From contig NZ_KK073874.1 in assembly GCF_000585375.1 (NCBI RefSeq), positions 1,302,001 to 1,366,000 of the forward strand: a DNA stretch of 64,000 nucleotides. The letters run 5' to 3'. Position numbers and translations under genes: made by a program. Shown here piece by piece: positions 1 through 64,000 of the stretch. The DNA comes from Cryptosporangium arvum DSM 44712 (lineage in GTDB: Bacteria; Actinomycetota; Actinomycetes; Mycobacteriales; Cryptosporangiaceae). The first letter of the stretch is position 1; each line of letters starts with the position of its first letter. The notes below the pieces were generated by a model that had not been told where the DNA came from, did not search any database, and was given only the letters and a program-made list of their open reading frames with translations.

Positions 1-1
1 C

Positions 2-487
2 TTGGTGAGGCCGCTGTCGGGACTTCGGCTCGGCGCGGTACTGCAGAGACTCGTAGCCACCGTCGACTGGCAGGCTCGGGTCCGGTACGACGTCGACGAC
101 CGGTGGTACGGCCGCCTCGACGCCGGTGAGTTCGCGGGCGGCGTCCAGGTGGAGGCGTGGCTGCTGAGCTGGTGGCCCGGCCAGCGCACCGGTCTGCACG
201 ACCACGGAGGCTCGTCCGGCGCGTTCGCGGTGGTCCGCGGATGTCTGCGTGAGGACACCGTGCACACCCCGGCCGGCGAGCTGCCCCGCCTGCGCAGCCG
301 GAGCCTCCGGGCGTCCGAGCGGCGCGTCTTCGGCCCCAGGCACCTGCACGAGGTCGTGAACGACGGTGTCGAGCCCGCGGTGAGCATCCACGTCTACGCG
401 CCCCGGCTGACCACGATGACCCGCTACCGCTGGACCGACTTCGGCCCGGAGGTCGCGACGGTCGAGAAGGCCGGAGCCGACTGGTAG
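2..487 (+). CDS. Cysteine dioxygenase-type cupin, probably 5'-truncated by the window edge
   Basis: The protein is a small cupin of the cysteine dioxygenase type I family, which oxidises the thiol of cysteine or a related thiol to a sulfinate with a mononuclear iron. The family's three-histidine metal site is visible: HDHGGSSG near residue 67 supplies two His and SIHVYAP near residue 130 supplies the third. The visible part is about 161 residues. Family members usually carry more N-terminal sequence before the RYD-RWY-RL stretch seen here at about residue 28, and the reading frame is open to base 1. The TTG at 2 or GTG at 5 may therefore be internal codons. The substrate cannot be told from the sequence; 3-mercaptopropionate dioxygenases share this fold. 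Confidence 0.8.
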   Translation: MVRPLSGLRLGAVLQRLVATVDWQARVRYDVDDRWYGRLDAGEFAGGVQVEAWLLSWWPGQRTGLHDHGGSSGAFAVVRGCLREDTVHTPAGELPRLRSRSLRASERRVFGPRHLHEVVNDGVEPAVSIHVYAPRLTTMTRYRWTDFGPEVATVEKAGADW

Positions 488-660
488 GAGCCGTTCGACC
501 GCCCACCGACGACGCCGGACCGGTTGCCGCACCGAGCGGCCCGCCCGGCGTCGTCGCGCGCTGTTCAGCCGCACAATTCGACTGTGTCCGTCAACATTGA
601 GCGGACGAGGTTGGTCCGACTTGGGGGCTGGCACGGTTGCGATGTCGAGGGGGAACGGTG

Positions 661-834
661 ATGGACGCGGCTGGCGTTTTCCCGGTCCTGCCCGCGCTCG
701 GTTCGTCCACGAGGTCCGCGGAGACGATCGTCGGCCGGGTGCTGGTCGAGGACGAAATCCTGGCGTCCTGGCTCGACGTTCTGATCGCCGACGGGCTGGT
801 ACCGCCGCGGGCCTCACTCGGCAATCCGTACTGA
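661..834 (+). CDS. Possible small protein (57 aa)
   Basis: A short reading frame begins at ATG 661, preceded by GAGGGGG about seven bases upstream, a good Shine-Dalgarno sequence. The product would be acidic to neutral and helix-prone (EDEILASWLDVLIADGL), with no signal peptide, membrane segment or recognised domain. It lies alone in the 0.8-kb gap between the cupin gene and the histidine kinase. It could be a real orphan small protein or a chance frame in GC-rich DNA. The ribosome binding site is the main argument for it. Confidence 0.35.
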   Translation: MDAAGVFPVLPALGSSTRSAETIVGRVLVEDEILASWLDVLIADGLVPPRASLGNPY

Positions 835-1299
835 CTCCTCTTTGGGGCCACGCTCGTGGCACCAACGGATGAGCACGTTCGGTACGGTCGGCCAGGTTGT
901 TGTTGCCGCTCCGGTCGGCCACGTTTTCCCAGCTAAACTGCGTCGGCAAACGTCGCGGGGGCGGAAGAACCGTTCTTTCGGGGGTTAGGGCGGTTTCTTT
1001 CTTAGGGCTAGCACGGTGGAGGCGCCCTGTTACGGGCTGGCACCGTGAGGCCTCTCGACGATCTGCAGCTTTCCGGCTGTGGTGGGCGTGCGGGCGGTAC
1101 CGGGGGGTGCCGTGCTGGGGGGACGGAGGGGCAGCAGTTCATGGCGGCGAAAGTTTTCGCGCCGCGCCGACGGTCCGGTACGTGCCGGACCCGCTCCGGA
1201 ACGGGGAACCGGAGCGTACGGCGGCGACGCGGGTGGGCCGGGCGGCCCACCGGGGGTGGGGGCGCCGGTCGGACGGACGACGTCGGTGCGGGCGGCGAG
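835..1299. other. Non-coding stretch upstream of the sensor kinase
   Basis: I see no convincing gene on either strand in this stretch of about 465 bases. It is richer in T runs than its surroundings (for example around 975-1008) and contains an inverted repeat, CACGGTG at 1012-1018 with CACCGTG at 1041-1047. A smaller GCCC/GGGC stem sits between them. This looks like the promoter and a structured leader of the two-component operon. The long upstream extension of the kinase frame here is Gly/Arg-rich and resembles no protein family. Confidence 0.4.
1012..1047 (+). promoter_or_regulatory. Inverted repeat in the kinase leader
   Basis: Arms CACGGTG and CACCGTG are perfect reverse complements 22 bases apart, and the gap contains a GCCC/GGGC inner stem. 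They lie about 250 bases before the kinase start. This could be an RNA hairpin in the leader or a protein-binding site. Its function is unknown. Confidence 0.3.
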
Positions 1300-3621
1300 A
1301 TGAGCGATCGATTAGTTCCGGGCACGGTGGCGCAGGACGCCCTGGAGGTCTCCGCGGCGCGCATCGCGTTGATCTTCCGCGTGGCCTGGTCGGCGCTGAC
1401 ACCGGCGTTGGCGTATCCGCAGGCACTGGCGGCCGGCGGGGTGCACACGTGGCAACACGTCGCGATCGTGAGCACGGTCGCATGGGGCGGCGCCTACGCC
1501 TGGTTCCTGCGCGGCGGCCGGCTGGTCCCGGCGGTCGCGGTCGCCGACAGCGCGCTGTTCTGCGTGTACCTGGGCTTCGCGCCCTGGATCCTGCCCGCTG
1601 AGTACGTGGGCAACCCTTCGACCTGGATCATCGGCGGCGCCAGCGTCGCGCTCTTCATCGCCTCGTGGGCGCTGGCTCCGCTGTGGACGATCGCGCTCGC
1701 GGTCGCGCAGAGCGCCGCGTTCCTGGTGGGGGTCGTCGCGGCCGGGCTGCCGCCGGTCGGCGGGCACGACAGCGTGGTGGCGATCTTCGTCCTGCAGGGC
1801 TTCCTGGCCGTCGTCGTCATGCGGCTGATCCGCGGCGGCGCGCGCCGGGCCGACGCCACGCTCGACCACGTGGCCCGCGCCCGTGCCGAGCTCACCATCG
1901 AGCGGAGCCGCCTGCACAGCCGGCGCCAGTTCGAGCGGAACCTGCACGACACCGTGCTGAGCACGCTCACGGTCGTCGCCCGCGGAACGCTGCGTACCCG
2001 CCTCGACCTCGTCCGTGCCCGGTGCGGCCGGGACGTCGCGATCCTCGATCGGCTCGACGAGTTACCGCGGAGCGCCGGCCTGTTCGCGAGCATCACCTGG
2101 GAGTCGGGGTGCCGCGCGATGCCGGTGCGGCTGACGCTCCCCGAGGACGAGCCGGCGCTGCCGCCGGACGTCATCGAGGCGGTCGCCGGTGCGGTACGGG
2201 AGGCACTGTCGAACGTCGAGCGCCACGCTCGGGCGGACGGGGCCGAGGTCAGCGCCACGATCGCCGGCAGCGGCATCCGGATCGTCGTCCGCGACGACGG
2301 GCAGGGCTTCGACCCGGCGACCACGACCACCGACCAGACCGGCGTCCGCCGGTCGATCCACGAGCGGATGGGGACGGTCGGCGGGCAGGCCGAGGTGGCC
2401 TCCGCACCCGGCGCCGGCACCACGGTGACGCTCACCTGGCAGCCGGCCGAACGGACCGGGGCGCCGACACCGCCGGAGCCGGACGAGCCGTCGGTGGCCG
2501 CCGGGTACCGCGCCGGCATGGGCTGGGCGCTCGTCGTCATCGCGGTGGTCTGGCACCTCTACAGCAGTTCGTCGCTGGCCACCCGGCCGGACGCGTTCGA
2601 GCCGTTCTGGCTGGAGCTCACCGCGTGGGTCGCGATCGGACTCGTCGTGCTCGGCGTCGCCGTCCGCGGTCCGGCGCGGCCGCTGCCGGGGCCGGTCAAC
2701 CTCGGCGCGCAGCTGGTCGTGTTCGCGGCCGCGGTCGCCGGGTTCGCCGCGATGGACGGCGTCGACCAGATCTCCGCCAACTGGATCACCGGCGACGTCG
2801 GCTGGCCGCTGGCCCTGCTGGCCCTGCACCGGCCGGTGGCCGAGTACCTCGCCTGGTCCGCGGCGGTGGTCGCGCTCTCGGTGGGGGTGGTGCTCGTCGA
2901 GACCGGGCCCGACACCGGGGCGGTCACCCGGATCGTCACCGCGCTGCTCTGCGCGCTGGTCCTGCAGCTGGCGGCGGTGGTGGCGTTCGGGCTGGTGCGT
3001 CGCAACGGGGCGCTGGCCGAGGCCGGGGTGCGTGAGGCCGGCCGCATCCGGGAGACCCGTGACGCGCTGGTGGCCGTCGCCGACGACCGGCGCCGCTGGC
3101 AGCGTGAGCTCGGCGAGTCGCTGCGGCCCCTGGTCGGGGCGCTGGCCGACGGCCGGCTCGACCCGGGTGACCCCGACGTTCGCGCGCGCTGCGCGATCGA
3201 GGCCAGCCGGCTGCGGGCGATGCTCTCCGAACTCACCGAGACCGGTGAGCACTCGATGTGGCGACGCGACATGGTCTCGTCGCTCTCCGGCGCGGCCGCC
3301 GACCGTTCCGCGACGATCGAGGCACGCATCGCCCCCGACTTCGGGGAGGTGCCGGAGCCGGTCCGCGCCGAGCTGGTCGCCGCCGTACTGGCGATCCTGC
3401 GCCTGACCAGCCCCGGCGAGGCGGTCGTGACGCTCAGCGGGTGCGTGCGTGACGCGTCGGCGACCGTGCTGCTGCCGGTCGCGTCCGAGCGCCCGGCGGT
3501 GAAAGAAGCAATGTGGACGCTCCTCCATCGGGTCCGGGCCGCCATCCCCGGAACGGTGAGCGCGGACGTCGAAGAGCCGGGTTCGAGCAAGTTCTGGGTA
3601 GAAGTGAGGTGGGTCTCCTGA
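1300..3621 (+). CDS. Membrane histidine kinase with a degenerate second kinase-like half
   Basis: This is a sensor kinase of the type that pairs with LuxR-family regulators. From ATG 1300 it is 773 residues; the longer upstream frame is low-complexity Gly/Arg and was rejected. Residues 15-190 hold several hydrophobic segments. The dimerisation box NLHDTVLS follows, with the phospho-acceptor His at about 216, then a HATPase domain with the N box REALSNVERHA and the G1 box DDGQGFDP. After residue 405 a second block of membrane segments appears. It is followed by RELGESLRPLVGAL, which aligns with the first H box but has Gly in place of His (about residue 605) and lacks an ATPase core. The partner regulator overlaps the 3' end, so the pair is co-translated. 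The signal is unknown. Confidence 0.88.
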   Translation: MSDRLVPGTVAQDALEVSAARIALIFRVAWSALTPALAYPQALAAGGVHTWQHVAIVSTVAWGGAYAWFLRGGRLVPAVAVADSALFCVYLGFAPWILPAEYVGNPSTWIIGGASVALFIASWALAPLWTIALAVAQSAAFLVGVVAAGLPPVGGHDSVVAIFVLQGFLAVVVMRLIRGGARRADATLDHVARARAELTIERSRLHSRRQFERNLHDTVLSTLTVVARGTLRTRLDLVRARCGRDVAILDRLDELPRSAGLFASITWESGCRAMPVRLTLPEDEPALPPDVIEAVAGAVREALSNVERHARADGAEVSATIAGSGIRIVVRDDGQGFDPATTTTDQTGVRRSIHERMGTVGGQAEVASAPGAGTTVTLTWQPAERTGAPTPPEPDEPSVAAGYRAGMGWALVVIAVVWHLYSSSSLATRPDAFEPFWLELTAWVAIGLVVLGVAVRGPARPLPGPVNLGAQLVVFAAAVAGFAAMDGVDQISANWITGDVGWPLALLALHRPVAEYLAWSAAVVALSVGVVLVETGPDTGAVTRIVTALLCALVLQLAAVVAFGLVRRNGALAEAGVREAGRIRETRDALVAVADDRRRWQRELGESLRPLVGALADGRLDPGDPDVRARCAIEASRLRAMLSELTETGEHSMWRRDMVSSLSGAAADRSATIEARIAPDFGEVPEPVRAELVAAVLAILRLTSPGEAVVTLSGCVRDASATVLLPVASERPAVKEAMWTLLHRVRAAIPGTVSADVEEPGSSKFWVEVRWVS

Positions 3622-4292
3622 TCACCGTGGCTGCTGTGGACGACGATCCGTTGGTCTTGCAGGGTCTGTCGGCGTGGCTGGCGCCGGCCGACAGCGGGAT
3701 CGTCGTGATCGATCTCGTTCAGTCCGTCGAGGAACTGCTGCACGGCCGCGGCCGGCAGGCGGACGTCGTCCTGCTGGACGTCTGGCTCGGCGACGAGAGC
3801 CGGGTCGGTGACAACGTCCGGGCGATCACCGCGGTGGGGCCGGCCGTGGTGACGATAAGCACGCAGGACATCACCGACCTGATCGTGGAGTCGATCGAGG
3901 CGGGCGCGTTGTCCTACGTCCACAAGAGCCTGGATCCGACCGAGATCCGCGCCGCCGTGCGGTCGGCCGCGTCCCGGCAGAAGTTCATGACCCCGGCGCT
4001 GGCGTTCGCGTTACGGAGCGACCAGCGGCCGGCCCGGCCGTCGCTGAGTCTGCAGGAGACCGAGTCGCTGCGGCTGTACGCCTCGGGCCTGCGGATGACC
4101 GACGTGGCGCGCCGGCTCGGCGTCAAGCCGTCCACGGCCAAGGGCTACCTGGACCGGGTGCGCGCGAAGTACGACGACGCCGGCCGGGCGGCACGCACCA
4201 AATTGGACCTGCGCGAGCGGGCTCTGGAGGACGGCATCCTGCGCGGCACCACGGCGCTGGGGCCACGAGCGGTTCGGAGGGTCAGCGGATGA
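3609..4292 (+). CDS. LuxR/NarL-family response regulator
   Basis: This regulator has a receiver domain (VAAVDDDPLVLQGLSAWL, with VVLLDVWLGDES carrying the phospho-Asp and a later KS pair at YVHKSL). A C-terminal helix-turn-helix runs through LSLQETESLRLYASG and DVARRLGVKPSTAKGYLDRVR. Its length, about 227 residues, is normal. GTG 3609 was chosen because it gives a receiver starting at the usual distance; GTG 3627 is the alternative. The start lies 13 bases inside the kinase gene, so expression is probably coupled. A 24-base palindrome just downstream (4320-4343) lies before the next gene and is a candidate binding site for the phosphorylated dimer. Confidence 0.9.
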   Translation: MGLLITVAAVDDDPLVLQGLSAWLAPADSGIVVIDLVQSVEELLHGRGRQADVVLLDVWLGDESRVGDNVRAITAVGPAVVTISTQDITDLIVESIEAGALSYVHKSLDPTEIRAAVRSAASRQKFMTPALAFALRSDQRPARPSLSLQETESLRLYASGLRMTDVARRLGVKPSTAKGYLDRVRAKYDDAGRAARTKLDLRERALEDGILRGTTALGPRAVRRVSG

Positions 4293-4319
4293 CCGCTGTT
4301 CGGAGGGCGCGCGGTATCC

Positions 4320-4343
4320 GGACAAACAACGACACTTTTGTCC
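4320..4343 (+). promoter_or_regulatory. Palindrome before the unknown gene, possible response-regulator site
   Basis: GGACAAA at 4320-4326 and TTTGTCC at 4337-4343 are perfect inverted 7-base arms with a 10-base spacer, ending 28 bases before the start at 4372. The symmetry and size suit a dimeric regulator. The adjacent LuxR-type response regulator is the obvious candidate, but that is inference. Confidence 0.45.
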
Positions 4344-4371
4344 CACAACAGACGCGGTGAACGGAGTCGGG

Positions 4372-5403
4372 ATGGCGGTGAATGTAATGGCGGGGCCCGC
4401 CCGTCTGGCACCGGATCAGGACACCGCGGAAGTGGCGCGGGTCGTCTGGGGAGCGCTGACCAGACAGCGTCAGCAGCTCCACCAGGGCCGTCGTTGCACC
4501 GCGAGCCGCAGTCCGCTGCTGCGTGACGCACACTCGCAGCACTGCCTGGTCTGTGACGAGCTCGCGCTCGACGCCCAGGAGCGCGTGGTCGTCTCCTGGC
4601 AGCGCCAGGCCGAACGCGAGCCGTGGACGCACGCGCGGATCGTCAGCTGTGCGCAGTCGGTGCTCGCCGACCGGGTGCGTACCCGGTTGTCGGCGTCCGG
4701 TCTCGTCGCGCGGCCGGAGCGCTGGTTGGAGCAGAAGTCGTTCCTGCCGCACGTCGACCCGGCCGGTCGGGTGCTGCTGGTCGCGCTCATCGTCAGCGTC
4801 GGGTACTACACCTGCATCCCGACGGCGGGCGGGCGGGTCCGGCTCGGCCCGCAGGTCGTCCAGCCGCTCATCGACGGGGTGCGCCGCGGGGCGTTCGCAT
4901 CGGCGCTCACCCGGGCCTGGCCCAGCGACGACGAGCCCGATCTGGGCAAGGCCGCCGGGCACCTGGCCGCCGCGCTCGTCGCCTGGCGGGAGCTGCGGCC
5001 CGAGCAGTACGCGTCTCTGGTCGGCCTGGCCGAGGCCAACCGGACCGTGCTCAGCCTCGACGTCGCCGGGATGCGCTCGGACGTCGAGTTCACTCACCTG
5101 GCCGGGGTTCCGGCCGGCGACGACGTCGCCGAGGTCGTGATCGAGCAGCGGGGGCGGTGGATCGTGGGTACCGAACACGTGGCGGCTACCAGTGCGTTAC
5201 TCCGGCGGTTCCTCGGCCGGGTACAGGAAGTGGCCCGGTCGGCGTCCGCGCCGGCGGAGCTGCGGACGCTCCTGGTCGAAGAGGCGGAGAAGCTGGCCGC
5301 CGAGGACGGGAACCCGTCGTGGCTGCGCGAGCTGCGTGACCGCCCGGCCGTGGTCAGCGCCCTGATCGACCGGGCGGCCGAGTTGATCCCGGCCCGAGCC
5401 TAG
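4372..5403 (+). CDS. Unknown protein downstream of the two-component system
   Basis: I do not recognise a family. From ATG 4372, which has GGAG five bases upstream, the product is 343 residues. It has no signal peptide. One hydrophobic stretch (VLLVALIVSVGYYTCIP, about residues 135-151) is probably buried rather than membranous. An early CLVCDELALDAQER segment and several Arg/Trp/Leu-rich helices are present, and the C-terminus is Ala/Glu-rich helix. It follows the response regulator after a palindrome, so it may be a target or effector of that system. Its stop overlaps the stop of the convergent oxidoreductase by four bases (CTAG). Confidence 0.7.
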   Translation: MAVNVMAGPARLAPDQDTAEVARVVWGALTRQRQQLHQGRRCTASRSPLLRDAHSQHCLVCDELALDAQERVVVSWQRQAEREPWTHARIVSCAQSVLADRVRTRLSASGLVARPERWLEQKSFLPHVDPAGRVLLVALIVSVGYYTCIPTAGGRVRLGPQVVQPLIDGVRRGAFASALTRAWPSDDEPDLGKAAGHLAAALVAWRELRPEQYASLVGLAEANRTVLSLDVAGMRSDVEFTHLAGVPAGDDVAEVVIEQRGRWIVGTEHVAATSALLRRFLGRVQEVARSASAPAELRTLLVEEAEKLAAEDGNPSWLRELRDRPAVVSALIDRAAELIPARA

Positions 5404-6668
5404 GAAGCCACCAGCAGCGCCGAGGTGACCCGTTCGGCGATCGTCGTCGCCTGGGCCCGGATCTCGGGGATCGCGGTCGTCTCGTACCGCGATCCGCGGC
5501 GCACCGGGCCGAGCGTCCACAGCCACGGCACCACGGTCCCGTCCGCGCCGACGAGCTGCCCGTCGTCGGTGGTGGCGTAACCCAGGCCGTGGGCGTCGGG
5601 GCGCACCAGCCCCGCGTCGGCCAGCCGGCGCGCGAGCGGGTCGGCGCTCGCGACCCAGGTGCCCGGCCCGCGGCAGTCGACGACCGCACCGGCGGTGCGC
5701 ACGACCGGGCCGCCGCCGCGGGGCACCCACGAGACGCCGTCGGCTCCGGTGGCCACGATCGAGCCGGCGACCACGTCGAGCCGCCCTTCGCGCGACCGGC
5801 GTCGCAGCTGGGCGCCGATCGGCGGGGCCATCCGGTGCCGGTGCACCTCCCACAGCCGGGACACGTGACGCAGGAACCGGTCCTGCTCGGTGACCGTCAT
5901 CCCGGTCCAGAGCCGTTCGACGTCGGGGCGGAGCCCGTCGACGACGCCGCGCCACTCGCCGTGCGGCGGCACGGCCCGCCGCACCTGGCGGATCAGCGCG
6001 CTGACCGTGTGGCCGGAGACCCCGGACGGCACCACCCGGGGCGGCGGGTCCACGTGGACGCGGGGCAACAGCCCGTGCCGGGAGATCGCGGTCACCCGGC
6101 CGAGGTGGCCCCGCCCGGCCAGCGTCACGACGACGTCCACGGCGGTCAGCCCGCTGCCGAGCAGCACGACGTCGTCGTGGCGGCCGACCCGGTCGAGCGC
6201 ACCGGAGGTCCAGGGGTCGATGTCGGCGGTACGGGCCGGTGGATGGCCCAGCGCGAGCACGACGTCGTCGGCGGGGAGCACCCGGCCGTCGGCCAGGGTG
6301 ACCCCGGTGCCGGAGGCCGCGACGGCCCGGCCGCGCACGATCCGCACCCGGCCGGCGGAGCCGCGCACCAGGTTCTCCAGCGCCTCACCGAGGTAGCGGC
6401 CGTACGTCGTGCGCGGTGCGTACCCGGCGGGGCCGCAGTAGAGCCCGCGCTCGCGGCACCACTCGAGGAAGTGGCCGGGGCGGTCGGCGTAGAGGCTCAT
6501 CGTCTCGGTGCGCGAGTTGAGCAGGTGACCGTAGTCGGTCGTCGAGTACGCGACGCCCCGGCCGACGTCCGGCGCGGATTCGACGACGGTCACCGGCCCG
6601 CCCGGCCGGGCGGCGAGCGCGACCGCCGTGAGTACGCCGCTGGCCCCGGCGCCGATCACCACTGTCAT
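5400..6668 (-). CDS. FAD/NAD(P)-binding oxidoreductase
   Basis: The N-terminus is a dinucleotide-binding fold (VVIGAGASGVLTAVAL, then an acidic strand end VVESAP). It is followed by the GRGVAYST and HLLNSRTETMSLYADRPGHFLEW features typical of the bacterial FAD-NAD(P)-binding protein family that includes HpyO-like and siderophore-type N-hydroxylase relatives. A second nucleotide site (DDVVLLGSGLTAVDVVVTLA) is at about residues 163-183. Length is 422 residues and no signal peptide is seen. The substrate is unknown. It lies 61 bases downstream of a winged-helix gene on the same strand, and an inverted repeat sits between them. Confidence 0.78.
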   Translation of the reverse strand: MTVVIGAGASGVLTAVALAARPGGPVTVVESAPDVGRGVAYSTTDYGHLLNSRTETMSLYADRPGHFLEWCRERGLYCGPAGYAPRTTYGRYLGEALENLVRGSAGRVRIVRGRAVAASGTGVTLADGRVLPADDVVLALGHPPARTADIDPWTSGALDRVGRHDDVVLLGSGLTAVDVVVTLAGRGHLGRVTAISRHGLLPRVHVDPPPRVVPSGVSGHTVSALIRQVRRAVPPHGEWRGVVDGLRPDVERLWTGMTVTEQDRFLRHVSRLWEVHRHRMAPPIGAQLRRRSREGRLDVVAGSIVATGADGVSWVPRGGGPVVRTAGAVVDCRGPGTWVASADPLARRLADAGLVRPDAHGLGYATTDDGQLVGADGTVVPWLWTLGPVRRGSRYETTAIPEIRAQATTIAERVTSALLVAS

Positions 6669-6691
6669 GGCTCGACCGTAACCGCCTATTC

Positions 6692-6708
6692 CCTACTCAT
6701 CAAGTAGG
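6692..6708 (-). promoter_or_regulatory. Short inverted repeat before the FAD oxidoreductase
   Basis: CCTACT (6692-6697) and AGTAGG (6703-6708) are perfect arms with a five-base spacer, 24 bases upstream of the oxidoreductase start. It could be an operator for the adjacent winged-helix protein. The arms are short, so this is weak. Confidence 0.3.
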
Positions 6709-6729
6709 CAAAGCAGGTCGGGGGAGGTG

Positions 6730-7146
6730 TCAGCCGAAGTAGAACGTCGCCGCCCGAGTGTCGTGCGGCTCGGGGTCGGGTGTGGGGGCCGGCGCGGGCG
6801 ACGGGGTGAGCGTCGGCCCGGCGAAGTTGCGCAGGACCTTGAGCACCGACCACAGCGTGTGGTCGCAGCGCATGTACAGACCGTTGCGGTAGCGCACCAT
6901 TCCGATGTGCTGCAGCGGTCCGAGCGCCGCGCGCACTGTCGCCTCCGGGAGGCCGAGGTCGCCGGCGGCGGTGTCGCTGCAGAACAATCCGCCGTGGGCC
7001 GGTGCCGTCCGATCGATCCAGAGCGCGATCCGCACCCGGTCCGCGTCGCCGAACACGTCGGCGAACGCCTGCTCCGGAGGTTCCACGACCTCGGCGTCGT
7101 GGTCGGTCCAGAGAGCGCGCGTGGCCTGGATGCCAGTCGTCGTCAT
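6730..7146 (-). CDS. Small winged-helix-like protein
   Basis: This 138-residue protein contains a helix-turn-helix-like core: ADRVRIALWID, then DTAAGDLGLPEATVRAALGPLQHIGMVRYRNGLYMRC, which resembles an ArsR/MarR-type winged helix with a beta hairpin. The C-terminal 25 residues are a Pro-rich tail ending in aromatic residues. It probably regulates transcription of itself and of the FAD enzyme encoded 61 bases downstream. No ligand-binding domain is visible. The family could not be named with confidence. Confidence 0.55.
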   Translation of the reverse strand: MTTTGIQATRALWTDHDAEVVEPPEQAFADVFGDADRVRIALWIDRTAPAHGGLFCSDTAAGDLGLPEATVRAALGPLQHIGMVRYRNGLYMRCDHTLWSVLKVLRNFAGPTLTPSPAPAPTPDPEPHDTRAATFYFG

Positions 7147-7410
7147 TCGGCACTCCCTTGTTGGGTGGCGGGTCCTCCCGCGTGCCTCTCACGAAAGCAT
7201 ATAAATGTGACGAAAAGGAGTCTCACTGTCGAGTTTTTCGATCAAGAAGGCGATTGTTCTCGCAACGGTTGTTTCACCTGTATAGCGGCGCAGCATTTGG
7301 GAACTCGCGTGACATTTAGTGGTTACGTGCGTCTGCGGGGAAGGGCGCTCGCCGGTGGCGCTGACGGTCCATCATGGGGACCGTCAGTGACGACCGAGAG
7401 GAACTGATCG
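7147..7410. other. Relatively AT-rich intergenic region
   Basis: These 264 bases between divergent genes are clearly lower in GC than the surroundings (for example around 7195-7320), as expected for back-to-back promoters. An open frame from GTG 7207 would encode a 66-residue Cys-containing peptide ending at 7407. It has no clear ribosome binding site and matches no family, so I do not call it. A palindrome lies at 7362-7386. Confidence 0.4.
7362..7386 (+). promoter_or_regulatory. Nine-base-arm palindrome upstream of the metallopeptidase
   Basis: TGACGGTCC at 7362-7370 and GGACCGTCA at 7378-7386 are perfect inverted arms with a seven-base spacer, 24 bases upstream of the GTG start at 7411. 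This may be an operator or a leader hairpin near the ribosome binding site. No matching site was noticed elsewhere in the window. Confidence 0.45.
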
Positions 7411-8853
7411 GTGACCACGGTTCACGAGGCGAGCGACGAGGTCAGCGTCTGGGAGGACGATCCCGGTGCGCCGCCGTCCACCCGGACCCCTGTCCTCCGG
7501 GCCCGTCCGGCACTGCGTACCGCTCCGCTCGCGGTGGACGTCCAGGGAGCGGTGCCGCCCGACGCGGAGGGCGCGGTGCGTTACTGGACCGCCGCCGAGG
7601 CGCTGGGCCGGACGGTCGCGCTCTACGCACCGCTGTTCCCGGCCGACGAATTCCCGAACGGCGCGGCCTGGAACCCGGCCGTCGGCGATGTCCTGGTGGC
7701 CGACCTCAACGCCGGCGTCGATCTGAACGCCTACTACGACCGCGGCGGCCTCGCGTTCTTCCGCCAGCACGTCTCCGGGGTCACGGTCTGGTCGGGGGAG
7801 AGCCCCGACATCGTCAGCCACGAGACCGGTCACGCCGTGCTCGACGCGCTGTGCCCGTGGATGTGGGACGCGGCGAGCGCCGAGATCGCGGCGTTCCACG
7901 AGTCGTTCGGTGACATGACCGCCGTGCTCGCCGGGCTCCGGCTGGCCACGCTCCGCGAGCAGGTGATCGGCGAGACCGGCGGCGAACTGTCCCGCTCGTC
8001 GCGCCTGTCGCGGCTGGCCGAACAGCTCGGCTGGGCCGTGCGCCAGCTCGCGCCGAGCTCGGCCGACCCCGACTGCCTGCGCAACGCGTCGAACGAGTTG
8101 TTCTACCGGGATCCGGTGACGCTGCCGCCGAGCGCGCCGGCCAGCCAGCTCTCGAGCGAGCCGCACTCGTTCTCCCGGGTCTTCACCGGCGCGTTCCTCC
8201 GGTCGCTGGCCGGCATGGTGCACACCGTGGCCGGCACCGGCCAGGTCGACGACGAGGCCCTGCTCACCGCCGGGCAGGACGCCGCGACGCTGCTGGTCAC
8301 GGCCGTCACCGACACCGCGGCGGTGCCGTCGTACTACGCCCAGGTCGCCGCGCACCTGATCGAGGCCGACCAGGAGAAGTTCGGGGGGAAGTACGCCGCC
8401 GCGTTACAAGCGGCGTTCGTGCGCCACGGCATCCTGTCCCCGGCGTCGGCCGAGGCGATCATCGACGGCGCCACCGGCGACGACGACGAGAAGGTCGGCG
8501 AGCGGTCGATCGCGCCGGGCGCCCCGCACCCGCGCGGTGCCTCGACGTCCGAGGTCGCCGTGTCCGGCCGGCCCTACGGGCTGCCGGAGGACCTGACCGT
8601 GCACGCGCCCGTCGAGGCACCGCGGTTCTCGGTGGCACCGGCGGCACTCTCCCGCGGCGAACTGGTGACCACCCCCGGCGAGGACGTCGCCGCCGCGTTC
8701 GTCGAGGACCTGTTCCGCCAGGGACGCGTCGCGGTCCCGCGGGAGTACCAGCGCGGGTTCGCGGCGGCGTCCGGGGTAGACGGCACACTGCGTACGCACG
8801 AGGTGGCGAACAACGGTGCGGGCCTGGTGCTGGTGCGGCGCGTGTTCGACTGA
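7411..8853 (+). CDS. Cytoplasmic gluzincin-type metallopeptidase
   Basis: The product is 480 residues with a zinc-peptidase signature: HETGH at about 137-141 (two His ligands and the catalytic Glu) and ESFGD at about 164-168. The latter matches the ExxxD motif that supplies the third ligand in thermolysin-like (M4) gluzincins. There is no signal peptide, so it probably acts inside the cell or is exported by an unusual route. The N-terminal 60 residues are acidic and Pro-rich. Residues from about 427 to the end (AAAFVEDLFRQGRVA ... THEVANNGAGLVLVRRVFD) resemble the separate 80-residue protein encoded just downstream. GAGAGGA upstream of GTG 7411 supports the start. The substrate is unknown. 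Confidence 0.7.
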   Translation: MTTVHEASDEVSVWEDDPGAPPSTRTPVLRARPALRTAPLAVDVQGAVPPDAEGAVRYWTAAEALGRTVALYAPLFPADEFPNGAAWNPAVGDVLVADLNAGVDLNAYYDRGGLAFFRQHVSGVTVWSGESPDIVSHETGHAVLDALCPWMWDAASAEIAAFHESFGDMTAVLAGLRLATLREQVIGETGGELSRSSRLSRLAEQLGWAVRQLAPSSADPDCLRNASNELFYRDPVTLPPSAPASQLSSEPHSFSRVFTGAFLRSLAGMVHTVAGTGQVDDEALLTAGQDAATLLVTAVTDTAAVPSYYAQVAAHLIEADQEKFGGKYAAALQAAFVRHGILSPASAEAIIDGATGDDDEKVGERSIAPGAPHPRGASTSEVAVSGRPYGLPEDLTVHAPVEAPRFSVAPAALSRGELVTTPGEDVAAAFVEDLFRQGRVAVPREYQRGFAAASGVDGTLRTHEVANNGAGLVLVRRVFD

Positions 8854-8940
8854 ACTGGAAGTCGGGACCTTCGACCTGGTTCGCTTCGGCGCGGAAAGGG
8901 CTACCTTCGAGGAGAAGCAGCCGACTCTCAGGAGGCGACC

Positions 8941-9183
8941 GTGAGCGCTGCACGACGAGTGAATACGGCTGAGCGGACTCCCGCCGAGGTCGAGGCGGCC
9001 GAGAAGTTCATCGCGGACCTCATCGCCCGCGGTGAGGCGGTCGAGATCGATCACACCCCGGCCGACGGAGCCGACACGCAGAACGACGCGGTGGAGAAGC
9101 CGTTGCCGTCCGGCGCGACGCACGAGGTGGTGCGCCGCGATGGCGAAACGGTCGTGAAGAGGCGGCGCTACAGCGCTTTCTGA
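8941..9183 (+). CDS. 80-aa protein resembling the C-terminus of the upstream peptidase
   Basis: GTG 8941 has a strong AGGAGG ribosome binding site. The product is charged and soluble. By eye it aligns with the end of the metallopeptidase encoded 87 bases upstream: FIADLIARGEAV corresponds to FVEDLFRQGRVAV, and THEVVRRDGETVVKRRRYSAF corresponds to THEVANNGAGLVLVRRVFD. It thus looks like a free-standing copy of that module. It may bind the peptidase, inhibit it, or be a substrate-like decoy. No known family was recognised. Confidence 0.65.
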   Translation: MSAARRVNTAERTPAEVEAAEKFIADLIARGEAVEIDHTPADGADTQNDAVEKPLPSGATHEVVRRDGETVVKRRRYSAF

Positions 9184-9227
9184 CGCACGGCCCCCGCCGG
9201 CCGGTGTGAGATCCAGTTTTCGGCACG

Positions 9228-9254
9228 GAAATCTCGGCGCACCGGCATCGAAAC
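9228..9254 (+). promoter_or_regulatory. Possible GlnR-like site upstream of nirB
   Basis: GAAAT at 9228-9232 and GAAAC at 9250-9254 are exactly 22 bases apart, the spacing of the two b-sites in the actinomycete GlnR box. The corresponding a-site positions (9217-9221 and 9239-9243) match poorly. nirBD is a known GlnR target in Streptomyces, which makes the site plausible but unproven. Confidence 0.3.
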
Positions 9255-9277
9255 TCCTCCTGGCGACGCTCGTCGTC

Positions 9278-9358
9278 ATGAGCAGCTTCGACGAACCGGA
9301 CGAGAGCACGGACTACGCGCTCGGTGACGACCGTCCCGACGATGCGGATGTCTCGTGA
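9278..9358 (+). CDS. Possible 26-aa acidic leader peptide coupled to nirB
   Basis: ATG 9278 opens a 26-codon frame whose TGA overlaps the GTG start of nirB in a GTGA arrangement. The peptide is unusually acidic (about ten Asp/Glu) and has no membrane character. The exact overlap suggests translational coupling: ribosomes finishing the leader could restart on nirB, which lacks a strong ribosome binding site of its own. The leader itself also lacks a clear Shine-Dalgarno sequence, so this remains tentative. Confidence 0.35.
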   Translation: MSSFDEPDESTDYALGDDRPDDADVS

Positions 9359-11826
9359 CCCGCCACCTCGTGGTGGTGGGCCACGGCATGGTCGGCCAGC
9401 GCATGGTCGAAGCCCTCACCGACCGCGACACCAAGGCCGAGTGGCGGGTCACCGTGCTCGGCGAGGAGACGCACCCGGCCTACGACCGGGTCGCGCTCTC
9501 CCGCTACCTCACCGACCCCGCCGCCGTGCTCGGCCTCGTCTCCGAGGACTGGTACGACGGCGCGCGACGCACCTGTCACCTCGGCGACCCGGCCGTGTCG
9601 ATCGACCGGTCCGCGCACACCGTCCGCACCGCGGCCGGGCGGGAGCTGACCTACGACGCCCTGGTCCTGGCGACCGGCTCGAAGGCGTTCGTCCCCCCGG
9701 TGCCCGGCGCCGAGCTGGCCGGCTGCCACGTCTACCGCACGCTCGACGACCTCGACCGGATCCGGGCCGAAGCCACCGCGGCGCGCGCGGCGGTCGTCGT
9801 CGGTGGCGGTCTGCTCGGTCTGGAGGCCGCCGGCGGCCTGCGTGACCTCGGGGTGCCGGTGCACGTGGTGGAGTTCGCGCCGCACCTGATGCCGCAGCAG
9901 GTCGACGCCGGTGGCGGGGAGGCGCTCCGCCGCCTGGTCGAACAGCTCGGCGTTCAGGTGCACGCCGGCGTCGGCACCGCGTCGCTCCGGTCCGACGAGA
10001 ACGGGCGGGTCACCGCGGCCACGCTCACCGACGGCACCGTGCTGGACGCGCAACTGGTCGTGTTCGCGGCCGGTATCCGGGCCCGGGACGAGCTGGCTCG
10101 TTCGGTCGGCCTGGACGTCGGCACCCGGGGCGGCGTGCTCGTCGACCGGTCCTGCCGCACCGAGGACCCGGCGATCTGGGCGGTCGGCGAGTGCGCGGCC
10201 GTGGAAGGCTCGGTCTACGGACTGGTCGCGCCGGGGTACGCGATGGCCGAGGTCGTCGCGGATCGGCTGCTCGGTGGCTCCGGCGAGCTGGCGGAGCCGG
10301 ACATGTCGACGAAGCTCAAGTTGCTCGGCGTCGAGGTGGCCTCGTTCGGGGCCACCCAGGGGCCGCTGGACGTGGTGTTCTCCGACCCGGTCGCCGGCAT
10401 CTACAAGAAGCTCGTGATCTCCGACGACGCCAGGACGCTGCTCGGCGGCGTCCTGGTCGGCGACGCGTCGGTCTACGCGGGGCTGCGTCCACTGATCGGC
10501 CGCACGTTGCCGGCGACGCCGGAGACGCTGCTGTTCGGCGAGGTCTCGGTCTCCGACGACGCCCAGGTCTGCTCCTGCAACGCGGTGACGAAGAAGGACG
10601 TCGTCACCGCGATCACCGAGCAGGGAGCGACCGACGTTCCGGCGATCAAGGCGTGCACCCGCGCCGGCACCAGCTGCGGTTCGTGCATCCCGATGCTCAA
10701 GTCGCTGCTCGACGAGTGCGGTGTGCACGTGTCGAAGGCGCTCTGCGAGCACTTCGCGTACTCGCGCGCGGAGCTGTTCGAGCTGGTGCGTACCTCCGGC
10801 CTCCGGACGTTCTCCGGCCTGATCGCCGCGCACGGCACCGGGCGCGGCTGCGACCTCTGCAAGCCCGCCGTGGCCTCGATCCTGGCCAGCCTCGGCAACG
10901 GCTACATCCTGGAGGGTGAGCAGGCCGCGCTGCAGGACACCAACGACCACGCGCTGGCCAACATGCAGCGCAACGGCACGTACTCGGTCGTACCACGCAT
11001 CCCCGGCGGCGAGATCACCCCGGAGAAGCTGATCGTCATCGGCGAGGTCGCCCGCGACTTCAACCTCTACACGAAGATCACCGGAGGCCAGCGCATCGAC
11101 CTGTTCGGTGCCCGCCTCGACCAGCTGCCGCAGATCTGGAAGCGGCTGATCGACGCCGGCTTCGAGTCGGGCCAGGCGTACGGCAAGGCGCTGCGCACGG
11201 TGAAGTCGTGCGTCGGCGAGACCTGGTGCCGGTACGGCGTCCAGGACTCGGTGGGCCTCGCGATCGACCTGGAGCTGCGCTACCGCGGGCTGCGGGCACC
11301 GCACAAGATCAAGATGGCGGTGTCCGGCTGCGCCCGCGAGTGCGCCGAGGCACGCAGCAAGGACATCGGGGTGATCGCCACCGAGAACGGCTGGAACCTC
11401 TACGTCGCCGGAAACGGGGGATTCCGCCCCCGGCACGCGGACCTGTTCGCCAGTGATCTCGACACCGAAACACTTCTGACATACGTCGACCGGATTCTGA
11501 TGTTCTACATCCGGACCGGAGAGCGCCTCCAGCGCACCGCGGCCTGGTTGGAGAGCCTGGACGGCGGGCTGGACTACCTCCGGTCGGTCGTCTGCGACGA
11601 TGTGCTCGGCATCGGCGCCGATCTGGACGCCTCGATGGCGGCCCACGTCGCGAACTACTCCGACGAGTGGGCCGACACGCTCGCCGACCCGGAGCGTCTG
11701 GCCCGGTTCGTTCCCTTCATCAACGCCCCCGGTGTGACCGATTCGAGCATCGAGATCGTGTACGAGCGCGGCCAGCCCCGGCCCGCCCGTCCCGGCGAGC
11801 TGCCCCTGGAGGTACTGCCCCGATGA
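9355..11826 (+). CDS. nirB: Assimilatory NADH-type nitrite reductase, large subunit
   Basis: NirB reduces nitrite to ammonium in the cytoplasm using NAD(P)H, FAD, siroheme and iron-sulfur clusters. At 823 residues it has the usual length and order. The N-terminal FAD/NAD domains carry VVVGHGMVGQRMVEAL and VVVGGGLLGLEAAGGL. BFD-type [2Fe-2S] segments follow (CSCNAVTKKDVV ... CTRAGTSCGSC). The sulfite/nitrite reductase half then has the siroheme/[4Fe-4S] cysteines in SCVGETWCRYG and SGCARECAEA. nirD overlaps its stop by four bases, and a heme-synthase-like gene follows, consistent with siroheme demand. A possible short leader overlaps the GTG start. Confidence 0.97.
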   Translation: MTRHLVVVGHGMVGQRMVEALTDRDTKAEWRVTVLGEETHPAYDRVALSRYLTDPAAVLGLVSEDWYDGARRTCHLGDPAVSIDRSAHTVRTAAGRELTYDALVLATGSKAFVPPVPGAELAGCHVYRTLDDLDRIRAEATAARAAVVVGGGLLGLEAAGGLRDLGVPVHVVEFAPHLMPQQVDAGGGEALRRLVEQLGVQVHAGVGTASLRSDENGRVTAATLTDGTVLDAQLVVFAAGIRARDELARSVGLDVGTRGGVLVDRSCRTEDPAIWAVGECAAVEGSVYGLVAPGYAMAEVVADRLLGGSGELAEPDMSTKLKLLGVEVASFGATQGPLDVVFSDPVAGIYKKLVISDDARTLLGGVLVGDASVYAGLRPLIGRTLPATPETLLFGEVSVSDDAQVCSCNAVTKKDVVTAITEQGATDVPAIKACTRAGTSCGSCIPMLKSLLDECGVHVSKALCEHFAYSRAELFELVRTSGLRTFSGLIAAHGTGRGCDLCKPAVASILASLGNGYILEGEQAALQDTNDHALANMQRNGTYSVVPRIPGGEITPEKLIVIGEVARDFNLYTKITGGQRIDLFGARLDQLPQIWKRLIDAGFESGQAYGKALRTVKSCVGETWCRYGVQDSVGLAIDLELRYRGLRAPHKIKMAVSGCARECAEARSKDIGVIATENGWNLYVAGNGGFRPRHADLFASDLDTETLLTYVDRILMFYIRTGERLQRTAAWLESLDGGLDYLRSVVCDDVLGIGADLDASMAAHVANYSDEWADTLADPERLARFVPFINAPGVTDSSIEIVYERGQPRPARPGELPLEVLPR

Positions 11827-12176
11827 CTGCTTCCCTGATCGCCGTCGACTGGCAGGTGGCCTGCCGTGTTTCGGACCTTCTCCCGGAGCGGGGAGCGTGC
11901 GCGCTGTTCGACGGCGCCCAGATCGCGCTCTTCCGGCTATGGGACGATCAGGTCTATGCGGTTGGAAATCGGGACCCGTACACCGGGGCGCACGTGATGG
12001 CCCGGGGCCTGGTCGGCACCCGTGCGGGTCGTCGCACGGTGGCGTCCCCGCTGCACAAACAGGTGTACGACCTGGTGACCGGGGAGTGCCTCTCCGACCC
12101 GGCCGTGCCCGCCCTGCCCACCTGGCCGGTCCGGGTCCGCGACGGAGTCGTCGAGGTCGAGCTGCAACGTGGGTGA
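11823..12176 (+). CDS. nirD: Nitrite reductase small subunit
   Basis: NirD is the small partner of NirB. This 117-residue protein has the Rieske-like fold expected for the family (VSDLLPERGACALFDGAQIALFRLWDDQVYAVGN, then SPLHKQVYDLVTGECLSD). The Cys/His pairs that hold a [2Fe-2S] cluster in true Rieske proteins are absent, as is normal in NirD. The start ATG overlaps the nirB stop (ATGA), and the end overlaps the next gene by eight bases, so the three genes are tightly coupled. Confidence 0.95.
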   Translation: MTASLIAVDWQVACRVSDLLPERGACALFDGAQIALFRLWDDQVYAVGNRDPYTGAHVMARGLVGTRAGRRTVASPLHKQVYDLVTGECLSDPAVPALPTWPVRVRDGVVEVELQRG

Positions 12177-13284
12177 ACTCGACGGCTTCACCGTCGCGGT
12201 GACGGCGGAGCGGCGTAAGGACGAGCTCGCCGCTCTGCTCGAACGTCGGGGTGCCCGGGTCGTGATGGCTCCGGCGCTGCGGATCATCCCGCTCCCCGAC
12301 GACGAGATGCTGCTCTCGACCACGCGTGGGCTGATCGAGAACCCACCCGACATCGTGGTGGCCACCACCGGGATCGGGTTCCGGGGCTGGCTGGAGGCCA
12401 CCGAGGGATGGGGCCTGGCCGATTCGCTCCTCGCCGTGCTGGCTTCGTCGACGGTGTTGGCGCGCGGCCCGAAGGCGCGGGGGGCGATCCGGGCGGCCGG
12501 GTTGACCGAACAGTGGCACGCGGCGTCCGAAACCAGCGCCGAGGTGCTGTCGTACCTGCTGGAGGCCGGCGTCTCCGGTAAGCGGGTGGCGATCCAGCTG
12601 CACGGGGAGCCGCTGCGTGACGTGGCCGCGGCGCTCACGGCGGCCGGCGCCGACGTCGTCGAGGTCGAGGTGTACCGGTGGGTGCCCCCCGAGGACGTCG
12701 CACCGCTGCGCCGGCTGGTCGAGAGCGTGTGCGCCGGAGCGGTCGACGCGGTGACGTTCACCAGCGCGGCCGCGTCGGCGAACTTCCTGGCGACGGCCGA
12801 CTCGTGCGACCGCGGCCCGGCCGTGGTGAAAGCGTTCTCGACGTCGGTCGTCGCGGCGTGCGTCGGGCCGGTCACCGCGTCCGTGCTCGTGCGGCGCGGG
12901 ATCCCGGTGGTCAGCCCGGAGCGGTACCGGCTCGGAGCGCTGGTGCGGTCGGTGTCGGTGGAGCTCCCGGCCCGGTGCCCGACGTTCCGGGTGCGTGACC
13001 ACGAGGTGCAGGTACGGGGGTTCGCCGTGATCGTCGACGGGGTCGCGGTGGCGGCACCGCCGGCGTCGATGGCGGTGCTGCGCGCGCTGGCGTCCCGGCC
13101 CGGGCGGGTGTTCAGCCGGGCCGAGCTGCGTGAGGTGTTGCCGGCGGGGGACGCCGGGGACCACGCGGTCGAGATGGCGATCACGCGGCTGCGTGCGGCG
13201 CTCGGCGAGGCCGACCTGGTCGAGACCGTCATCAAGCGCGGTTACCGGCTGCGCACGGAGGCCGTCCTGACCACCGTCGGATGA
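12169..13284 (+). CDS. Uroporphyrinogen-III synthase-like protein fused to a winged helix
   Basis: Residues 1-260 follow the HemD fold (FTVAVTAERRKDELAALLERRGARVVMAPALRIIPL; TTGIGFRGWLEA; VDAVTFTSAAASANFLA). Residues 285-368 form an OmpR/PhoB-type winged helix (PASMAVLRALASRPGRVFSR ... VEMAITRLRAALGEADLVETV). This fusion is common in Actinomycetota and often lies beside nirBD or nitrate genes. HemD makes the precursor of siroheme, the NirB cofactor. Whether this copy is catalytic, regulatory or both cannot be told from the sequence. GTG 12169 overlaps nirD, so it is the third gene of the operon. Confidence 0.88.
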   Translation: MGELDGFTVAVTAERRKDELAALLERRGARVVMAPALRIIPLPDDEMLLSTTRGLIENPPDIVVATTGIGFRGWLEATEGWGLADSLLAVLASSTVLARGPKARGAIRAAGLTEQWHAASETSAEVLSYLLEAGVSGKRVAIQLHGEPLRDVAAALTAAGADVVEVEVYRWVPPEDVAPLRRLVESVCAGAVDAVTFTSAAASANFLATADSCDRGPAVVKAFSTSVVAACVGPVTASVLVRRGIPVVSPERYRLGALVRSVSVELPARCPTFRVRDHEVQVRGFAVIVDGVAVAAPPASMAVLRALASRPGRVFSRAELREVLPAGDAGDHAVEMAITRLRAALGEADLVETVIKRGYRLRTEAVLTTVG

Positions 13285-13372
13285 ATTCCGGCCGGGAAGC
13301 AACCTCGGGGTGGGTGAGGCGTCTGTCGGGGTGAAGGGCCCATTCGCGGGCCTGTGACCCTGGGAGTGCTTC

Positions 13373-14104
13373 GTGCCCCGTATCCGACCGCGCACGTTGG
13401 TTCTGGCCGCCGCGGCGGCCGCGACCCTGATCGTCGGCGGCGGGTTCGCGGCGAACGCCGCGATCCGTCAGGACGAGCCGAAGCCCTCGCCGACGGTGGT
13501 CGCGTCCTCGACGCCGGCGGCGGCGCCGGCCGAGGCCGCACCGAGCCCGTTACCGACTGACGAGTCGACGTGCGTACCGCCGAAGACCGCCGCGCCCGCG
13601 GCGCCGGCCGAGTCCCCGGTGACCGAGCCGAAGACGGGCTCGACCGAGCCGCCGCGTGCGGCGCCGACCGAGCCGCCGCGCGCCGCTCCGGCCGAGACCC
13701 CGGCGACCGAACCGAAGACGGGCTCGACCGAACTTCCCCGGGACGTGCCGGCTGAGACCCCGGCGACCGAGCCGAAAGCCGCCGCACCGGTAGCCCCGCC
13801 GAAGTCCCGGGCCGCCGAGCCGGAGACCGGCGCGACCGTGCCGCCGGCCGAAGCGGCTCCGGACTGCGTCCCGGCCGTCCCGGCTCCGGCCGAGTCCCCG
13901 GTGACCACCGCGAAGCCGGTTCCGGACCAGCCGACCGACCAGTCCCCGGCGACGGCCGCGAAGCCGGTTCCGGAACAGCCGACCGGCAGGAAGCCGGTGA
14001 CCACCGCGAAGCCGGTCCCGGCCGCACCGGCGGAGAAGAAGCCGGCGGCGACCGCGGTGCCCGCCGAGCCGAAGCCCGCGACCACGGCGCTTGCACCGAA
14101 GTGA
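13373..14104 (+). CDS. Secreted or anchored Pro/Ala/Thr/Lys-rich protein
   Basis: The N-terminus is a typical export signal: PRIRPR, then a hydrophobic LVLAAAAAATLIVGGGFAANA, with likely cleavage after ANA or use as an anchor. The remaining 210 residues are low-complexity and extended, built of short repeats such as ETPATEPKTGSTE, TEPPRAAP and TTAKPVP. There is no enzyme domain. Two cysteines (STCVPP, DCVPAV) could form a disulfide. Such proteins span the cell wall or act as flexible stalks. It lies 25 bases before an ECF sigma factor gene, so it may be its target or cargo. Confidence 0.7.
   Translation: MPRIRPRTLVLAAAAAATLIVGGGFAANAAIRQDEPKPSPTVVASSTPAAAPAEAAPSPLPTDESTCVPPKTAAPAAPAESPVTEPKTGSTEPPRAAPTEPPRAAPAETPATEPKTGSTELPRDVPAETPATEPKAAAPVAPPKSRAAEPETGATVPPAEAAPDCVPAVPAPAESPVTTAKPVPDQPTDQSPATAAKPVPEQPTGRKPVTTAKPVPAAPAEKKPAATAVPAEPKPATTALAPK
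13600..14070 (+). repeat. Imperfect repeats in the Pro-rich gene
   Basis: The DNA repeats imperfectly as it encodes iterated P/A/T/E/K peptide units, e.g. the two copies of a unit reading ETPATEP-KTGSTE/KAAAP near 13690-13790 and the TTAKPVP units near 13905-14020. This is a local coding repeat, likely variable in copy number through slippage, and not a mobile element. Confidence 0.55.
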
Positions 14105-14129
14105 CGGCCTCATCAGTGAGGATGTACCC

Positions 14130-14843
14130 ATGACCACGCTGGCCCTCCCCACCTCGGCGCGCCGTCCGCGCCGCTGGTGGGGATGGCTCACCCGCGCGAC
14201 CCCGGCCCGCACCATCGCGGCGGCGGGCCGGACCGCCAACGGGCCGTTCGAGGCGGCCTGGCCCGCCGACGCGCGTGCCGGTGACGCGCGGTCGCGGGGC
14301 ACCGAGCCCGACGAGCTGGCCTGGCCGCCGCGGCGGACGGCCGCCGCCCCCGAGGCGAACGGTTCGAAGCTCGTCGAGCTGTACCACCACCGCCGGCTCG
14401 CGCTGGTCCGGCTGGCCGTGCTGCTCGTCGACGACCTGCCGACCGCCGAGGACGTCGTCCAGGACGCGTTCGCCGCCGCGTACCGCCGCCACGGCGCCGC
14501 GTTCTCCGGCGTCGAGAACCCCGACGCCTACCTGAACACCGCGGTGGTCAACGCGGCCCGCTCCGTGCTGCGGCGCCGCCGCACGTTCCGGGCGGCGCCG
14601 CCGCGCTTCGAACTCTCACCCGCCACCGACGAGGGCCTGCTGCTCGCCGAGGAGCACAGCGAGGTTCTCGCCGCCCTGCGTAGGCTCCCGCGGCGCCAGC
14701 GCGAGGTGCTCGTCCTGCGGTACTGGTCCGACCTGTCGGAGGCCCAGATCGCCGAGACGCTCGACATCTCGCGCGGCACCGTGAAATCGACCGCCAGCCG
14801 GGCCCTCGCGGCCCTCGAGAAGCTGCTGGAGGCCGGAAGATGA
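14130..14843 (+). CDS. ECF (SigE-like) RNA polymerase sigma factor
   Basis: From ATG 14130 (GAGG eight bases upstream) the product is 237 residues. Region 2 is seen in LVELYHHRRLALVRLAVLLVDDLPTAEDVVQDAFAAAYRR, and region 4 in LRRLPRRQREVLVLRYWSDLSEAQIAETLDISRGTVKSTASRALAAL, typical of the Streptomyces SigE subgroup. About 80 residues of Arg/Ala/Pro-rich sequence precede region 2, longer than in most ECF factors. The next gene overlaps its stop (ATGA) and encodes a single-pass membrane protein, the usual place for an anti-sigma factor. Confidence 0.9.
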   Translation: MTTLALPTSARRPRRWWGWLTRATPARTIAAAGRTANGPFEAAWPADARAGDARSRGTEPDELAWPPRRTAAAPEANGSKLVELYHHRRLALVRLAVLLVDDLPTAEDVVQDAFAAAYRRHGAAFSGVENPDAYLNTAVVNAARSVLRRRRTFRAAPPRFELSPATDEGLLLAEEHSEVLAALRRLPRRQREVLVLRYWSDLSEAQIAETLDISRGTVKSTASRALAALEKLLEAGR

Positions 14844-15340
14844 CGCCCACCGAGCTCGAGCACCGCCTGACGACCGCGCTCCGGGCCCGCGCCGAGCAGG
14901 TCACCGCGGCGGACCTGCGTCCCCCGGCGCCGCCGGCCGCCGGGCGCCGCGCCCCCAACCGCTGGATCCTCGCCACCGTGACGATGGCCGCCGCGCTGCT
15001 GGCGATCGCCGTGTTCGTGGTGATCGCACAGGTGCGCGAAGAGCCGATCCGGCCGAGCCACCAGCCGCCGCCCACCTCGGCACCGTCCACCGGGTCGACA
15101 CCGGGGACGACCCCGGCGAAACCGGAGACCGGCCCGTCGGACGGGCCGCTGGAGACCACGCCGAGTGAGCCCGCGACCGAGGTCCCGGGAGCGACGAAGT
15201 TCCCGAACGCCGAGCCGACCCCCAGCGATCGCCCGCTCCCCCCGGAGACGAGCCGGGGCCCGGCGAGTTCCCCGCAGGACCCGACGGCCGCGGTACCGGC
15301 CGAGACCGGACCGGCCCCCGATGCGAGCTCCGCGCCCTAG
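14840..15340 (+). CDS. Single-pass membrane protein, possible anti-sigma partner
   Basis: The 166-residue product has a short cytoplasmic N-terminus (TPTELEHRLTTALRARAEQV), one membrane segment (WILATVTMAAALLAIAVFVVI, about residues 42-62) and an extracellular Pro/Ser/Thr-rich tail of about 100 residues. The zinc-binding HxxxCxxC motif of ZAS anti-sigma factors is absent. Its position, overlapping the sigma gene by four bases, supports a role in controlling that factor, and the N-terminal segment resembles proteins seen after SigE-group sigma genes. Its stop shares a CTAG with the convergent GntR gene. Confidence 0.65.
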   Translation: MTPTELEHRLTTALRARAEQVTAADLRPPAPPAAGRRAPNRWILATVTMAAALLAIAVFVVIAQVREEPIRPSHQPPPTSAPSTGSTPGTTPAKPETGPSDGPLETTPSEPATEVPGATKFPNAEPTPSDRPLPPETSRGPASSPQDPTAAVPAETGPAPDASSAP

Positions 15341-16092
15341 GGGAACTCGGCGGCGGCGCCGGCCGCGCCCGGGGTGCGGACGAGGATGCGGGTGCGGTCG
15401 GCGCGGAACAGGTCGTGCGAGAACTCGAACGGCACACCGTCGCCGTCGTTCGCGGTGCGGGTGATCGACAGCAGCGGCGCGCCGGCGTCGACGCCGAGCA
15501 CCGACGCCTCGGTCGGCCCGGCCGACACCGCCTCGATCCGTTCCAGCGCCTCGACCGGCCGGACCCCGTAGTGCTCGTCGAGCAGTTCGTACACCGACCC
15601 GCCGAGCGGTAGCTCGAGCAACCCGGGAAAACGTTCGGCCGGTAAGCGGGCGTGCTCCAGCGAGACCGGCGACCCGTCGGCCAGCCGGATCCGGACGATC
15701 TCGGTGACGAGGCCTCCCGCGTCGAGGTTCAGCGCCGCCGCGGTGACCTCGTCCGCGCTCAGGATGCTCGCGCTGATCACCCGCGACCCGGCGGTGAATC
15801 CCTGCGCCCGCAGCAGCGCAGGCACGCCGACGACGCTCGACAGGTCACGCTCGATCTTCGCCCGGCTCACGAACGTGCCGCCGCCCCGGCCCGGTACCCG
15901 GCGCACCACCCCGGACTGTTCGAGCGCCCCGAGGGCCTGCCGCAGCGTCGTGCGGCTGACCCCCAGGTCGCTGGCCAGTTCGCGCTCGGAACCGAGGCGC
16001 TGGCCCGGCTCGAGCGACCCCGAGGTGATCAGCTCCAGCATCCGGCGGCGCGCGCCGTCGACCGCAGTGCCGTCGGTGACATCGCTGGTCAC
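15337..16092 (-). CDS. GntR/HutC-type transcriptional regulator
   Basis: From GTG 16092 (GGTGAGAAG just upstream) the product is 251 residues. The N-terminal winged helix is clear (RRRMLELITSGSLEPGQRLGSERELASDLGVSRTTLRQALGALEQSGVVRRVPGRGGGTFV). It is followed by a UTRA ligand-binding domain (LLRAQGFTAGSRVIS ... VSLEHARLP). It is the last gene of a four-gene minus-strand cluster with an SDR, an APH-type kinase and a class III PLP enzyme. It probably controls that cluster and the divergent permease, through the inverted repeats at 19234-19270. The effector is unknown. Confidence 0.9.
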   Translation of the reverse strand: MTSDVTDGTAVDGARRRMLELITSGSLEPGQRLGSERELASDLGVSRTTLRQALGALEQSGVVRRVPGRGGGTFVSRAKIERDLSSVVGVPALLRAQGFTAGSRVISASILSADEVTAAALNLDAGGLVTEIVRIRLADGSPVSLEHARLPAERFPGLLELPLGGSVYELLDEHYGVRPVEALERIEAVSAGPTEASVLGVDAGAPLLSITRTANDGDGVPFEFSHDLFRADRTRILVRTPGAAGAAAEFP

Positions 16093-16132
16093 GCTCTTCT
16101 CACCCCCTGGCCCGAGGCGCTCAGGATATCGC

Positions 16133-16897
16133 TCAGCCGGTGACGATCGCGTCGAGCGATTCCGGCAGCGTCTGTCCACCGTCGACGACGATCGTCTGGC
16201 CGGTGATGTAGGCGGCCTCGTCGGTCGCCAGGAACAGGCACGTGTTGCCGATCTCCTCGACCGCCCCGAGCCGGCCCAGCGGGATCGACGCCTCCATCGT
16301 GCGCAGGTAGTCCTGGCCGAGGTCGACGAGCCCTTCGGTGAGCACGTTGCCGGGCAGCACGGCGTTGACCGTGATCTTGGCCGGGGCGAGTTCGAGCGCG
16401 GCCGTGCGCAGGAAGCCGAGCTGGGCGGCTTTGCTGGCGCCGTAGTGCGACCAGCCGGGGTAGCCGGTGATCGGCCCGGTGATCGACGACGTCAGGACCA
16501 CCCGGCCGTGGCCGGAGGCGGCGAGCGCGCTCGTGCAGGCCTGGACGGCGAAGATCGTGCCTTTCACGTTCGTGCCGAAGACCTCGTCGACGTCGGCCTC
16601 GGTGAGGTCGGCGAGTTTGCGGTCGGGGAAGATCCCGGCGTTCGCGCAGAGGACGTCGATGCCGCCGTGCCGTTCGATCGCGGCCTCGGCCATGCGTCGG
16701 CAGCCGTCCGGGGTGGCGATGTCGGCGGCGAACGCGTTGGCGCCGATCTCGTCCGCGGTGGCCCGGGCCGCGTCGAGGTCGCGTCCGACGATCAGGACCG
16801 ACGCGCCGGCGTCGGCGAACACCCGCGCGATGCCCTTACCGATGCCGCGGGAACCACCCGTGACGATCACGGACCGCCCGGCCAATGAGCTGAACAT
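16133..16897 (-). CDS. Short-chain dehydrogenase/reductase
   Basis: This 254-residue SDR has the NAD(P) motif [10 protein letters not shown], the NAG strand (LCANAG), catalytic Ser in LTSSITG, and YGASK carrying the Tyr and Lys. The C-terminus ([18 protein letters not shown]) is typical of the classical 3-oxoacyl reductase-like group. ATG 16897 with GGAGAG upstream was preferred; ATG 16909, overlapping the previous stop, is possible. Within the cluster it may oxidise or reduce a carbonyl made by the kinase/PLP pair. The substrate is unknown. Confidence 0.88.
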
Positions 16898-16908
16898 GGC
16901 GCTCTCCA

Positions 16909-17868
16909 TCAGGTGTGAGTCGAGAGGTACTGCTCGGCCAGGGCGCAGCTGCCCCGGGTGTAGCCGGCCCCGAGCTGGGCGGCGATGTCCACGGTGGAGT
17001 GCGAGCCGATCCACGCGGTGAGCAGGAGGCGGCGGAACAGCACGAACGTCCAGATCTCGGCTTCGTCGTCGGCCGGGAGCGGCGTCACCGACCGGTAGCC
17101 GCGCAGCCAGGCGTCGATGACCTCGGGGATCTCCGGGAGGTGCTCGACGAAACTCAGCGCCGCGCCCAGGTCGTACAGGTACCAGCCGAACCCGCAGTCG
17201 TCGAAGTCGATGACGCTCACGCCGTCGGCGACGAGCAGGTTGGCCAGCCGCAGGTCGGCGTGGATGAGCCCGTACCGCTCCGGTCCGGTGCCGAACCGTC
17301 GCAGCCGCTCGCGCAGCGTCGCTTCCAGGCGCGCGAGAACCGCCTCCTCGGCCGGGCCGACGCCGGGCGCGGAACGCCACGCACCCCAGCGCCCCGGGCC
17401 GGCGGCCGTGCCGAACGCGGCGTCGGCGTCCCAGTGAAAGCGGACGAACCCCGGCGGACGCGTCCACGACCGGGCGTGCACGTGCATCCGCGCGGTGAGC
17501 GCGCCGAGCGGCTCGAAGTCGGCCACCAGGTCGTCCTCGCGTGGTTCGCGTCCCGGCAGGAACTCGAACAGCACGCACTCGCGCGCCGGGCCGCCGGACG
17601 GGTCGGGCACGGTCACGACCCGCGCGCCGTCGAGCGCCGGAATCACCCGCGGCGTGCGGACCCCCGCCTCGGTGCGCAGCGCGTCGAGCCACGCCAGTTC
17701 GGACGGGATCGCGCCGGGCGGGTGGTAGTCCAGCCGGTGCACCCGGAGCACCACCGGCTCGGCGTCCGGCTCGCGGACCAGGTACGTCTCGTTTTCGGAG
17801 ACGTTGAGCAACTCGATCGTCGTGTCGGGGGAGAGGCCGTAACGCGCGGCGGCGGACGACGCGATCAT
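16909..17868 (-). CDS. APH-fold small-molecule kinase
   Basis: The 319-residue protein belongs to the aminoglycoside phosphotransferase/choline-kinase fold. The catalytic loop is [13 protein letters not shown] (about residue 212), followed by the metal site [17 protein letters not shown]. The N-lobe contains [10 protein letters not shown] and VVLRVHR. Such enzymes phosphorylate hydroxyl groups of small metabolites. Here it is encoded between a class III PLP enzyme (ATGA overlap) and an SDR. This resembles hydroxylysine kinase or aminopropanol kinase, which work with class III phospho-lyases. A resistance role is less likely in this catabolic setting. Confidence 0.85.
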
Positions 17869-19181
17869 CGGGTGTCGTCCCGGGAGAGCCGCACGGCCGT
17901 CCGGGTCCGCTCCAGGATGTCCGCCGCGAGCTCCGCGGTGACCAGCAGGCCCGGTTTGTACTGCAGGACACGCGGGTCGAGCGTCGAGAAGATCGCCCAG
18001 ACGCCGCCCTGGTAGAGCCGCCGCATGACGTACTTCGCGCCCTCGGGGTGCGCGAACTCCAACCCCATGACCAGCCCGTCCTTGCGGACGCCGACCAGCC
18101 AGTCCGGGAACTCGTCCCGAATGCGGCCGAGCCCGGACGCGAACAGCTCCGACAGCGCGGCCACGTTGTCCCGGGTCGACGCCCGCAGCGTCAGGTCGAG
18201 CGTGGTGAGCGCGGCGACGCAGCCGAGTTCGGCGCCGCCGAACGTCGAGATGTGGCCGAAGCCGTCCTCGGTGAGCCAGGCGGCGGCGCGGTCGCTCGCG
18301 AGCACCGCCGTGATCGGGTACAGCCCGCCCGACAGGCCCTTGCCGGTGACCAGGATGTCGGGTTCGACCGAGTGTTTCGTGATGGCCCACAGCTCACCGG
18401 TGCGGCCGAGTCCGGTCTGCACCTCGTCGGCGATGTAGAGCGTGCCGTGGTCCTCGCAGAGCCGCTTGACCGCGGCCAGGTAGCCCGGCGCCGGCATCGG
18501 GAAGCCGTAGGTGGCCGGGATCGTCTCCATGATCACCGCGGCCACGTCGTCGCCGCGCAGTGCGTCGGCCATCGCGGCCAGGTCGTTGAACTCGACGTGC
18601 GGGAAGTCGGCGGGCTGGTCGGCGAGGAACATCCGGGAGAACCGGTCGTCGCCGGTGCCGACCGCGAGCCCGGTGTGCCCGTGGTAGGCCTTCACGATCG
18701 AGACGATCTTGCGCCGCTTGGTGGCGTGCCGGGCCGACTTGATCGCGATGTCGATCGCCTCGCCGCCGCCGCTGCCGTAGATCACCTTGGTCAGGCCGGG
18801 AGGCGCCGTGCGCACCAGCGCTTCGGCCAGCGCGGTGCGGGCGATCGACGGGAAATGATGGTTCCCGACGTCGAACCGTTCGGTGGCTTTCGTGACGGCG
18901 GCGACGACCTCGGGGTTGCGGTGGCCGAGGTTGTACGTACCGCCGTTGAGGTGGACGTCGATCAGGGTGTGGCCGTCGACGTCGTGCAGGTGGTAGCCCT
19001 CGCGCCGGTCGATGACCAGCGGGACGCCCTCGTCGGTCCAGAATCGGGTCTTGCCGGGGTTCCAGTAGGTCTCCGAGGCTTCGAGCATCGCGTTCTTCGA
19101 CGCCCACGGGAAGCCGCCGCTCGTCACCGCGGCAGCGAGCTCGGAGACACGGTCGGTGGTCTGGTCGGGCTGCACGGTCAT
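17865..19181 (-). CDS. Class III PLP-dependent aminotransferase or phospho-lyase
   Basis: This 438-residue class III enzyme resembles glutamate-1-semialdehyde aminomutase-like proteins. The PLP lysine lies in [32 protein letters not shown] binds the cofactor phosphate, and [13 protein letters not shown] carries the PLP-ring aspartate. True transaminases and phospho-lyases (ethanolamine-phosphate, phosphohydroxylysine, aminopropanol-phosphate) share this fold and cannot be separated by eye. Translational coupling to a downstream APH-fold kinase makes the phospho-lyase reading attractive. An APC permease is transcribed divergently. Confidence 0.9.
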
Positions 19182-19233
19182 GAGGAGCCTTCCGCGCCGG
19201 GTCGAACGTCATCCGCCGCGCTGCGGTAGGGCC

Positions 19234-19270
19234 ACCAACTTGCCTTGGTCGGACCGATTCGTCAATCGGT
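19234..19270. promoter_or_regulatory. Two adjacent inverted repeats between divergent promoters
   Basis: ACCAA/TTGGT (19234-19249, six-base spacer) is followed by ACCGATT/AATCGGT (19253-19270, four-base spacer). Both lie between the PLP-enzyme gene and the permease gene. They are candidate operators, most simply for the GntR-family regulator encoded at the end of the minus-strand cluster. Confidence 0.42.
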
Positions 19271-19419
19271 TGCACCGAAACATGACCGTAACCGCTGAGC
19301 TATTGATCGCTGGTCAACGCGGTGCCACATTTCTTGCCAACAATCCCTTCGAGCCCGGACGCGGTGCTGCGCCTCGGCCATTTCTCCTCATTTCCTGCTG
19401 TCAGGAAGGGCGTGGGCCC

Positions 19420-20994
19420 GTGAGTACGACGAAGGACGTCTCGGCCGAATCCGAGGGACTGACACCGCACGAGGTCCATCGCCTCAAGCCGGGCACGATC
19501 GGGTTGTGGGCGGTGCTGTTCATCGCGCTGGCCAACGCCGCTCCGATCACCGCGATGACCGGAAACGTACCGATCGCAATTGGTTTCGGAAACGGCCTCG
19601 GCGCACCGGCCGGGTTCTTCTTCGCCACCGTGATCCTGACGATCTTCGCGATCGGCTACGTCACGATGGCCAAGCACATCACGACCACCGGTGCGTTCTA
19701 CGGCTTCATCTCGCACGGGCTCGGCAAGGTGTGGGGAATGGGCGCCGGCCTGATGGCGACGCTTGCCTACATCGTGTTCGAGGCGTCACTGATCGGCATC
19801 CTGGCGTCCTTCACCAAGAGCACGATCGAGACGTTCGGCGGTCCGTCGATCAGCTGGCTCGTGTACGCGCTGATCGGCATCGTGATCATCGCCGCGCTCG
19901 GCTACTTCGAGATCTCGCTCTCCGGCAAGGTGCTCGGCGTCTTCCTGGTCGCCGAGGTGATCATCCTGGCGGCGCTGGCGATCTCGATCCTGGTGCGTGG
20001 TGGCGGCCCGAGCGGCCTGGAGGCCGGCGCGATCAACCCGGTCAACGCGTTCTCCGCGGTGGCCAGCGACCCGCAGGCCGCGATCACCGGCAGTGCCGCG
20101 ATCGGCCTGTTCTTCGCGTTCTGGTCCTGGGTGGGCTTCGAGACCACCGCGGTCTACGGCGAGGAGTCGAAGGACCCGAAGAAGATCGTCCCGCGGGCGA
20201 CGATGATCGCGGTGATCGGGCTCGGCCTGTTCTACGTGTTCGTGTCCTGGATGGCGATCGCCGGCAACGGGCTCGACCAGGCGATCGCGATCTCCCGCGG
20301 CAGCACCGGCAACGCGTTCGACCTGTTCTACGGCATCACCGACCGGTTCCTGGCCGGCTGGGTGAAGGACGTGTACCTGGTTCTGGTGGTCACCGGTTCG
20401 TTCGCCTGCGCGCTGGCGTTCCACAACGCGGCCTCCCGGTACCTGTACGCGCTCGGCCGCGACGGCGTGACGAGCGGCCTGCGCCGGACGCTCGGTTCCA
20501 CGCACGGCAAGCACGGTTCGCCGCACATCGCGTCGCTCGTGCAGAGCGTGATCACCGTCGTCATCACGCTGGGCTTCTTCTTCCTGCAGAAGCCCACCGA
20601 CGCTGCTCCGGACGTCGCCTACATCCACCAGTACGGGCTGATGGCGATCATGGGCACGATGGCGCTGCTGATCGTGCAGTCGATCTGCTCGATCGCGGTG
20701 ATCTGGTACTTCCACGTGCGCAAGCAGCACCCGGAGACCGCGAGCTGGTGGCGGACGTTCCTGGCGCCGCTGATCGGGGCGGTCGGCATGCTCTACGTCG
20801 TCTACCTGCTGTTCAGCAACATCGACTTCGCCGCCGGTGCGGCCGCGGGCAGTCCGATCTTCAAGGCGACGCCGTACATCGTGATCGGCATCGGCGTCCT
20901 CGGTGCGCTCGTCGCGCTGGCGCTGAAGTACCGCAGCCCGGAACGGTACGAGCGGATCGGCGCCACCGTGATGGCCGAATCGCACGAGCGGTAG
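19420..20994 (+). CDS. APC-family amino acid/amine permease
   Basis: From GTG 19420 (AGGAAGGG nine bases upstream) the product is 524 residues with about twelve membrane segments. Examples are TIGLWAVLFIALANAAPITAM, FFFATVILTIFAIGYV, and IGLFFAFWSWVGFETTAVYGEE, the last being a conserved APC substrate-site region. It imports an amino acid, amine or amino alcohol across the cytoplasmic membrane. It is divergent from the class III PLP enzyme and followed after nine bases by an acetamidase/formamidase gene, so the transported compound is probably nitrogenous. Confidence 0.9.
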   Translation: MSTTKDVSAESEGLTPHEVHRLKPGTIGLWAVLFIALANAAPITAMTGNVPIAIGFGNGLGAPAGFFFATVILTIFAIGYVTMAKHITTTGAFYGFISHGLGKVWGMGAGLMATLAYIVFEASLIGILASFTKSTIETFGGPSISWLVYALIGIVIIAALGYFEISLSGKVLGVFLVAEVIILAALAISILVRGGGPSGLEAGAINPVNAFSAVASDPQAAITGSAAIGLFFAFWSWVGFETTAVYGEESKDPKKIVPRATMIAVIGLGLFYVFVSWMAIAGNGLDQAIAISRGSTGNAFDLFYGITDRFLAGWVKDVYLVLVVTGSFACALAFHNAASRYLYALGRDGVTSGLRRTLGSTHGKHGSPHIASLVQSVITVVITLGFFFLQKPTDAAPDVAYIHQYGLMAIMGTMALLIVQSICSIAVIWYFHVRKQHPETASWWRTFLAPLIGAVGMLYVVYLLFSNIDFAAGAAAGSPIFKATPYIVIGIGVLGALVALALKYRSPERYERIGATVMAESHER

Positions 20995-21003
20995 GGGAGA
21001 ACG

Positions 21004-22023
21004 GTGCCCAGCTTCGACTTCCAACCGGATCCCGACGTCGACCCGGCCGGGCTCGTCTACACGTTCGGCGGGGTCGCTCCGGTCGCGTCGCTGACGCCGG
21101 GCACCGTACTCACCACCTGGACACGCGACTGTTTCGCCGGGGTCGTCCGCTCGGTGGACGACCGCAGCTCCGAGCTGTGCGACCCGCGCTATCTCAATCC
21201 GCAGACCGGCCCCTTCCACATCGAGGGGGCCGAACCCGGCGACACGCTCGCCGTCCACTTCATCTCGATCGAACCCCGGGAGACCTGGGGCGTCAGCACC
21301 ACCGTGCCGTTCTTCGGTTCGCTGACCGCGACCCCGGTGACGCCGCTGCTGCACCCGGCGCTGCCGGAACGCACCTGGATCTACGACCTCGACCGGGTCG
21401 CCCGGACCGTGCGCTACCGCGCGCTCGACTCGGATTTCACCGTGGATCTCCCGCTGGACCCGATGCACGGGACGGTCGGCGTCGCGCCGGCGCTGGGGGA
21501 GGTGCGTAACTCGCTCGCGCCCGGCGACTGGGGCGGCAACATGGACACCCCGGAGATGCGGGCCGGGGTCACCTGCTACCTGCCGGTGAACGTGGAGGGT
21601 GCGCTCTTCAGCTTCGGTGACGGCCACGCCCGGCAGGGCGAAGGGGAGACGTGCGGCGTCGCGGTGGAGACCGCGATGGACACGGCGCTCGTCGTCGACG
21701 TGATCAAGGGGCATCCGTGCCGCTGGCCGCGGATCGAGAGCGACGACTTCCTGATCACGACCGGGTCCACGAAGCCGCTCGAGGACGCGTTCCGGATCGC
21801 GCACTCCGAGCTGGTCGGCTGGGTCGCCGCCGAGGCCGGCCTGTCCACGCTCGACGCGTACCAGCTGGTCTCGCAGGCCACGCTGACGCCGGTGGCGAAC
21901 GTCGTCGACACGGTCTACACGATGACCGCGAAGATGCCGAAGTCCGCGCTGCCCGGCGTGGTGGCCATGGGGGGCGTCCACGCCCGCCTCCGCGCGCTCG
22001 GTGCGGCCTGGCTCTCCCGATGA
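21004..22023 (+). CDS. Acetamidase/formamidase family protein
   Basis: The 339-residue protein matches the FmdA/AmdA family, which hydrolyses short amides to ammonia and a carboxylate. Family features include PGDTLAVHFISIEP, DPMHGTVGVAP, GDWGGNMDTPEMRAG (metal/active-site region), and GDGHARQGEGETCGVAVE, the most diagnostic stretch. It follows the permease by nine bases, which suggests it acts on the imported substrate or on a product of it. The exact amide is unknown. Confidence 0.9.
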   Translation: MPSFDFQPDPDVDPAGLVYTFGGVAPVASLTPGTVLTTWTRDCFAGVVRSVDDRSSELCDPRYLNPQTGPFHIEGAEPGDTLAVHFISIEPRETWGVSTTVPFFGSLTATPVTPLLHPALPERTWIYDLDRVARTVRYRALDSDFTVDLPLDPMHGTVGVAPALGEVRNSLAPGDWGGNMDTPEMRAGVTCYLPVNVEGALFSFGDGHARQGEGETCGVAVETAMDTALVVDVIKGHPCRWPRIESDDFLITTGSTKPLEDAFRIAHSELVGWVAAEAGLSTLDAYQLVSQATLTPVANVVDTVYTMTAKMPKSALPGVVAMGGVHARLRALGAAWLSR

Positions 22024-22454
22024 CGAACGGCCCGGATCTGGACACCGCGTTGATGCTGTGCGCCACCGCGCTGGCCACGGCCCGGGACATCGGCGCGTTC
22101 GTGTCGGTCGCGGTCGTCGACGGCGGCGGCAACCTGGTGGCGTTCGTCCGGATGGACGGCGCCGAGATCGCCGGCCCGACGCTCGCCGTCGACAAGGCCT
22201 ACACCGCGGTCGCGCACCGGGTCTCCACCGACGTGCTCGGGGTGCTCGCCGGGCCCGGCGGTCCGCTGCAGGGGCTCGCCTCGGCTGCGGGCGGCCGGTA
22301 CGTCTGCTTCGGCGGCGGCAAGCCACTGTGGATGGAGGGCCGCGTTGTCGGCGGGGTCGGTGTGAGCGGTGGGACTGTTGAGCAGGATGTGGCGTGTGTC
22401 AAGGCCGCAGCCGACAAGTGGCCCCATACCGCACCTGCGGAATCCGCACCATGA
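22020..22454 (+). CDS. GlcG/HbpS (PduO C-terminal-like) protein
   Basis: This 144-residue protein shows the DUF336 fold: an N-terminal helix, ISV-type strand AFVSVAVVDGGGNLVAFVRMDGA, DKAYTAVAHRVST, and GGKPLWMEGRVVGGVGVSGGTVEQD. The family includes GlcG, the heme-binding HbpS and the C-terminal half of the corrinoid adenosyltransferase PduO. It is coupled by ATGA to the formamidase gene and lies just upstream of a B12-dependent diol dehydratase cluster. A link to cobalamin or heme handling is therefore possible but unproven. Confidence 0.85.
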   Translation: MTNGPDLDTALMLCATALATARDIGAFVSVAVVDGGGNLVAFVRMDGAEIAGPTLAVDKAYTAVAHRVSTDVLGVLAGPGGPLQGLASAAGGRYVCFGGGKPLWMEGRVVGGVGVSGGTVEQDVACVKAAADKWPHTAPAESAP

Positions 22455-22633
22455 TCATATTGGCCGTTCGGGGGACGTTGCGTAATCGGCCCGGTGGAAC
22501 AGCGTCACCGACACGGCCGAAATCCACCCATACTTTGCGGCGCCAATTCCCCCAGGCCTCCCTAGCTCGGCAGAATCGCGTTCGTATCAGCCATGCGGGT
22601 TGCGGGGCCCGAGGAACTGGACGGGTGCTTGCC

Positions 22634-24856
22634 ATGCTCATGAATCGTGCGCGTCTTGACGCCGCGTTACCCGCATTCGAATTAGGGGATCGGATCGGAC
22701 GTGGTGGCTACGGCGTCGTCTACGCCGCACGTCATCGTCGTATCGGCTGGCAGGCCGCGGTCAAAGTACTGGCCGACGGCGACACCGACGGACCGCTGCG
22801 GGAGCGGTTCGTCTCCGAAGCCACGTCACTCGCCGAACTCGACCATCCGCACATCGTGCGGATTCATGACTACGTGGAGCACGAAGGGCTGTGCCTGCTG
22901 GTCATGGAGCGGCTCAACGGCCCGATGCTGCACCAGCGCCCCGGTCTGACCGGGGTGGAGGCCTGCGGGGCGGGCCTGGCGATCGCGGACGCGCTCGCGG
23001 CCGTGCACGCGCGCGGGATACTGCACCGGGACGTCCGCCCGGAGAACCTGCTCTACAGCTCGGACGGAACGCTCAAGCTGGTGGGCTTCGGTACGGTTTC
23101 CGATGGTGCGTCGCTGATCAGTGCCGCCTCCGGGACGCCCGCCTACACGGCGCCGGAGCGCATCCAGGGCTTCCGGCTCGGCCCGGCGACCGACGTGTAC
23201 TCGCTCGGCGTCGTCCTCTACGAGTTGTTCAGCGGACGCCTGCCGTTCGGCCGTGACCTGCCGCTCTCCGCGCTGCTGCACCACCACGTCAACGTGCCGG
23301 CGCCGTGGCTGTCCGACGTGCCCAGGCCGCTGGCCGCGGTGCTCGACCGGGCGCTGAGCAAGAGCGCGAACGACCGGCCCCGGTCGGGTCACGAATTCGC
23401 GGTCGAGCTGGGATCCGCGGCCGCCGGTGCGCTCGGCGCGGACTGGCTCGACCAGGTCGCGGTGCCGATCCGGGTCAGCGGCCGGGTCCGGGACGCCGCG
23501 CGCGGCCGGCTGGCCGACGCCGACGTCCGGCCGGCGGTGACCGCGCGGGCCGGTGTGGCGCTGCCTGCGGGCGGCTCCGCTCCCACCAGCGGTGCGCCGG
23601 TCGGTGGCGGTGGTGGCGTCGTCACCGCTCCGCCGGACCCGGCCGGTTCGTTCGGCGAGACGGAATCCGAGGTCACCCGCCGCGCCCGCCAGGCGTTCGG
23701 CGCGACCGGCCGGCACTCGACGATCACCGAGCCCGAGCACCCGAACGACGCGCCGCCGGCCGACGTGCCGCCGCCGGCCGACTTCAGCGACTTCGACGAC
23801 GGATCCGGTGACGACGAGCGTCCCCGCCGGCCCTGGTACCGGCGCGGCTGGGCGATCGGCCTGAGCGCGCTCGTCGCCCTCGGCCTCATCGGGGGGTCCG
23901 CGCTCGTCGTGATTGCACCGTGGAAGTCCGACTCCGGCGACGACGTGCGCACGATCCGGACGTCGACGCCACGCGGGATGGTCGTCGACTCGGACGGCAA
24001 CCTGTACCTGAGCGACGTCTCCAACCGGCAGGTCCGGAAAGTGAGCCCGACCGGCCGGATCAGCGTGTTCGCCGGCACCGGCCCCGAGGTCACCGCCGGT
24101 TCCGGGGGCGACGACGGACCGGCGGTGAAGGCCCAGCTGGCGTTCCCGCAGTCACTCGCGATCGGCCCCGAGCGCAGCGTCTACATCGCCGACACCGCCG
24201 AGGGCCGGGTCCGGCAGGTCACCGCGGACGGCAAGATCCGCACGGTGGTGGGCGCGAAGCCGACCGCCGAGGAGGAGGACGACGCCGCTGACGCGCAGGC
24301 CGCGCAGCTCCCGAACTTCTTCGTGATCGCGACCAGCCGCACCGGGCAGCTCTACATCGCCGAGTCCGGCAGCGGCACCCAGCGCGTCCGCAGGCTCAAC
24401 ACCACCGGCGGCCTGTCCACCGTCGTCAAGAACGCCACGAACGACGAGGGCGAGACGAACTCGGACGCCGACGCCATCCAGTCGATCCGATCGATCGCGA
24501 TCGGCGGCGACGGCCGGATCTACGTGGCCGACCGGGGGCACAAGCTGATCTGGGGCTTCGAGCCCGGCGACGACACCCCCGACGCGGTCGCGGGCGGCGG
24601 CACGCTCGCCGACTGCCCGTCGAAGATCGTCTACAACGGGCCCGACACGCTCGCGATCGGCGACGGCGGCGAGCTCTACGTCGGCTCCTACGGGCTCTGC
24701 GAGCTCAAGGACGGCGGATCGGCACGTGAACTGGTCAAAAGTCAGTACATCGACGCGGTCGCGGCGGGGCGCAACGGTGACGTTTACTACCTCTCGAAGA
24801 ACACCATCTACAAGCGGACGTCGGCCGGCGTGGTGACCGAGGTCGAAGACAGCTAG
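22634..24856 (+). CDS. Membrane Ser/Thr kinase-like protein with NHL repeats, probable pseudokinase
   Basis: From ATG 22634 (or 22640) the product is about 740 residues. Residues 15-265 form a Hanks-type kinase domain. It has the Gly loop GRGGYGVVYAA, the VAIK-type lysine (K44), and TPAYTAPE. However, the catalytic loop reads HRDVRPEN, with Arg instead of the usual Lys at 135. The metal-binding DFG is GFG, with Gly at 151 in place of Asp. Loss of that Asp usually abolishes phosphotransfer. A disordered linker, one membrane segment (about 404-426) and extracellular NHL-type repeats (DGNLYLSDVSNRQVRKVSPTG) follow. Only nine bases separate it from the diol dehydratase gene. An active paralogue is encoded at 29427. 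Confidence 0.88.
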   Translation: MLMNRARLDAALPAFELGDRIGRGGYGVVYAARHRRIGWQAAVKVLADGDTDGPLRERFVSEATSLAELDHPHIVRIHDYVEHEGLCLLVMERLNGPMLHQRPGLTGVEACGAGLAIADALAAVHARGILHRDVRPENLLYSSDGTLKLVGFGTVSDGASLISAASGTPAYTAPERIQGFRLGPATDVYSLGVVLYELFSGRLPFGRDLPLSALLHHHVNVPAPWLSDVPRPLAAVLDRALSKSANDRPRSGHEFAVELGSAAAGALGADWLDQVAVPIRVSGRVRDAARGRLADADVRPAVTARAGVALPAGGSAPTSGAPVGGGGGVVTAPPDPAGSFGETESEVTRRARQAFGATGRHSTITEPEHPNDAPPADVPPPADFSDFDDGSGDDERPRRPWYRRGWAIGLSALVALGLIGGSALVVIAPWKSDSGDDVRTIRTSTPRGMVVDSDGNLYLSDVSNRQVRKVSPTGRISVFAGTGPEVTAGSGGDDGPAVKAQLAFPQSLAIGPERSVYIADTAEGRVRQVTADGKIRTVVGAKPTAEEEDDAADAQAAQLPNFFVIATSRTGQLYIAESGSGTQRVRRLNTTGGLSTVVKNATNDEGETNSDADAIQSIRSIAIGGDGRIYVADRGHKLIWGFEPGDDTPDAVAGGGTLADCPSKIVYNGPDTLAIGDGGELYVGSYGLCELKDGGSARELVKSQYIDAVAAGRNGDVYYLSKNTIYKRTSAGVVTEVEDS

Positions 24857-24865
24857 GGGCTCCGC

Positions 24866-27091
24866 ATGGCGGTAGGGCGGATTCGGCGTCTCGACGCCCA
24901 GCCGGTGAACCTCGACGGGTTCGCCGTGGAGAACGCCGATCTCGGCCTGATCGCACTGCGCTCACCGCACGATCCGGCGCCGTCGCTGCGGCTGGAGGAC
25001 GGACGGGTCGTCGAGCTGGACGGCGTGGCCGAGGACGACTTCGACACGGTCGACGCGTTCATCGCCGCACACGGGCTGGACCTGTCGGTGGCGCCCGAGG
25101 CGATGGCCTTGCCCGACGTCGAACTGGCGCGATTGTTCGTGGATTTCGCCGTTCCCCGGGCCGAGGTGGTCCGCCTGGTGAGCGGCTGCACGCCGGCCAA
25201 GCTGGCCCGGGTGCTCGCGCTGCTGCGCCCGGCCGAGCTCATGATGGCGATGACGAAGCTGCGGGCCCGCCGCACGCCGAGCAACCAGGGGCACGTCACG
25301 AACCGGGCCGACGACCCGCTGCTGCTCGCCGCCGACGCCGCCACCGCGGCCGCCTACGGATTCCGCGAGCTGGAGACCACGGTGCCGGTGCTCGCCGACG
25401 CGCCGTCGAACGCGGTGGCGGTCAGCATCGGTGCCGCGGTGGGGGCGGCCGGGGTGCTCGTGCAGTGCTCGGTCGAAGAGGCGCTGGAACTGGAGCTCGG
25501 TCTGCGCGGGTTCGTCTCGTACGCCGAGACCGTCTCGCTCTACGGCACCGAGGGCGTGTTCACCGACGGGGACGACACGCCCTGGTCGAAGGCGTTCCTG
25601 ACCTCGGGGTACGCATCCCGGGGCATCAAGATGCGGGTGTCGTCGGGAGCCGGCGCCGAAGTGCTGATGGGCGGCGCCGAACGTCGTTCGATGCTCTACC
25701 TGGAGTCGCGCTGCGTGGCGCTGGCCCGGGCGATCGGTGCCCAGGGCGTGCAGAACGGCGGCATCGACGGGGCGTCGGTGGCCGCCGCCGTGCCCGCCGG
25801 GGTGCGTGAGCTGATGGCCGAGAACGTCATGGTGATGGCCCGCAACCTGGAGGCCTGCACCGGCAACGACGCGCTGATGAGCGAGTCCGACGTCCGCCGC
25901 ACCTCACGGACGCTGCCGATCCTGCTGGCCGGCTCGGACTTCGTCTGCAGCGGCTTCGGCACGATCGAGCGCTACGACAACATGTTCGGCCCGAGCAACT
26001 GGAACGCCGAGGACCTCGACGACTGGCTCGCGATGCAGCGGGACTGGGGTGTCGACGGGGGCCTTCGAACCGCGTCGCCGGACTCGCTGGAGCCGCTCCG
26101 GCGCCGCGCCGCCGAGGCGGTGCAGGCGGTGTACCGGTGGTTCGGACTGGCGGACCTCTCCGACGAGTCGATCGACGCCGCGGTGGACGCCGTCGGGTCG
26201 AAGGACCTGGTCGGGGACGACGCGCTGGCCGTTCTGAACGCCGCCCGCACGATCCGGGAATCCGGGCTCTCGATGGTGGACGTCGTGACGGCGCTGGCCG
26301 AGTCCGGGTTCGAGGAGGAGGCGTCGCGGATCCTGTCGATGCTCAAGGCGCGGGTGGTCGGTGACTATCTGCAGACGGCCGCCATCTTCACTCCGTCGAT
26401 GGACGTCTTGTCGCTGGTGACCGACCCGAACGACTACGCGGGGCCGGACACCGGGTACGTGCCGACGCCCTCCCGGCAGGCGGAGATCGACGACATCCGG
26501 CAGGCGCGCTCGGTGTCGGACCTACGGGCCGAGCAGGCCTCCTGGGCGTCCTCGTCGATTTCCTCGACCGGTCCGGCGGTGGTCGGGTCGGATCCGCGCG
26601 AGGTGGTGGTGGGCGTCTCGCCGGCGACCGGGAGGGAGATCTGGCGCACGCTGTCCGGCCTCCTGGTCGTGGACGTGCTCCAGGAGATCCTCGCCGGCCT
26701 CGAGGAGGAGGGCGCGCTCGGGCGGGTGGTGCGGATCAACGACACGCTCGACCTGGGCATGATCGGGTTGTCCGCGGCCCGGCTGGCCGGGTCGGGGGTC
26801 TCGGTCGGTCTGCAGGCCAAGGGCACGGCGTTGATCCACCGCCGGGACCTGCCGCCGCTGGCCAACCTGGAGTTGTACTCGGTGGCCCCGGTGCTCTCCC
26901 GCGCCGACTACCGGCTGCTCGGGGTGAACGCGGCCCGGCACGCGCGAGGAGCCGTTCCGGAGCCGGCGAAGAACCCGTACACCGACGAGGCGATCGAGGC
27001 GAGGTATCACACCGCGGTCGTGTCGCTGATCGCGGTGGAACGCGGTTGCTGCGCACCGGTCGGCCCGGACGAGTTGAAGGTGGCGGAATGA
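24866..27091 (+). CDS. pduC: B12-dependent diol/glycerol dehydratase, fused large and medium subunits
   Basis: Residues 1-550 match the diol dehydratase large subunit (HVTNRADDPLLLAADAATAAAYGFRE; VSSGAGAEVLMGGAERRSMLYLESRC; QNGGIDGASVAAAVP; ACTGNDALMSESDVRRTSR). Residues 585 to the end match the medium subunit (VVGVSPATGREIWRTLSGLLVVDVLQEILAGLEEEG; RINDTLDLGMIGLSAARLAGSG). The enzyme uses adenosylcobalamin to convert 1,2-propanediol or glycerol to an aldehyde. In enterobacteria these are separate PduC and PduD, so this is a natural fusion. The small subunit follows with ATGA overlap. No microcompartment shell genes are seen nearby. Confidence 0.95.
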   Translation: MAVGRIRRLDAQPVNLDGFAVENADLGLIALRSPHDPAPSLRLEDGRVVELDGVAEDDFDTVDAFIAAHGLDLSVAPEAMALPDVELARLFVDFAVPRAEVVRLVSGCTPAKLARVLALLRPAELMMAMTKLRARRTPSNQGHVTNRADDPLLLAADAATAAAYGFRELETTVPVLADAPSNAVAVSIGAAVGAAGVLVQCSVEEALELELGLRGFVSYAETVSLYGTEGVFTDGDDTPWSKAFLTSGYASRGIKMRVSSGAGAEVLMGGAERRSMLYLESRCVALARAIGAQGVQNGGIDGASVAAAVPAGVRELMAENVMVMARNLEACTGNDALMSESDVRRTSRTLPILLAGSDFVCSGFGTIERYDNMFGPSNWNAEDLDDWLAMQRDWGVDGGLRTASPDSLEPLRRRAAEAVQAVYRWFGLADLSDESIDAAVDAVGSKDLVGDDALAVLNAARTIRESGLSMVDVVTALAESGFEEEASRILSMLKARVVGDYLQTAAIFTPSMDVLSLVTDPNDYAGPDTGYVPTPSRQAEIDDIRQARSVSDLRAEQASWASSSISSTGPAVVGSDPREVVVGVSPATGREIWRTLSGLLVVDVLQEILAGLEEEGALGRVVRINDTLDLGMIGLSAARLAGSGVSVGLQAKGTALIHRRDLPPLANLELYSVAPVLSRADYRLLGVNAARHARGAVPEPAKNPYTDEAIEARYHTAVVSLIAVERGCCAPVGPDELKVAE

Positions 27092-27441
27092 AGGCGTTCT
27101 CCGGCCGGCCCCTGGAGTCGGTGACCTTGGAGGCGGTACGGGCCGGCGAGGTCGGCCCCGACGATCTGCGGATCCACCCGGAGACGCTCGAACACCAGGC
27201 GCAGGTGGCGCAGGCGCACGGCAACCCGCAGCTGGCCGCGAACTTCCGCCGCGCCGCCGAGCTCACCGCGATCGACGACGCCGACGTCATGCGCGTCTAC
27301 GAGGCCCTGCGTCCGCGCCGCAGCACGTTCGTCGAGCTGGAGGAGATCGCCGAGTGGCTCTCGGCCCGGGGCGCGACGATGAACGCCGCGCTGGTCCGCG
27401 AGGCCGCCCAGGTCTACCGACGCCGCGGCCTGTGCCGTTGA
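27088..27441 (+). CDS. pduE: Diol dehydratase small subunit
   Basis: The 117-residue protein matches PduE: GRPLESVTLEAVRAGEVGPDDLRIHPETLEHQAQVAQAHGNPQLAANFRRAAELTAIDD, then VYEALRPRRSTFVELEEIAEWL. It completes the dehydratase with the fused large/medium chain. Its start overlaps the previous stop (ATGA) and its end overlaps the reactivase gene, so all three are co-translated. Confidence 0.95.
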   Translation: MKAFSGRPLESVTLEAVRAGEVGPDDLRIHPETLEHQAQVAQAHGNPQLAANFRRAAELTAIDDADVMRVYEALRPRRSTFVELEEIAEWLSARGATMNAALVREAAQVYRRRGLCR

Positions 27442-29102
27442 GGCTGGTCGCGGGGGTCGACATCGGGAACTCGACCACCGAAGTGGTGCTGGCCGACGTC
27501 GCCACCGGGGAGCCGGTGGCCTGGGACCGGACGATGACCAGGGGCGCGAAGGGCACGGTTTCCTCGGTGCGGGGCGCAGCCGCGCTGGTGCGACGACTGG
27601 TGCGGCGGGTTCCCGACGGCGAGCTGGTGTCGGCGGCGGTGGCGCCACTGCGCCCGGTCCGGACGTCGACCACCACGGTGCCGGAACCCCCGGCGGACAC
27701 CGGCCGGTTCGCGGTGCTCGCGGCCGGGGTGGCGTCCCCGGGCGGGGTGGGTTCGGGTGTGGGACGGCCGGTGTCGATCGAGGAGATCGAGGTCCCCGGT
27801 GGGGCGCCGGTGGTGGCGTTGGTGTCCGCCGGGTACCGCGAGGCGGCTCCGCGTCTGAACGCGCTGCTCGCGGAGGGCGCGCCGATCGTCGCCGTGCTGC
27901 TGGCCGCGGACGAGGCGCGCCTGGTGGCGAACCGGTTGGAGCATCCGGTTCCGGTGGTGGACGGCGTGGACCTGGCCGCGGCGGCGGGCGCGACGCTGGT
28001 GGCGGTCGAGGTGGTGACGGCCGGGCGTCCGCTGCGGAAGCTGACCGATCCGCTGTTTCTGGCGAGCGGGTTCGGCGTGGGAGCGGAGGAGAACGACGAC
28101 GTGCGGCGGCTCGCCCGGCAGCTGGCCGATGTCTCCAGCGCGGCGGTGGCACTGGGTGCGGTGCCGGTGGAGCCGGCGGGTCCGGCCGGAGGACGGATCT
28201 GGACGCGCCGGCATCCGGGCGGCGGTGAGGGGCTCGTCTGGGCGGAGGCCGCTCGTCGGTTGGGGGAGGCTGAGCCGGGGGCGTTCGCGGCGTACGCGGT
28301 GGACGGTGGTGAACGCGTCGCGGTGGCCGACCTGGCGGTCGTCGACGTGGGGGCGCTGGCCAAGTCGCTGCTGGTACGGATCGGCGCGGGTGGCGGCGGG
28401 TACGCGCTCGCGGCGCTGGACGCCGCAGCCGGTCCGGTGCCGGCCGACGCACTGCTCACCGAGGCGCTCGGCGTTCCGGTGGTGAGCGCGTCGAGCGAGG
28501 CCGCCGCCGCCCGCTCGGGCGCGCTCACGACCCCCGGAGCGCCGGCCGACGCCGTCGTCGTGGACATCGGCGGTGGCACCGTGGACGTGATCGGCCCCGC
28601 CCACGAGCGGGTGCTCGCGGGCGGCGGAGATCTGCTGACCGCCGCGGTGGCGTTGGGGCTCGACGTGACCCGCGGCGCGGCCGAGTGGGCCAAGCGCGGA
28701 CCGGCGGTACGCGTGGAGACCCCGCAGCTCGCGACCCAGGAGGACGGGGACAAGACGTTCCTGGAAGCGCCGCAGCCGGCGGGCACGGTCGGGTGGCTGG
28801 CGGCGCCGGGGCCGGCGGGCCTGCTGCCGATCACCGTCCGGATCGGACCGGCGGAGTGGCGCACGTTCCGGCTCGCGCTGAAACAGGCGGTGCTGGGAAC
28901 CGCGGTGCGCCGAGGTCTGGTCGGGGCCGGCACGGTCCTGGTGGTGGGCGGCCCGGCCGGCGACGACGAGGTGCTGCGGGTCGTGGACGCGGTGTTGCCG
29001 CCGGGCGCGGGGTTGGGGCGCGGAAACGTCGCGGGCGTGCTGGGACACCGGTACGCGGTGGCCTGGGGCCTCGCCCTGGCCGCCGGAACGACCCAGGGCT
29101 AG
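27432..29102 (+). CDS. pduG: Diol dehydratase reactivating factor, large subunit
   Basis: This ATP-dependent chaperone-like enzyme exchanges damaged cobalamin in diol dehydratase. The 556-residue protein shows the actin/Hsp70-like phosphate motif VAGVDIGNSTTEVVLAD and the second nucleotide region VVDIGGGTVDVIGP, plus PLRPVRTSTTTVPEPP and LTDPLFLASGFGVGAEENDDVRRLARQ, all typical of DdrA/PduG. GTG 27432 is preferred; TTG 27438 overlaps the pduE stop exactly. No small reactivase subunit (DdrB/PduH) is recognised next to it. Confidence 0.93.
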   Translation: MPLRLVAGVDIGNSTTEVVLADVATGEPVAWDRTMTRGAKGTVSSVRGAAALVRRLVRRVPDGELVSAAVAPLRPVRTSTTTVPEPPADTGRFAVLAAGVASPGGVGSGVGRPVSIEEIEVPGGAPVVALVSAGYREAAPRLNALLAEGAPIVAVLLAADEARLVANRLEHPVPVVDGVDLAAAAGATLVAVEVVTAGRPLRKLTDPLFLASGFGVGAEENDDVRRLARQLADVSSAAVALGAVPVEPAGPAGGRIWTRRHPGGGEGLVWAEAARRLGEAEPGAFAAYAVDGGERVAVADLAVVDVGALAKSLLVRIGAGGGGYALAALDAAAGPVPADALLTEALGVPVVSASSEAAAARSGALTTPGAPADAVVVDIGGGTVDVIGPAHERVLAGGGDLLTAAVALGLDVTRGAAEWAKRGPAVRVETPQLATQEDGDKTFLEAPQPAGTVGWLAAPGPAGLLPITVRIGPAEWRTFRLALKQAVLGTAVRRGLVGAGTVLVVGGPAGDDEVLRVVDAVLPPGAGLGRGNVAGVLGHRYAVAWGLALAAGTTQG

Positions 29103-29109
29103 CCAACCG

Positions 29110-29232
29110 CTAGGTCGCGGCCAGGCGTTCGACCACTGGGGCCAGGGCCTCCATCGCGGCGGCGTCGACGGCCAGGTAGGAGACGCCGGTGTTGTCGCGC
29201 AGGCGGGACAGCGACGCTGCCATCTCCGGCGG
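29110..29232 (-). pseudogene. C-terminal remnant of a luciferase-like (F420-type) monooxygenase
   Basis: On the minus strand, 40 codons ending in TAG read PPEMAASLSRLRDNTGVSYL and then a stretch ending LAPVVERLAAT. This matches the extreme C-terminus of actinobacterial LLM-class F420-dependent oxidoreductases (the helix and strand after the barrel). The rest of the gene is missing: upstream sequence in this frame is unrelated and has no start that gives a barrel. It is probably a decayed fragment left between the reactivase gene and the next kinase gene. Confidence 0.45.
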
Positions 29233-29426
29233 CCGAGATCCGCGGGCTCGCCCCCGGCGTACACCCCGGCTTCCGCGGCCCGCCGTAGGCCACTCGTCGC
29301 CCGGGCACGACGCCCGGTTGAGAACGTCCGTTGCCCGGTTGAGACGTGGCGCGCGTTGTGGATTCCCGCGACGAGCCCGGAAAATTGCCTACGAAGCGAA
29401 TCGTCGACCCGGAACGGACGACGTGG

Positions 29427-31607
29427 ATGATCGTCGATCGCGCGCGCATCGAGGAGGCACTGCCCGGCTACGAGCTGGGCGCCGAACTCGGTCGTGGCGC
29501 GTTCGGCCTGGTGATCGCGGCGCGTCACCGGCAGCTGGATCGGGACGTCGCGATCAAGGTGCTCGGGCGGCCCGGTGACCCGGTCGAGGAGAGCCGGTTC
29601 CGGGCCGAGGCGCGCGTGTTGTCCGAGCTGGACCATCCGCACGTCGTCCGGTTGCACGACTACGTGGAGCACAGCGGGCTGTTCCTGCTGGTGATGGAGC
29701 GGTTGAGCGGCGGCGGCCTGGCCCTCGACCGGGTCCGGCCGGAGTACGCGTGTGCGCTGGGGCTCGCGGTCGCCGACGCGCTCGAGGCCGCCCACCGCCG
29801 CCGGGTGCTGCATCGCGACGTCAAGCCCGACAACCTGCTGTTCGCCGGCGACGGCACGGTGAAGGTGACCGACTTCGGCATCGCGAAGATCATCGAGGGG
29901 ACGACGGCGGCGTCGAGTTCGTTCGTCGGGTCGCCGGTGTACATGGCGCCCGAGCAGGCGGCGCTCGGGCGGCTCGGGCCGGGCACGGACCTGTACTCGC
30001 TGAGCGTCGTGCTGTACCGGCTGCTGACCGGCCGGCCGGTGTTCGCGGTCGACCTGCCGCCGCCCGCGATGCTGCTCGCGCACCTGAGCAGACGCCCCCC
30101 GCCGATGCCGGACGTCGCCGACCGGGTGGCGGGGGTGGTGCTGCGCGGGCTGGCCAAGGACATCGACGACCGGCAGCCCACCGCGCGCTCGTACGCGCTC
30201 GATCTGGCGTCGGCGGCGGCGGAGTCGTTCGGCGGGGACTGGCTCGCGCGGGCAGGGCTCCCGGTCCGGGTGGACGAAGAGGTGCGTGACGCGGCGCGGG
30301 CGACCAAGGCGGTCCGGTCGTTCGAGACCACGGTCGGTCGGCGGCTGCCGGACTGGCCGTGGGGGTTGCCGCCCACCCGCCTCGACGAGGTCCTCCCCAG
30401 TGCACCGTCGACCGGGAAGAGGCCCGCCGCCACCCGTCCGCCCCCGGGCCGGGCCCCGGACCCCGGTCCGGACTCCGTCACCGAGGAACTGGCCGCGCGG
30501 GCCCCGGCCGCACCGACCTCCGGCGCCCTCGTCATCACGCCGGCCCCGGCCTGGCTCCTGCGCCGTCCGACCCGACGCGCCCGCCCCCTGGCCATCGCCA
30601 CCGCACTGCTCGGCGCCGTCCTCGCCGCGATCGTCGTCGGCCTCGGCGTCAGCACCTTCGACACCGGTCCGACCGTCGTGCCCGGCCCGGCCGGCGTCGT
30701 CGCGTCCGGACGCACCCTCTACGTCTCCGATCCGGCCCGCAGCCAGGTCCGCCGCTTCGACTCGGGCCGGGTCAGCGGCTCGGGCGGCACCGTCGTGGCC
30801 GGCAGCGGGCGCGACGGTTTCTCCGGCGACGGCGGCCGGGCCGTCGACGCCGAGCTCAGCGAACCCGGGCCTCTCGCCGTCGACGGCAACGGCAACCTCT
30901 ACATCGCCGACATCGGCAACCGCCGGATCCGCAAGGTCACAGTGGACGGCCGGATCAGCACGGTGGTGGGCGGCGGAACACGCGCTCTGAACAGCCGGCT
31001 GCACGCGAGCCAGGTCCGGCTCACCCAACCGTTCTCGATCGCGGTGAGCTCCCAGGGTGTCCTCTGGGTCGCCGAACAGCAGCGCAACCGGATCTGCCGG
31101 GTGCAGCCCGACGGCACGGTCGAGGCCTACGTCGGCACCGGCCAGGCCGGTTTCGGCGGCGACGGCCTCTACGCCAGCTGGGCACTGCTCAAGGCGCCGA
31201 CCGCGGTCGCGCTCAACCCGTCCGGCGACCGTCTCTACGTCGCCGACCAGGGCAATCGCCGGATCCGGGAGGTCCGGGTGGGGTCCGGCTTCATCCGGAC
31301 GTACGCGGGCGACGGCAGCGATGGTCCGTTCCGGAACAACGTCCAGGCCACGGCCGGCGGACTCTCGAGCGTCTACACGCTCGCCGCCACCGCCGACGGC
31401 ACCGTGTTCCTCGGTGGCACCGACGCCCGCCTGGTCGATCCGTCGGGCTTCGTCCGCCCGGTGGCGGCGCTGCCGACGATCTCGTTGGCCGTGACCCCGA
31501 ACGGCACGGTCTATCTCGTCGCCGAGCAGAAGAACACGTCCGGCGACCGCGTCCACCGTCTCTACCGACGGAGCCCGTCCGGTGAGCTCACTCGTCTACC
31601 GTGGTGA
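29427..31607 (+). CDS. Membrane Ser/Thr protein kinase with extracellular NHL repeats
   Basis: The start ATG 29427 gives MIVDRARIEEALPGYELG, matching the start of the paralogue at 22634. The kinase domain is complete: GRGAFGLVIAA, K44 in VAIKVLG, HRDVKPDN at 129-136, DFG at 149-151, and SPVYMAPEQAALG. About 100 residues of Pro/Ala-rich linker and one membrane segment (LAIATALLGAVLAAIVVGLG) follow. The extracellular part has NHL-type propeller repeats (NLYIADIGNRRIRKVTVDGR; RLYVADQGNRRIREVRVG). It should sense an outside ligand or surface and phosphorylate cytoplasmic targets. Length is 726 residues. Confidence 0.92.
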   Translation: MIVDRARIEEALPGYELGAELGRGAFGLVIAARHRQLDRDVAIKVLGRPGDPVEESRFRAEARVLSELDHPHVVRLHDYVEHSGLFLLVMERLSGGGLALDRVRPEYACALGLAVADALEAAHRRRVLHRDVKPDNLLFAGDGTVKVTDFGIAKIIEGTTAASSSFVGSPVYMAPEQAALGRLGPGTDLYSLSVVLYRLLTGRPVFAVDLPPPAMLLAHLSRRPPPMPDVADRVAGVVLRGLAKDIDDRQPTARSYALDLASAAAESFGGDWLARAGLPVRVDEEVRDAARATKAVRSFETTVGRRLPDWPWGLPPTRLDEVLPSAPSTGKRPAATRPPPGRAPDPGPDSVTEELAARAPAAPTSGALVITPAPAWLLRRPTRRARPLAIATALLGAVLAAIVVGLGVSTFDTGPTVVPGPAGVVASGRTLYVSDPARSQVRRFDSGRVSGSGGTVVAGSGRDGFSGDGGRAVDAELSEPGPLAVDGNGNLYIADIGNRRIRKVTVDGRISTVVGGGTRALNSRLHASQVRLTQPFSIAVSSQGVLWVAEQQRNRICRVQPDGTVEAYVGTGQAGFGGDGLYASWALLKAPTAVALNPSGDRLYVADQGNRRIREVRVGSGFIRTYAGDGSDGPFRNNVQATAGGLSSVYTLAATADGTVFLGGTDARLVDPSGFVRPVAALPTISLAVTPNGTVYLVAEQKNTSGDRVHRLYRRSPSGELTRLPW

Positions 31608-32142
31608 GGTGAGCGTCGTCATCTCCGTCAGCAAGGACTCCGAGCACCACTTCAGCAAGCGGCCCGTCGACGAGATCGTGCTGCTCGCCGGTCTGGGCGT
31701 CGAGGGTGACGCGCACGCGGGCGTCACCGTCCAGCACCGGTCCCGGGTCGCGGTCGACCCGACCCAGCCGAACCTGCGGCAGGTCCACCTGATCCAGAGC
31801 GAGCTGATCGACGAGCTCGCCGACTTCGACCTCGCTCCCGGCGGGCTCGGCGAGAACGTGCTGACCCGCGGGATCGACCTGCTCGCGCTGCCGACCGGCG
31901 CCGTGCTGCGGCTGGGCGCGGACGCGACGATCGAGATCACCGGGTTGCGCAACCCGTGCCGCCAGATCGACGGGTACCGCTCCGGGTTGCTCAAGCAGGT
32001 GCTCACCAAGGACGAGCGCGGTTCGATCGTCCGTAGGGCCGGAGTGATGGGCGTGGTCACGGCCGGGGGAGTGGTTCGCCCCGGAGACGCCGTCGCGGTG
32101 ACCATGCCGCCGCCTCCGCATCAGGCGTTGGAGCGCGTCTGA
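31582..32142 (+). CDS. MOSC-domain protein
   Basis: The protein matches the MOSC (molybdenum cofactor sulfurase C-terminal) superfamily: HHFSKRPVDEIVLLAGLGVEGDAHAGVTVQHRS, PNLRQVHLIQSELIDEL, GLGENVLTRGIDLLALP, and the conserved Cys in GLRNPCRQID. Such proteins transfer or bind sulfur or molybdenum-cofactor-related ligands; the substrate is unknown. GTG 31582 has GGAG eight bases upstream and overlaps the kinase gene end; GTG 31609 would also give a full domain. The gene end overlaps the convergent MFS gene by 22 bases. Confidence 0.88.
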   Translation: MSSLVYRGEVSVVISVSKDSEHHFSKRPVDEIVLLAGLGVEGDAHAGVTVQHRSRVAVDPTQPNLRQVHLIQSELIDELADFDLAPGGLGENVLTRGIDLLALPTGAVLRLGADATIEITGLRNPCRQIDGYRSGLLKQVLTKDERGSIVRRAGVMGVVTAGGVVRPGDAVAVTMPPPPHQALERV

Positions 32143-33332
32143 CCGAGCCGGAGCCGTTCGGCCCGCGAAGCCAGCGGCACGATCGGAGCCGCGCAGAACA
32201 CGAAGAACCCGGTCAGGACCAGCCAGCCCTCGGCGCCGAGGCCACCCACCAGCGCGGCTACCGCGGCCGGGGAGAACTCCTGCACGGCGCCGGTCATCGT
32301 CGCGTTGAGGCCCTGGTACTCGCCGCGGCACTCCTCGCGCATCAGCCCCACCGACACGCCCCACTGCCCGGACATGAACAGCAACTCACCGGCGACGTGG
32401 AGCAGGCCGCCCACCAGGACGATCACCACCGCCCACCCGGCCGGCACCCATGCGGCCGGAACGAACACCAGGCAGCTCGCACCCAGCACCACGCCGCTGA
32501 GCGTCGCGGCCCTCGCGCCCCGCCGGATCGTCGTGATCCGGGCGCTCACCGCGCTCTGCAGGGCCGCGATCAGGAGCGAACTCACGATCACGGTGGTCGC
32601 CGCGACCGCCGCCGGCGCCTCGGTCGACGAGACCACCCACAGTGGAATGCCGACCGACTGCACGGCCCAGCAGGCGGTCAACGCGGTGATCGGAACCATC
32701 GCCGCGAGATACCGACGGTCGCGGATCGCGGTGCCGCGCAACCCCGCCCAGCGACTGAGCTGCCGCCCCCTCGTCGTCTCCGGCACGCCGGACAACAGAG
32801 CCGCGTTGACGACGAACGTCGCCGCGTTGCCGACGATCGCCGCGACGTACGCCCACGGCCGGTCGACCGCGAGGACCACCGCGCCCAGGCCGGCACCCAC
32901 GGTGTTCCCGGCGTGCACGGCGGCCCGCGACCGGGCCAGCATCCGGACCCGCCCGTCGCCGGTGAACAGGCCGGTGATCAGCGCGTTGCTGACCCCGGAC
33001 CCCACCACCTGGGCGCCGTTGAACACCGCGGCGACGAGGGTGAGCGCGAGCATGCCGTCGACCCGGAGGAACGCGAGGCAGGCGACGGCGCGCACCAGGT
33101 TGATCGTCAGCGACACCCGCCGGGCCCCGACCCGGTCGGCGATCGCGCCGCCCGGCAGCGACAGCCCGATGCCGACGACGCCGGCCACCGCGAGCGACAC
33201 CCCGAGCTCGCCGGGGGAGAGGCCCACGACGCGGGTGAGGTACAGCGCCCAGATCGTGAACCAGAGCCCGCCGCCGACGCCGTTGATGCCGGCGCCGAGG
33301 AGTAGGCGAGTACTCACGCGGTCATGTTTCAT
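32121..33332 (-). CDS. MFS transporter (drug-efflux type)
   Basis: The 403-residue protein has about twelve membrane segments and the MFS signature between segments 2 and 3 (GGAIADRVGARRVSL). The sequence (GINGVGGGLWFTIWALYLTRVVGLSPGELG) resembles actinobacterial exporters of small hydrophobic compounds. Its start codon lies inside a 21-base palindrome, and a divergent ArsR-like regulator starts 60 bases away, so it is probably repressed by that protein. A GTG at codon 6 is an alternative start. Confidence 0.88.
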   Translation of the reverse strand: MKHDRVSTRLLLGAGINGVGGGLWFTIWALYLTRVVGLSPGELGVSLAVAGVVGIGLSLPGGAIADRVGARRVSLTINLVRAVACLAFLRVDGMLALTLVAAVFNGAQVVGSGVSNALITGLFTGDGRVRMLARSRAAVHAGNTVGAGLGAVVLAVDRPWAYVAAIVGNAATFVVNAALLSGVPETTRGRQLSRWAGLRGTAIRDRRYLAAMVPITALTACWAVQSVGIPLWVVSSTEAPAAVAATTVIVSSLLIAALQSAVSARITTIRRGARAATLSGVVLGASCLVFVPAAWVPAGWAVVIVLVGGLLHVAGELLFMSGQWGVSVGLMREECRGEYQGLNATMTGAVQEFSPAAVAALVGGLGAEGWLVLTGFFVFCAAPIVPLASRAERLRLGQTRSNA

Positions 33333-33342
33333 GGAAACATGA
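33322..33342. promoter_or_regulatory. Palindromic operator between MFS gene and ArsR-like regulator
   Basis: TCATGTTTC (33322-33330) and GAAACATGA (33334-33342) are perfect nine-base inverted arms with an ATG spacer. The site covers the MFS start codon and lies 50 bases before the regulator's GTG. It is an excellent candidate for the binding site of the regulator encoded at 33392. Confidence 0.65.
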
Positions 33343-33391
33343 ATTATCGCTGTCGGGCAGACTCAAACCTGGATCCGGAAGGAGGGGTGCC

Positions 33392-34060
33392 GTGGTCGAC
33401 CGCGCGGACGTGCTCGGAGCGATCGGGGAACCGATCCGGTTCGAGGTGCTGCGGCTCCTCGCCGACGACGGGGAAGCGGCGCAGGCGGCGCTGGCCGAGC
33501 GACTCGGGGTCACGCCGTCCCGGCTGGGTAACCACCTGGCGATCCTGCGTGCGGCCGGGCTGGTCGAGCCGGTCCGCATCGGACGGTCGTCCCGGTACCA
33601 CCTGCCCGACCCGGACGCGGTCCGGGCGTTGCTCTCCGCCGTCGACGCCCTGGCCGGCTCCGCCCCGGCGACGAGCACCGACCGGCTGAAGAGCGCCGGG
33701 CCGTCGACGTTCGCGCGGGCCCGCACGTGTTACGACCACCTCGCCGGAGAGGTGGGGGTGGTGCTGCTCGATCGGCTCGTCGCGGAGCGGGCGTTGATTC
33801 CCGGGCCGGAGGCCGAGTCCGTTCTCACGGCCGGCGACGGGTTGGACGCGACCCTCGCCCGGCTCGAGGTGCCGCATCCGTCGGTCGGTCGCCGGAAGCT
33901 CGCGGTGGGCTGCCTGGACGCCACCGCCGGGCGCCCGCACCTCGGCGGGGCGCTCGGCGGCGAGATCCTCCGCAGCTTCCTGCGTCGCGGCCTGCTCCTG
34001 CCCGGCCCGGCCCCCCGCAGCCTGATCGAGCACCCCGCCCTGGAACGCCTATTGGCGTGA
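33392..34060 (+). CDS. ArsR-like winged-helix repressor with extra C-terminal domain
   Basis: GTG 33392 has AAGGAGG close upstream. Residues 1-80 form an ArsR-type winged helix (IGEPIRFEVLRLLADDGEAAQAALAERLGVTPSRLGNHLAILRAAGLVEPVRIGRSSRYHL). Residues 95-222 match the C-terminal region seen in some ArsR relatives (ARTCYDHLAGEVGVVLLDRLV ... LGGALGGEILRSFLRRGLL), which may bind a ligand. It is divergent from an MFS exporter with a palindrome between them. The end overlaps the convergent DHA2 gene by 12 bases. Confidence 0.88.
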   Translation: MVDRADVLGAIGEPIRFEVLRLLADDGEAAQAALAERLGVTPSRLGNHLAILRAAGLVEPVRIGRSSRYHLPDPDAVRALLSAVDALAGSAPATSTDRLKSAGPSTFARARTCYDHLAGEVGVVLLDRLVAERALIPGPEAESVLTAGDGLDATLARLEVPHPSVGRRKLAVGCLDATAGRPHLGGALGGEILRSFLRRGLLLPGPAPRSLIEHPALERLLA

Positions 34061-35476
34061 AGCCTCGGGAAGGCGTGAACTCCGGGGGAGGAAACCGGTG
34101 GGGATCAACGCCAGGAGCGCGATCCCGGCCACCCACCAGAACGTCTCCCCGAACGCCGACGCCAGCGCCCCGGACGACGGTGCCCCGCCGGTCACGATCG
34201 CCCGCTGCAGCACCACGAACAGGACCGCGCTCCCCACCGAACCGCCGAGCTGCTGGAAGATCCGCACCGCGACGCTCGCGCGCGGGATCGCGTCCGGTGT
34301 CAGGCTGCGCATCGCCGCGGTCATCACCGGTACCAGCACCGACCCCACCCCCGCGCCGCTGGCCACCTGGGCCAGGCCGACCACCAGATAACTCGTGTCG
34401 GCCGTCAGCTGCGTGTAAGTGAGCGCGGCGACGGCCCCGAAGCCGAGCCCGGCCAGCACCATCGGTGCCGGGGCGACCCGGTCGGCCAACCGGCCGGCGA
34501 TCATCAGCGACAGGCCCATCCCCAGCCCCATCGGGATGAGCAGCAGTCCGGTGTGGAGCGCGTCCTCGCCCCGGACCTGCTGTAGGTAGAGCGGAAGCAG
34601 GCCGAGCGCACCGAACATGACCCCGCTGGCCAGCGTGATCACACCGGCCGCGGCCGCGAAGGAGCGCGAGTGGAACAGCCGGACGTCGACGAGCGCCCGG
34701 CCGCCGAGCCGGAGCGAGTGCACCACGAACCCGGCCAGGAGCGCGACTCCGACCAGCACGGGCCCGACCACCGACAGGTGCGTGAAGCTGCCCGAGCGAC
34801 CGGCCTCGGCGAAGCCGTAGATCATCGCCGCGAAGGCCGGGGAGAGCAACACCAGACCCACCACGTCGAGATCGACGCGGGCAGCGCCGGCCCGCACCGT
34901 CGGCAGGAAGCGCGGGGAGAGCGCCAGCGCGAGCAGACAGACCGGCACGTTGACGAAGAAGATCCAGCGCCAGCTCAGATTCGTCACGATCACGCCGCCG
35001 ATCACCGGCCCCAGCACCGGTCCGAGCAGCGCGGGAATGCCGATCGTGGCCATCACGCGACCCATCCGTTCGGGGCCGGCCGCGATCGCGAGGATCGACT
35101 GCGAGAGCGGCAGGATCATGCCCGCGCCCAGGCCCTGTACGACCCGGAACACGATCAGGCTCTCCACCGACCACGCGCACCCGCACAGCACCGAGCCGAG
35201 CAGGAACACCGCGAGCGTCACCATCCACAGCCGACGTGCGCCGAAGCGCTCCAGCGCCCAGCCGGCCATCGGGATCACGCTCGCCATCGCCAGCAGCGCG
35301 CCGGTGCTGATCCACTGGATCGTCGCGAGCGTCGTGTCGAACTCGTCGAGCAGGGTGTTCGTCGCGATGTTCGTCATCGTGACGTCGAGCTGCATCATGA
35401 TCGCGCCGAGCATGATGACCCCGGCGAGTTTGAGTATCTCCGGGCTGAGCCGGTCGGTCTTCTCCGTGACGGCCAT
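34049..35476 (-). CDS. DHA2-family MFS multidrug exporter
   Basis: From ATG 35476, with AGGAGG six bases upstream, the product is 475 residues with about fourteen membrane segments, typical of EmrB/QacA-type drug:proton antiporters. Motifs include LDVTMTNIATNTLLDEF (segment 1), GWALERFGARRLWM (signature loop), and GIPALLGPVLGPVIGGVIVTNLSWRWIFFVNVP (motif C and beyond). It follows a TetR gene on the same strand, with two tandem operator-like repeats directly upstream of its ribosome binding site. Confidence 0.92.
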   Translation of the reverse strand: MAVTEKTDRLSPEILKLAGVIMLGAIMMQLDVTMTNIATNTLLDEFDTTLATIQWISTGALLAMASVIPMAGWALERFGARRLWMVTLAVFLLGSVLCGCAWSVESLIVFRVVQGLGAGMILPLSQSILAIAAGPERMGRVMATIGIPALLGPVLGPVIGGVIVTNLSWRWIFFVNVPVCLLALALSPRFLPTVRAGAARVDLDVVGLVLLSPAFAAMIYGFAEAGRSGSFTHLSVVGPVLVGVALLAGFVVHSLRLGGRALVDVRLFHSRSFAAAAGVITLASGVMFGALGLLPLYLQQVRGEDALHTGLLLIPMGLGMGLSLMIAGRLADRVAPAPMVLAGLGFGAVAALTYTQLTADTSYLVVGLAQVASGAGVGSVLVPVMTAAMRSLTPDAIPRASVAVRIFQQLGGSVGSAVLFVVLQRAIVTGGAPSSGALASAFGETFWWVAGIALLALIPTGFLPRSSRLPEASRQ

Positions 35477-35490
35477 GCCGATCCTCCTCT

Positions 35491-35531
35491 GCGGTAAACA
35501 TTTACTGCGGTGCGCGGTAAACATTTACTGC
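35491..35531 (-). promoter_or_regulatory. Tandem TetR-type operators before the DHA2 exporter
   Basis: GCGGTAAACATTTACTGC occurs twice, at 35491-35508 and 35514-35531. Centres are 23 bases apart, and each copy is an imperfect palindrome around CA. They lie directly before the exporter's ribosome binding site. A related palindrome is found at the start of the TetR gene (36153-36172). Confidence 0.65.
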
Positions 35532-35553
35532 GCACCACGACGAACTGCCCGGT

Positions 35554-36153
35554 TCACGGACGCGGTTGCGTCATGCCCTGCACGAACTGGTCGATGACGA
35601 GCTCTTTGGCGCGCTCCTCGTCGAGGTGGATCATCGGCACCAACCGCTCGAACGACCGTGCGCTGGTGGCGCCCATCGCGAAGATCGAGCCGATCGCGGT
35701 GCTGTAGGCCAGCTCGAACGGCAGGTCGGCGCGGAACGCGCCGTCCTGCTGCCCGCGTTCGTAGAGCTCACGCAGCGGTGCGGGCAACTGCGCCGCCGAC
35801 GTGGGGTGGAGGGTGCCGAAGTGGCCGGCGAGCTGCTCCTGGAGGAACAGCGCCGACCGGTGGGGGTGGTTCATCGCGAGGTCGAGGGACGCGCGGAGGG
35901 CGAACCGCATGCCCTCGACGGGCTCCATCGTGCGGGCCTTCTCCAGGGCCGGCCACCAGGCCTGGGCGACGGCCCGGCGCTGATCGTCCATGACCGCGCC
36001 GTACAGGCCTTCCTTGCTGCCGAAGTGGTGATAGATCATGCGCTCGTTGACGCCGGCCTTCGCGACGATCGCCCGGATGCGGGCGCCGTGCAACCCGAAC
36101 TGGGCGAACTCCTCGGCGGCGGCCGCGAGGAGCGCTTCTCGACTGTCGGCCAC
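35554..36153 (-). CDS. TetR-family repressor
   Basis: From GTG 36153 the product is 199 residues. The N-terminal helix-turn-helix is EALLAAAAEEFAQFGLHGARIRAIVAKAGVNERMIYHHFGSKEGLYGAVM. The C-terminal ligand domain continues with HPHRSALFLQEQLAGHFGTL. It is encoded just upstream of the DHA2 exporter on the same strand. A palindrome (36153-36172) abuts its start, and two related sites lie before the exporter, so it probably represses both. Confidence 0.92.
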   Translation of the reverse strand: MADSREALLAAAAEEFAQFGLHGARIRAIVAKAGVNERMIYHHFGSKEGLYGAVMDDQRRAVAQAWWPALEKARTMEPVEGMRFALRASLDLAMNHPHRSALFLQEQLAGHFGTLHPTSAAQLPAPLRELYERGQQDGAFRADLPFELAYSTAIGSIFAMGATSARSFERLVPMIHLDEERAKELVIDQFVQGMTQPRP

Positions 36154-36172
36154 GCAGTAAGTGTTTACTGCG
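36153..36172 (-). promoter_or_regulatory. TetR operator at the repressor's own start
   Basis: CGCAGTAA (36153-36160) and TTACTGCG (36165-36172) are perfect eight-base arms with a GTGT spacer. The site overlaps the first base of the GTG start and the end of ureD. The half-site TTTACTGC is shared with the two sites before the exporter, pointing to autoregulation. Confidence 0.6.
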
Positions 36173-36938
36173 AGCCGGTCTTCGTCAAGCGGCCCCAGAG
36201 AGCGGCGTCGAGCGCGCGCCCCACCCGCACCGTGTCCGGCCCGATCGCCACCACCAGAACGGCCGACGGGTCGGCCAGCGTAAGGACGTCGCACCGCACC
36301 CCGCCCACGGTGGTCACCGGATCGGCGTCGATCGGGGAAACGGAAGGCACGACGGCGAGGGCGGTCGCCTGGACCACCGCGTCGCCCAGTACGGCGGGAC
36401 CGTTCCACCCACCGGGGGCGCCGGTGCCCACGTCCAGGTCCTGGGCGAGCAGCGGCCGGCCGCCGCGCCGCACGCGCCAGCGGGTGCGCAGACGCCCCGG
36501 CGTCTCCTGGTGCCGGCCGAGCACCAGCGTCTCGACCAGCGTGAGCCGGGCCGACTCCGCGAGCGTGACGTCCAGGGACACGACGTGGTCGGCGCCGCGG
36601 GCGACCACGAGCGGCTGCGGCTCCCAGTGCAGCGAAGCCCCGGAACCGACGTGCAGCGACACCGACGCGGAGCTCGTACCGCCGTGGGCGCCGGGCAGCG
36701 CCAGCGACGCTCCGGCCGAGCCCACGGTGAGCGACGCGCCGTCGCCGACGACGACGGTCAGATCGGTCCGGTCACCGCCGAGCGGGCCCGCGGCGCCGGT
36801 GACCATCGTGAGACCCCGGTCGGTCCGCCGCAGCACGATCGGCGGCTGCGACGCCAACTCGCGGAAGACCGTGCGGTCGCCGACCTGTTCGACGACCGCA
36901 CGCGCACTAGCCCTCAAGCCAGGCCTTGCGCGCGTCAC
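36165..36938 (-). CDS. ureD: Urease accessory protein
   Basis: UreD helps deliver nickel to urease with UreF and UreG. The 257-residue protein has the family features ([81 protein letters not shown]). It is the last gene of ureABCFGD. The start GTG lies 32 bases inside ureG, so translation is coupled. The next gene downstream, on the same strand, is the TetR repressor. Confidence 0.92.
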
Positions 36939-37626
36939 GGATCCACTCCGCGACCGTCGAGGCCGACGGGTCCTCGCGCAGCGACTGGAACACCACCGGC
37001 TTGCCCCGGCGCACCGCGGCCGCGTCCCTGTCCATCACGCCGAGGTCGGCGCCCACCAGCGGGGCCAGGTCGGTCTTGTTGATCACCAGCAGGTCGGAGC
37101 CGGTGACCCCCGGCCCGCCCTTGCGTGGCACCTTGTCGCCGCCGGAGACGTCCAGAACGAACAGCTGCACGTCGACGAGACCGCGGCTGAACGTCATCGT
37201 CAGGTTGTCGCCGCCGCTCTCCACCAGCACGAGCTCCAGCGGCGCGAACGTCTCCTCGAGTCCTTCGACCGCGTCGAGGTTCGCGGCGATGTCGTCGCGC
37301 ACCGCGGTGTGCGGGCAGCAGCCGGTCTCCACCGCCGCGATGCGCTCGGGCGCGAGCACGCCCGAGCGACGCAGGAAGTCCGCGTCCTCGGTCGTGTAGA
37401 TGTCGTTGGTGACGACGCCGAGCTGCATCTCCGGGCCGAGCGTCCGGCACAGCGCGGCGACGAGCGCGGTCTTGCCCGAGCCGACCGGACCGCCGACGCC
37501 GACGCGGAAGGCCCGCTTGTCGGTCCGGGGGGCCAGGTCGCCGGTGAGCGGCGCGTGCTGTTCGAACACGTCGTGGTCGTGCGGTTCGCCGTTGGCGTGG
37601 GCCGTGACGTGAGCATCAGGAAGCAA
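36907..37626 (-). CDS. ureG: Urease accessory GTPase
   Basis: UreG is the GTPase that powers nickel insertion. It shows the P-loop [14 protein letters not shown], the [17 protein letters not shown] region with the Cys-Pro-His nickel motif, VESGGDNL and [13 protein letters not shown]. The N-terminal 40 residues are His/Asp-rich ([19 protein letters not shown]) and may store nickel. The annotated start is a TTG at 37626 that overlaps ureF by 11 bases. No better start codon precedes the His-rich stretch. Confidence 0.95.
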
Positions 37627-38314
37627 AGAGACGCACCTCCGAACGAGCGTGGGCCTGCGCGAGCAGGTCCAACAGGGGAGCGGACGGCGCGGGGAGCGCG
37701 TCCGACGGTTTGTCGGCGTAGCGGGCGGCGTCGGCCACCACCGCGTCGGCCATCGGGGCGAGGGCCGCGTGGGCGGCGGTCAGGGCCAGCGGGTCCAGAC
37801 CCAGCAACCGCACGGCTGCGGACGCCGGGCCGCTGATCGCCGAAGCCACCGCGACCGACGCGGCCTCCTCCGGGGTGCCGCCGGCCGCGTGGACGGCGAC
37901 CCCGAGCGCGATCGGGTGGTGGGGATGGGTGCCCAGGGCGTCGTACCCCGGGTGCGGGAACGCGCGGCGGGCCACCCGCAACAGCGCCCGGCCCTGAGCG
38001 CGGGACACCTTCCGCTGCTCCGGCGCGGGTGTCCGCGCGTCGACCTCACCGTCGAGCTCGGCCCACGCTCCGGTCGAGCCCGTTCCGGACGCCGCGCCGG
38101 CGGGGGAGTAGGCGGTGGCCAGGTGGCAGGAGCGGGCGGCGATCGCGGCGGCCAGCAGGCCCGCGGTGTGCAGGCGGCCGCGCAGGAAATCCGCGACCAG
38201 GGCGAGGTCGTGCTCGACCAGCCCGGCGTCGACGGCCGGAGCGATCCCACCGCTGTGGGCGTGCGCCCCGGCCGGCAACCGGGAATCCGCGAGGAGCAGG
38301 AGAGCCTGGCGCAT
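37616..38314 (-). CDS. ureF: Urease accessory protein
   Basis: UreF (232 residues) bridges UreD and UreG in the urease activation complex. Typical features are [28 protein letters not shown] and, near the C-terminus, [23 protein letters not shown]. The ATG overlaps the ureC stop (ATGA). A central insertion of about 20 small residues ([17 protein letters not shown]) is a likely flexible loop. Confidence 0.92.
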
Positions 38315-40035
38315 CAGAACAAGAAGTAGCGCTGGGCCATCGGCAACTCCGCCGCCGGAGCCTCCTCGATCAGCTCACCGTTCACGTACACCGCGAACGT
38401 GTCGGGGTTGACGCGGATCTCCGGCGTGGCGTCGTTCAGCGGCAGGTCGGCCTTGCCCCGGCGTCGGACGTCGGCGACGGCGGCCAGCCGGCGGCGCACG
38501 GCGAGCCGGTCCGCCAGACCGTCCTCGAGCGCCACCGGCGCGACAAAATGCACGCTCGTGGCGCTGGCGACGGTCGGCCGCGCACCCCACATCGGCCGGG
38601 GGAAGATCGGCTGCGGCGTCGGGATCGACGCGTTCGCGTCGCCCATCTGCGCCCACGCGATCACCCCACCCTTCACGACGACGTGCGGCCGGACCCCGAA
38701 GAACTTCGGATCCCACAGCACGAGGTCCGCGAGCTTCCCGACCTCGACCGAGCCGACCTCGGCCTCCAGCCCGTGAGCGATCGCCGGGACGATCGTGTAC
38801 TTCGCGACGTACCTCTTCGCGCGGGCGTTGTCGGCGGCGCCGTCGCCGGGCAACGCGCCCCGGCGCACCTTCATCGCGTGCGCGGTCTGCCAGGTGCGCA
38901 GCACGACCTCGCCGACGCGCCCCATCGCCTGGCTGTCCGACCCGATCATCGAGATCGCGCCCAGGTCGTGCAGCACGTCCTCGGCCGCCATCGTCGACGG
39001 CCGGATCCGGCTCTCGGCGAACGCGAGGTCCTCCGGGACGGCCGGGTTCAGGTGGTGGCAGACCATCAGCATGTCGAGGTGTTCGTCGAGCGTGTTGACG
39101 GTGTGCGGCCGGGTGGGGTTGGTGGAGGACGGCAGGACGTTGGGGTGGCTCGCGACCGTGATGATGTCGGGCGCGTGGCCACCCCCGGCACCCTCGGTGT
39201 GGTACGTGTGGATGCCCCGGCCGGCGATCGCGGCCAGCGTGTCCTCGACGAAGCCGGCCTCGTTCAGGGTGTCGGTGTGCAGCGCGGCCTGGACGCCGTA
39301 CTCGTCGCAGACCCGCAGGCAGGCGTCGATCGCGGACGGCGTCGAGCCCCAGTCCTCGTGGAGCTTGAAGCCGGACGCGCCGGCCTTCAGTTGCTCCACC
39401 ATGGACTCGGCCGACATCGTGTTGCCCTTGCCGAGCAGCGCGACGTTGATCGGGTAGTCGTCGAGCGCCTCGAGCATCCGGGCCAGGTACCAGGCGCTCG
39501 CGGTGACGGTGGTGGCTTTGGTGCCCTCGGCCGGACCGGTGCCGCCGCCGATCCAGGTGGTGATGCCGGAGCCGAGCGCCTCCTCGATCTGCTGGGGCGC
39601 GATGAGGTGGACGTGGCTGTCGATGCCGCCGGCGGTGAGGATCTTGCCGTTGCCGGCCAGGATCTCGGTGGACGGACCGATCACCAGATTCTCGTCGACA
39701 CCGTCCTGGGTGTCGGGGTTACCGGCCTTGCCGATGCCGACGATCCGGCCGTCCCGTACCCCGATGTCGGCCTTGACGACGCCCCAGTGGTCGAGGATCA
39801 GCGCGCCGGTGATCACCAGGTCGGGGGCGCCGTCCGCGCGGGTGGCGCGGGACTGGCCCATCGACTCGCGGATCGTCTTGCCGCCGCCGAACACGACCTC
39901 CTCGCCCGCCGAGGGACCGCGGGACAGGTCCTGTTCGACCTCGACGAGCAGTGCGGTGTCGGCGAGTCGGACGCGGTCACCGGTGGTGGGGCCGTAGAGG
40001 AGGGCGTAGCGGCTCCGGTCGATGCTGTCGGTCAC
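38314..40035 (-). CDS. ureC: Urease alpha (catalytic) subunit
   Basis: From GTG 40035 the product is 573 residues, the normal length. It hydrolyses urea to ammonia and carbamate at a dinickel centre. The nickel ligands and active-site loops are visible: [13 protein letters not shown] (two His), [12 protein letters not shown] (the lysine that is carbamylated), [22 protein letters not shown], the mobile-flap MVCHHLNP, and [11 protein letters not shown] (Asp). It follows ureB after 25 bases and overlaps ureF. The urea source is probably allantoicase and ureide breakdown encoded 10 kb away, as well as the environment. Confidence 0.97.
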
Positions 40036-40060
40036 GCGGCGACTCCCGGCTCGTTCGTGT

Positions 40061-40387
40061 TCATGCTTCGGGGCCGCGTTCGTCGAGGAGGCCGGCGAAT
40101 TCCGGGCGTAGGCCGGGGATGTCGCGGGTGCCGACGATCGCGACCAGGTCGACCTCACGGACGACGCCCGGCTCGAACCGCACCGCGGTGCCCGACGGGA
40201 TCGCGAGCCGGTAACCCCAGGCCGCGCGTCGGTCGAAGCTCAGGCCGGTGTTCACGGCCGCGAAGTGGTAGTGGCTACCGACCTGGATCGGACGGTCGGC
40301 GGTGTTCGTGACCTCGAGGCTGCGCCGTTCGCGGCCTTCGAGCAGCGGCACCGCGTCGGCGGCGACGATGATCTCGCCGGGCGTCAC
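40061..40387 (-). CDS. ureB: Urease beta subunit
   Basis: The 108-residue protein matches Ure[46 protein letters not shown] and the LDFDR-like segment [26 protein letters not shown]. It is a structural subunit. The GTG start overlaps the end of ureA by four bases. Confidence 0.96.
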
Positions 40388-40686
40388 GGGATGGGGTGGT
40401 GGACCGTGACCAGCTTGGTCCCGTCCGGGAAAGTCGCTTCCACCTGCACCTCCTCGATCATCTCGGGGACGCCGTCCATGACGTCGTCCCGGCCGAGCAC
40501 GTGCCGCCCGGCTTCCATCAGGTCGGACACCGTGCGCCCGTCCCGGGCCGCCTCGAGCAGGAACGAGGTGATCACCGCGACCGCTTCGGGGTGGTTCAGG
40601 CGGAGGCCGCGTTGACGGCGGCGCTGCGCCAGGTCGGCCGCGTAGGAGATGAGCAGGCGCTCCTGCTCGTGCGGGGTCAGGTGCAC
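40384..40686 (-). CDS. ureA: Urease gamma subunit
   Basis: This 100-residue subunit matches UreA ([88 protein letters not shown]). It is the first gene of ureABCFGD. Its upstream region on this strand (40687-40800) holds AAAAC and GTAAC elements six bases apart (minus strand, forward 40751-40755 and 40740-40744). This is a partial resemblance to a GlnR box. Confidence 0.96.
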
Positions 40687-40912
40687 AGCGTCGTCCTCAT
40701 CCTCGGGCGCCAGTCCGCCCGGCAGCGTAACCGCGCCGTGTTACCAGCATGTTTTGCCCCGCCGACACGTGTTCACCGGCGTATTGAAAGCTCATTGGCA
40801 CGTGTGTCAGAGTGTCGCTATGCGAGCGCAGCCGGTGGATCCAGATAGCCTCCCTCTCGACGATGCGGTGCGCGGCGTTACGACCGCGCGAGGTCGGGTC
40901 GAGGAGGCTGTC

Positions 40913-41488
40913 GTGAGCGCGGAGCCACGCTTTCGGATTCCCATGCCGCCGGACGGCGTGTGGACCGAGGCGGACCTCGACGCTCTACGGGCTGACGTTC
41001 CCTTCCGGACCGAAATCGTCGACGGGAACCTGATAGTGAATCCCCGCCCCTCTCTCTGGCACAACGACGTGATCGCTGTCGTGCGTAACAAGCTGGTAGG
41101 TGCAGCTCCGGCCGGCCAGTGGGCCTATCCGGATTCGGAGATCCGTTGGATCGACCACGGAGAAGTCCGGCGTTCACTCGCGCCCGATGTCCTCGTGGCT
41201 CCGAAGCACCTCCGTGACGAGAAACGACCCTTCGCCCCGCCGGACGTGGTGCTCCTGGTCGTAGAAGTCGAGTCGCGATCCTCGACGAGGATCGACCGGG
41301 AGGCGAAACCGCGGCAGTACGCCGAGTTGGGAATTCCGGCGATGTGGCGCATCGAGGAGGGGCCGCGGGTGGTCGAGTACCGGCTGACGCCGGACGGTGG
41401 CGCCGAGACCGTGCAGACCGTGACCACCGGCACCTTCACCACCGAAGTCCCGTTCCGGGTCACGATCGACCTCGACACCCTGCGCTAA
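40913..41488 (+). CDS. Uma2-family putative endonuclease
   Basis: The protein (191 residues from GTG 40913, with GAGGAGG five bases upstream) matches the Uma2/DUF820 family, a PD-(D/E)XK-like nuclease fold: EADLDALRADVPFRTEIVDGNLIVNPRPSLWHN, then SLAPDVLVAP (catalytic Asp) and VVLLVVEVESRSSTRIDREAKPRQYAELGIPAMWRIEE (the E-x-S and K of the core). The physiological role of the family is unclear. It is convergent with the NACHT gene, the stops overlapping by four bases. Confidence 0.85.
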   Translation: MSAEPRFRIPMPPDGVWTEADLDALRADVPFRTEIVDGNLIVNPRPSLWHNDVIAVVRNKLVGAAPAGQWAYPDSEIRWIDHGEVRRSLAPDVLVAPKHLRDEKRPFAPPDVVLLVVEVESRSSTRIDREAKPRQYAELGIPAMWRIEEGPRVVEYRLTPDGGAETVQTVTTGTFTTEVPFRVTIDLDTLR

Positions 41489-44430
41489 GCGGGGGGCCGG
41501 CCCGCGATCCGGCGCCGGGCCAGTGCCAGCACCGATGAGGCGAGCTCGTTCCAGTCCGTCGGCTCGTCCCACGGCAACAAACGAACGTCCAACGCGTACC
41601 CGGCCATCACCGCCTCGGCGGACGGCCCGGTGTCCGTGTCCCGGATCCGCGCCACGGCCCGGAGATCCTGGGCGAGAACCGTCCGCGCGTCGATCAGGGC
41701 CAGCACGATCCCGTGCTCGACCGACCCCCGCTCCGATCGGCCCTGCGCGAGCAGCGTCGCCACCCGGGTCACGAGCGTGAGGAGCACGTCGAAAGCCGGC
41801 GGCGGGAGACGGTCGTCCAGCGCCACCGCGGCGCGGACCACCCGCGGGTGGATGACGCCGTGGAGTTGCATCTCGACCAGACCGGCGAAGACCACCGCGG
41901 CTTCGGTGTCGGTCGGCACCGTGCCGCGCCAGGCGGCGGCGCCCGCTCCGACGAGCGCGTCGAGACGCACGTCGCCGAGCAGGCGGGCCTCACCGCGGGC
42001 CAGCCAGTTCGCGGGCGCGGTGCCGAGATGGGCCCGGGACGACGCCCGTTCGAGCACCCAGCCGGGCCGCACCGTCAACGTGCCGACCACGGCCAGCCAG
42101 GCCTCGTCGTCGAGCGCCGCCCGCCATTGCCGCACCAGCGAGCGCCACCACGCCACCGCGTCGGTCCCGGCCGGGGCGAGGTCGGCGAGGGGAACCCGCC
42201 GATCCGACCCCAGCGACACGAGGTTCAGCGTGTAGATCGCGTAGTGGTCGAGAACGTCGCGGCCCGAGGGGTTGTAGGCGGCGGGCGTCCACGGCGTCAG
42301 CGTGCGCCGGGCGTCGGCGACCAACGCCGGCAGCACCTCGGCGGCGGCCTCGGTGAAGAACTCCAGCACCCGCGGGAACGTCACCAGCGGAACGTGGGAG
42401 AGCAGGGCGCGGAGCCGGTCGCTGTCCGGCGGCCCACCCGGCCCGGGCCGGCGGGCCGTCAACCGCAGTTGCGCGGCCAGGTGGGAGGCCACCAGGTACT
42501 CGCCGAACGTCGAGTGCAGGAACTCGTAGGTGGCCGGTAGCCCGTGGGTGGCGTCGACCACGGAGGCGTGCACGAAGAAGAACCGGCCCACGGTCCGGAC
42601 GATGTGGTCGACCGGCTCCGGCGACGTGCCGAGGAACGCGGCCAGGTCGGCTCCGAGTTCGGGCTCGGTGACGTAGGTCCGGCCGCGGTTGAGCATCGCG
42701 AACGCCGCCAGCGTCAGCGGCCAGCGCCGCTCGGCGACGAACCGCTCGACGTCGGCGCGCGGCTCTTTCAGGGCCTCCCGGCGCAGGAAGTGCGTGACGA
42801 GCCGCTCGTACAGCACCGCGGTGGTGACGCCGGAGTCCAGCGACGGCGCCGACGGGTCCGCGGTGTAGAGCGCGATGAGCAGCAGCAACAGCGGTTGCCG
42901 CCCCAACTCGGCCAGCGCGGGCGGCACCGAGGACAGCGCGCGGAACCCCGGCGACCCGGCGTTCAGCCCGTTCCACACGCTGAGCCACTGCGCCACCTGC
43001 TCGTCGGAGAAACTCTCGAGCCGGACGACGAGCGTTCCGGGCGGGATCACCACTCGATCGGCCATCACCGTCCGGGACGTGACCACGACGGCCACCGGGC
43101 GTCCCAACGCCGCCTCGACCGCCTGGAACTCCGCGACCTCGTACAGGTACCGCGACTGCGACACCCCGCTGGCCTGCATCAGCTCGTCCAGGCCGTCGAG
43201 CACGACGACGCGGGTCGTCCCGGCGGCCGCGGCGTCCTCCACCAGCTGGGCCCACCCGATCCGGCCGTGCGTCGCGAGGTCGAGCGCCTCCTGGATCTGC
43301 GTCGCGATCGGCGCGTCGGCACGCACCCGGCGCAGCGGCACCCGCACGGCGGTCCAGCCGGCCACCGGTAACCGCGCGGCGAGCATCTGCGTGAGCATCG
43401 ACTTGCCGGCCCCGGGGAGCCCGAGCACCAGCAACGGCACGCTGACGCTCGACGGCGAGGTCAGGTAGTCGGCGAAGAACAACTCCGGCGACGAGACCAG
43501 CCGCTGGTCGGCCCACCAGCGCGGGTCCGCGGGCGACGAGGCCCGGTCGGCTTCGGCGACCCGCAGGGACGGCGCGATGTACGCCTGCTCAACGGTGGGC
43601 AGCGTGGCGACGGCGTCCACGGCGGGGTCACCGAGCACAGGCCGGGCCAGGACGCTCCGGTGCAGCGCGCCGAGCACCTCCAGCGAGGGCGGCGCGCCCC
43701 CGGTGACCAGCCGCGACAACAGCTCCTCGACCACGTCGAAGCGCCGCCCGGTCGCCGCGACCAGCTCGCCGCCCCACGTTCGCACCTCGCGCCGCGTCTC
43801 GGACGACTCGCCGAGCACGAGCCAGAAGCCGAACTCGGGCACGTCCGCGGCGAGGCGGACGAACGTCGCCTCGTAGGTGGCCACCGCGCGCCGCACGAGG
43901 TCGGCCTGATCGAGCGTGACGGCCCGGGCCAGCCCGCAGACGAACGCCGCGCAGTCCGCGGCCAGCCGCGCGTAGTACGGCACCAGCCGCTCGTCGAGGT
44001 TCTCCCGGAACCCGAACCGTGGCCCGGGGATCGGCACCGGGGCCTGGGACAGCGCGTCGAGACGCGGCTGCTCGACCCGGCCGGTCGCGAGCCGGACCTT
44101 CTCCGCGTCGGTGAACTCCAGCTCGTCGTAGCTCGGCCCGAGTTGCGCCTGCAGCGCCTCGAAGAACGACGACACGACCACGGTGGTGTGCGCCGCCGCG
44201 ATCAACTGCAGCCGGTCGTAACCGGAAACCCCGAGCAGCGTGCCGTGGACGCCGTCCAGGAAACCGCGGAGCAGGCGGACGCCGTCGTTCTTCGGGTCGA
44301 CGAGCTCGAGCAGACCCCCGCCGAGCACCGAGACCGACACCAGCCGTTCGAGCCGGTCGAAGATCGGACGGTCGTACTTACCGAGGATGCTCAACGCCCC
44401 CCGGTACGTGAGCGCGGGCTCCGTCCACAT
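41485..44430 (-). CDS. NACHT-domain STAND NTPase with helical N-terminal domain
   Basis: From ATG 44430 the product is 981 residues. The N-terminal 320 residues are helical and begin LTYRGALSILGKYDRPIFDRLERL, resembling the NACHT N-terminal helical domain type 7 of actinobacterial proteins. No nuclease or TIR effector motif is seen. The NACHT ATPase follows, with Walker A GLPGAGKS (about 337-344) and Walker B VVVLDGLDEL (about 405-414), then helical sensor-like regions (YEFLHSTFGEYLVASHLAAQL) to the end. Related STAND NTPases in bacteria are antiphage or self/non-self sensors. This one may be such a system, but no partner effector is obvious beyond the convergent Uma2 gene. Confidence 0.82.
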   Translation of the reverse strand: MWTEPALTYRGALSILGKYDRPIFDRLERLVSVSVLGGGLLELVDPKNDGVRLLRGFLDGVHGTLLGVSGYDRLQLIAAAHTTVVVSSFFEALQAQLGPSYDELEFTDAEKVRLATGRVEQPRLDALSQAPVPIPGPRFGFRENLDERLVPYYARLAADCAAFVCGLARAVTLDQADLVRRAVATYEATFVRLAADVPEFGFWLVLGESSETRREVRTWGGELVAATGRRFDVVEELLSRLVTGGAPPSLEVLGALHRSVLARPVLGDPAVDAVATLPTVEQAYIAPSLRVAEADRASSPADPRWWADQRLVSSPELFFADYLTSPSSVSVPLLVLGLPGAGKSMLTQMLAARLPVAGWTAVRVPLRRVRADAPIATQIQEALDLATHGRIGWAQLVEDAAAAGTTRVVVLDGLDELMQASGVSQSRYLYEVAEFQAVEAALGRPVAVVVTSRTVMADRVVIPPGTLVVRLESFSDEQVAQWLSVWNGLNAGSPGFRALSSVPPALAELGRQPLLLLLIALYTADPSAPSLDSGVTTAVLYERLVTHFLRREALKEPRADVERFVAERRWPLTLAAFAMLNRGRTYVTEPELGADLAAFLGTSPEPVDHIVRTVGRFFFVHASVVDATHGLPATYEFLHSTFGEYLVASHLAAQLRLTARRPGPGGPPDSDRLRALLSHVPLVTFPRVLEFFTEAAAEVLPALVADARRTLTPWTPAAYNPSGRDVLDHYAIYTLNLVSLGSDRRVPLADLAPAGTDAVAWWRSLVRQWRAALDDEAWLAVVGTLTVRPGWVLERASSRAHLGTAPANWLARGEARLLGDVRLDALVGAGAAAWRGTVPTDTEAAVVFAGLVEMQLHGVIHPRVVRAAVALDDRLPPPAFDVLLTLVTRVATLLAQGRSERGSVEHGIVLALIDARTVLAQDLRAVARIRDTDTGPSAEAVMAGYALDVRLLPWDEPTDWNELASSVLALARRRIAGRPPA

Positions 44431-44642
44431 GCCCGGCAGCGTATCGGTTCGGTCACGGCCATTGTCGACAGTGGAGAAACGGTGACATGGTTCAGGAGTA
44501 CCGCGGAGCGAATGCGTTCGGTTAACTAGGAATTGATTAACGCGAATTAAGGCCGACGCCGGTGATCTTGCCGATCCCCGATGGCGCCGTCGCGACCTAG
44601 GTTGATCCGGTCCCATTCATCTCCTGAGGGGCCACTCAGCCA

Positions 44643-45299
44643 ATGTCCGTCTTACTCACGGTTCGCCGTGTCGTCACCGCGGTCGCGCTGACCGCGACCG
44701 GTCTCACCGGAATCGCGTTCGCCGCATCACCGGCCACCGCCGCCTGCTCCGACGTGCAGGTCGTGTTCGCCCGAGGGAGCACGGAGGCTCCGGGGCTCGG
44801 CATTCTCGGCCGGCCGCTGGTCAGCGCGGTGCAGCAGCAGTTGCCCGGGCTGACCGTCGACTCGTACGCCGTCGACTACGCCGCGAACGTCAGCCAGACC
44901 AGTGCCGGTCCCGGCGCGACCGACATGAGCGACCACATCACCGAGGTGGCGGCGCGGTGCCCGGACACCGAGTTCGTGATCGGCGGTTATTCGCAGGGTG
45001 CGAGCGTCACCGATATCGCGATCGGAATTCGCACCACGCTCGGGCGGGGCGGAACGATTCCGGAGAACCTCGCGCCGCGGATCAAAGCGGTGACCGTGTT
45101 CGGTAATCCGCTCCGGCTCTCCCGGCAGACGATCAATTCCGCGAGTCAGTTGTACGGCCGGAAAGCGATCGACATCTGCGCGACCGGCGACCCGGTCTGT
45201 GGCAACGGCGCCAACGCGGCCGCCCACCTGCGGTACGCGTTCGACGGCTCGGTGACCCGCGCCGCCCAGTTCGCCGCCAACCTGGTGAGGACCACCTAG
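44643..45299 (+). CDS. Secreted cutinase-family esterase
   Basis: The first 34 residues are a Sec signal (RRVVTAVALTATGLTGIAFAASPATA, cleavage near ATA-A). The mature part is an alpha/beta-hydrolase of the cutinase/CLP family. It has the nucleophile Ser in VIGGYSQGASV, catalytic Asp in CATGDPVC and His in AAHLRYA, and cysteines that can form the usual disulfides (ACSDVQVVFARGSTE, ARCPDTE, DICATGDPVC). It should hydrolyse extracellular esters such as cutin, lipids or polyesters. Length is 218 residues. A strong hairpin terminator follows. Confidence 0.92.
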   Translation: MSVLLTVRRVVTAVALTATGLTGIAFAASPATAACSDVQVVFARGSTEAPGLGILGRPLVSAVQQQLPGLTVDSYAVDYAANVSQTSAGPGATDMSDHITEVAARCPDTEFVIGGYSQGASVTDIAIGIRTTLGRGGTIPENLAPRIKAVTVFGNPLRLSRQTINSASQLYGRKAIDICATGDPVCGNGANAAAHLRYAFDGSVTRAAQFAANLVRTT

Positions 45300-45315
45300 G
45301 AGAAGCTCCGGCCGC

Positions 45316-45350
45316 CGGCCCGGGGCCGGCCGGCGGCCGGCCCCGGGCCG
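45316..45350. terminator. Perfect GC hairpin between convergent genes
   Basis: The 15-base arms at 45317-45331 and 45335-45349 are exact inverted repeats around a three-base GGC loop, with one more C-G pair outside. It lies between the cutinase stop (45299) and the convergent deaminase stop (45359). It is therefore a likely bidirectional transcription terminator of the U-tail-less actinobacterial type. Confidence 0.8.
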
Positions 45351-45358
45351 CGGGGGTG

Positions 45359-46705
45359 TCAGCGGGCCGCGAGTGCCCGGGCCGCGCGACGCAGGTCAGC
45401 GCCCGCGGCCCCGACGTCGACGGTCAGCAACCGCTCGTCGCGCACGATCTCGCGGCCCTCGACGTAGAGCCGCGCCAGCGGGGGCGGCGACGCGTAGACC
45501 AGGGCATCGATCGGGTCGACGACGTCGGAGTGGAACGGACCGTCCACTCGCCACAGCGCGACGTCGGCCCGCTTCCCGACCTCCAGCGATCCGATCTCGT
45601 CCTGACGACCCAGACAGCGGGCCCCGCCGATCGTCGCGATCCGCAGGGCGTCGCGGGCGGTGAGCCCGGACGGCCCGTACCGCAGGCGCGCGGCGAACAG
45701 CGCCTGGCGCAGCTCGTCGGACATGCCGCCGTTCTCCTGCGAGGCCGCGCCGTCGACGCCCAGCCCGAGCGGGCCGCCCGCCGCGAGCAGCGACGCGACC
45801 GGCGCGATGCCCGACCCCAGCCGGGCGTTGGAGCTCGGACAGTGCGCCACCCCGGTACCCGCACCGGCCACCGTGACGACGTCCGCGTTGGACAGGTGCA
45901 CGCCGTGGGCGAGCCAGACGTCGGGGCCGAGCCAGTCCACGTCGGCCAGGTACTCGACCGGCGTCATCCCGAACTTCTCCCGGCAGTACTCGTCCTCGTC
46001 GTGCGTCTCCGCGAGGTGCGTGTGCAGCCGGATCCCCAGCGCGCGGGCCTGGGCCGCCGACTCGCGCATCAGATCGCGGGTCACCGAGAACGGCGAGCAC
46101 GGCGCGGCCGCGACGCGCACCATCGCGCCGGGCGACGGGTCGTGCCACTTCGAGACCGCGGCGTCGACGGCCGCCAGGATCGCGTCGAGCGGCTGCACGA
46201 CCGAGTCGGGCGGCAACCCGCCGTCCTTCACGCTCAGATCCATCGATCCGCGCGTCGGGTGGAACCGCAGCCCGACGTCGGCGGCGGCGGAGATCGTCGC
46301 CCCGAGCACGTCACCGCCGGAGGCCGGGAAGACGTAGTGGTGATCGGTGGACGTCGTGCACCCGGTGAGCGCCAGCCGCGCCAGCCCGGCCCGGGCCGCC
46401 GCCCCCACGGTGTCCTCGGTGATGCCCGCCCAGATCGGATAGAGCGTCTGCAGCCACCTGAACAGCCCGTCGTCGACCGAGACCGCCCTGGTGGCCCACT
46501 GGTAGAGGTGGTGGTGGGTGTTGACCAGGCCCGGAGTGGCCAGGCAGCCGGTGGCGTCCACGCGTTCGGCGTCGGCGTGGGCGGGGGCCGGACCGGCGCC
46601 GACGGCCACGACGACCCCGTCGGACACCACGACGTGCCCGCTCCGATGTTCGGTGCCCGCGGCGTCGACGGTCGCGACCGCGCAGCCTTCGATCACCGTC
46701 GTCAT
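45359..46705 (-). CDS. 8-oxoguanine/guanine-type deaminase (amidohydrolase)
   Basis: The 448-residue amidohydrolase matches the 8-oxoguanine deaminase and atrazine chlorohydrolase-like group. Metal ligands are in LVNTHHHLYQW, LHTHLAETHDEDEY (with H and the catalytic Glu), LAHGVHL and LGVDGAASQENG. In this operon, downstream of urate oxidase genes with a four-base overlap, it probably feeds oxidised guanine into the urate pathway (8-oxoguanine to urate and ammonia). Specificity is inferred from family and context. Confidence 0.87.
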   Translation of the reverse strand: MTTVIEGCAVATVDAAGTEHRSGHVVVSDGVVVAVGAGPAPAHADAERVDATGCLATPGLVNTHHHLYQWATRAVSVDDGLFRWLQTLYPIWAGITEDTVGAAARAGLARLALTGCTTSTDHHYVFPASGGDVLGATISAAADVGLRFHPTRGSMDLSVKDGGLPPDSVVQPLDAILAAVDAAVSKWHDPSPGAMVRVAAAPCSPFSVTRDLMRESAAQARALGIRLHTHLAETHDEDEYCREKFGMTPVEYLADVDWLGPDVWLAHGVHLSNADVVTVAGAGTGVAHCPSSNARLGSGIAPVASLLAAGGPLGLGVDGAASQENGGMSDELRQALFAARLRYGPSGLTARDALRIATIGGARCLGRQDEIGSLEVGKRADVALWRVDGPFHSDVVDPIDALVYASPPPLARLYVEGREIVRDERLLTVDVGAAGADLRRAARALAAR

Positions 46706-47532
46706 CGGCGCACCGTGCCCTCGATCAGCCCGTAGGGCTCGGTGGGGGCGACGTACACCTGGTCGGGGTTGTCGAGGCCGAACGGCGTCAGGTCGACGAG
46801 GTGGTGGTGCTTGTTGGGGAGCGCGAGCCGCACCTCGTCCACCGAGGGACAGTCGGTGAGCACCCGCGACCCCATCGCGAAGAGCGTCTGCTGCAACGAG
46901 TAGCTGTAGGTCTCGGCGAACGCCGCGAGCAGGGCCGCCCGCGCATCGGTGTAGGCCCGGCCCCAGCCCACGTCGGAGGAGCCGTGGTCCCACCAGGCCT
47001 CCACCGACGTGGCGAGCATCCGCTCGGTGGTCTCCGGAAGTGTCGTGTACGAGTCGCGGGGGAAGCCGTGGAACTCCGAATCGGTCGTGTTCAGCAGCGT
47101 GAGATCGCCGAGCCCGGACGACACCCGCGTCTCGTCCTCGGTCACGATCACTCGCGCCCGCCGGGTCTCCGCCCCGGAACGCGCGAACGAGTGCTCGCCG
47201 AACCGCTCCCACTGGTGCTGCTCGATCGTGATCCGTGCCCGGCGGATCGGCTCCTGGGTGGCGACGAAATGCCGCCCGAGCCGCAGCCCGAACGCCTCCG
47301 GCTCACCGACGCCGAACTCGCGGGCGAGCGCGTAGACGGTGTTCTTCTGGGTGTCGGTGGCCAGCACCGCGCTGTTGTCGCCGGTGAGATGCGTACCCTC
47401 GAGATCACCGGAGAGCGCGCTGGCGACCGTGAGGTCCGTGACGACGTGCCGATCGCTCGACCGGTCGACGGTCACCAACCGCACACCGGCCTTGCCGTAC
47501 TGGTTCGGCCCGAGCGTGAACGTCACGGTCAA
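46702..47532 (-). CDS. uox: Urate oxidase (uricase)
   Basis: This cofactor-free enzyme oxidises urate to 5-hydroxyisourate. The 276-residue protein has the family features NQYGKAGVRLVTVDR (catalytic Lys), NTVYALAREFGV (Thr-binding segment in VLATDTQKNTVYALA), LLNTTDSEFHGFPRDSYTTLPETTERMLAT and PNKHHHLVDLTPFGLDNPDQVYVAPTEPYG. It is coupled by four-base overlaps to the HIU hydrolase before it and the deaminase after it. Confidence 0.97.
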   Translation of the reverse strand: MTVTFTLGPNQYGKAGVRLVTVDRSSDRHVVTDLTVASALSGDLEGTHLTGDNSAVLATDTQKNTVYALAREFGVGEPEAFGLRLGRHFVATQEPIRRARITIEQHQWERFGEHSFARSGAETRRARVIVTEDETRVSSGLGDLTLLNTTDSEFHGFPRDSYTTLPETTERMLATSVEAWWDHGSSDVGWGRAYTDARAALLAAFAETYSYSLQQTLFAMGSRVLTDCPSVDEVRLALPNKHHHLVDLTPFGLDNPDQVYVAPTEPYGLIEGTVRR

Positions 47533-47840
47533 CTCCCTCGATAGGTGGAGTAGGCGAACGGGGACAGCAGCAGCGGCACGTGGTGGTGCGCGTCGGCGTC
47601 GACTATCTCGAACACCACTGACACTTCCGGGTAGAACGTGCGCTGACCTCGCGCTTCGAACCAGGGCCCGGTGGCGAACACGAGCCGGTGGACACCCGGG
47701 GCGGTGTCGCCGAACGACGGGACCCGCCCGTCGGCGTCGGTCTCCCTGGTGACGACCGCGGACCCGGAGTGCCAGGTGACCCGCAGCCCGGTGGCCGGCC
47801 GGCCGTGCACCGCGTCCAGGACGTGCGTCGACAGGCTCAT
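47529..47840 (-). CDS. uraH: 5-Hydroxyisourate hydrolase (transthyretin-like)
   Basis: The 103-residue protein is a transthyretin-related hydrolase, second step after urate oxidase. The conserved N-terminal LSTHVLDAVHGRPATGL, the internal PEVSVVFEIVDADAHHHVPLLLSPFAYSTY, and the C-terminal YRGS hallmark are all present. Its start overlaps the uraD stop (ATGA) and its end overlaps uox. Confidence 0.97.
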   Translation of the reverse strand: MSLSTHVLDAVHGRPATGLRVTWHSGSAVVTRETDADGRVPSFGDTAPGVHRLVFATGPWFEARGQRTFYPEVSVVFEIVDADAHHHVPLLLSPFAYSTYRGS

Positions 47841-48337
47841 GAGAACAGCTTCGCCAGTCGCAGCCGGGTGATCGCGGCGAGCTCGCCGCGCACCACGTCG
47901 TGTTCGTGCGCCGGGTCGTTGTCCAGCCGGTCCTGCAGGATGCCCAGCAACTCCTCGGCCGACTTCCCCGACGCGCACACCAGGTACACGTGCCCGAAGC
48001 GGGCCTCGTAGGCGGCGTTGCCGTCGGCCAGCGCGGCGAGCACCTCCTGATCGGCGTCCGCGACCCCGGCCTGCTCGCCCTGCGACCAGCGCTTCTCGGT
48101 CGTGGCCGCGACCTTCGGCCGGTCGCCGATCCGCGGGTGCGCGGCCAGGGCTTCCTCCACGTCGGCCCAGCTCAGGCCCTTCACCACCGGGTCCGACGCG
48201 GCGATCACCGCGTCCAGCCCCGGGTAGGGACGCCCCGCCACGATCGCCTTCGCCCAGGCCGTGGACGCGCAACAGGGGTGCAGTAGCGCCGCGGCGGTGT
48301 CGGCGTCGGCGTCGTTGAAGGCGTCCACGCTGGTCAA
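47837..48337 (-). CDS. uraD: OHCU decarboxylase
   Basis: UraD decarboxylates 2-oxo-4-hydroxy-4-carboxy-5-ureidoimidazoline to S-allantoin. Family features are AALLHPCCASTAWAKAIVAGRPY, the catalytic His in LAAHPRIGDRPK, and NAAYEARFGHVYLVCASGKSAEELL. The start is uncertain: TTG 48337, with a GGGG tract five bases upstream, gives 166 residues, the usual length; GTG 48328 is an alternative. It is the first gene of the uraD-uraH-uox-deaminase operon and is divergent from pucR. Confidence 0.93.
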   Translation of the reverse strand: MTSVDAFNDADADTAAALLHPCCASTAWAKAIVAGRPYPGLDAVIAASDPVVKGLSWADVEEALAAHPRIGDRPKVAATTEKRWSQGEQAGVADADQEVLAALADGNAAYEARFGHVYLVCASGKSAEELLGILQDRLDNDPAHEHDVVRGELAAITRLRLAKLFS

Positions 48338-48366
48338 CGGTGCCCCCCAAGTTCTGTGGTACGCGT

Positions 48367-48383
48367 GTGGCGAACTCTGCCAC
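48367..48383. promoter_or_regulatory. Short inverted repeat between uraD and pucR
   Basis: GTGGC and GCCAC arms (seven-base spacer) lie midway in the 136-base divergent promoter region. This is a possible PucR-type operator. The arms are short, so confidence is low. Confidence 0.28.
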
Positions 48384-48473
48384 TCCGGCCGCTGACGCGA
48401 CAGACGGGCGCGCTCCAACCCGCGCGAGCTGGGTGTCGGGGAGCTTGTAGGTTCCTCCAAGGAGGTGCGTCAG

Positions 48474-49925
48474 GTGCTGTTGGGGGACCTGCTCGGAACC
48501 GCGGACCTGGGCCTGCGCCCGCTGGTCCTGCCGCCGGGTGCCGACAGCCGGACGATCGTGGACGTCTACACGACCGACCTGCCGGACCCCGGGCGGTACC
48601 TGGCCGGTGGCGAGCTGGTGCTCACCGGCCTGGTGTGGTGGTCCCCGGAGGCGGTCGAGACGTTCGTGGACGCGGTCGTGGTGGGCGGAGCCGCCGCGCT
48701 CGGCGCCGGTGAGGCGGCCCTCGACGGTGTTCCCGACCTGCTCGTCGACGCCTGCCGGAAGCGTGGGCTGCCGCTGTTCGCGGTGCCGGCGTCGGTGTCG
48801 TTCGCCGAGATCACGCGGCGGGTGCTGGCCGAGGGCCGGCCGGCCCGCCCGGTCGGCCGGCGGTTGCTGGCGGTGCTGGCGGGGCGCGCGGGGTTGAACC
48901 GGCTGCTCGACGTCGCCGCGGCCGAACTCGGCGAACCGTGCGTGGTGCTGAGCCCGGTGGCCGGGGTCATCGCGGGGGCGGCGCCGCCCGAGCAGACCGA
49001 ACTGACCAGGGCTTTCCTCGCCGCGCCGAGGCTGCCGACCGCGGTCGGGAAGATCCGGCTGCTCGCCGCCGACGCGCCCGACCGGCACCGCACGGTCAGC
49101 TGGTTCGTGGCCTGCCCGGCCGAGCCGGGAAACGCCGACGCGACCGCGCTCGCCGAGGAACTGGCCGGTCTGGTCGCGCTGGAACGGGCCCGGGTCGACG
49201 CCGGGCGACGGGCCGAGCGACGCCTGGCCGACCAGGTCCTGCGGGCGCTGACCGCTGGCCAGGACGCGTCGGCGGAGCTGCGGGTGGCCGGCATCGCCCC
49301 CGGTACACCGGTGAAGATCCTGGTCAGCGCGGGAAAGGCCACCACGCTCGTCGACGAGATCCTCCGCACCGCGGTGCCCGACCCGGTCGTCGGGTACCGC
49401 GACGGGGCCACGCTGGCCGTCGTGCCCCGCGCCGGGGACCAGCTGGCCGACGTGCTGAAGGCCGGGTTCGCGGCCGTCCGGTCCGGCCTCGGTGACCTGC
49501 GGCTACCGACCGGCCTGAGCGGCACCGTCCCCGCCGGACCCGCGCTCTTCGCCGCGCTGGAGGAGGCCAGGCACGCGGCCGGCCTGGCCGCCGCGCGCGC
49601 CGAACCGGCCGCCGTCGTCACCGCGGACGAGATCGACTCGCACATGCTGCTGCTCGGCAGCGTCCCGGACGAGGTGCGGCGCGCCTACCGCAACCGCGTG
49701 CTCGGCCCCGTGCTCGCCTACGACAGCGCGCACGACGCCGAGCTGGTCGCGACGCTCACCGCGTTCCTCGACCACGCCGGTTCGTGGAGCCGCTGCGCCG
49801 AGGTGCTCCACCTGCACGTGAACACGGTCAGGTACCGGATCGCCAAGGTGGAGCAACTGACGAACCGGAACCTGAGCCGCCTCGACGACCGGGTCGATCT
49901 CTTCCTGGCGCTACGGCTCGGCTAA
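48474..49925 (+). CDS. pucR: PucR-family purine catabolism regulator
   Basis: GTG 48474 is preferred over GTG 48465 because AAGGAGG is then eight bases upstream. The 483-residue product has the N-terminal PucR domain (LLGDLLGTADLGLRPLVLPPGADSRTI ... DLPDPGRYLAGGELVLTG), a GGDEF-like middle, and the C-terminal PucR helix-turn-helix (LVATLTAFLDHAGSWSRCAEVLHLHVNTVRYRIAKVEQLTNRNL). It sits between the urate and allantoin operons and probably controls both. Its stop overlaps the convergent DinB gene by four bases. Confidence 0.92.
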   Translation: MLLGDLLGTADLGLRPLVLPPGADSRTIVDVYTTDLPDPGRYLAGGELVLTGLVWWSPEAVETFVDAVVVGGAAALGAGEAALDGVPDLLVDACRKRGLPLFAVPASVSFAEITRRVLAEGRPARPVGRRLLAVLAGRAGLNRLLDVAAAELGEPCVVLSPVAGVIAGAAPPEQTELTRAFLAAPRLPTAVGKIRLLAADAPDRHRTVSWFVACPAEPGNADATALAEELAGLVALERARVDAGRRAERRLADQVLRALTAGQDASAELRVAGIAPGTPVKILVSAGKATTLVDEILRTAVPDPVVGYRDGATLAVVPRAGDQLADVLKAGFAAVRSGLGDLRLPTGLSGTVPAGPALFAALEEARHAAGLAAARAEPAAVVTADEIDSHMLLLGSVPDEVRRAYRNRVLGPVLAYDSAHDAELVATLTAFLDHAGSWSRCAEVLHLHVNTVRYRIAKVEQLTNRNLSRLDDRVDLFLALRLG

Positions 49926-50407
49926 CGGCCGGTGGACCCGTCGATGTGCTCGCGTGAGATGTCCGCGTGGCCTGCGTGCCGCGCGGTCTCCTCGATCATG
50001 TGCACGATCACCCACCGCAGCGACATCCGGTGGTTGCGGTGTTCCTCCGCGCACGGCACGTCGAAGTTCGGCGCGGCCTCGATCAGCCGGTCGGACTCCT
50101 TCCACGCCTCCCGGTAGTCGTCGACGAGCTGGTCGACGGACACGTCGGCGGGGACGTCCCAGCTGTGCCGGTCCCACTCGGCACCGGGCTCACCGGCCCA
50201 GACGTGCCGGAACCAGTAGCGCTCGGAGACGGTCAGATGCTTGACCAGCCCGGCGAGGGTCCACCCGGACGGCGTGATCGCGCGCCGGGCTTCGTCCTCG
50301 GACAGGTCTTCGACTTTGCGGACGATGGATTGCCGAAGGTAGGCGAGGAACGAGAGCAGAGTCGTACGTTCGTCACCGACGATGAAGGGAGCCCTGCGGT
50401 CCGTCAT
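49922..50407 (-). CDS. DinB/DUF664-type protein
   Basis: The 161-residue protein matches the DinB-like four-helix family common in Actinomycetota (DERTTLLSFLAYLRQSIVRKVEDLSEDEARRAITPSGWTLAGLVKHLTVSERYWFRHVWAGE). Histidines KHLT, MIEETARHAGHAD can form the metal site. Members often act with mycothiol or as metal-dependent transferases; this one's role is unknown. The start is uncertain (ATG 50407 or 50416) and lies inside the end of the allantoicase gene, so it is the last gene of the allantoin operon. Confidence 0.82.
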   Translation of the reverse strand: MTDRRAPFIVGDERTTLLSFLAYLRQSIVRKVEDLSEDEARRAITPSGWTLAGLVKHLTVSERYWFRHVWAGEPGAEWDRHSWDVPADVSVDQLVDDYREAWKESDRLIEAAPNFDVPCAEEHRNHRMSLRWVIVHMIEETARHAGHADISREHIDGSTGR

Positions 50408-51473
50408 GGGAGTCATTGTGGGGTGCAACCGGCCGGTGAATGGTGTGTTTCTCCCAGGTGTCGTCGAGCGCGTCCCGGAGGGCCTCGGGCAGGCCGGCCC
50501 GCCAGCGTGAGACCAGCGCGTCCCACCCGTCCGACGTCAGTTGCCCGAAGGCGCGAACCCGGGCGAGCCCGCCGTCCGGGAACACGTCCACCCGCAGATG
50601 GGTGGCCCGCACGCCGGGGTCGGTGGCGAACCAGTGCGGGGTGTCCGGGAGCAGGGCCTGCCGTTCCAGCAACTCCACCCAGCCCTCGTCCCCGAGCGGG
50701 TCGTGCCGCTCGGCGTCCACCGCACGCACCCGCACCGCGCCCGGCGCGTTCCCCACGAAGTGCGTCGTGTCGACGACCAGCTGCCGGACGTGACCCGGCC
50801 CGGCGAGCCGGATCAGCAGCCAGTCGTTGCCCTCGCCGCGGCGGCGCCGGGTCTCCCAGCCCTGCCCCATCGTCTGGGCCTGGCCGGGCAGCAGCACGTT
50901 GTCGGCGGGGGAGTAGAAGCGGTTGCTGCAGTCCTCGACCCGCCCGCCGTTCTCCAGCGCGGCCAGGTCCAGCGGGACACCGGCCAGCCGCCGGGGATCG
51001 GGTACGGCGTCGCCGAGCACACGCAGCCGGGCCACGCCGCCGTCCGGGGCGATGTTCAGCCGCACGTGCGTCACCAGCGGCCCGTCGGGGACGTCGAACG
51101 TGTTGGCGGAGTCCCCGGTCAGCGGCAGGCGCCCGGTGAGCGGCGTCCAGCCGTCGTCGTCGAGGGTCGCGTACCCGTTGACGTACCGGCCCTCCAGCCA
51201 GCACTCCTCGGGGTAGTTGCCGGTGAAGTGCGCGGTGTCGACGACGACCTGACGCACGAACCCCGGCGCACCCAGCCGCACGATCGCCCAGTCGTGGCCG
51301 GGGCTCCGTCGCCTGCGGGTCTCCCACCCGTCGTAGATCTGTCCCTTGTGGCCGAACGTGTGCGGCTGGAACAGCGGGACGTCCGGCCGGATCAGGTTCT
51401 CCTTCTCCGCGAACGTCTCGTCGTTGGCCGCGATCACGGCCCCGCCGAGCGAGCGCACCGCCAGATCGATCAC
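50373..51473 (-). CDS. alc: Allantoicase
   Basis: Allantoicase hydrolyses allantoate to ureidoglycolate and urea. The 366-residue protein has the two-fold repeated family structure: GQIYDGWETRRRRSPGHDWAIVRLGAPGFVRQVVVDTAHFTGNYPE in the first half and MGQGWETRRRRGEGNDWLLIRLAGPGHVRQLVVDTTHFVGNAPG in the second. GTG 51473 overlaps the allantoinase stop by four bases. The urea formed can be used by the urease encoded at 36-40.7 kb. Confidence 0.96.
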   Translation of the reverse strand: MIDLAVRSLGGAVIAANDETFAEKENLIRPDVPLFQPHTFGHKGQIYDGWETRRRRSPGHDWAIVRLGAPGFVRQVVVDTAHFTGNYPEECWLEGRYVNGYATLDDDGWTPLTGRLPLTGDSANTFDVPDGPLVTHVRLNIAPDGGVARLRVLGDAVPDPRRLAGVPLDLAALENGGRVEDCSNRFYSPADNVLLPGQAQTMGQGWETRRRRGEGNDWLLIRLAGPGHVRQLVVDTTHFVGNAPGAVRVRAVDAERHDPLGDEGWVELLERQALLPDTPHWFATDPGVRATHLRVDVFPDGGLARVRAFGQLTSDGWDALVSRWRAGLPEALRDALDDTWEKHTIHRPVAPHNDSHDGPQGSLHRR

Positions 51474-52801
51474 GCCGTCCCCCTGGCCAGGAGTTGACCT
51501 GTCGGTTCGTCGCCAGACACCCGTTGCCCCCGCAGCCACGTCTCGCGGACGAGCCCGGCCAGCGGACGGAACGCGTACGGCGTCACCGGGTGCTTGTGGT
51601 GCAGTCGTTCCGGGTCGATCACCCGGCCGGCGTCGGGCTCGAACACGGCGAAGTCGGCGTCGTAGCCCAGCGCGATCCGGCCCTTGTGCCGCAGGCCGGC
51701 GATCTCCGCCGGTCGCTGCGACATCCACCGGGCCACGTCGGCGAGCGTGAACCCCCGCGCGCGCGCCTCCGACCAGATCGCCGACAGGCCCACCTCGACC
51801 GACGCGATCCCGCCCCACGCCACCCCGAAATCACCGATGTCGAAGCGCTTCAGGTCCGGTGTGCAGGGGGAGTGGTCGGAGACGACGCAGTCGATGACAC
51901 CCCGGCGGAGCCCTTCCCACAGCAGCTCGCGGTTGCTCGCCTCCCGGATCGGAGGACAGCACTTGTACTGCGTCGCGCCGTCGGGCACCGCTTCCGCGGT
52001 GAAGCTCAGGTAGTGCGGGCAGGTCTCCGCGGTGATCCGGACGCCGTCCCGGCGGGCGGATTCGAGCATCGGAAGCGCGTCCGAACTGCTCAGATGCAAG
52101 ATGTGGACGCGAGCGCCCGTCCACCGGGCCAGCTCGATCACCTGCGCGATCGCCACGTTCTCGGCGCCTCGGGGGCGGCTGGCCAGGAAGTCGGCGTACC
52201 GCTCGCCGTGGGCGGTGGGGGCCCGGTCGATGGCCTGGGAGTCCTCCGCGTGGACGATCAGCAGCGCGTCGAACGAGTGCAGTGCTTTCAACGCCTCTTC
52301 CAGCTGCGCGGCGTCGACCGGAGGGAACTCGTCGACGCCGGAGTGCAGCAGGAAGCACTTGAAGCCGAAGACCCCGTTGTCGTGGAGCCCACGCCGATCG
52401 GGGCCGTTGCCCGGTACGACGCCACCCCAGAAACCGACGTCGCAGTACACCTGCCCGGTCGCGGCCTTGCGCTTGACCTCCAGCGCGGCCGCGTCCGTCG
52501 TCGGCGGAATGCTGTTCAACGGCATGTCGACGATCGTCGTGACGCCGCCGGCGATCGCCGCGCGCGTCGCGGTGGCGAAGCCCTCCCACTCGGTGCGGCC
52601 GGGCTCGTTGACGTGCACGTGCGTGTCGACGACGCCGGGCAGGAGCACGTGCTCGTCGGGGAGCGTGTGCTCCTCGGCCGCGCTGAGGTCGGCGTCGAAC
52701 GGCTCGATCGCCGCGATCCGGCCGCCGGCCACCCCGATCGCCCGGTCGACCTCGCCGGTCGCGGTCACCACCCGCCGCGCGCGGATCACCACATCCAACA
52801 C
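51470..52801 (-). CDS. allB: Allantoinase
   Basis: Allantoinase opens allantoin to allantoate. The 443-residue cyclic amidohydrolase shows the metal motif VVDTHVHVNEPGRTEWEGF, the FGFKCFLLHSGVDEFP lysine (carbamylated in the family), HAEDSQAI, VHILHLSS and CVVSDHSPCTPDLK (Asp). GTG 52801 with GAGAGG upstream gives the normal N-terminus. It follows the CitE-like gene by 52 bases and overlaps alc. Confidence 0.96.
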   Translation of the reverse strand: MLDVVIRARRVVTATGEVDRAIGVAGGRIAAIEPFDADLSAAEEHTLPDEHVLLPGVVDTHVHVNEPGRTEWEGFATATRAAIAGGVTTIVDMPLNSIPPTTDAAALEVKRKAATGQVYCDVGFWGGVVPGNGPDRRGLHDNGVFGFKCFLLHSGVDEFPPVDAAQLEEALKALHSFDALLIVHAEDSQAIDRAPTAHGERYADFLASRPRGAENVAIAQVIELARWTGARVHILHLSSSDALPMLESARRDGVRITAETCPHYLSFTAEAVPDGATQYKCCPPIREASNRELLWEGLRRGVIDCVVSDHSPCTPDLKRFDIGDFGVAWGGIASVEVGLSAIWSEARARGFTLADVARWMSQRPAEIAGLRHKGRIALGYDADFAVFEPDAGRVIDPERLHHKHPVTPYAFRPLAGLVRETWLRGQRVSGDEPTGQLLARGTA

Positions 52802-52853
52802 CTGGGCCACCTCTCTGGTGCGGTTGGTTCCGGCCGCGCTGCCGGGGAGAACG

Positions 52854-54104
52854 TTACGAGCGGGGCCGGGAGAGCCGGCGGAGCGCGGGGACGTCGAGAG
52901 GCACCTCGTCGTCGGTGAACGCACCGCAGTCGAGGCCGCGGAGGATCACCGCCGAGAGCGCCCGAGCCGTCGCGGGTTCGTCGACCACGCTGCTGCCCTC
53001 GGACGACCGGCCGAGGTAGGTGGTCAAGCGGGTGACCGCGGCCGGCAGCGCGTCGCGGAAGAAGACGTAGGTGGCCAGGTACCGGGTCACCAGGTGGCCG
53101 GGGTGCATGTCCCACCCCTGGTAGTAGGCGCGCTCCAGCGACCGGCGCACCAGCCGGGCGTGGTTCGCCCAGGCCGCACGCACCTCGTCGGCGGTTCCGG
53201 TCGGCATCACGTTCGTCGAACCGTCCACCGCCGGTACCCCGGCCTGCACCGCAGCCAGCAGCATCACGGCCTTGGCGTGATCGGCGACCGGATGCTCGAG
53301 CGTCTGGAACGCGGCCGCGACGCCGAGCGCGGCGCTGTAGTCGTAGGTGCCGTAGTGGACCCCGGCGCACCGGGTGCCCGCGGCACGCACCAGGTTCGCG
53401 ACGGTCGCGACCCCGTCGGGCCCCTGGATCGCGCTCGGCAACTCGATCTGCAGCTCGAGCCGCACGGTTCCCGCGGTGAGGCGATTGCCGGCCTCGATCG
53501 CGTCGATCACCGACAGCATCGCCTCGACCTGCGCGACCGACGACACCTTCGGCAGCGTGACGACGAACTCGCCGGGGATCACCGGCGGCAGCTCCGGGCC
53601 GTCGGGCCGGGCGCCGACGAGTGCGCCGACCACCAGGTCGAGCGTCCGTACCCCCCGGCGCCGGTCCCGCGCCTCCATCGACTTCACACGCAGCCCCAGC
53701 GTGAACGGCGCACCCTCCCGGCCGGCCAGCGCGGCGAGCGCCTGACCGGCCTTCTGGGCGTCGGCGTCCTCGTCGGCGTCGGGCCGGTAGCCGTACCCGT
53801 CCTCGAAGTCGACCCGCAGGTCCTCGATCGGCTCGGCCGCGAGCTTGACCCGCACCCGGGGCAGTGCGCCGGAGACGGCCTCCGCCGGCAGGCCGAACGC
53901 CTCCGGGCTCGACCCGTGCTCGTCGAGCAGCGTCAGCGCCTCGGCTCCCCAGCGCGCGGGCAGCCCGGCCGTGAACCGGTCCGCCGGAACGTACACGGTG
54001 TGCACGGGCTGACGGCCGGGCGCTGTCCGCTCGTGCTGGGCGGTCAGGGCCTCGTCGGTGTCGGCCAGCCGGGCGTCGAGCTCGTCGAGCAGCTCGTCGA
54101 GCAT
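52854..54104 (-). CDS. CitE/HpcH-like aldolase-type protein (DUF6986-type)
   Basis: The 416-residue protein resembles the HpcH/HpaI and citrate-lyase beta superfamily. It has an acidic metal-site stretch DLRVDFEDGYGYRPDADED, a strand-helix unit EFVVTLPKVSSVAQVEAMLSVIDAIE, and LELQIELPSAIQGPDGVATVANLV with the family Glu. It is encoded immediately after malate synthase (stop TAG directly followed by ATG) and before allantoinase. Superfamily members bind glyoxylate or acetyl-CoA adducts such as malyl-CoA, so a role in glyoxylate or ureidoglycolate use is a fair inference. The reaction is not established. Confidence 0.75.
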   Translation of the reverse strand: MLDELLDELDARLADTDEALTAQHERTAPGRQPVHTVYVPADRFTAGLPARWGAEALTLLDEHGSSPEAFGLPAEAVSGALPRVRVKLAAEPIEDLRVDFEDGYGYRPDADEDADAQKAGQALAALAGREGAPFTLGLRVKSMEARDRRRGVRTLDLVVGALVGARPDGPELPPVIPGEFVVTLPKVSSVAQVEAMLSVIDAIEAGNRLTAGTVRLELQIELPSAIQGPDGVATVANLVRAAGTRCAGVHYGTYDYSAALGVAAAFQTLEHPVADHAKAVMLLAAVQAGVPAVDGSTNVMPTGTADEVRAAWANHARLVRRSLERAYYQGWDMHPGHLVTRYLATYVFFRDALPAAVTRLTTYLGRSSEGSSVVDEPATARALSAVILRGLDCGAFTDDEVPLDVPALRRLSRPRS

Positions 54105-55661
54105 CTAGCGCACCAACGCGTAGGCCGGGAGCGTGAGGAAGTCGACGAAGTCGTCGGCCAGCGCGACCTGCTCGAACAGCGTCCGGGCCTGGTCGTATCC
54201 CTCACCGAGCTTCGCGACCTCCTCGTCGAGGATGCGGCGCACCAGCGACTCGGTGACCGTGTCGCCGGTGTCGAGGATCGTGCCCTGGTGCACCCACTGC
54301 CAGACCTGCGAGCGGGAGATCTCCGCGGTGGCGGCGTCCTCCATCAGGTTGTTGATCGCGACCGCGCCGAGCCCGCCGAGCCACGCCTTCAGGTACTGCA
54401 GCGCGACCGAGACGTTCGACCGGACGCCGTCCTCGGTGACCTCACCCGGCGTGTTCGCCACGTCGAGCAGGTCGCTGGCGGCCACGTGGACGTCGGGGCG
54501 TAGCCGGTCGACCTGGTTGGGCTTGTCCTTCAGGACGGCGTCGAACGCGTCCAGGCAGACCGGCACCAGGTCGGGGTGGGCCACCCACGACCCGTCGAAG
54601 CCGTCGCCGGCCTCGCGGTCCTTGTCCGCCTTGACCTGGGCCAGTGCCTTCTCGTTCACGTCCGGGTCGCGACGGCTCGGGATGAACGCCGCCATCCCGC
54701 CCATCGCGAACGCACCTCGCTTGTGGCACGTGGCCACCAGCAGCTCGGTGTAGGCGCGCATGAACGGGGCGGTCATCGTCACCTTGGCCCGGTCGGGCAG
54801 GACGAACTCCGGCCCGGCGTCGCGGAAGTTCTTGATGACGCTGAACAGGTAGTCCCACCGGCCGGCGTTCAGCCCGGACGCGTGCTCGCGCAGCTCGAAG
54901 AGGATCTCCTCCATCTCGAACGCGGCGGTGATCGTCTCGATCAGGACGGTGGCGCGGATGCAGTTGCCGAGCCCGAGCGAGGCTTCCGAGCGCGTGAAGA
55001 TCTCGTTCCAGAGGCGCGCTTCGAGGTGGCTCTCGGTCTTCGGAAGGTAGAAGTACGGGCCGCTGCCCCGCGCGAGCAGCTCCTTCGCGTTGTGGAAGAA
55101 GTACAGGCCGAAGTCGACGATGGCGCCGGCGACCGGCTCGCCGTCGACCGTGATGTGCTCCTCGTCCAGGTGCCAGCCGCGCGGGCGGGTGACGACGACG
55201 GCGAGGTCCTCACCGAGCGCGTACTGCTTTCCGTTGCTCTCGAAACTCAGCTCGCGGCGGGTGGCCCGGTAGAGCGAGACCTGGCCGCCGACGACGTTGT
55301 CCCAGTGCGGGGTGTTCGCGTCCTCGAGGTCGGCCAGCCAGACCTTCGCGCCCGAGTTCAGCGCGTTGATCGTCATCTTCGGGTCGGTGGGCCCGGTGAT
55401 CTCGACCCGGCGGTCCAGCAGGTCCTTCGGTGCGGACGCGACCTTCCAGTTCGAGTCGTCCCGGACGGTCGCGGTCTCGGCGAGGAAGTCGAGCTTGCCG
55501 GTGCGCGCGATCTCGGTGCGACGCTCTTTGCGGCGGGCCAGCAGCTCCTTGCGGCGCGCGCCGAATGTTCGGTGCAGGTCGGCCAGGAAATCCAGCGCTT
55601 CGGGCGAGAGGATTTTCTCCGCTCCGTCGACCGTTGTGGGGGTGGTTTCCACGCCGCTCAC
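54105..55661 (-). CDS. aceB: Malate synthase A
   Basis: Malate synthase condenses glyoxylate and acetyl-CoA. From GTG 55661 (AGGAGG six bases upstream) it is 518 residues, the size of form A. Key segments are [16 protein letters not shown] (active-site Arg), [36 protein letters not shown] (Glu and Asp metal ligands), and [24 protein letters not shown] (catalytic Asp). No isocitrate lyase is nearby. It heads the allantoin operon, so its glyoxylate probably comes from ureidoglycolate. Confidence 0.96.
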
Positions 55662-55747
55662 GCTGAGCCTCCTAGGTATTCGCCGTCGGTAACACCGTAA
55701 GCGGGGTCTACCCCGGAAGGACAAGGTGCGAAGCAGATATATCCGCT

Positions 55748-56293
55748 CTACGGGTGGCGCAGGCCGTTGTCGAGCACGCGGGCCCAGGGCGCGTCGACCT
55801 CGGCGGAGTCCATCGTGACGACGATCGAGCAGAGCGCGCCGTTGGCGAAGAACTCCTGCACGGCGTCGTCGTCGGCGCCGGAGGCCGTCCTGGCGTACTC
55901 CACGAGCGTCGCGTAGCCCTCGCGTACCGCGCGTTTGATCTCGGGCACCGAGACCGCCGCGCACTGGGCGTGCATCTGGAGCAGCAGCAGGTCCTGGTCG
56001 GCGATCAGCTGCGCGTAGGAGCCGCCCATCGAGTAGAGGATCGCCTCGGGTGAGTCGCCGGTGGCGCCGTCCCGGAAGCTGTCGAGGATGCGCTGGAACC
56101 CGCGCCCGACCACGGCGGCGAACAGCGTCTGCTTGTCGGGGAACAGGCGGTAGAGGTACGCCTGCGAGATTCCGGCGGCTTTCGCGACCTCGACGGTCGT
56201 CGTGCCGAAGTAGCCCTTGGCCGCGAACGCGCCGATCGCGGTGCCGAGGACCGTCTCACGCCGATCCGCGGCCGTCGATAGCGTTCGTGCCAT
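55748..56293 (-). CDS. TetR-family regulator next to the acyl-CoA dehydrogenase
   Basis: The 181-residue protein has an N-terminal helix-turn-helix ([54 protein letters not shown]) and a helical ligand domain ([29 protein letters not shown]). It lies 17 bases downstream of an acyl-CoA dehydrogenase gene on the same strand, so they are probably co-transcribed. A second TetR gene is divergent from that dehydrogenase. Confidence 0.9.
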
Positions 56294-56310
56294 GTGAGTA
56301 GTTAACCACA

Positions 56311-57519
56311 CTATCGAATGCGTGCTCCGGAGATCGCCCGCGCGATGACCAGGCGCTGGATCTCGCTCGTGCCCTCGAAGATCGTGTAGATCTTCGAGTC
56401 GCGGTACATGCGCTCGACCGGGTGCTCCCGGCTGTAGCCGGCGCCGCCGAGCAGCTGCACCGCGCGCTCGGTGGCCCACACCGCGACCTCGCCCGCCTTG
56501 AGCTTGGACATCGAGCCCTCGCCGGCACCGAACTCCTTGCCGGTGCGCCCCATCCACGCCGCCCGCCAGACGAGCAGCCGGGCGGCGTCGATCTCCATCT
56601 TCATGTCGGCCAGTGCGAACGCGACCGCCTGGTTCTCGATGATCGGGCGACCCCAGGTCTCCCGGCCCTTCGCGTACTCGAGCGCGTACTCGTACGCGGC
56701 CCTGGCGATGCCGATCGCCTGCGCACCCACGGTCGGGCGGCTCACCTCGAACGTCCGCAGCGCGGCCTGCCCCTTGCTGCCCACGCCCTCCCGGGCCCGG
56801 GCCAGCCTCTCGTCGAGCTTCTCCTTCTCGCCCAGCAGGCAGCGGCCGGGGATCCGGACGTCGTCGAGGAACAGGTCGGCGGTGTGCGAGGCCTTCAGGC
56901 CCAGCTTCTTGACCTTTCGGGCAGTGCTCAGCCCTTTCGTGCCGGGCGGGATCACGAAACCGGCCTGGCCCCGCGAACCGAGGGACGGGTCGACCGAGGC
57001 GATCACGACGTGCACGTTCGCGATGCCGCCGTTGGTGATCCACGCCTTCGCGCCGTTGATCACCCACTCGTCGGTGGCCTCGTCGTACCGGGCGCGGGTC
57101 TTCATGCCCGAGACGTCGGAGCCGGCCTCGGCCTCGGACACCGCGAACGCGCCGAGCTTCGGGTCGGCCTCGTCGCCGAAGCACTGCGGCACCCATTCGG
57201 CCAGCTGGTCGGGCGTTCCGGAGGCGAAGATGCCGGCCACCGCGAGCGTCGTGCCGAAGATCGACATCGCGATTCCGGCGTCACCCCAGAACAGCTCCTC
57301 GTTGACGATCGGCAGCGACAGTCCGCTCTCGTCGCCCCACCAGGTCGCCAGCGACTCGAACCCGTAGAGGCCGATCTTCGCGGCCTCCTGGATCACCGGC
57401 CAGGGAGTCTCTTCCCGCTCGTCCCACTCGTGCCCGGCCGGGCGGACGACGTCTTTCGCGAACCCGTGCACCCACTCACGGAGATCGTCTTGCTCTTCAG
57501 AGAGGTCAAGGCTGAACAT
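56311..57519 (-). CDS. Acyl-CoA dehydrogenase
   Basis: This 402-residue flavoprotein introduces a double bond into an acyl-CoA. Family signatures are FAVSEAEAGSDVSGMKTRA (FAD/substrate region), VINGAKAWITNGGIANVHVVIA, and MYRDSKIYTIFEGTSEIQRLVIARAI, with the catalytic Glu in IFEGTSE. The N-terminal DLSEEQDDLREWVHGFAKDVVRPAG is typical. The promoter region (57520-57604) contains two TTACT-N4-AGTAA-type operators shared with the fabG4/fadA2 promoter. A TetR gene is divergent. Confidence 0.93.
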   Translation of the reverse strand: MFSLDLSEEQDDLREWVHGFAKDVVRPAGHEWDEREETPWPVIQEAAKIGLYGFESLATWWGDESGLSLPIVNEELFWGDAGIAMSIFGTTLAVAGIFASGTPDQLAEWVPQCFGDEADPKLGAFAVSEAEAGSDVSGMKTRARYDEATDEWVINGAKAWITNGGIANVHVVIASVDPSLGSRGQAGFVIPPGTKGLSTARKVKKLGLKASHTADLFLDDVRIPGRCLLGEKEKLDERLARAREGVGSKGQAALRTFEVSRPTVGAQAIGIARAAYEYALEYAKGRETWGRPIIENQAVAFALADMKMEIDAARLLVWRAAWMGRTGKEFGAGEGSMSKLKAGEVAVWATERAVQLLGGAGYSREHPVERMYRDSKIYTIFEGTSEIQRLVIARAISGARIR

Positions 57520-57545
57520 CGCGTCCTCGTTCTGACCGGGGAGTA

Positions 57546-57575
57546 TTACTCAGTAGTAAACTTACTCGCGAGTAG
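57546..57575. promoter_or_regulatory. Paired TetR-type operators, acyl-CoA dehydrogenase/tetR
   Basis: TTACT-CAGT-AGTAA (57546-57559) and TTACT-CGCG-AGTAG (57562-57575) are 14-base palindromes with centres 16 bases apart. They lie between the divergent acyl-CoA dehydrogenase and tetR genes. The same pair with the same 16-base spacing is found at 60460-60489. The TetR protein encoded at 57605 is the likely ligand. Confidence 0.72.
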
Positions 57576-57604
57576 ATTACTGATCCGATAGGTAGGCTGC
57601 AACC

Positions 57605-58255
57605 GTGACCGGGCCCTCCAGACGTCTTCCCCGACGGGTGCGTGAGCAGCAGATGCTGGACGCGGCCACGGCCGTGTTCTCCGAGCGGGGCTTCCACGCC
57701 GCGTCGATGGACGAGATCGCCGAGCGTGCCGGCATCTCGAAGCCGATGGTCTATCTGTACCTCGGATCCAAGGGCGAACTGTTCAGCGCGTGCATCCGGC
57801 GCGCGGGCGGTCAGCTCACCGAGGCGATAAGCGCGGCGGCCGATCCCGGGCTGCCGGCCGAGCAGCAGCTGTGGGCCGCGGTGCAGGCGTTCTTCGGGTT
57901 CGTCGGCGAGCACCGGGAGGCCTGGGCGGTGATGTTCCGCCAGGCCCGGGGCGAAGGGGAGTTCGCCGGTGAGGTGGCGGGGATTCGCCGGCTCGTCGTC
58001 GACAACGTGGCGGATCTGTTCGCGCGCGCGATCCACTCGGCCGGTGCCGTCGACCCCGGCCCCGACGAGCTGCGTGCGCTGGCCCACGCGCTCGTCGGAA
58101 CCGGCGAGTCGATGGCCGAGTGGCTGCTCGATCACCCCGACGAGAAGCCCGAGACCGCGGCCACCCGCCTGATGAACATGCTCTGGATGGGGCTGGGCAG
58201 CCTCATCCGGGGTGAGGTGTGGCGTTCCCCGGTGCCGGTACCGCCCGCCCGGTGA
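57605..58255 (+). CDS. TetR-family regulator of the acyl-CoA module
   Basis: The 216-residue protein has the helix-turn-helix RVREQQMLDAATAVFSERGFHAASMDEIAERAGISKPMVYLYLGSKGELFSACI and a C-terminal ligand domain. It is divergent from the acyl-CoA dehydrogenase across a pair of 14-base operators, and the same pair recurs before fabG4/fadA2, so it probably represses the whole module in response to an acyl-CoA. Its 3' end overlaps the convergent htdX gene by 53 bases. Confidence 0.9.
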   Translation: MTGPSRRLPRRVREQQMLDAATAVFSERGFHAASMDEIAERAGISKPMVYLYLGSKGELFSACIRRAGGQLTEAISAAADPGLPAEQQLWAAVQAFFGFVGEHREAWAVMFRQARGEGEFAGEVAGIRRLVVDNVADLFARAIHSAGAVDPGPDELRALAHALVGTGESMAEWLLDHPDEKPETAATRLMNMLWMGLGSLIRGEVWRSPVPVPPAR

Positions 58256-59042
58256 GGTGGGGGCGTCCTCCGGACGCCACCGAGAAGTCGCGGCCGCGGA
58301 CGCCGAAGTCCACCGTCGACGGGAGGAGCAGCGGCTTCGCGAACCGCACCTCGGCCGTCCAGGCCTCCGGGAGGCGTCCCTCGATCGCGGCCAGGCAGCG
58401 GGCCTTCATCCACATGCCGTGCGCGATCGCCCGCGGGAAGCCGAACAGCTTCGCGGTGAGCGGGTGCAGATGGATCGGGTTGCGGTCGCCGGACGCGCGC
58501 GCGTACCGGCGGCCGACGTTCCCGGGCACCCGCCAGACCGCGGTGGTGGGAAGCACCTCTCCCGGCTCCGGGGCCGCCGCCCCGGTGCCGGCTCCCCGGC
58601 GCAGGTAGGTGGCGGTGCTGTCCCAGACCGGCTCGTCGCCGACCCGGGCTTCGGTGACGACGTCGAACTGCCGGCCCCGGCGGTGCGGGCGGAGGTTCCC
58701 GGTGCGTACCTCGAACGTGAGTCGCTCCGTGGCCGCGATCGGTCGCCGCTGGGTGATCGTGTTGCCGATGTGGACGATGCCCGGTAGCGGGAAGGGGAAC
58801 GCCCGCTCGGACATCAGCGCGATCGCCAGCGGGAACGCCAGCACCTGGGGGTAGGTGCCCGGCAGTGTGTCGCTCGGCCCGAACCCGCACACCCGGTGGT
58901 ACTCGGTGAGCCGCTCCCGCTCCACCGCGACGTCACGCAACCCCAGCCGCGTGTCCGGCAGCTCGTGGCCGCCCCCACGCTTCACCAACGCGCGGGGGTA
59001 GAGGATCGCCAGGTTGGGGGCCCGCTCGAGCATCCGGGTCAT
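58203..59042 (-). CDS. htdX: HtdX-like 3-hydroxyacyl dehydratase (MaoC hotdog)
   Basis: The 279-residue double-hotdog protein carries the hydratase 2 motif YARASGDRNPIHLHPLTAKLFGFPRAIAHGMW (Asp and His catalytic). The N-terminal half (YPQVLAFPLAIALMSERAFPFPLPGIVHIGNTI) is a second, degenerate hotdog. It hydrates or dehydrates (3R)-hydroxyacyl thioesters. The start ATG overlaps the fabG4 stop (ATGA). The order matches mycobacterial htdX-fabG4 with fadA2 divergent, which is the basis for the name. Confidence 0.87.
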   Translation of the reverse strand: MTRMLERAPNLAILYPRALVKRGGGHELPDTRLGLRDVAVERERLTEYHRVCGFGPSDTLPGTYPQVLAFPLAIALMSERAFPFPLPGIVHIGNTITQRRPIAATERLTFEVRTGNLRPHRRGRQFDVVTEARVGDEPVWDSTATYLRRGAGTGAAAPEPGEVLPTTAVWRVPGNVGRRYARASGDRNPIHLHPLTAKLFGFPRAIAHGMWMKARCLAAIEGRLPEAWTAEVRFAKPLLLPSTVDFGVRGRDFSVASGGRPHLTGRAVPAPGNATPHPG

Positions 59043-60436
59043 CAGGCGCCCAGGAGGGACTGGCCGCAGACGCGGATCACCTCGCCGTTGATCCCGGCCG
59101 AGCCCGGGGACGCGAACCAGGCCACGGTCTCGGCGACGTCGATCGGCCGCCCGCCCTGCGTCATGCTGTTCATCCGGCGGCCCGCCTCCCGGATCACCAG
59201 CGGGATCGCCGCGGTCATCCGCGTCTCGACGAAGCCCGGCGCGACCGCGTTGATCGTGCTGCCGCGGGACGCGAGCGTCGGCGCCAGCGAGCGCACCATG
59301 CCGATCACCCCCGCTTTGCTGGTGGCGTAGTTGGTCTGGCCCGGGTTCCCGGCGATTCCCGCCATCGAGGACGTGGCGACGATGCGTCCCCCTGGACGGA
59401 GCACGTTCTCGCCGAGCAGGACGTCGTTGATGCGTTCCTCGCTGGTGAGGTTGACGTTCAGGACGATCTCCCAGCGGGCGGCGTCCATGTTGGCGAGCGT
59501 CCGGTCGCGGGTGACGCCGGCGTTGTGCACGAAGACGTCGACGCCGTCGCGCAGGTGCCCGGCGAGCGCGGCCGGAGCGTCGCGCTCGGTGATGTCGAGC
59601 GGGTACGCCTCGCCGCCGTTCGCCGCGGCCACCTCGGCCAGGGCGGACGCCGCCGAGGGCACGTCGACGCACACCACGTGCGCGCCGTCGCGGGCGAGCA
59701 CACCGACGATCGCCTCGCCGATACCCCGGGCGGCGCCGGTGACCACGGCGACCTTCCCGGCGAGCGGGCGCTCCCAGTCGTCGGGCGGCGGCACCTCGGC
59801 CGAGCCGACGCGGATCACCTGACCGGAGACGTAGGCCGACCGCCCGGAGAGCAGGAATCGCAGCGTCGACTCGACGCCGTCCTCCGCGCCCGGCGTCACG
59901 TAGACGAGCTGGGACGTGACGCCGCGCTTGACCTCCTTGCCGGTGGAGCGGGTGAAGCCTTCGAGCGCACGCTGGGCGGTGGCCTCGCGGGCGTCGACGC
60001 AGTGCTCGGGCGGTGTGCCGAGCACGATGATCCGGCCGCTCGGGGCGAGGGCGCGTACCTGCGGGGCGAAGAAGGCGTGCAGTGCGAGGAGCTGCTCGCT
60101 GCGCGTGATGCCGGTGGCGTCGAAGATCAACGCGTGCGGCGTGCGCTCGCCGGGTCGTTCCTCCGTTCGGGGGCCCAGCTCCCGCACCGCCACCCCGGCC
60201 GCCGCCAGCATCGGCGCGACGACCTTCGCCAGACGCCCGGCCGTGCCGCCGGGGTCTTTCGCGGCCGTGCCGCCGGGGGCTGCGTCGGCCGGGGCGCTGC
60301 CGAGGACCACGGTGCCGGGGATCAGCGGGTCGCCGGGGGTGTGGCGGCGGAGGTGGGGCGGCTCGGGCAGCCCGACGCGGCGGGCCAGGAAGCGGCCGGG
60401 AACGGTGGTGACGAGCTGCTGGTAGCGGTCGCGCAT
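59042..60436 (-). CDS. fabG4: FabG4-like 3-oxoacyl reductase with extra N-terminal domain
   Basis: The 464-residue protein is about twice the size of ordinary FabG, as in mycobacterial high-molecular-weight FabG4. The first ~205 residues form a flavodoxin-like NAD-fold domain without a clear catalytic set. The C-terminal SDR has TGAARGIGEA, VHNAGVTRD, the Ser in VATSSMAG and YATSK (Tyr and Lys). It reduces 3-oxoacyl thioesters with NADH in that family. The promoter holds the paired operators at 60460-60489. Confidence 0.9.
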   Translation of the reverse strand: MRDRYQQLVTTVPGRFLARRVGLPEPPHLRRHTPGDPLIPGTVVLGSAPADAAPGGTAAKDPGGTAGRLAKVVAPMLAAAGVAVRELGPRTEERPGERTPHALIFDATGITRSEQLLALHAFFAPQVRALAPSGRIIVLGTPPEHCVDAREATAQRALEGFTRSTGKEVKRGVTSQLVYVTPGAEDGVESTLRFLLSGRSAYVSGQVIRVGSAEVPPPDDWERPLAGKVAVVTGAARGIGEAIVGVLARDGAHVVCVDVPSAASALAEVAAANGGEAYPLDITERDAPAALAGHLRDGVDVFVHNAGVTRDRTLANMDAARWEIVLNVNLTSEERINDVLLGENVLRPGGRIVATSSMAGIAGNPGQTNYATSKAGVIGMVRSLAPTLASRGSTINAVAPGFVETRMTAAIPLVIREAGRRMNSMTQGGRPIDVAETVAWFASPGSAGINGEVIRVCGQSLLGA

Positions 60437-60459
60437 GGAGTCCCTCGCAGTAACGGATC

Positions 60460-60489
60460 TTACCGACTGGTAAGACTACTCGCGAGTAA
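60460..60489. promoter_or_regulatory. Paired TetR-type operators, fabG4/fadA2
   Basis: TTACC-GACT-GGTAA (60460-60473) and CTACT-CGCG-AGTAA (60476-60489) have centres 16 bases apart, as at 57546-57575. The core TACTCGCGAGTA is identical in both regions. They lie between divergent fabG4 and fadA2 and so should control both directions. Confidence 0.72.
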
Positions 60490-60521
60490 GGTTGAGGCAA
60501 GCAGATCGGAAGGAGCCTCCG

Positions 60522-61781
60522 ATGGTCGGAGCACCTCGACGGGTCGGCGTCGTCGGCGGGAACCGCATCCCGTTCGCGCGTCAGTTCGGGCCGTACGCGC
60601 GGGCGTCCAACCAGGACATGCTCGGTGCGGCGCTGGACGGGCTGATCACCCGCTACGACCTGGCGGGGGAGACGCTCGGTGAGGTCGTCGCCGGCGCGGT
60701 GGTCAAGCACAGTCGCGACTTCAACCTGACCCGCGAGACCGTGCTGGGCAGCGCGCTCGACCCGCGCACCCCCGCCTACGACGTCCAGCAGGCCTGCGGC
60801 ACCGGCCTGGAGACCGCGATCCTGGTCGCGAACAAGATCGCGCTGGGCCAGCTCGACTGGGGCGTCGCGGGTGGCGTCGACACCGCGAGCGACGCCCCGC
60901 TCGTGCTCAACGAGAAGTTCCGCCAGGTGCTGCTGGCGTTCAACCGTTCCCGATCGGTCTCCCGACGGCTCTCGCTGCTGACGCGGCTGCGCCCCGGCTT
61001 CCTCGTGCCGGAGGTCCCGCGCAACGCCGAACCACGGACCGGCCTGTCGATGGGCGAGCACGCCGCACTCACCGCCGCCGTCTGGGAGGTCACCCGGGGT
61101 GACCAGGACGAGTTGGCGGCGGCGAGCCACCGCAACCTGGCCGCGGCCTACGAACGGGGCTTCTTCGATGACCTGGTCACCCCGTACCTGGGCCTGGAGC
61201 GGGACCAGAACCTGCGTCCGAACTCGACGGTGGAGAAGCTCGCGGCCTTGAAGCCGGTGTTCGGCGACACGATGACCGCCGGGAACTCGACGCCGTTGAC
61301 CGACGGGGCGTCCACCGTCCTGCTGGCCTCCGAGGAGAAGGCCGCCGAACGCGGCCTGGACGTGCAGGCCTGGCTCACGCACAGCGAGACCGCAGCGGTC
61401 GACTTCGTCCACGGCGACGAGGGCCTGCTGATGGCGCCGGCCCACGCGGTGCCGCGTCTACTGGCCCGCGCCGGGCTCGCGCTGGCGGACTTCGACTTCT
61501 ACGAGATCCACGAGGCCTTCGCGTCGCAGGTGCTGGCGACGCTGAAGGCCTGGGAGGACCCGATCTTCAGCAAGCAGTTCGACGCCCCGCTCGGCGTCGT
61601 CGACCGGGCGAAGCTCAACGTGAACGGTTCGTCGCTGGCGGCCGGCCACCCGTTCGCGGCGACCGGCGGCCGTATCCTCGCCACCGCCGCGAAGCTCCTG
61701 GCCGAGAAGGGCAGTGGCCGGGCCCTGATCAGCATCTGCGCCGCCGGGGGTCTGGGAGTCACCGCGATCCTCGAACGCTGA
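60522..61781 (+). CDS. fadA2: Acetyl-CoA acetyltransferase (thiolase), FadA2-like
   Basis: From ATG 60522 (AAGGAG seven bases upstream) the thiolase is 419 residues. The acylated Cys is in QQACGTGLE, the His pair in FYEIHEAFASQV and GHPFAATGGR, and the second Cys in SICAAGGLG. It cleaves 3-ketoacyl-CoA or forms acetoacetyl-CoA. It is divergent from fabG4-htdX as in mycobacteria, and shares the paired operators. Confidence 0.93.
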   Translation: MVGAPRRVGVVGGNRIPFARQFGPYARASNQDMLGAALDGLITRYDLAGETLGEVVAGAVVKHSRDFNLTRETVLGSALDPRTPAYDVQQACGTGLETAILVANKIALGQLDWGVAGGVDTASDAPLVLNEKFRQVLLAFNRSRSVSRRLSLLTRLRPGFLVPEVPRNAEPRTGLSMGEHAALTAAVWEVTRGDQDELAAASHRNLAAAYERGFFDDLVTPYLGLERDQNLRPNSTVEKLAALKPVFGDTMTAGNSTPLTDGASTVLLASEEKAAERGLDVQAWLTHSETAAVDFVHGDEGLLMAPAHAVPRLLARAGLALADFDFYEIHEAFASQVLATLKAWEDPIFSKQFDAPLGVVDRAKLNVNGSSLAAGHPFAATGGRILATAAKLLAEKGSGRALISICAAGGLGVTAILER

Positions 61782-61789
61782 GCGATTAC

Positions 61790-61857
61790 CCGGGGTCTCG
61801 ACGGGTTCGCGGGCCTTCAGCCGCTGCGGTGGGGCCGACAAGATGTCGAGACCCCGG
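61790..61857. repeat. Inverted repeat between fadA2 and the GH13 gene
   Basis: CCGGGGTCTCGAC (61790-61802) and GTCGAGACCCCGG (61845-61857) are perfect 13-base arms separated by 42 bases. It follows the thiolase stop by a few bases. It may act as a terminator or be a REP-like repeat; no second copy was noticed in this window. Confidence 0.55.
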
Positions 61858-61892
61858 TTTGCTGCAGGGCGGGCGCGGGGCATCCACGAACC

Positions 61893-63572
61893 ATGCCCGA
61901 GCACTGGTACCGCGAGGCGGTCGTTTACTGCTGTGACGTTGAGACCTTTCAAGACTCGAACGGAGACGGAGTCGGCGACTTCCCCGGGCTGATCACCCGC
62001 CTGGACTACTTGGCTCGACTCGGCATCACGTGCCTGTGGCTCAACCCGATCCACCCGACCCCCAACCGGGACGACGGGTACGACGTCGCGGACTTCTACA
62101 CGGTCGATCCGCGCCTCGGCACGCTCGGTGACTTCGCCGAGCTCATCCACGAGGCCGGCAACCGCGGCATCCGGGTCATCATCGACCTGGTCGTGAACCA
62201 CACCTCGAACCAGCACCCGTGGTTCAAGTCCGCCCGGGAAGACAAGGACTCGCCCTACCGCGACTGGTACATCTGGTCGGACACCGAGCCCGACGACCGT
62301 CGCGAAGGCATGGTCTTCCCGGGTGAGCAGAAAGAGACCTGGACCTACGACCGCACCGCGAAGTCCTGGTTCTACCACCGCTTCTACGACTTCATGCCCG
62401 ACCTCAACACCGCGAACCCCGAGGTCAGGGCCGAGATCAAGCGGATAGCCGCGTTCTGGTTGCAGCTCGGCGTCGCGGGGTTCCGGATGGACGCCGCGCC
62501 GTTCGTCATCGAGTCCACTCCCGACGCCCCGAAGGACTTCGCGTTCCTCACCGACCTGCGCGCGCACCTGCAGTGGCGTCGCGGTGACGCGGTGATCCTG
62601 GCCGAGGCCAACGTCGGCGCCGACGAGGTCGGGCAGTACTTCGGTGACTCCGGCGGCTCGGCCAACCGGCTGCACATGCTGTTCGACTTCGCGCTCAACG
62701 CCCGGCTGATGCTGGCGCTGGCCCGCGGCGACGCCGAACCGGTGATCGACGCCCTGCGCGACACCCCGAAGCTCCCCGAGTCCGCGCAGTGGGCCACGTT
62801 CCTGCGTAACCACGACGAGGTCGACCTCTCCAAACTCACCGCCGAGCAGCGCAGCGACGTCTTCGCCGAGTTCGGCCCGGACAAGGACATGCAGCTCTAC
62901 GACCGGGGAATCCGTCGCCGGATGGCGCCGATGCTCGGCAACGACCGCCGCCGGATCGAACTGGCGTACGCGATGCAGTTCTCGCTCCGGGGCACGCCGG
63001 TGATCCGCTACGGCGAGGAACTCGGCATGGGAGAGGACCTGAGCCTCCACGGCCGCGACGCGATCCGCACCCCGATGCAGTGGTCGCCGAGCGTCAACGG
63101 TGGGTTCTCGGCCGGCCAGGAACTCGTCCGCCCGGTCATCACCGAGGGCGAGTACGGCATCGGGAAGATCAACGTCGTCACCCAGCAGCAGAACCCGAGG
63201 TCGCTGCTGAGCTGGTTCGAGCGCATGATCCGCACGCTGCGTCAGTGCCCGGAGGTCGGTCTCGGTGCGTGCAGCGTCATCGACGTCCCGATGCCCCGCC
63301 ACGTGCTCGCACACCAGGCCGACCAGCCCGAACGCGGCGCGATGGTGTTTCTCCACAACCTCTCTGATGAGGATGTGACGGTTGATCTGTCGGCATTGGG
63401 GAATCACGCGGAGCAACCGTACGAACTTCTCGCAGACAGGGACTACCCGTCCGTGGACGACACACTGAGCAAGATTCCGCTCGCCGGTTACGGCTACCGC
63501 TGGATCCGGCTCCGCGACAGCCGGGGTCGGCGCACCGGGGGCCAGGTCGTCACACGCGGAGGCACCGCGTGA
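61893..63572 (+). CDS. GH13 family alpha-glucan/trehalose-type enzyme
   Basis: The 559-residue protein is a GH13 (beta/alpha)8 enzyme. Conserved regions: IDLVVNHTS, GFRMDAAPF (nucleophile Asp), VILAEANV (acid/base Glu) and FLRNHDEVD (transition-state Asp). It resembles the GH13 branch with trehalose synthases (EAVVYCCDVETFQDSNGDGVGDFPGLITRLDYLARLGITCLWLNPI), although true trehalose synthase is usually somewhat longer in Actinomycetota. No signal peptide is seen, so it acts inside the cell. The next gene starts within its stop (GTGA). Confidence 0.85.
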   Translation: MPEHWYREAVVYCCDVETFQDSNGDGVGDFPGLITRLDYLARLGITCLWLNPIHPTPNRDDGYDVADFYTVDPRLGTLGDFAELIHEAGNRGIRVIIDLVVNHTSNQHPWFKSAREDKDSPYRDWYIWSDTEPDDRREGMVFPGEQKETWTYDRTAKSWFYHRFYDFMPDLNTANPEVRAEIKRIAAFWLQLGVAGFRMDAAPFVIESTPDAPKDFAFLTDLRAHLQWRRGDAVILAEANVGADEVGQYFGDSGGSANRLHMLFDFALNARLMLALARGDAEPVIDALRDTPKLPESAQWATFLRNHDEVDLSKLTAEQRSDVFAEFGPDKDMQLYDRGIRRRMAPMLGNDRRRIELAYAMQFSLRGTPVIRYGEELGMGEDLSLHGRDAIRTPMQWSPSVNGGFSAGQELVRPVITEGEYGIGKINVVTQQQNPRSLLSWFERMIRTLRQCPEVGLGACSVIDVPMPRHVLAHQADQPERGAMVFLHNLSDEDVTVDLSALGNHAEQPYELLADRDYPSVDDTLSKIPLAGYGYRWIRLRDSRGRRTGGQVVTRGGTA

Positions 63573-64000
63573 TCGGCGACACCGCGAGGGTCACCCGATC
63601 GGCCTCGGCCGACGAGTACCGCGACCCGGCCGACGACGCGAAGGTCGGCGCCACGATCGGCGTCGAGGAGGAGTTCCACGTCCTCGACCCGACGACCGGC
63701 GAACTCGTTCCCGAGGCGCTCACGCTGCTGGCCAACCCCACCCCGGGTGAACACGAGCCGGAAGCCGAGCTGCTGCGCTCGGCGATCGAGACCGCGACGC
63801 CGGTCTGCCGCAGTCTCACCGAGGTGCGTGCCGAGGTCGTGGCGGCCCGGCGCGCGCTGATCAAGGCCGCCGCCGAGCACGACGTCGCGGTGGCCACGGC
63901 CGGCACCGTGCCGGACTCCGGGGTCCGCCCGATGGGCGTCTTCCCCAAGGAGCGGTACCGGCAGATGGCCGCCGAGTACCAGCAGCTCGTCCGGGAACAG
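63569..64000 (+). CDS. GCS2/YbdK-family carboxylate-amine ligase, 3' end outside window
   Basis: GTG 63569 overlaps the GH13 stop. The visible 144 residues include the family start GATIGVEEEFHVLDPTTGELVP, LLRSAIETATPVCRSLTEVRAEVVAAR and VATAGTVPDSGVRPMGVFPKERYRQM. These match glutamate-cysteine ligase-like (YbdK/EgtA-type) enzymes. It is incomplete at the window edge. Coupling to an alpha-glucan enzyme is unusual and gives no clear pathway. Confidence 0.85.
   Translation, partial: MIGDTARVTRSASADEYRDPADDAKVGATIGVEEEFHVLDPTTGELVPEALTLLANPTPGEHEPEAELLRSAIETATPVCRSLTEVRAEVVAARRALIKAAAEHDVAVATAGTVPDSGVRPMGVFPKERYRQMAAEYQQLVREQ

What the first reader, a model, noticed from the sequence alone, without database searches (positions are those of the whole stretch)
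22634..24856. Probable pseudokinase with NHL repeats, 9 bases before a B12 diol dehydratase gene
Seen in the sequence: the DFG Asp is Gly (residue 151) and the catalytic-loop Lys is Arg (HRDVRPEN), while the VAIK Lys and HRD are kept. Known: the DFG Asp binds the ATP magnesium and its loss usually ends phosphotransfer. The membrane/NHL architecture would make it a surface receptor that signals without catalysis. Its tight placement before pduCDE-pduG links sensing to this dehydratase, which I have not seen described.
Basis: partly seen in the sequence, partly recalled or inferred. Interest (0 to 1): 0.72.

Follow-up and report, generated by a model that had tools for sequence, protein, structure and literature searches.

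The report
Degenerate receptor kinase in dehydratase operon
A soil actinomycete and its three sequenced sister species carry, just before a vitamin-B12 diol-dehydratase gene, a membrane receptor whose kinase part has lost one metal-binding residue but is otherwise well preserved, so it probably works as a sensor or partner of a nearby active kinase; no experiment yet shows whether it is truly inactive or what it controls.

Summary
The gene at 22634-24856 (KIN1) encodes a kinase domain, one transmembrane helix and an NHL propeller, with GFG for DFG (Gly151) and HRDVRPEN, and ends 9 bp before a fused pduC-pduD gene. It is no sequencing error: 4 of 4 genus genomes keep GFG and the Arg, while 39 of 39 other KIN1-matching kinase places of this genome have Asp there. 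The kinase domain is under purifying selection (dN/dS 0.144), tighter than the neighbouring active paralogue KIN2 (0.250; 498 of 500 bootstraps). KIN1 sits inside an operon that elsewhere often runs HbpS-pduCD directly; 0 of 48 distinct loci outside the genus with upstream sequence have it.

"Signals without catalysis" is not established: the residue set (G-loop, Lys, HRD kept; GFG) is that of CASK, reported active without metal (PMC2639636, PMC4718504). The link to the dehydratase is positional only; the window is largely collinear across the genus. Best reading: a nucleotide-binding receptor pseudokinase that modulates KIN2 and is co-expressed with the dehydratase; complex, ligand and target are inferred. 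New variant of a known kind.

The parts
22634..24856 (+). KIN1: NHL-type receptor kinase with GFG in place of DFG
22634..23443 (+). KIN1 kinase domain (residues 1-270)
   Evidence: Pfam Pkinase 16-249; StkP, PknA, PknB chains E 1.8e-37 to 1.5e-31
22697..22714 (+). glycine-rich loop GRGGYG (22-27), intact
22763..22765 (+). beta-3 Lys44 (AAVK), intact
23024..23047 (+). catalytic loop HRDVRPEN (131-138): Asp133 and Asn138 kept, Lys135 is Arg
23084..23092 (+). GFG (151-153), the degenerate DFG motif
23861..23917 (+). transmembrane segment (residues 410-428)
   Evidence: hydropathy scan
23948..24853 (+). NHL beta-propeller domain, probably extracellular
   Evidence: Pfam NHL and TEN_NHL; teneurin-like chains and PknD sensor 1RWI 3.2e-9; side of the membrane inferred
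22455..22633 (+). 179-bp non-coding gap HbpS-KIN1, same length in 4 of 4 genus genomes, 65% invariant
22560..22586 (+). 27-bp block identical in the four species; a 26-base query from it occurs once in the genome (up to 3 mismatches); candidate promoter or regulator site
24866..27091 (+). pduC-pduD fusion (B12 diol/glycerol dehydratase large + medium subunits)
27088..27441 (+). pduE, dehydratase small subunit (start chosen by me)
27354..29102 (+). PduG-like diol dehydratase reactivase (start uncertain, about 27354-27435)
   Evidence: Pfam DDR and DDR_swiveling above cut-off; NCBIfam reactive_PduG below its cut-off
29427..31607 (+). KIN2: paralogous NHL receptor kinase with intact DFG
31582..32142 (+). 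MOSC-domain protein overlapping the end of KIN2
21972..22454 (+). HbpS-like (PF03928) protein (start uncertain); its relative lies directly upstream of pduCD in many other loci
21004..22023 (+). FmdA/AmdA-family amidase
19300..20994 (+). amino-acid permease family transporter (start uncertain)

Best explanation
KIN1 is a functional, lineage-specific receptor pseudokinase. Its NHL propeller faces outward and senses an unknown ligand. Its cytoplasmic kinase fold still holds a nucleotide, but without the DFG Asp it does little or no normal Mg-dependent phosphotransfer. It acts as an allosteric partner, most likely of the active NHL kinase KIN2 encoded 4.6 kb downstream, which would then phosphorylate targets in or around the diol-dehydratase pathway. 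It is co-expressed with pduCD-pduE-pduG because it was inserted, with its own conserved 179-bp upstream region, between HbpS and pduCD of an older actinobacterial operon. SHOWN by sequence: domain order, GFG and HRDxRPEN in 4 of 4 species, retained pocket residues, purifying selection, absence of the insert in the examined loci outside the genus, tight gap to pduCD. INFERRED: nucleotide binding, low activity, outward propeller (by analogy with PknD), pairing with KIN2, ligand, phosphorylation targets, co-transcription, direction of the insertion event.
For: GFG and HRD[VI]RPEN in 4 of 4 genus orthologues, while the 4 KIN2 orthologues keep DFG. Of 55 columns at least 95% conserved in 63 active relatives, KIN1 keeps 42 in all four copies, including G22, G24, G27, V29, A42, K44, E62, H131, D133, N138 and APE. 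It loses 6 in all four (G97P, A124V, K135R, F141Y, D151G, Q176R); 7 are mixed. Four active control clades of four lose 2, 0, 0 and 0. Kinase-domain dN/dS is 0.144 (0.105-0.193) against KIN2's 0.250 (0.194-0.325); KIN2 is higher in 498 of 500 bootstraps, and for dN alone in 478 of 500. Tree: KIN1 is one clade (100/100) with a long stem (0.77) and tips of 0.045-0.14, as expected for a change of function followed by constraint. Of 42 pduCD loci fetched outside the genus, 38 have at least 1 kb upstream and none of these has a kinase between its upstream gene and pduCD; 25 of 42 have the HbpS stop within about 50 bp of pduCD. The same holds for 12 loci from the order, two of which repeat earlier ones. 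The one held genome of another genus in the family (G004) has neither a KIN1 match at 1e-60 nor a pduCD match at 1e-100. Gap to pduCD is 9 bp here and 8, 11 and 14 bp in the others if the in-frame ATG in the printed sequences is taken. Upstream gap is 179 bp in 4 of 4. An NHL receptor kinase beside pathway genes has a precedent: Mbk/PknD lies in the pst operon (PMC1262709, passages).
Against: Nothing shows nucleotide binding, inactivity or a KIN1-KIN2 complex. CASK with the same motif set is active. Gene order over the window is largely conserved in the genus, so KIN1-pdu-KIN2 linkage is background synteny there. The data neither show nor reject that KIN1 and KIN2 are sisters (p-AU 0.353). The AF2 model is too poor to judge the pocket (pLDDT 51.8). 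Charge on the two sides of the TM segment does not settle topology (5 versus 4 R/K). No sigma-70-like promoter and no fold better than shuffles was found in the 179-bp gap. Only 4 species are available for the selection test.
Confidence: 0.4

Rival explanations
1. KIN1 is an unconventional active kinase, CASK-like: it binds ATP weakly without Mg2+ and still phosphorylates a dedicated substrate, possibly KIN2 or a pathway protein.
For: The CASK motif set GKGPFS/FAVK/HRD/GFG is reported active and metal-independent, even metal-inhibited (passages of PMC4718504 and PMC2639636). Both papers note that an intact G-loop and beta-3 Lys go with activity. KIN1 keeps both, plus Glu62, Asp133, Asn138 and the APE motif.
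Against: A three-residue deletion after GFG, K135R and G97P, present in all four orthologues, suggest reshaping of the cleft. Loss of DFG Asp usually abolishes activity (general knowledge).
Confidence: 0.25
2. KIN1 is a constrained receptor or scaffold but has no functional tie to the diol dehydratase; it lies there by an insertion fixed in one genus.
For: The window is largely collinear in the genus. None of 20 examined Frankia-like loci with related kinases shows pdu genes within the 7.7-19 kb fetched (lengths). 0 of 48 distinct pduCD loci outside the genus with upstream sequence has a KIN1-like insert.
Against: It interrupts a tight operon on the same strand and leaves only 8-14 bp to pduCD. 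A second NHL kinase lies on the other side of pduG.
Confidence: 0.2
3. KIN1 no longer binds nucleotide and serves only as a membrane anchor or scaffold for other proteins through a kinase-shaped surface, like the MviN pseudokinase domain.
For: The MviN pseudokinase domain does not bind ATP or Mg and takes part in recruiting an inhibitory protein (passages of PMC12599244). KIN1 also shows changes fixed in all four copies at A124V and Q176R.
Against: The canonical nucleotide-contact residues examined, except the DFG Asp, are kept by 4 of 4 orthologues, unlike MviN, which has lost the three motifs (Table 1 of PMC12599244).
Confidence: 0.12
4. Isolated sequence error or decaying pseudogene.
For: None found.
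Against: GFG in 4 of 4 species; dN/dS 0.144 in the kinase domain; no stops inside the orthologue matches.
Confidence: 0.01

Closest known systems
Mycobacterium tuberculosis PknD/Mbk-type NHL receptor kinase
   Same: Kinase - TM - NHL propeller; NHL part matches the PknD sensor 1RWI at 3.2e-9; kinase gene placed beside a transport operon (pst for Mbk, PMC1262709 passages).
   Different: KIN1 lacks the DFG Asp and sits inside a diol dehydratase operon; a second, DFG-bearing NHL kinase lies on the other side.
CASK (GFG, Mg2+-independent kinase)
   Same: Loss of the DFG Asp to Gly with intact G-loop, beta-3 Lys and HRD (Table 1 of PMC2639636).
   Different: No MAGUK domains, bacterial membrane receptor; KIN1 keeps the catalytic-loop Asn138, which CASK replaces (recalled, not from a call); activity untested.
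DLHK bacterial pseudokinases (e.g. P. aeruginosa Q9I0B5, AVLT / HRDLRPAS / GFG)
   Same: GFG in that example, and an Arg in the catalytic loop, which the review calls a family-specific constraint (R231); HRD kept (PMC12599244).
   Different: DLHK lacks the beta-3 Lys and TM segments, is mainly proteobacterial, and is linked to helicase/DNA2 domains.
CP1 bacterial pseudokinases
   Same: Some members have a single degraded motif and may still bind ATP (PMC12599244).
   Different: Cyanobacteria and proteobacteria, no TM segment, linked to a COG3899 domain; KIN1 has kinase-TM-NHL.
ActPs1-3, GLW, DYD bacterial pseudokinase families
   Same: Degenerate bacterial Ser/Thr kinase folds, ActPs1-3 and DYD found in actinobacteria, many membrane-bound.
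   Different: ActPs1-3 and GLW are described as divergent in all three motifs, DYD as having Arg for the beta-3 Lys and no C-helix Glu; KIN1 keeps Lys44, Glu62 and HRD.
MviN pseudokinase domain
   Same: Actinobacterial degenerate kinase fold in a membrane protein.
   Different: MviN has lost the three motifs and ATP binding (PMC12599244 passages).

Membership tests
Pseudokinase (bioinformatic definition) | Loss of at least one of beta-3 Lys, HRD Asp, DFG Asp | tested here: met
   Gly151 in 4 of 4 orthologues
Pseudokinase (bioinformatic definition) | No demonstrated catalytic activity | not testable with these tools
   No assay possible; CASK shows that GFG can be active
Hanks-type bacterial Ser/Thr kinase | Pkinase fold family by profile | tested here: met
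   PF00069 143.9 bits, cut-off 31.7; StkP, PknA, PknB chains
Hanks-type bacterial Ser/Thr kinase | Complete catalytic set including DFG Asp | tested here: not met
   D151G, K135R
PknD-like NHL receptor kinase | N-terminal kinase, one TM segment, C-terminal NHL propeller | tested here: met
PknD-like NHL receptor kinase | Kinase inside, propeller outside | tested here: inconclusive
   5 versus 4 R/K in the 20 residues on either side of the TM segment
CASK-type Mg2+-independent kinase | GFG with intact G-loop, beta-3 Lys and HRD | tested here: met
   against Table 1 of PMC2639636
CASK-type Mg2+-independent kinase | CaM-kinase plus MAGUK domain architecture | tested here: not met
   Kinase-TM-NHL only: not a CASK, at most works like one
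CASK-type Mg2+-independent kinase | Metal-independent phosphotransfer | not testable with these tools
   needs purified protein
DLHK pseudokinases | Beta-3 Lys lost and no TM segment | tested here: not met
   Lys44 present, TM 410-428
CP1 pseudokinases | No TM segment, linked COG3899 domain | tested here: not met
   TM 410-428; Pfam shows only kinase and NHL-type domains; definition
ActPs1-3 and GLW pseudokinases | Divergence in all three catalytic motifs | tested here: not met
   Lys44 and HRD kept in 4 of 4; definition
DYD pseudokinases | Arg for beta-3 Lys and no C-helix Glu | tested here: not met
   Lys44 and Glu62 kept in 4 of 4; definition
B12-dependent diol/glycerol dehydratase operon | Large, medium and small subunits plus reactivase | tested here: met
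   PF02286, PF02288, PF02287, PF08841/PF18427

The most novel reading that the evidence does not exclude
A bacterial receptor pair in which a GFG pseudokinase (KIN1) and a catalytically complete kinase (KIN2), both with NHL propellers, form a hetero-complex that gates a B12 diol dehydratase. It would be a bacterial counterpart of pseudokinase-kinase receptor pairs, encoded on both sides of the enzyme that it controls.
Probability: 0.17. Interest if true: 0.75.

Novelty: new variant of a known kind. Interest (0 to 1): 0.45.

Why it matters
The 2025 review of bacterial pseudokinases (PMC12599244; abstract, passages of Table 1 and sections 5, 9, 10, 12, 13 and 14 seen) describes seven families and says that bacterial pseudokinases remain largely unexplored by experiment. 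Apart from some cytosolic CP1 members with a single degraded motif, the families as described there have a changed ATP-binding motif. KIN1 is a conserved membrane receptor with a lesion confined mainly to the metal site, in a culturable genus not known as a pathogen (recalled), next to an enzyme system with simple growth phenotypes and beside a DFG-bearing paralogue that serves as an internal control. It offers a tractable test of whether a GFG kinase in bacteria is dead, metal-independent or allosteric.

Tried and rejected
Sequencing error or decay: rejected. Upstream start at the ATG overlapping the HbpS stop (22451, in frame, also present in the other three species): rejected, because the 179 bp show no codon periodicity (21/21/20 variable columns). 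Cobalamin riboswitch or other Rfam RNA controlling the operon: none at gathering threshold near it; the only window hit is at 39581. The RNA fold of the gap is no better than shuffles (z 0.04). KIN1 as descendant of one member of the adjacent kinase pairs seen in a Frankia-like family: not supported. Those pairs form their own clades, the rows examined keep the DFG Asp, and 0 of 20 loci shows pdu genes. KIN1+KIN2 as one clade is neither shown nor rejected. Conserved linkage in the genus as evidence of function: dropped after the window proved largely collinear (G001 and G003 over nearly the whole window with gaps, G002 over the first 49 kb, where its contig ends). AF2 of the kinase domain with a two-row alignment: pLDDT 51.8, not used further; the second job and fold searches were not run. 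A first synteny script gave noisy output from low-complexity matches and was repeated with filtering. One search failed on a format error and was repeated; one search timed out and was repeated.

Rows dropped before counts: L024 (second piece of the same protein as L023); domains under 230 residues in the first tree (second kinases of L042 and L045) and under 240 in the second (the split kinase of L149); L008 and L009 (long branches) from the second tree. Loci L112-L139 were checked for DFG but not added to the tree; own-genome kinases L010-L020 and L092-L111 were in the DFG census but not in the tree. L191 and L192 are the same contigs as L071 and L082, so the 54 pduCD loci outside the genus are 52 distinct, 48 of them with at least 1 kb upstream. 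A marginal 30-residue kinase-profile hit in L078 (E 0.00078) was not counted as a kinase. A correction made on checking: I first wrote that no described bacterial pseudokinase family has a single-motif lesion; the CP1 section says that some members do.
Full report
1. The observation. The ORF 22634-24856 (+) encodes 740 residues. Pfam finds a protein kinase domain (8e-42), NHL repeats (4.3e-16) and the teneurin-type NHL domain (1.2e-15). One hydrophobic segment lies at residues 410-428. In solved structures the kinase part is closest to StkP, PknA and PknB (1.8e-37 to 1.5e-31), and the propeller matches teneurin-like proteins and, at 3.2e-9, the sensor domain of PknD, 1RWI. The start codon of the next gene follows 9 bp after the stop; that gene is a fusion of the large and medium dehydratase subunits, followed by the small subunit and a PduG-like reactivase. 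A paralogue with intact DFG, KIN2, lies at 29427-31607.

2. It is not an error. The genome is one 9.2-Mb contig. Its three held sister species have orthologues: two at 70% identity over the full length, the third in two pieces at 81% (residues 1-326) and 63%. The 4 of 4 read GFG and HRD[VI]RPEN, and the 4 of 4 KIN2 orthologues read DFG and HRD[VI]KPDN. In this genome 40 kinase places that match KIN1 were examined (the 42 places less two that are NHL stretches of KIN2). KIN1 alone has no Asp at the DFG position; the other 39 have it. In the order, 9 loci outside the genus (13 of 200 genomes matched, four of them the genus) have Asp. In the class, 26 of 296 genomes matched: this genome and 25 of one Frankia-like family, f32; the 28 new loci fetched have Asp. 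These searches scored only the best 3 to 5 candidates per genome, so GFG kinases of other types could be missed.

3. What changed and what was kept. Among 63 active relatives, 55 columns are at least 95% conserved. KIN1 keeps 42 in all four copies, loses 6 in all four (G97P, A124V, K135R, F141Y, D151G, Q176R) and is mixed at 7. Four active control clades of four sequences lose 2, 0, 0 and 0. There is also a three-residue deletion just after GFG. The nucleotide contacts examined other than the DFG Asp are kept: G22, G24, G27, V29, A42, K44, E62, D133, N138. The pattern is one lesion in the metal site with a few fixed neighbours, not general decay.

4. Selection. Mean pairwise dN/dS (Nei-Gojobori, six pairs) for the kinase domain is 0.144 for KIN1 and 0.250 for KIN2; KIN2 exceeds KIN1 in 498 of 500 codon bootstraps, and in 478 of 500 for dN alone. 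The propellers with the TM segment are looser (0.434 and 0.370) and the dehydratase tighter (0.119). On the tree KIN1 is one clade (100/100) with stem 0.77 and tips 0.045-0.14; KIN2 has stem 0.51 and tips 0.087-0.20. A rapid change on the stem followed by constraint fits a new function better than loss of function. With four species this is suggestive, not strong.

5. The operon. Outside the genus, 42 pduCD loci were fetched from named genomes. A common order is permease, FmdA-type amidase, HbpS-like protein, pduCD, pduE, pduG, with members missing in many loci; in 25 of 42 the HbpS stop lies within about 50 bp of the pduCD start. 38 of the 42 have at least 1 kb upstream and 27 at least 5 kb downstream; none has a kinase directly upstream on the same strand. 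Two have a kinase on the other strand nearby (L057, L079), with Asp in the motif. Twelve loci from the order, two of them repeats, have no kinase hit. The one other genus of the family that is held (G004) matches neither KIN1 nor pduCD at the thresholds used. So KIN1, with a 179-bp upstream region, was probably inserted between HbpS and pduCD in the line leading to this genus, and KIN2 was placed after pduG. The gap KIN1-pduCD is 9 bp here and 8, 11 and 14 bp in the relatives; a GGAG stands before the start in the three relatives, AGGGG here. The 179-bp gap has the same length in the four species, shows no codon periodicity, is 65% invariant and holds a 27-bp block identical in all four; a 26-base query from it occurs once in the genome. 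It is a candidate promoter or operator, though no sigma-70-like site, Rfam family or fold better than shuffles was found. Against a strong reading of linkage, the window is largely collinear in the three relatives, so a conserved neighbourhood within the genus is what most genes here would show.

6. Mechanism. CASK has the same set (GKGPFS, FAVK, HRD, GFG) and is active; VRK3, with GFG but a ruined G-loop and no HRD Asp, is dead (Table 1 of PMC2639636, passages seen). PMC4718504 (passages) describes CASK as metal-independent and inhibited by metal, with millimolar ATP affinity. KIN1 falls on the CASK side of that line by G-loop and Lys, so binding of nucleotide is likely and some activity is possible. 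I consider most likely a nucleotide-binding receptor pseudokinase that works through KIN2. The precedent for placing an NHL receptor kinase with a pathway is Mbk/PknD in the pst operon (PMC1262709, passages). Pairing with KIN2 is inference from proximity and shared architecture only.

7. Comparison with known kinds. PMC12599244 (abstract, passages and sections 5, 9, 10, 12, 13, 14 seen) describes seven bacterial pseudokinase families. Five are classed as divergent in all three motifs, although some CP1 members have a single degraded motif; CP1 lacks TM segments and is linked to a COG3899 domain. DYD has Arg for the beta-3 Lys. DLHK has no beta-3 Lys and no TM segment, but shares with KIN1 an Arg in the catalytic loop and, in the P. 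aeruginosa example, GFG. By the tested features KIN1 belongs to none of them. By architecture it is a PknD-like receptor. I call it a new variant of a known kind. Listings searched for the combination with a diol dehydratase or an NHL pseudokinase; none of the rows seen described it. These cover open-licence PMC papers only, and one search used loose terms (7,170 papers, 12 seen). The CASK and MviN primary papers were not held.

8. Organism. Size and kinship suggest Cryptosporangium; this is recalled knowledge and not from a call.

Noticed in passing
window 41485-44616 (-): A 1043-aa protein with a NACHT N-terminal helical domain (NNH7, 7e-59), possibly a NACHT-type defence protein, beside an Uma2-type putative endonuclease (40649-41488).
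   Followed up: no
window 39581-39872 (+): Rfam 5_ureB_sRNA match (108 bits) in an actinomycete. It may reflect conserved urease coding sequence on the other strand (ORF 38314-40158, -) rather than an sRNA; the + strand ORF there has no Pfam hit and the - strand ORF was not checked.
   Followed up: partly
L103, L110, L104, L106 (own genome, G000:C1 near 6434596, 9176618, 5357274, 4572542): Other kinase-like proteins of this genome have lost different residues: HGGITPTN (L103) and HGNLTPST (L110) lack the HRD Asp; L104 and L106 have Thr or Asn for the loop Lys.
   Followed up: no
L140-L159 (family f32, Frankia-like genomes): Related NHL-type kinases often occur as two adjacent genes that fall in two sister clades, with the DFG Asp kept and without pdu genes nearby: a recurrent tandem kinase pair of unknown role.
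   Followed up: partly
L050-L091, e.g. L071, L082: A recurrent actinobacterial operon permease - FmdA-type amidase - HbpS - fused pduCD - pduE - pduG, in the window also with a class III aminotransferase, an SDR and a GntR/UTRA regulator (15337-19181, -). It suggests a substrate other than plain 1,2-propanediol, perhaps an amino alcohol.
   Followed up: no
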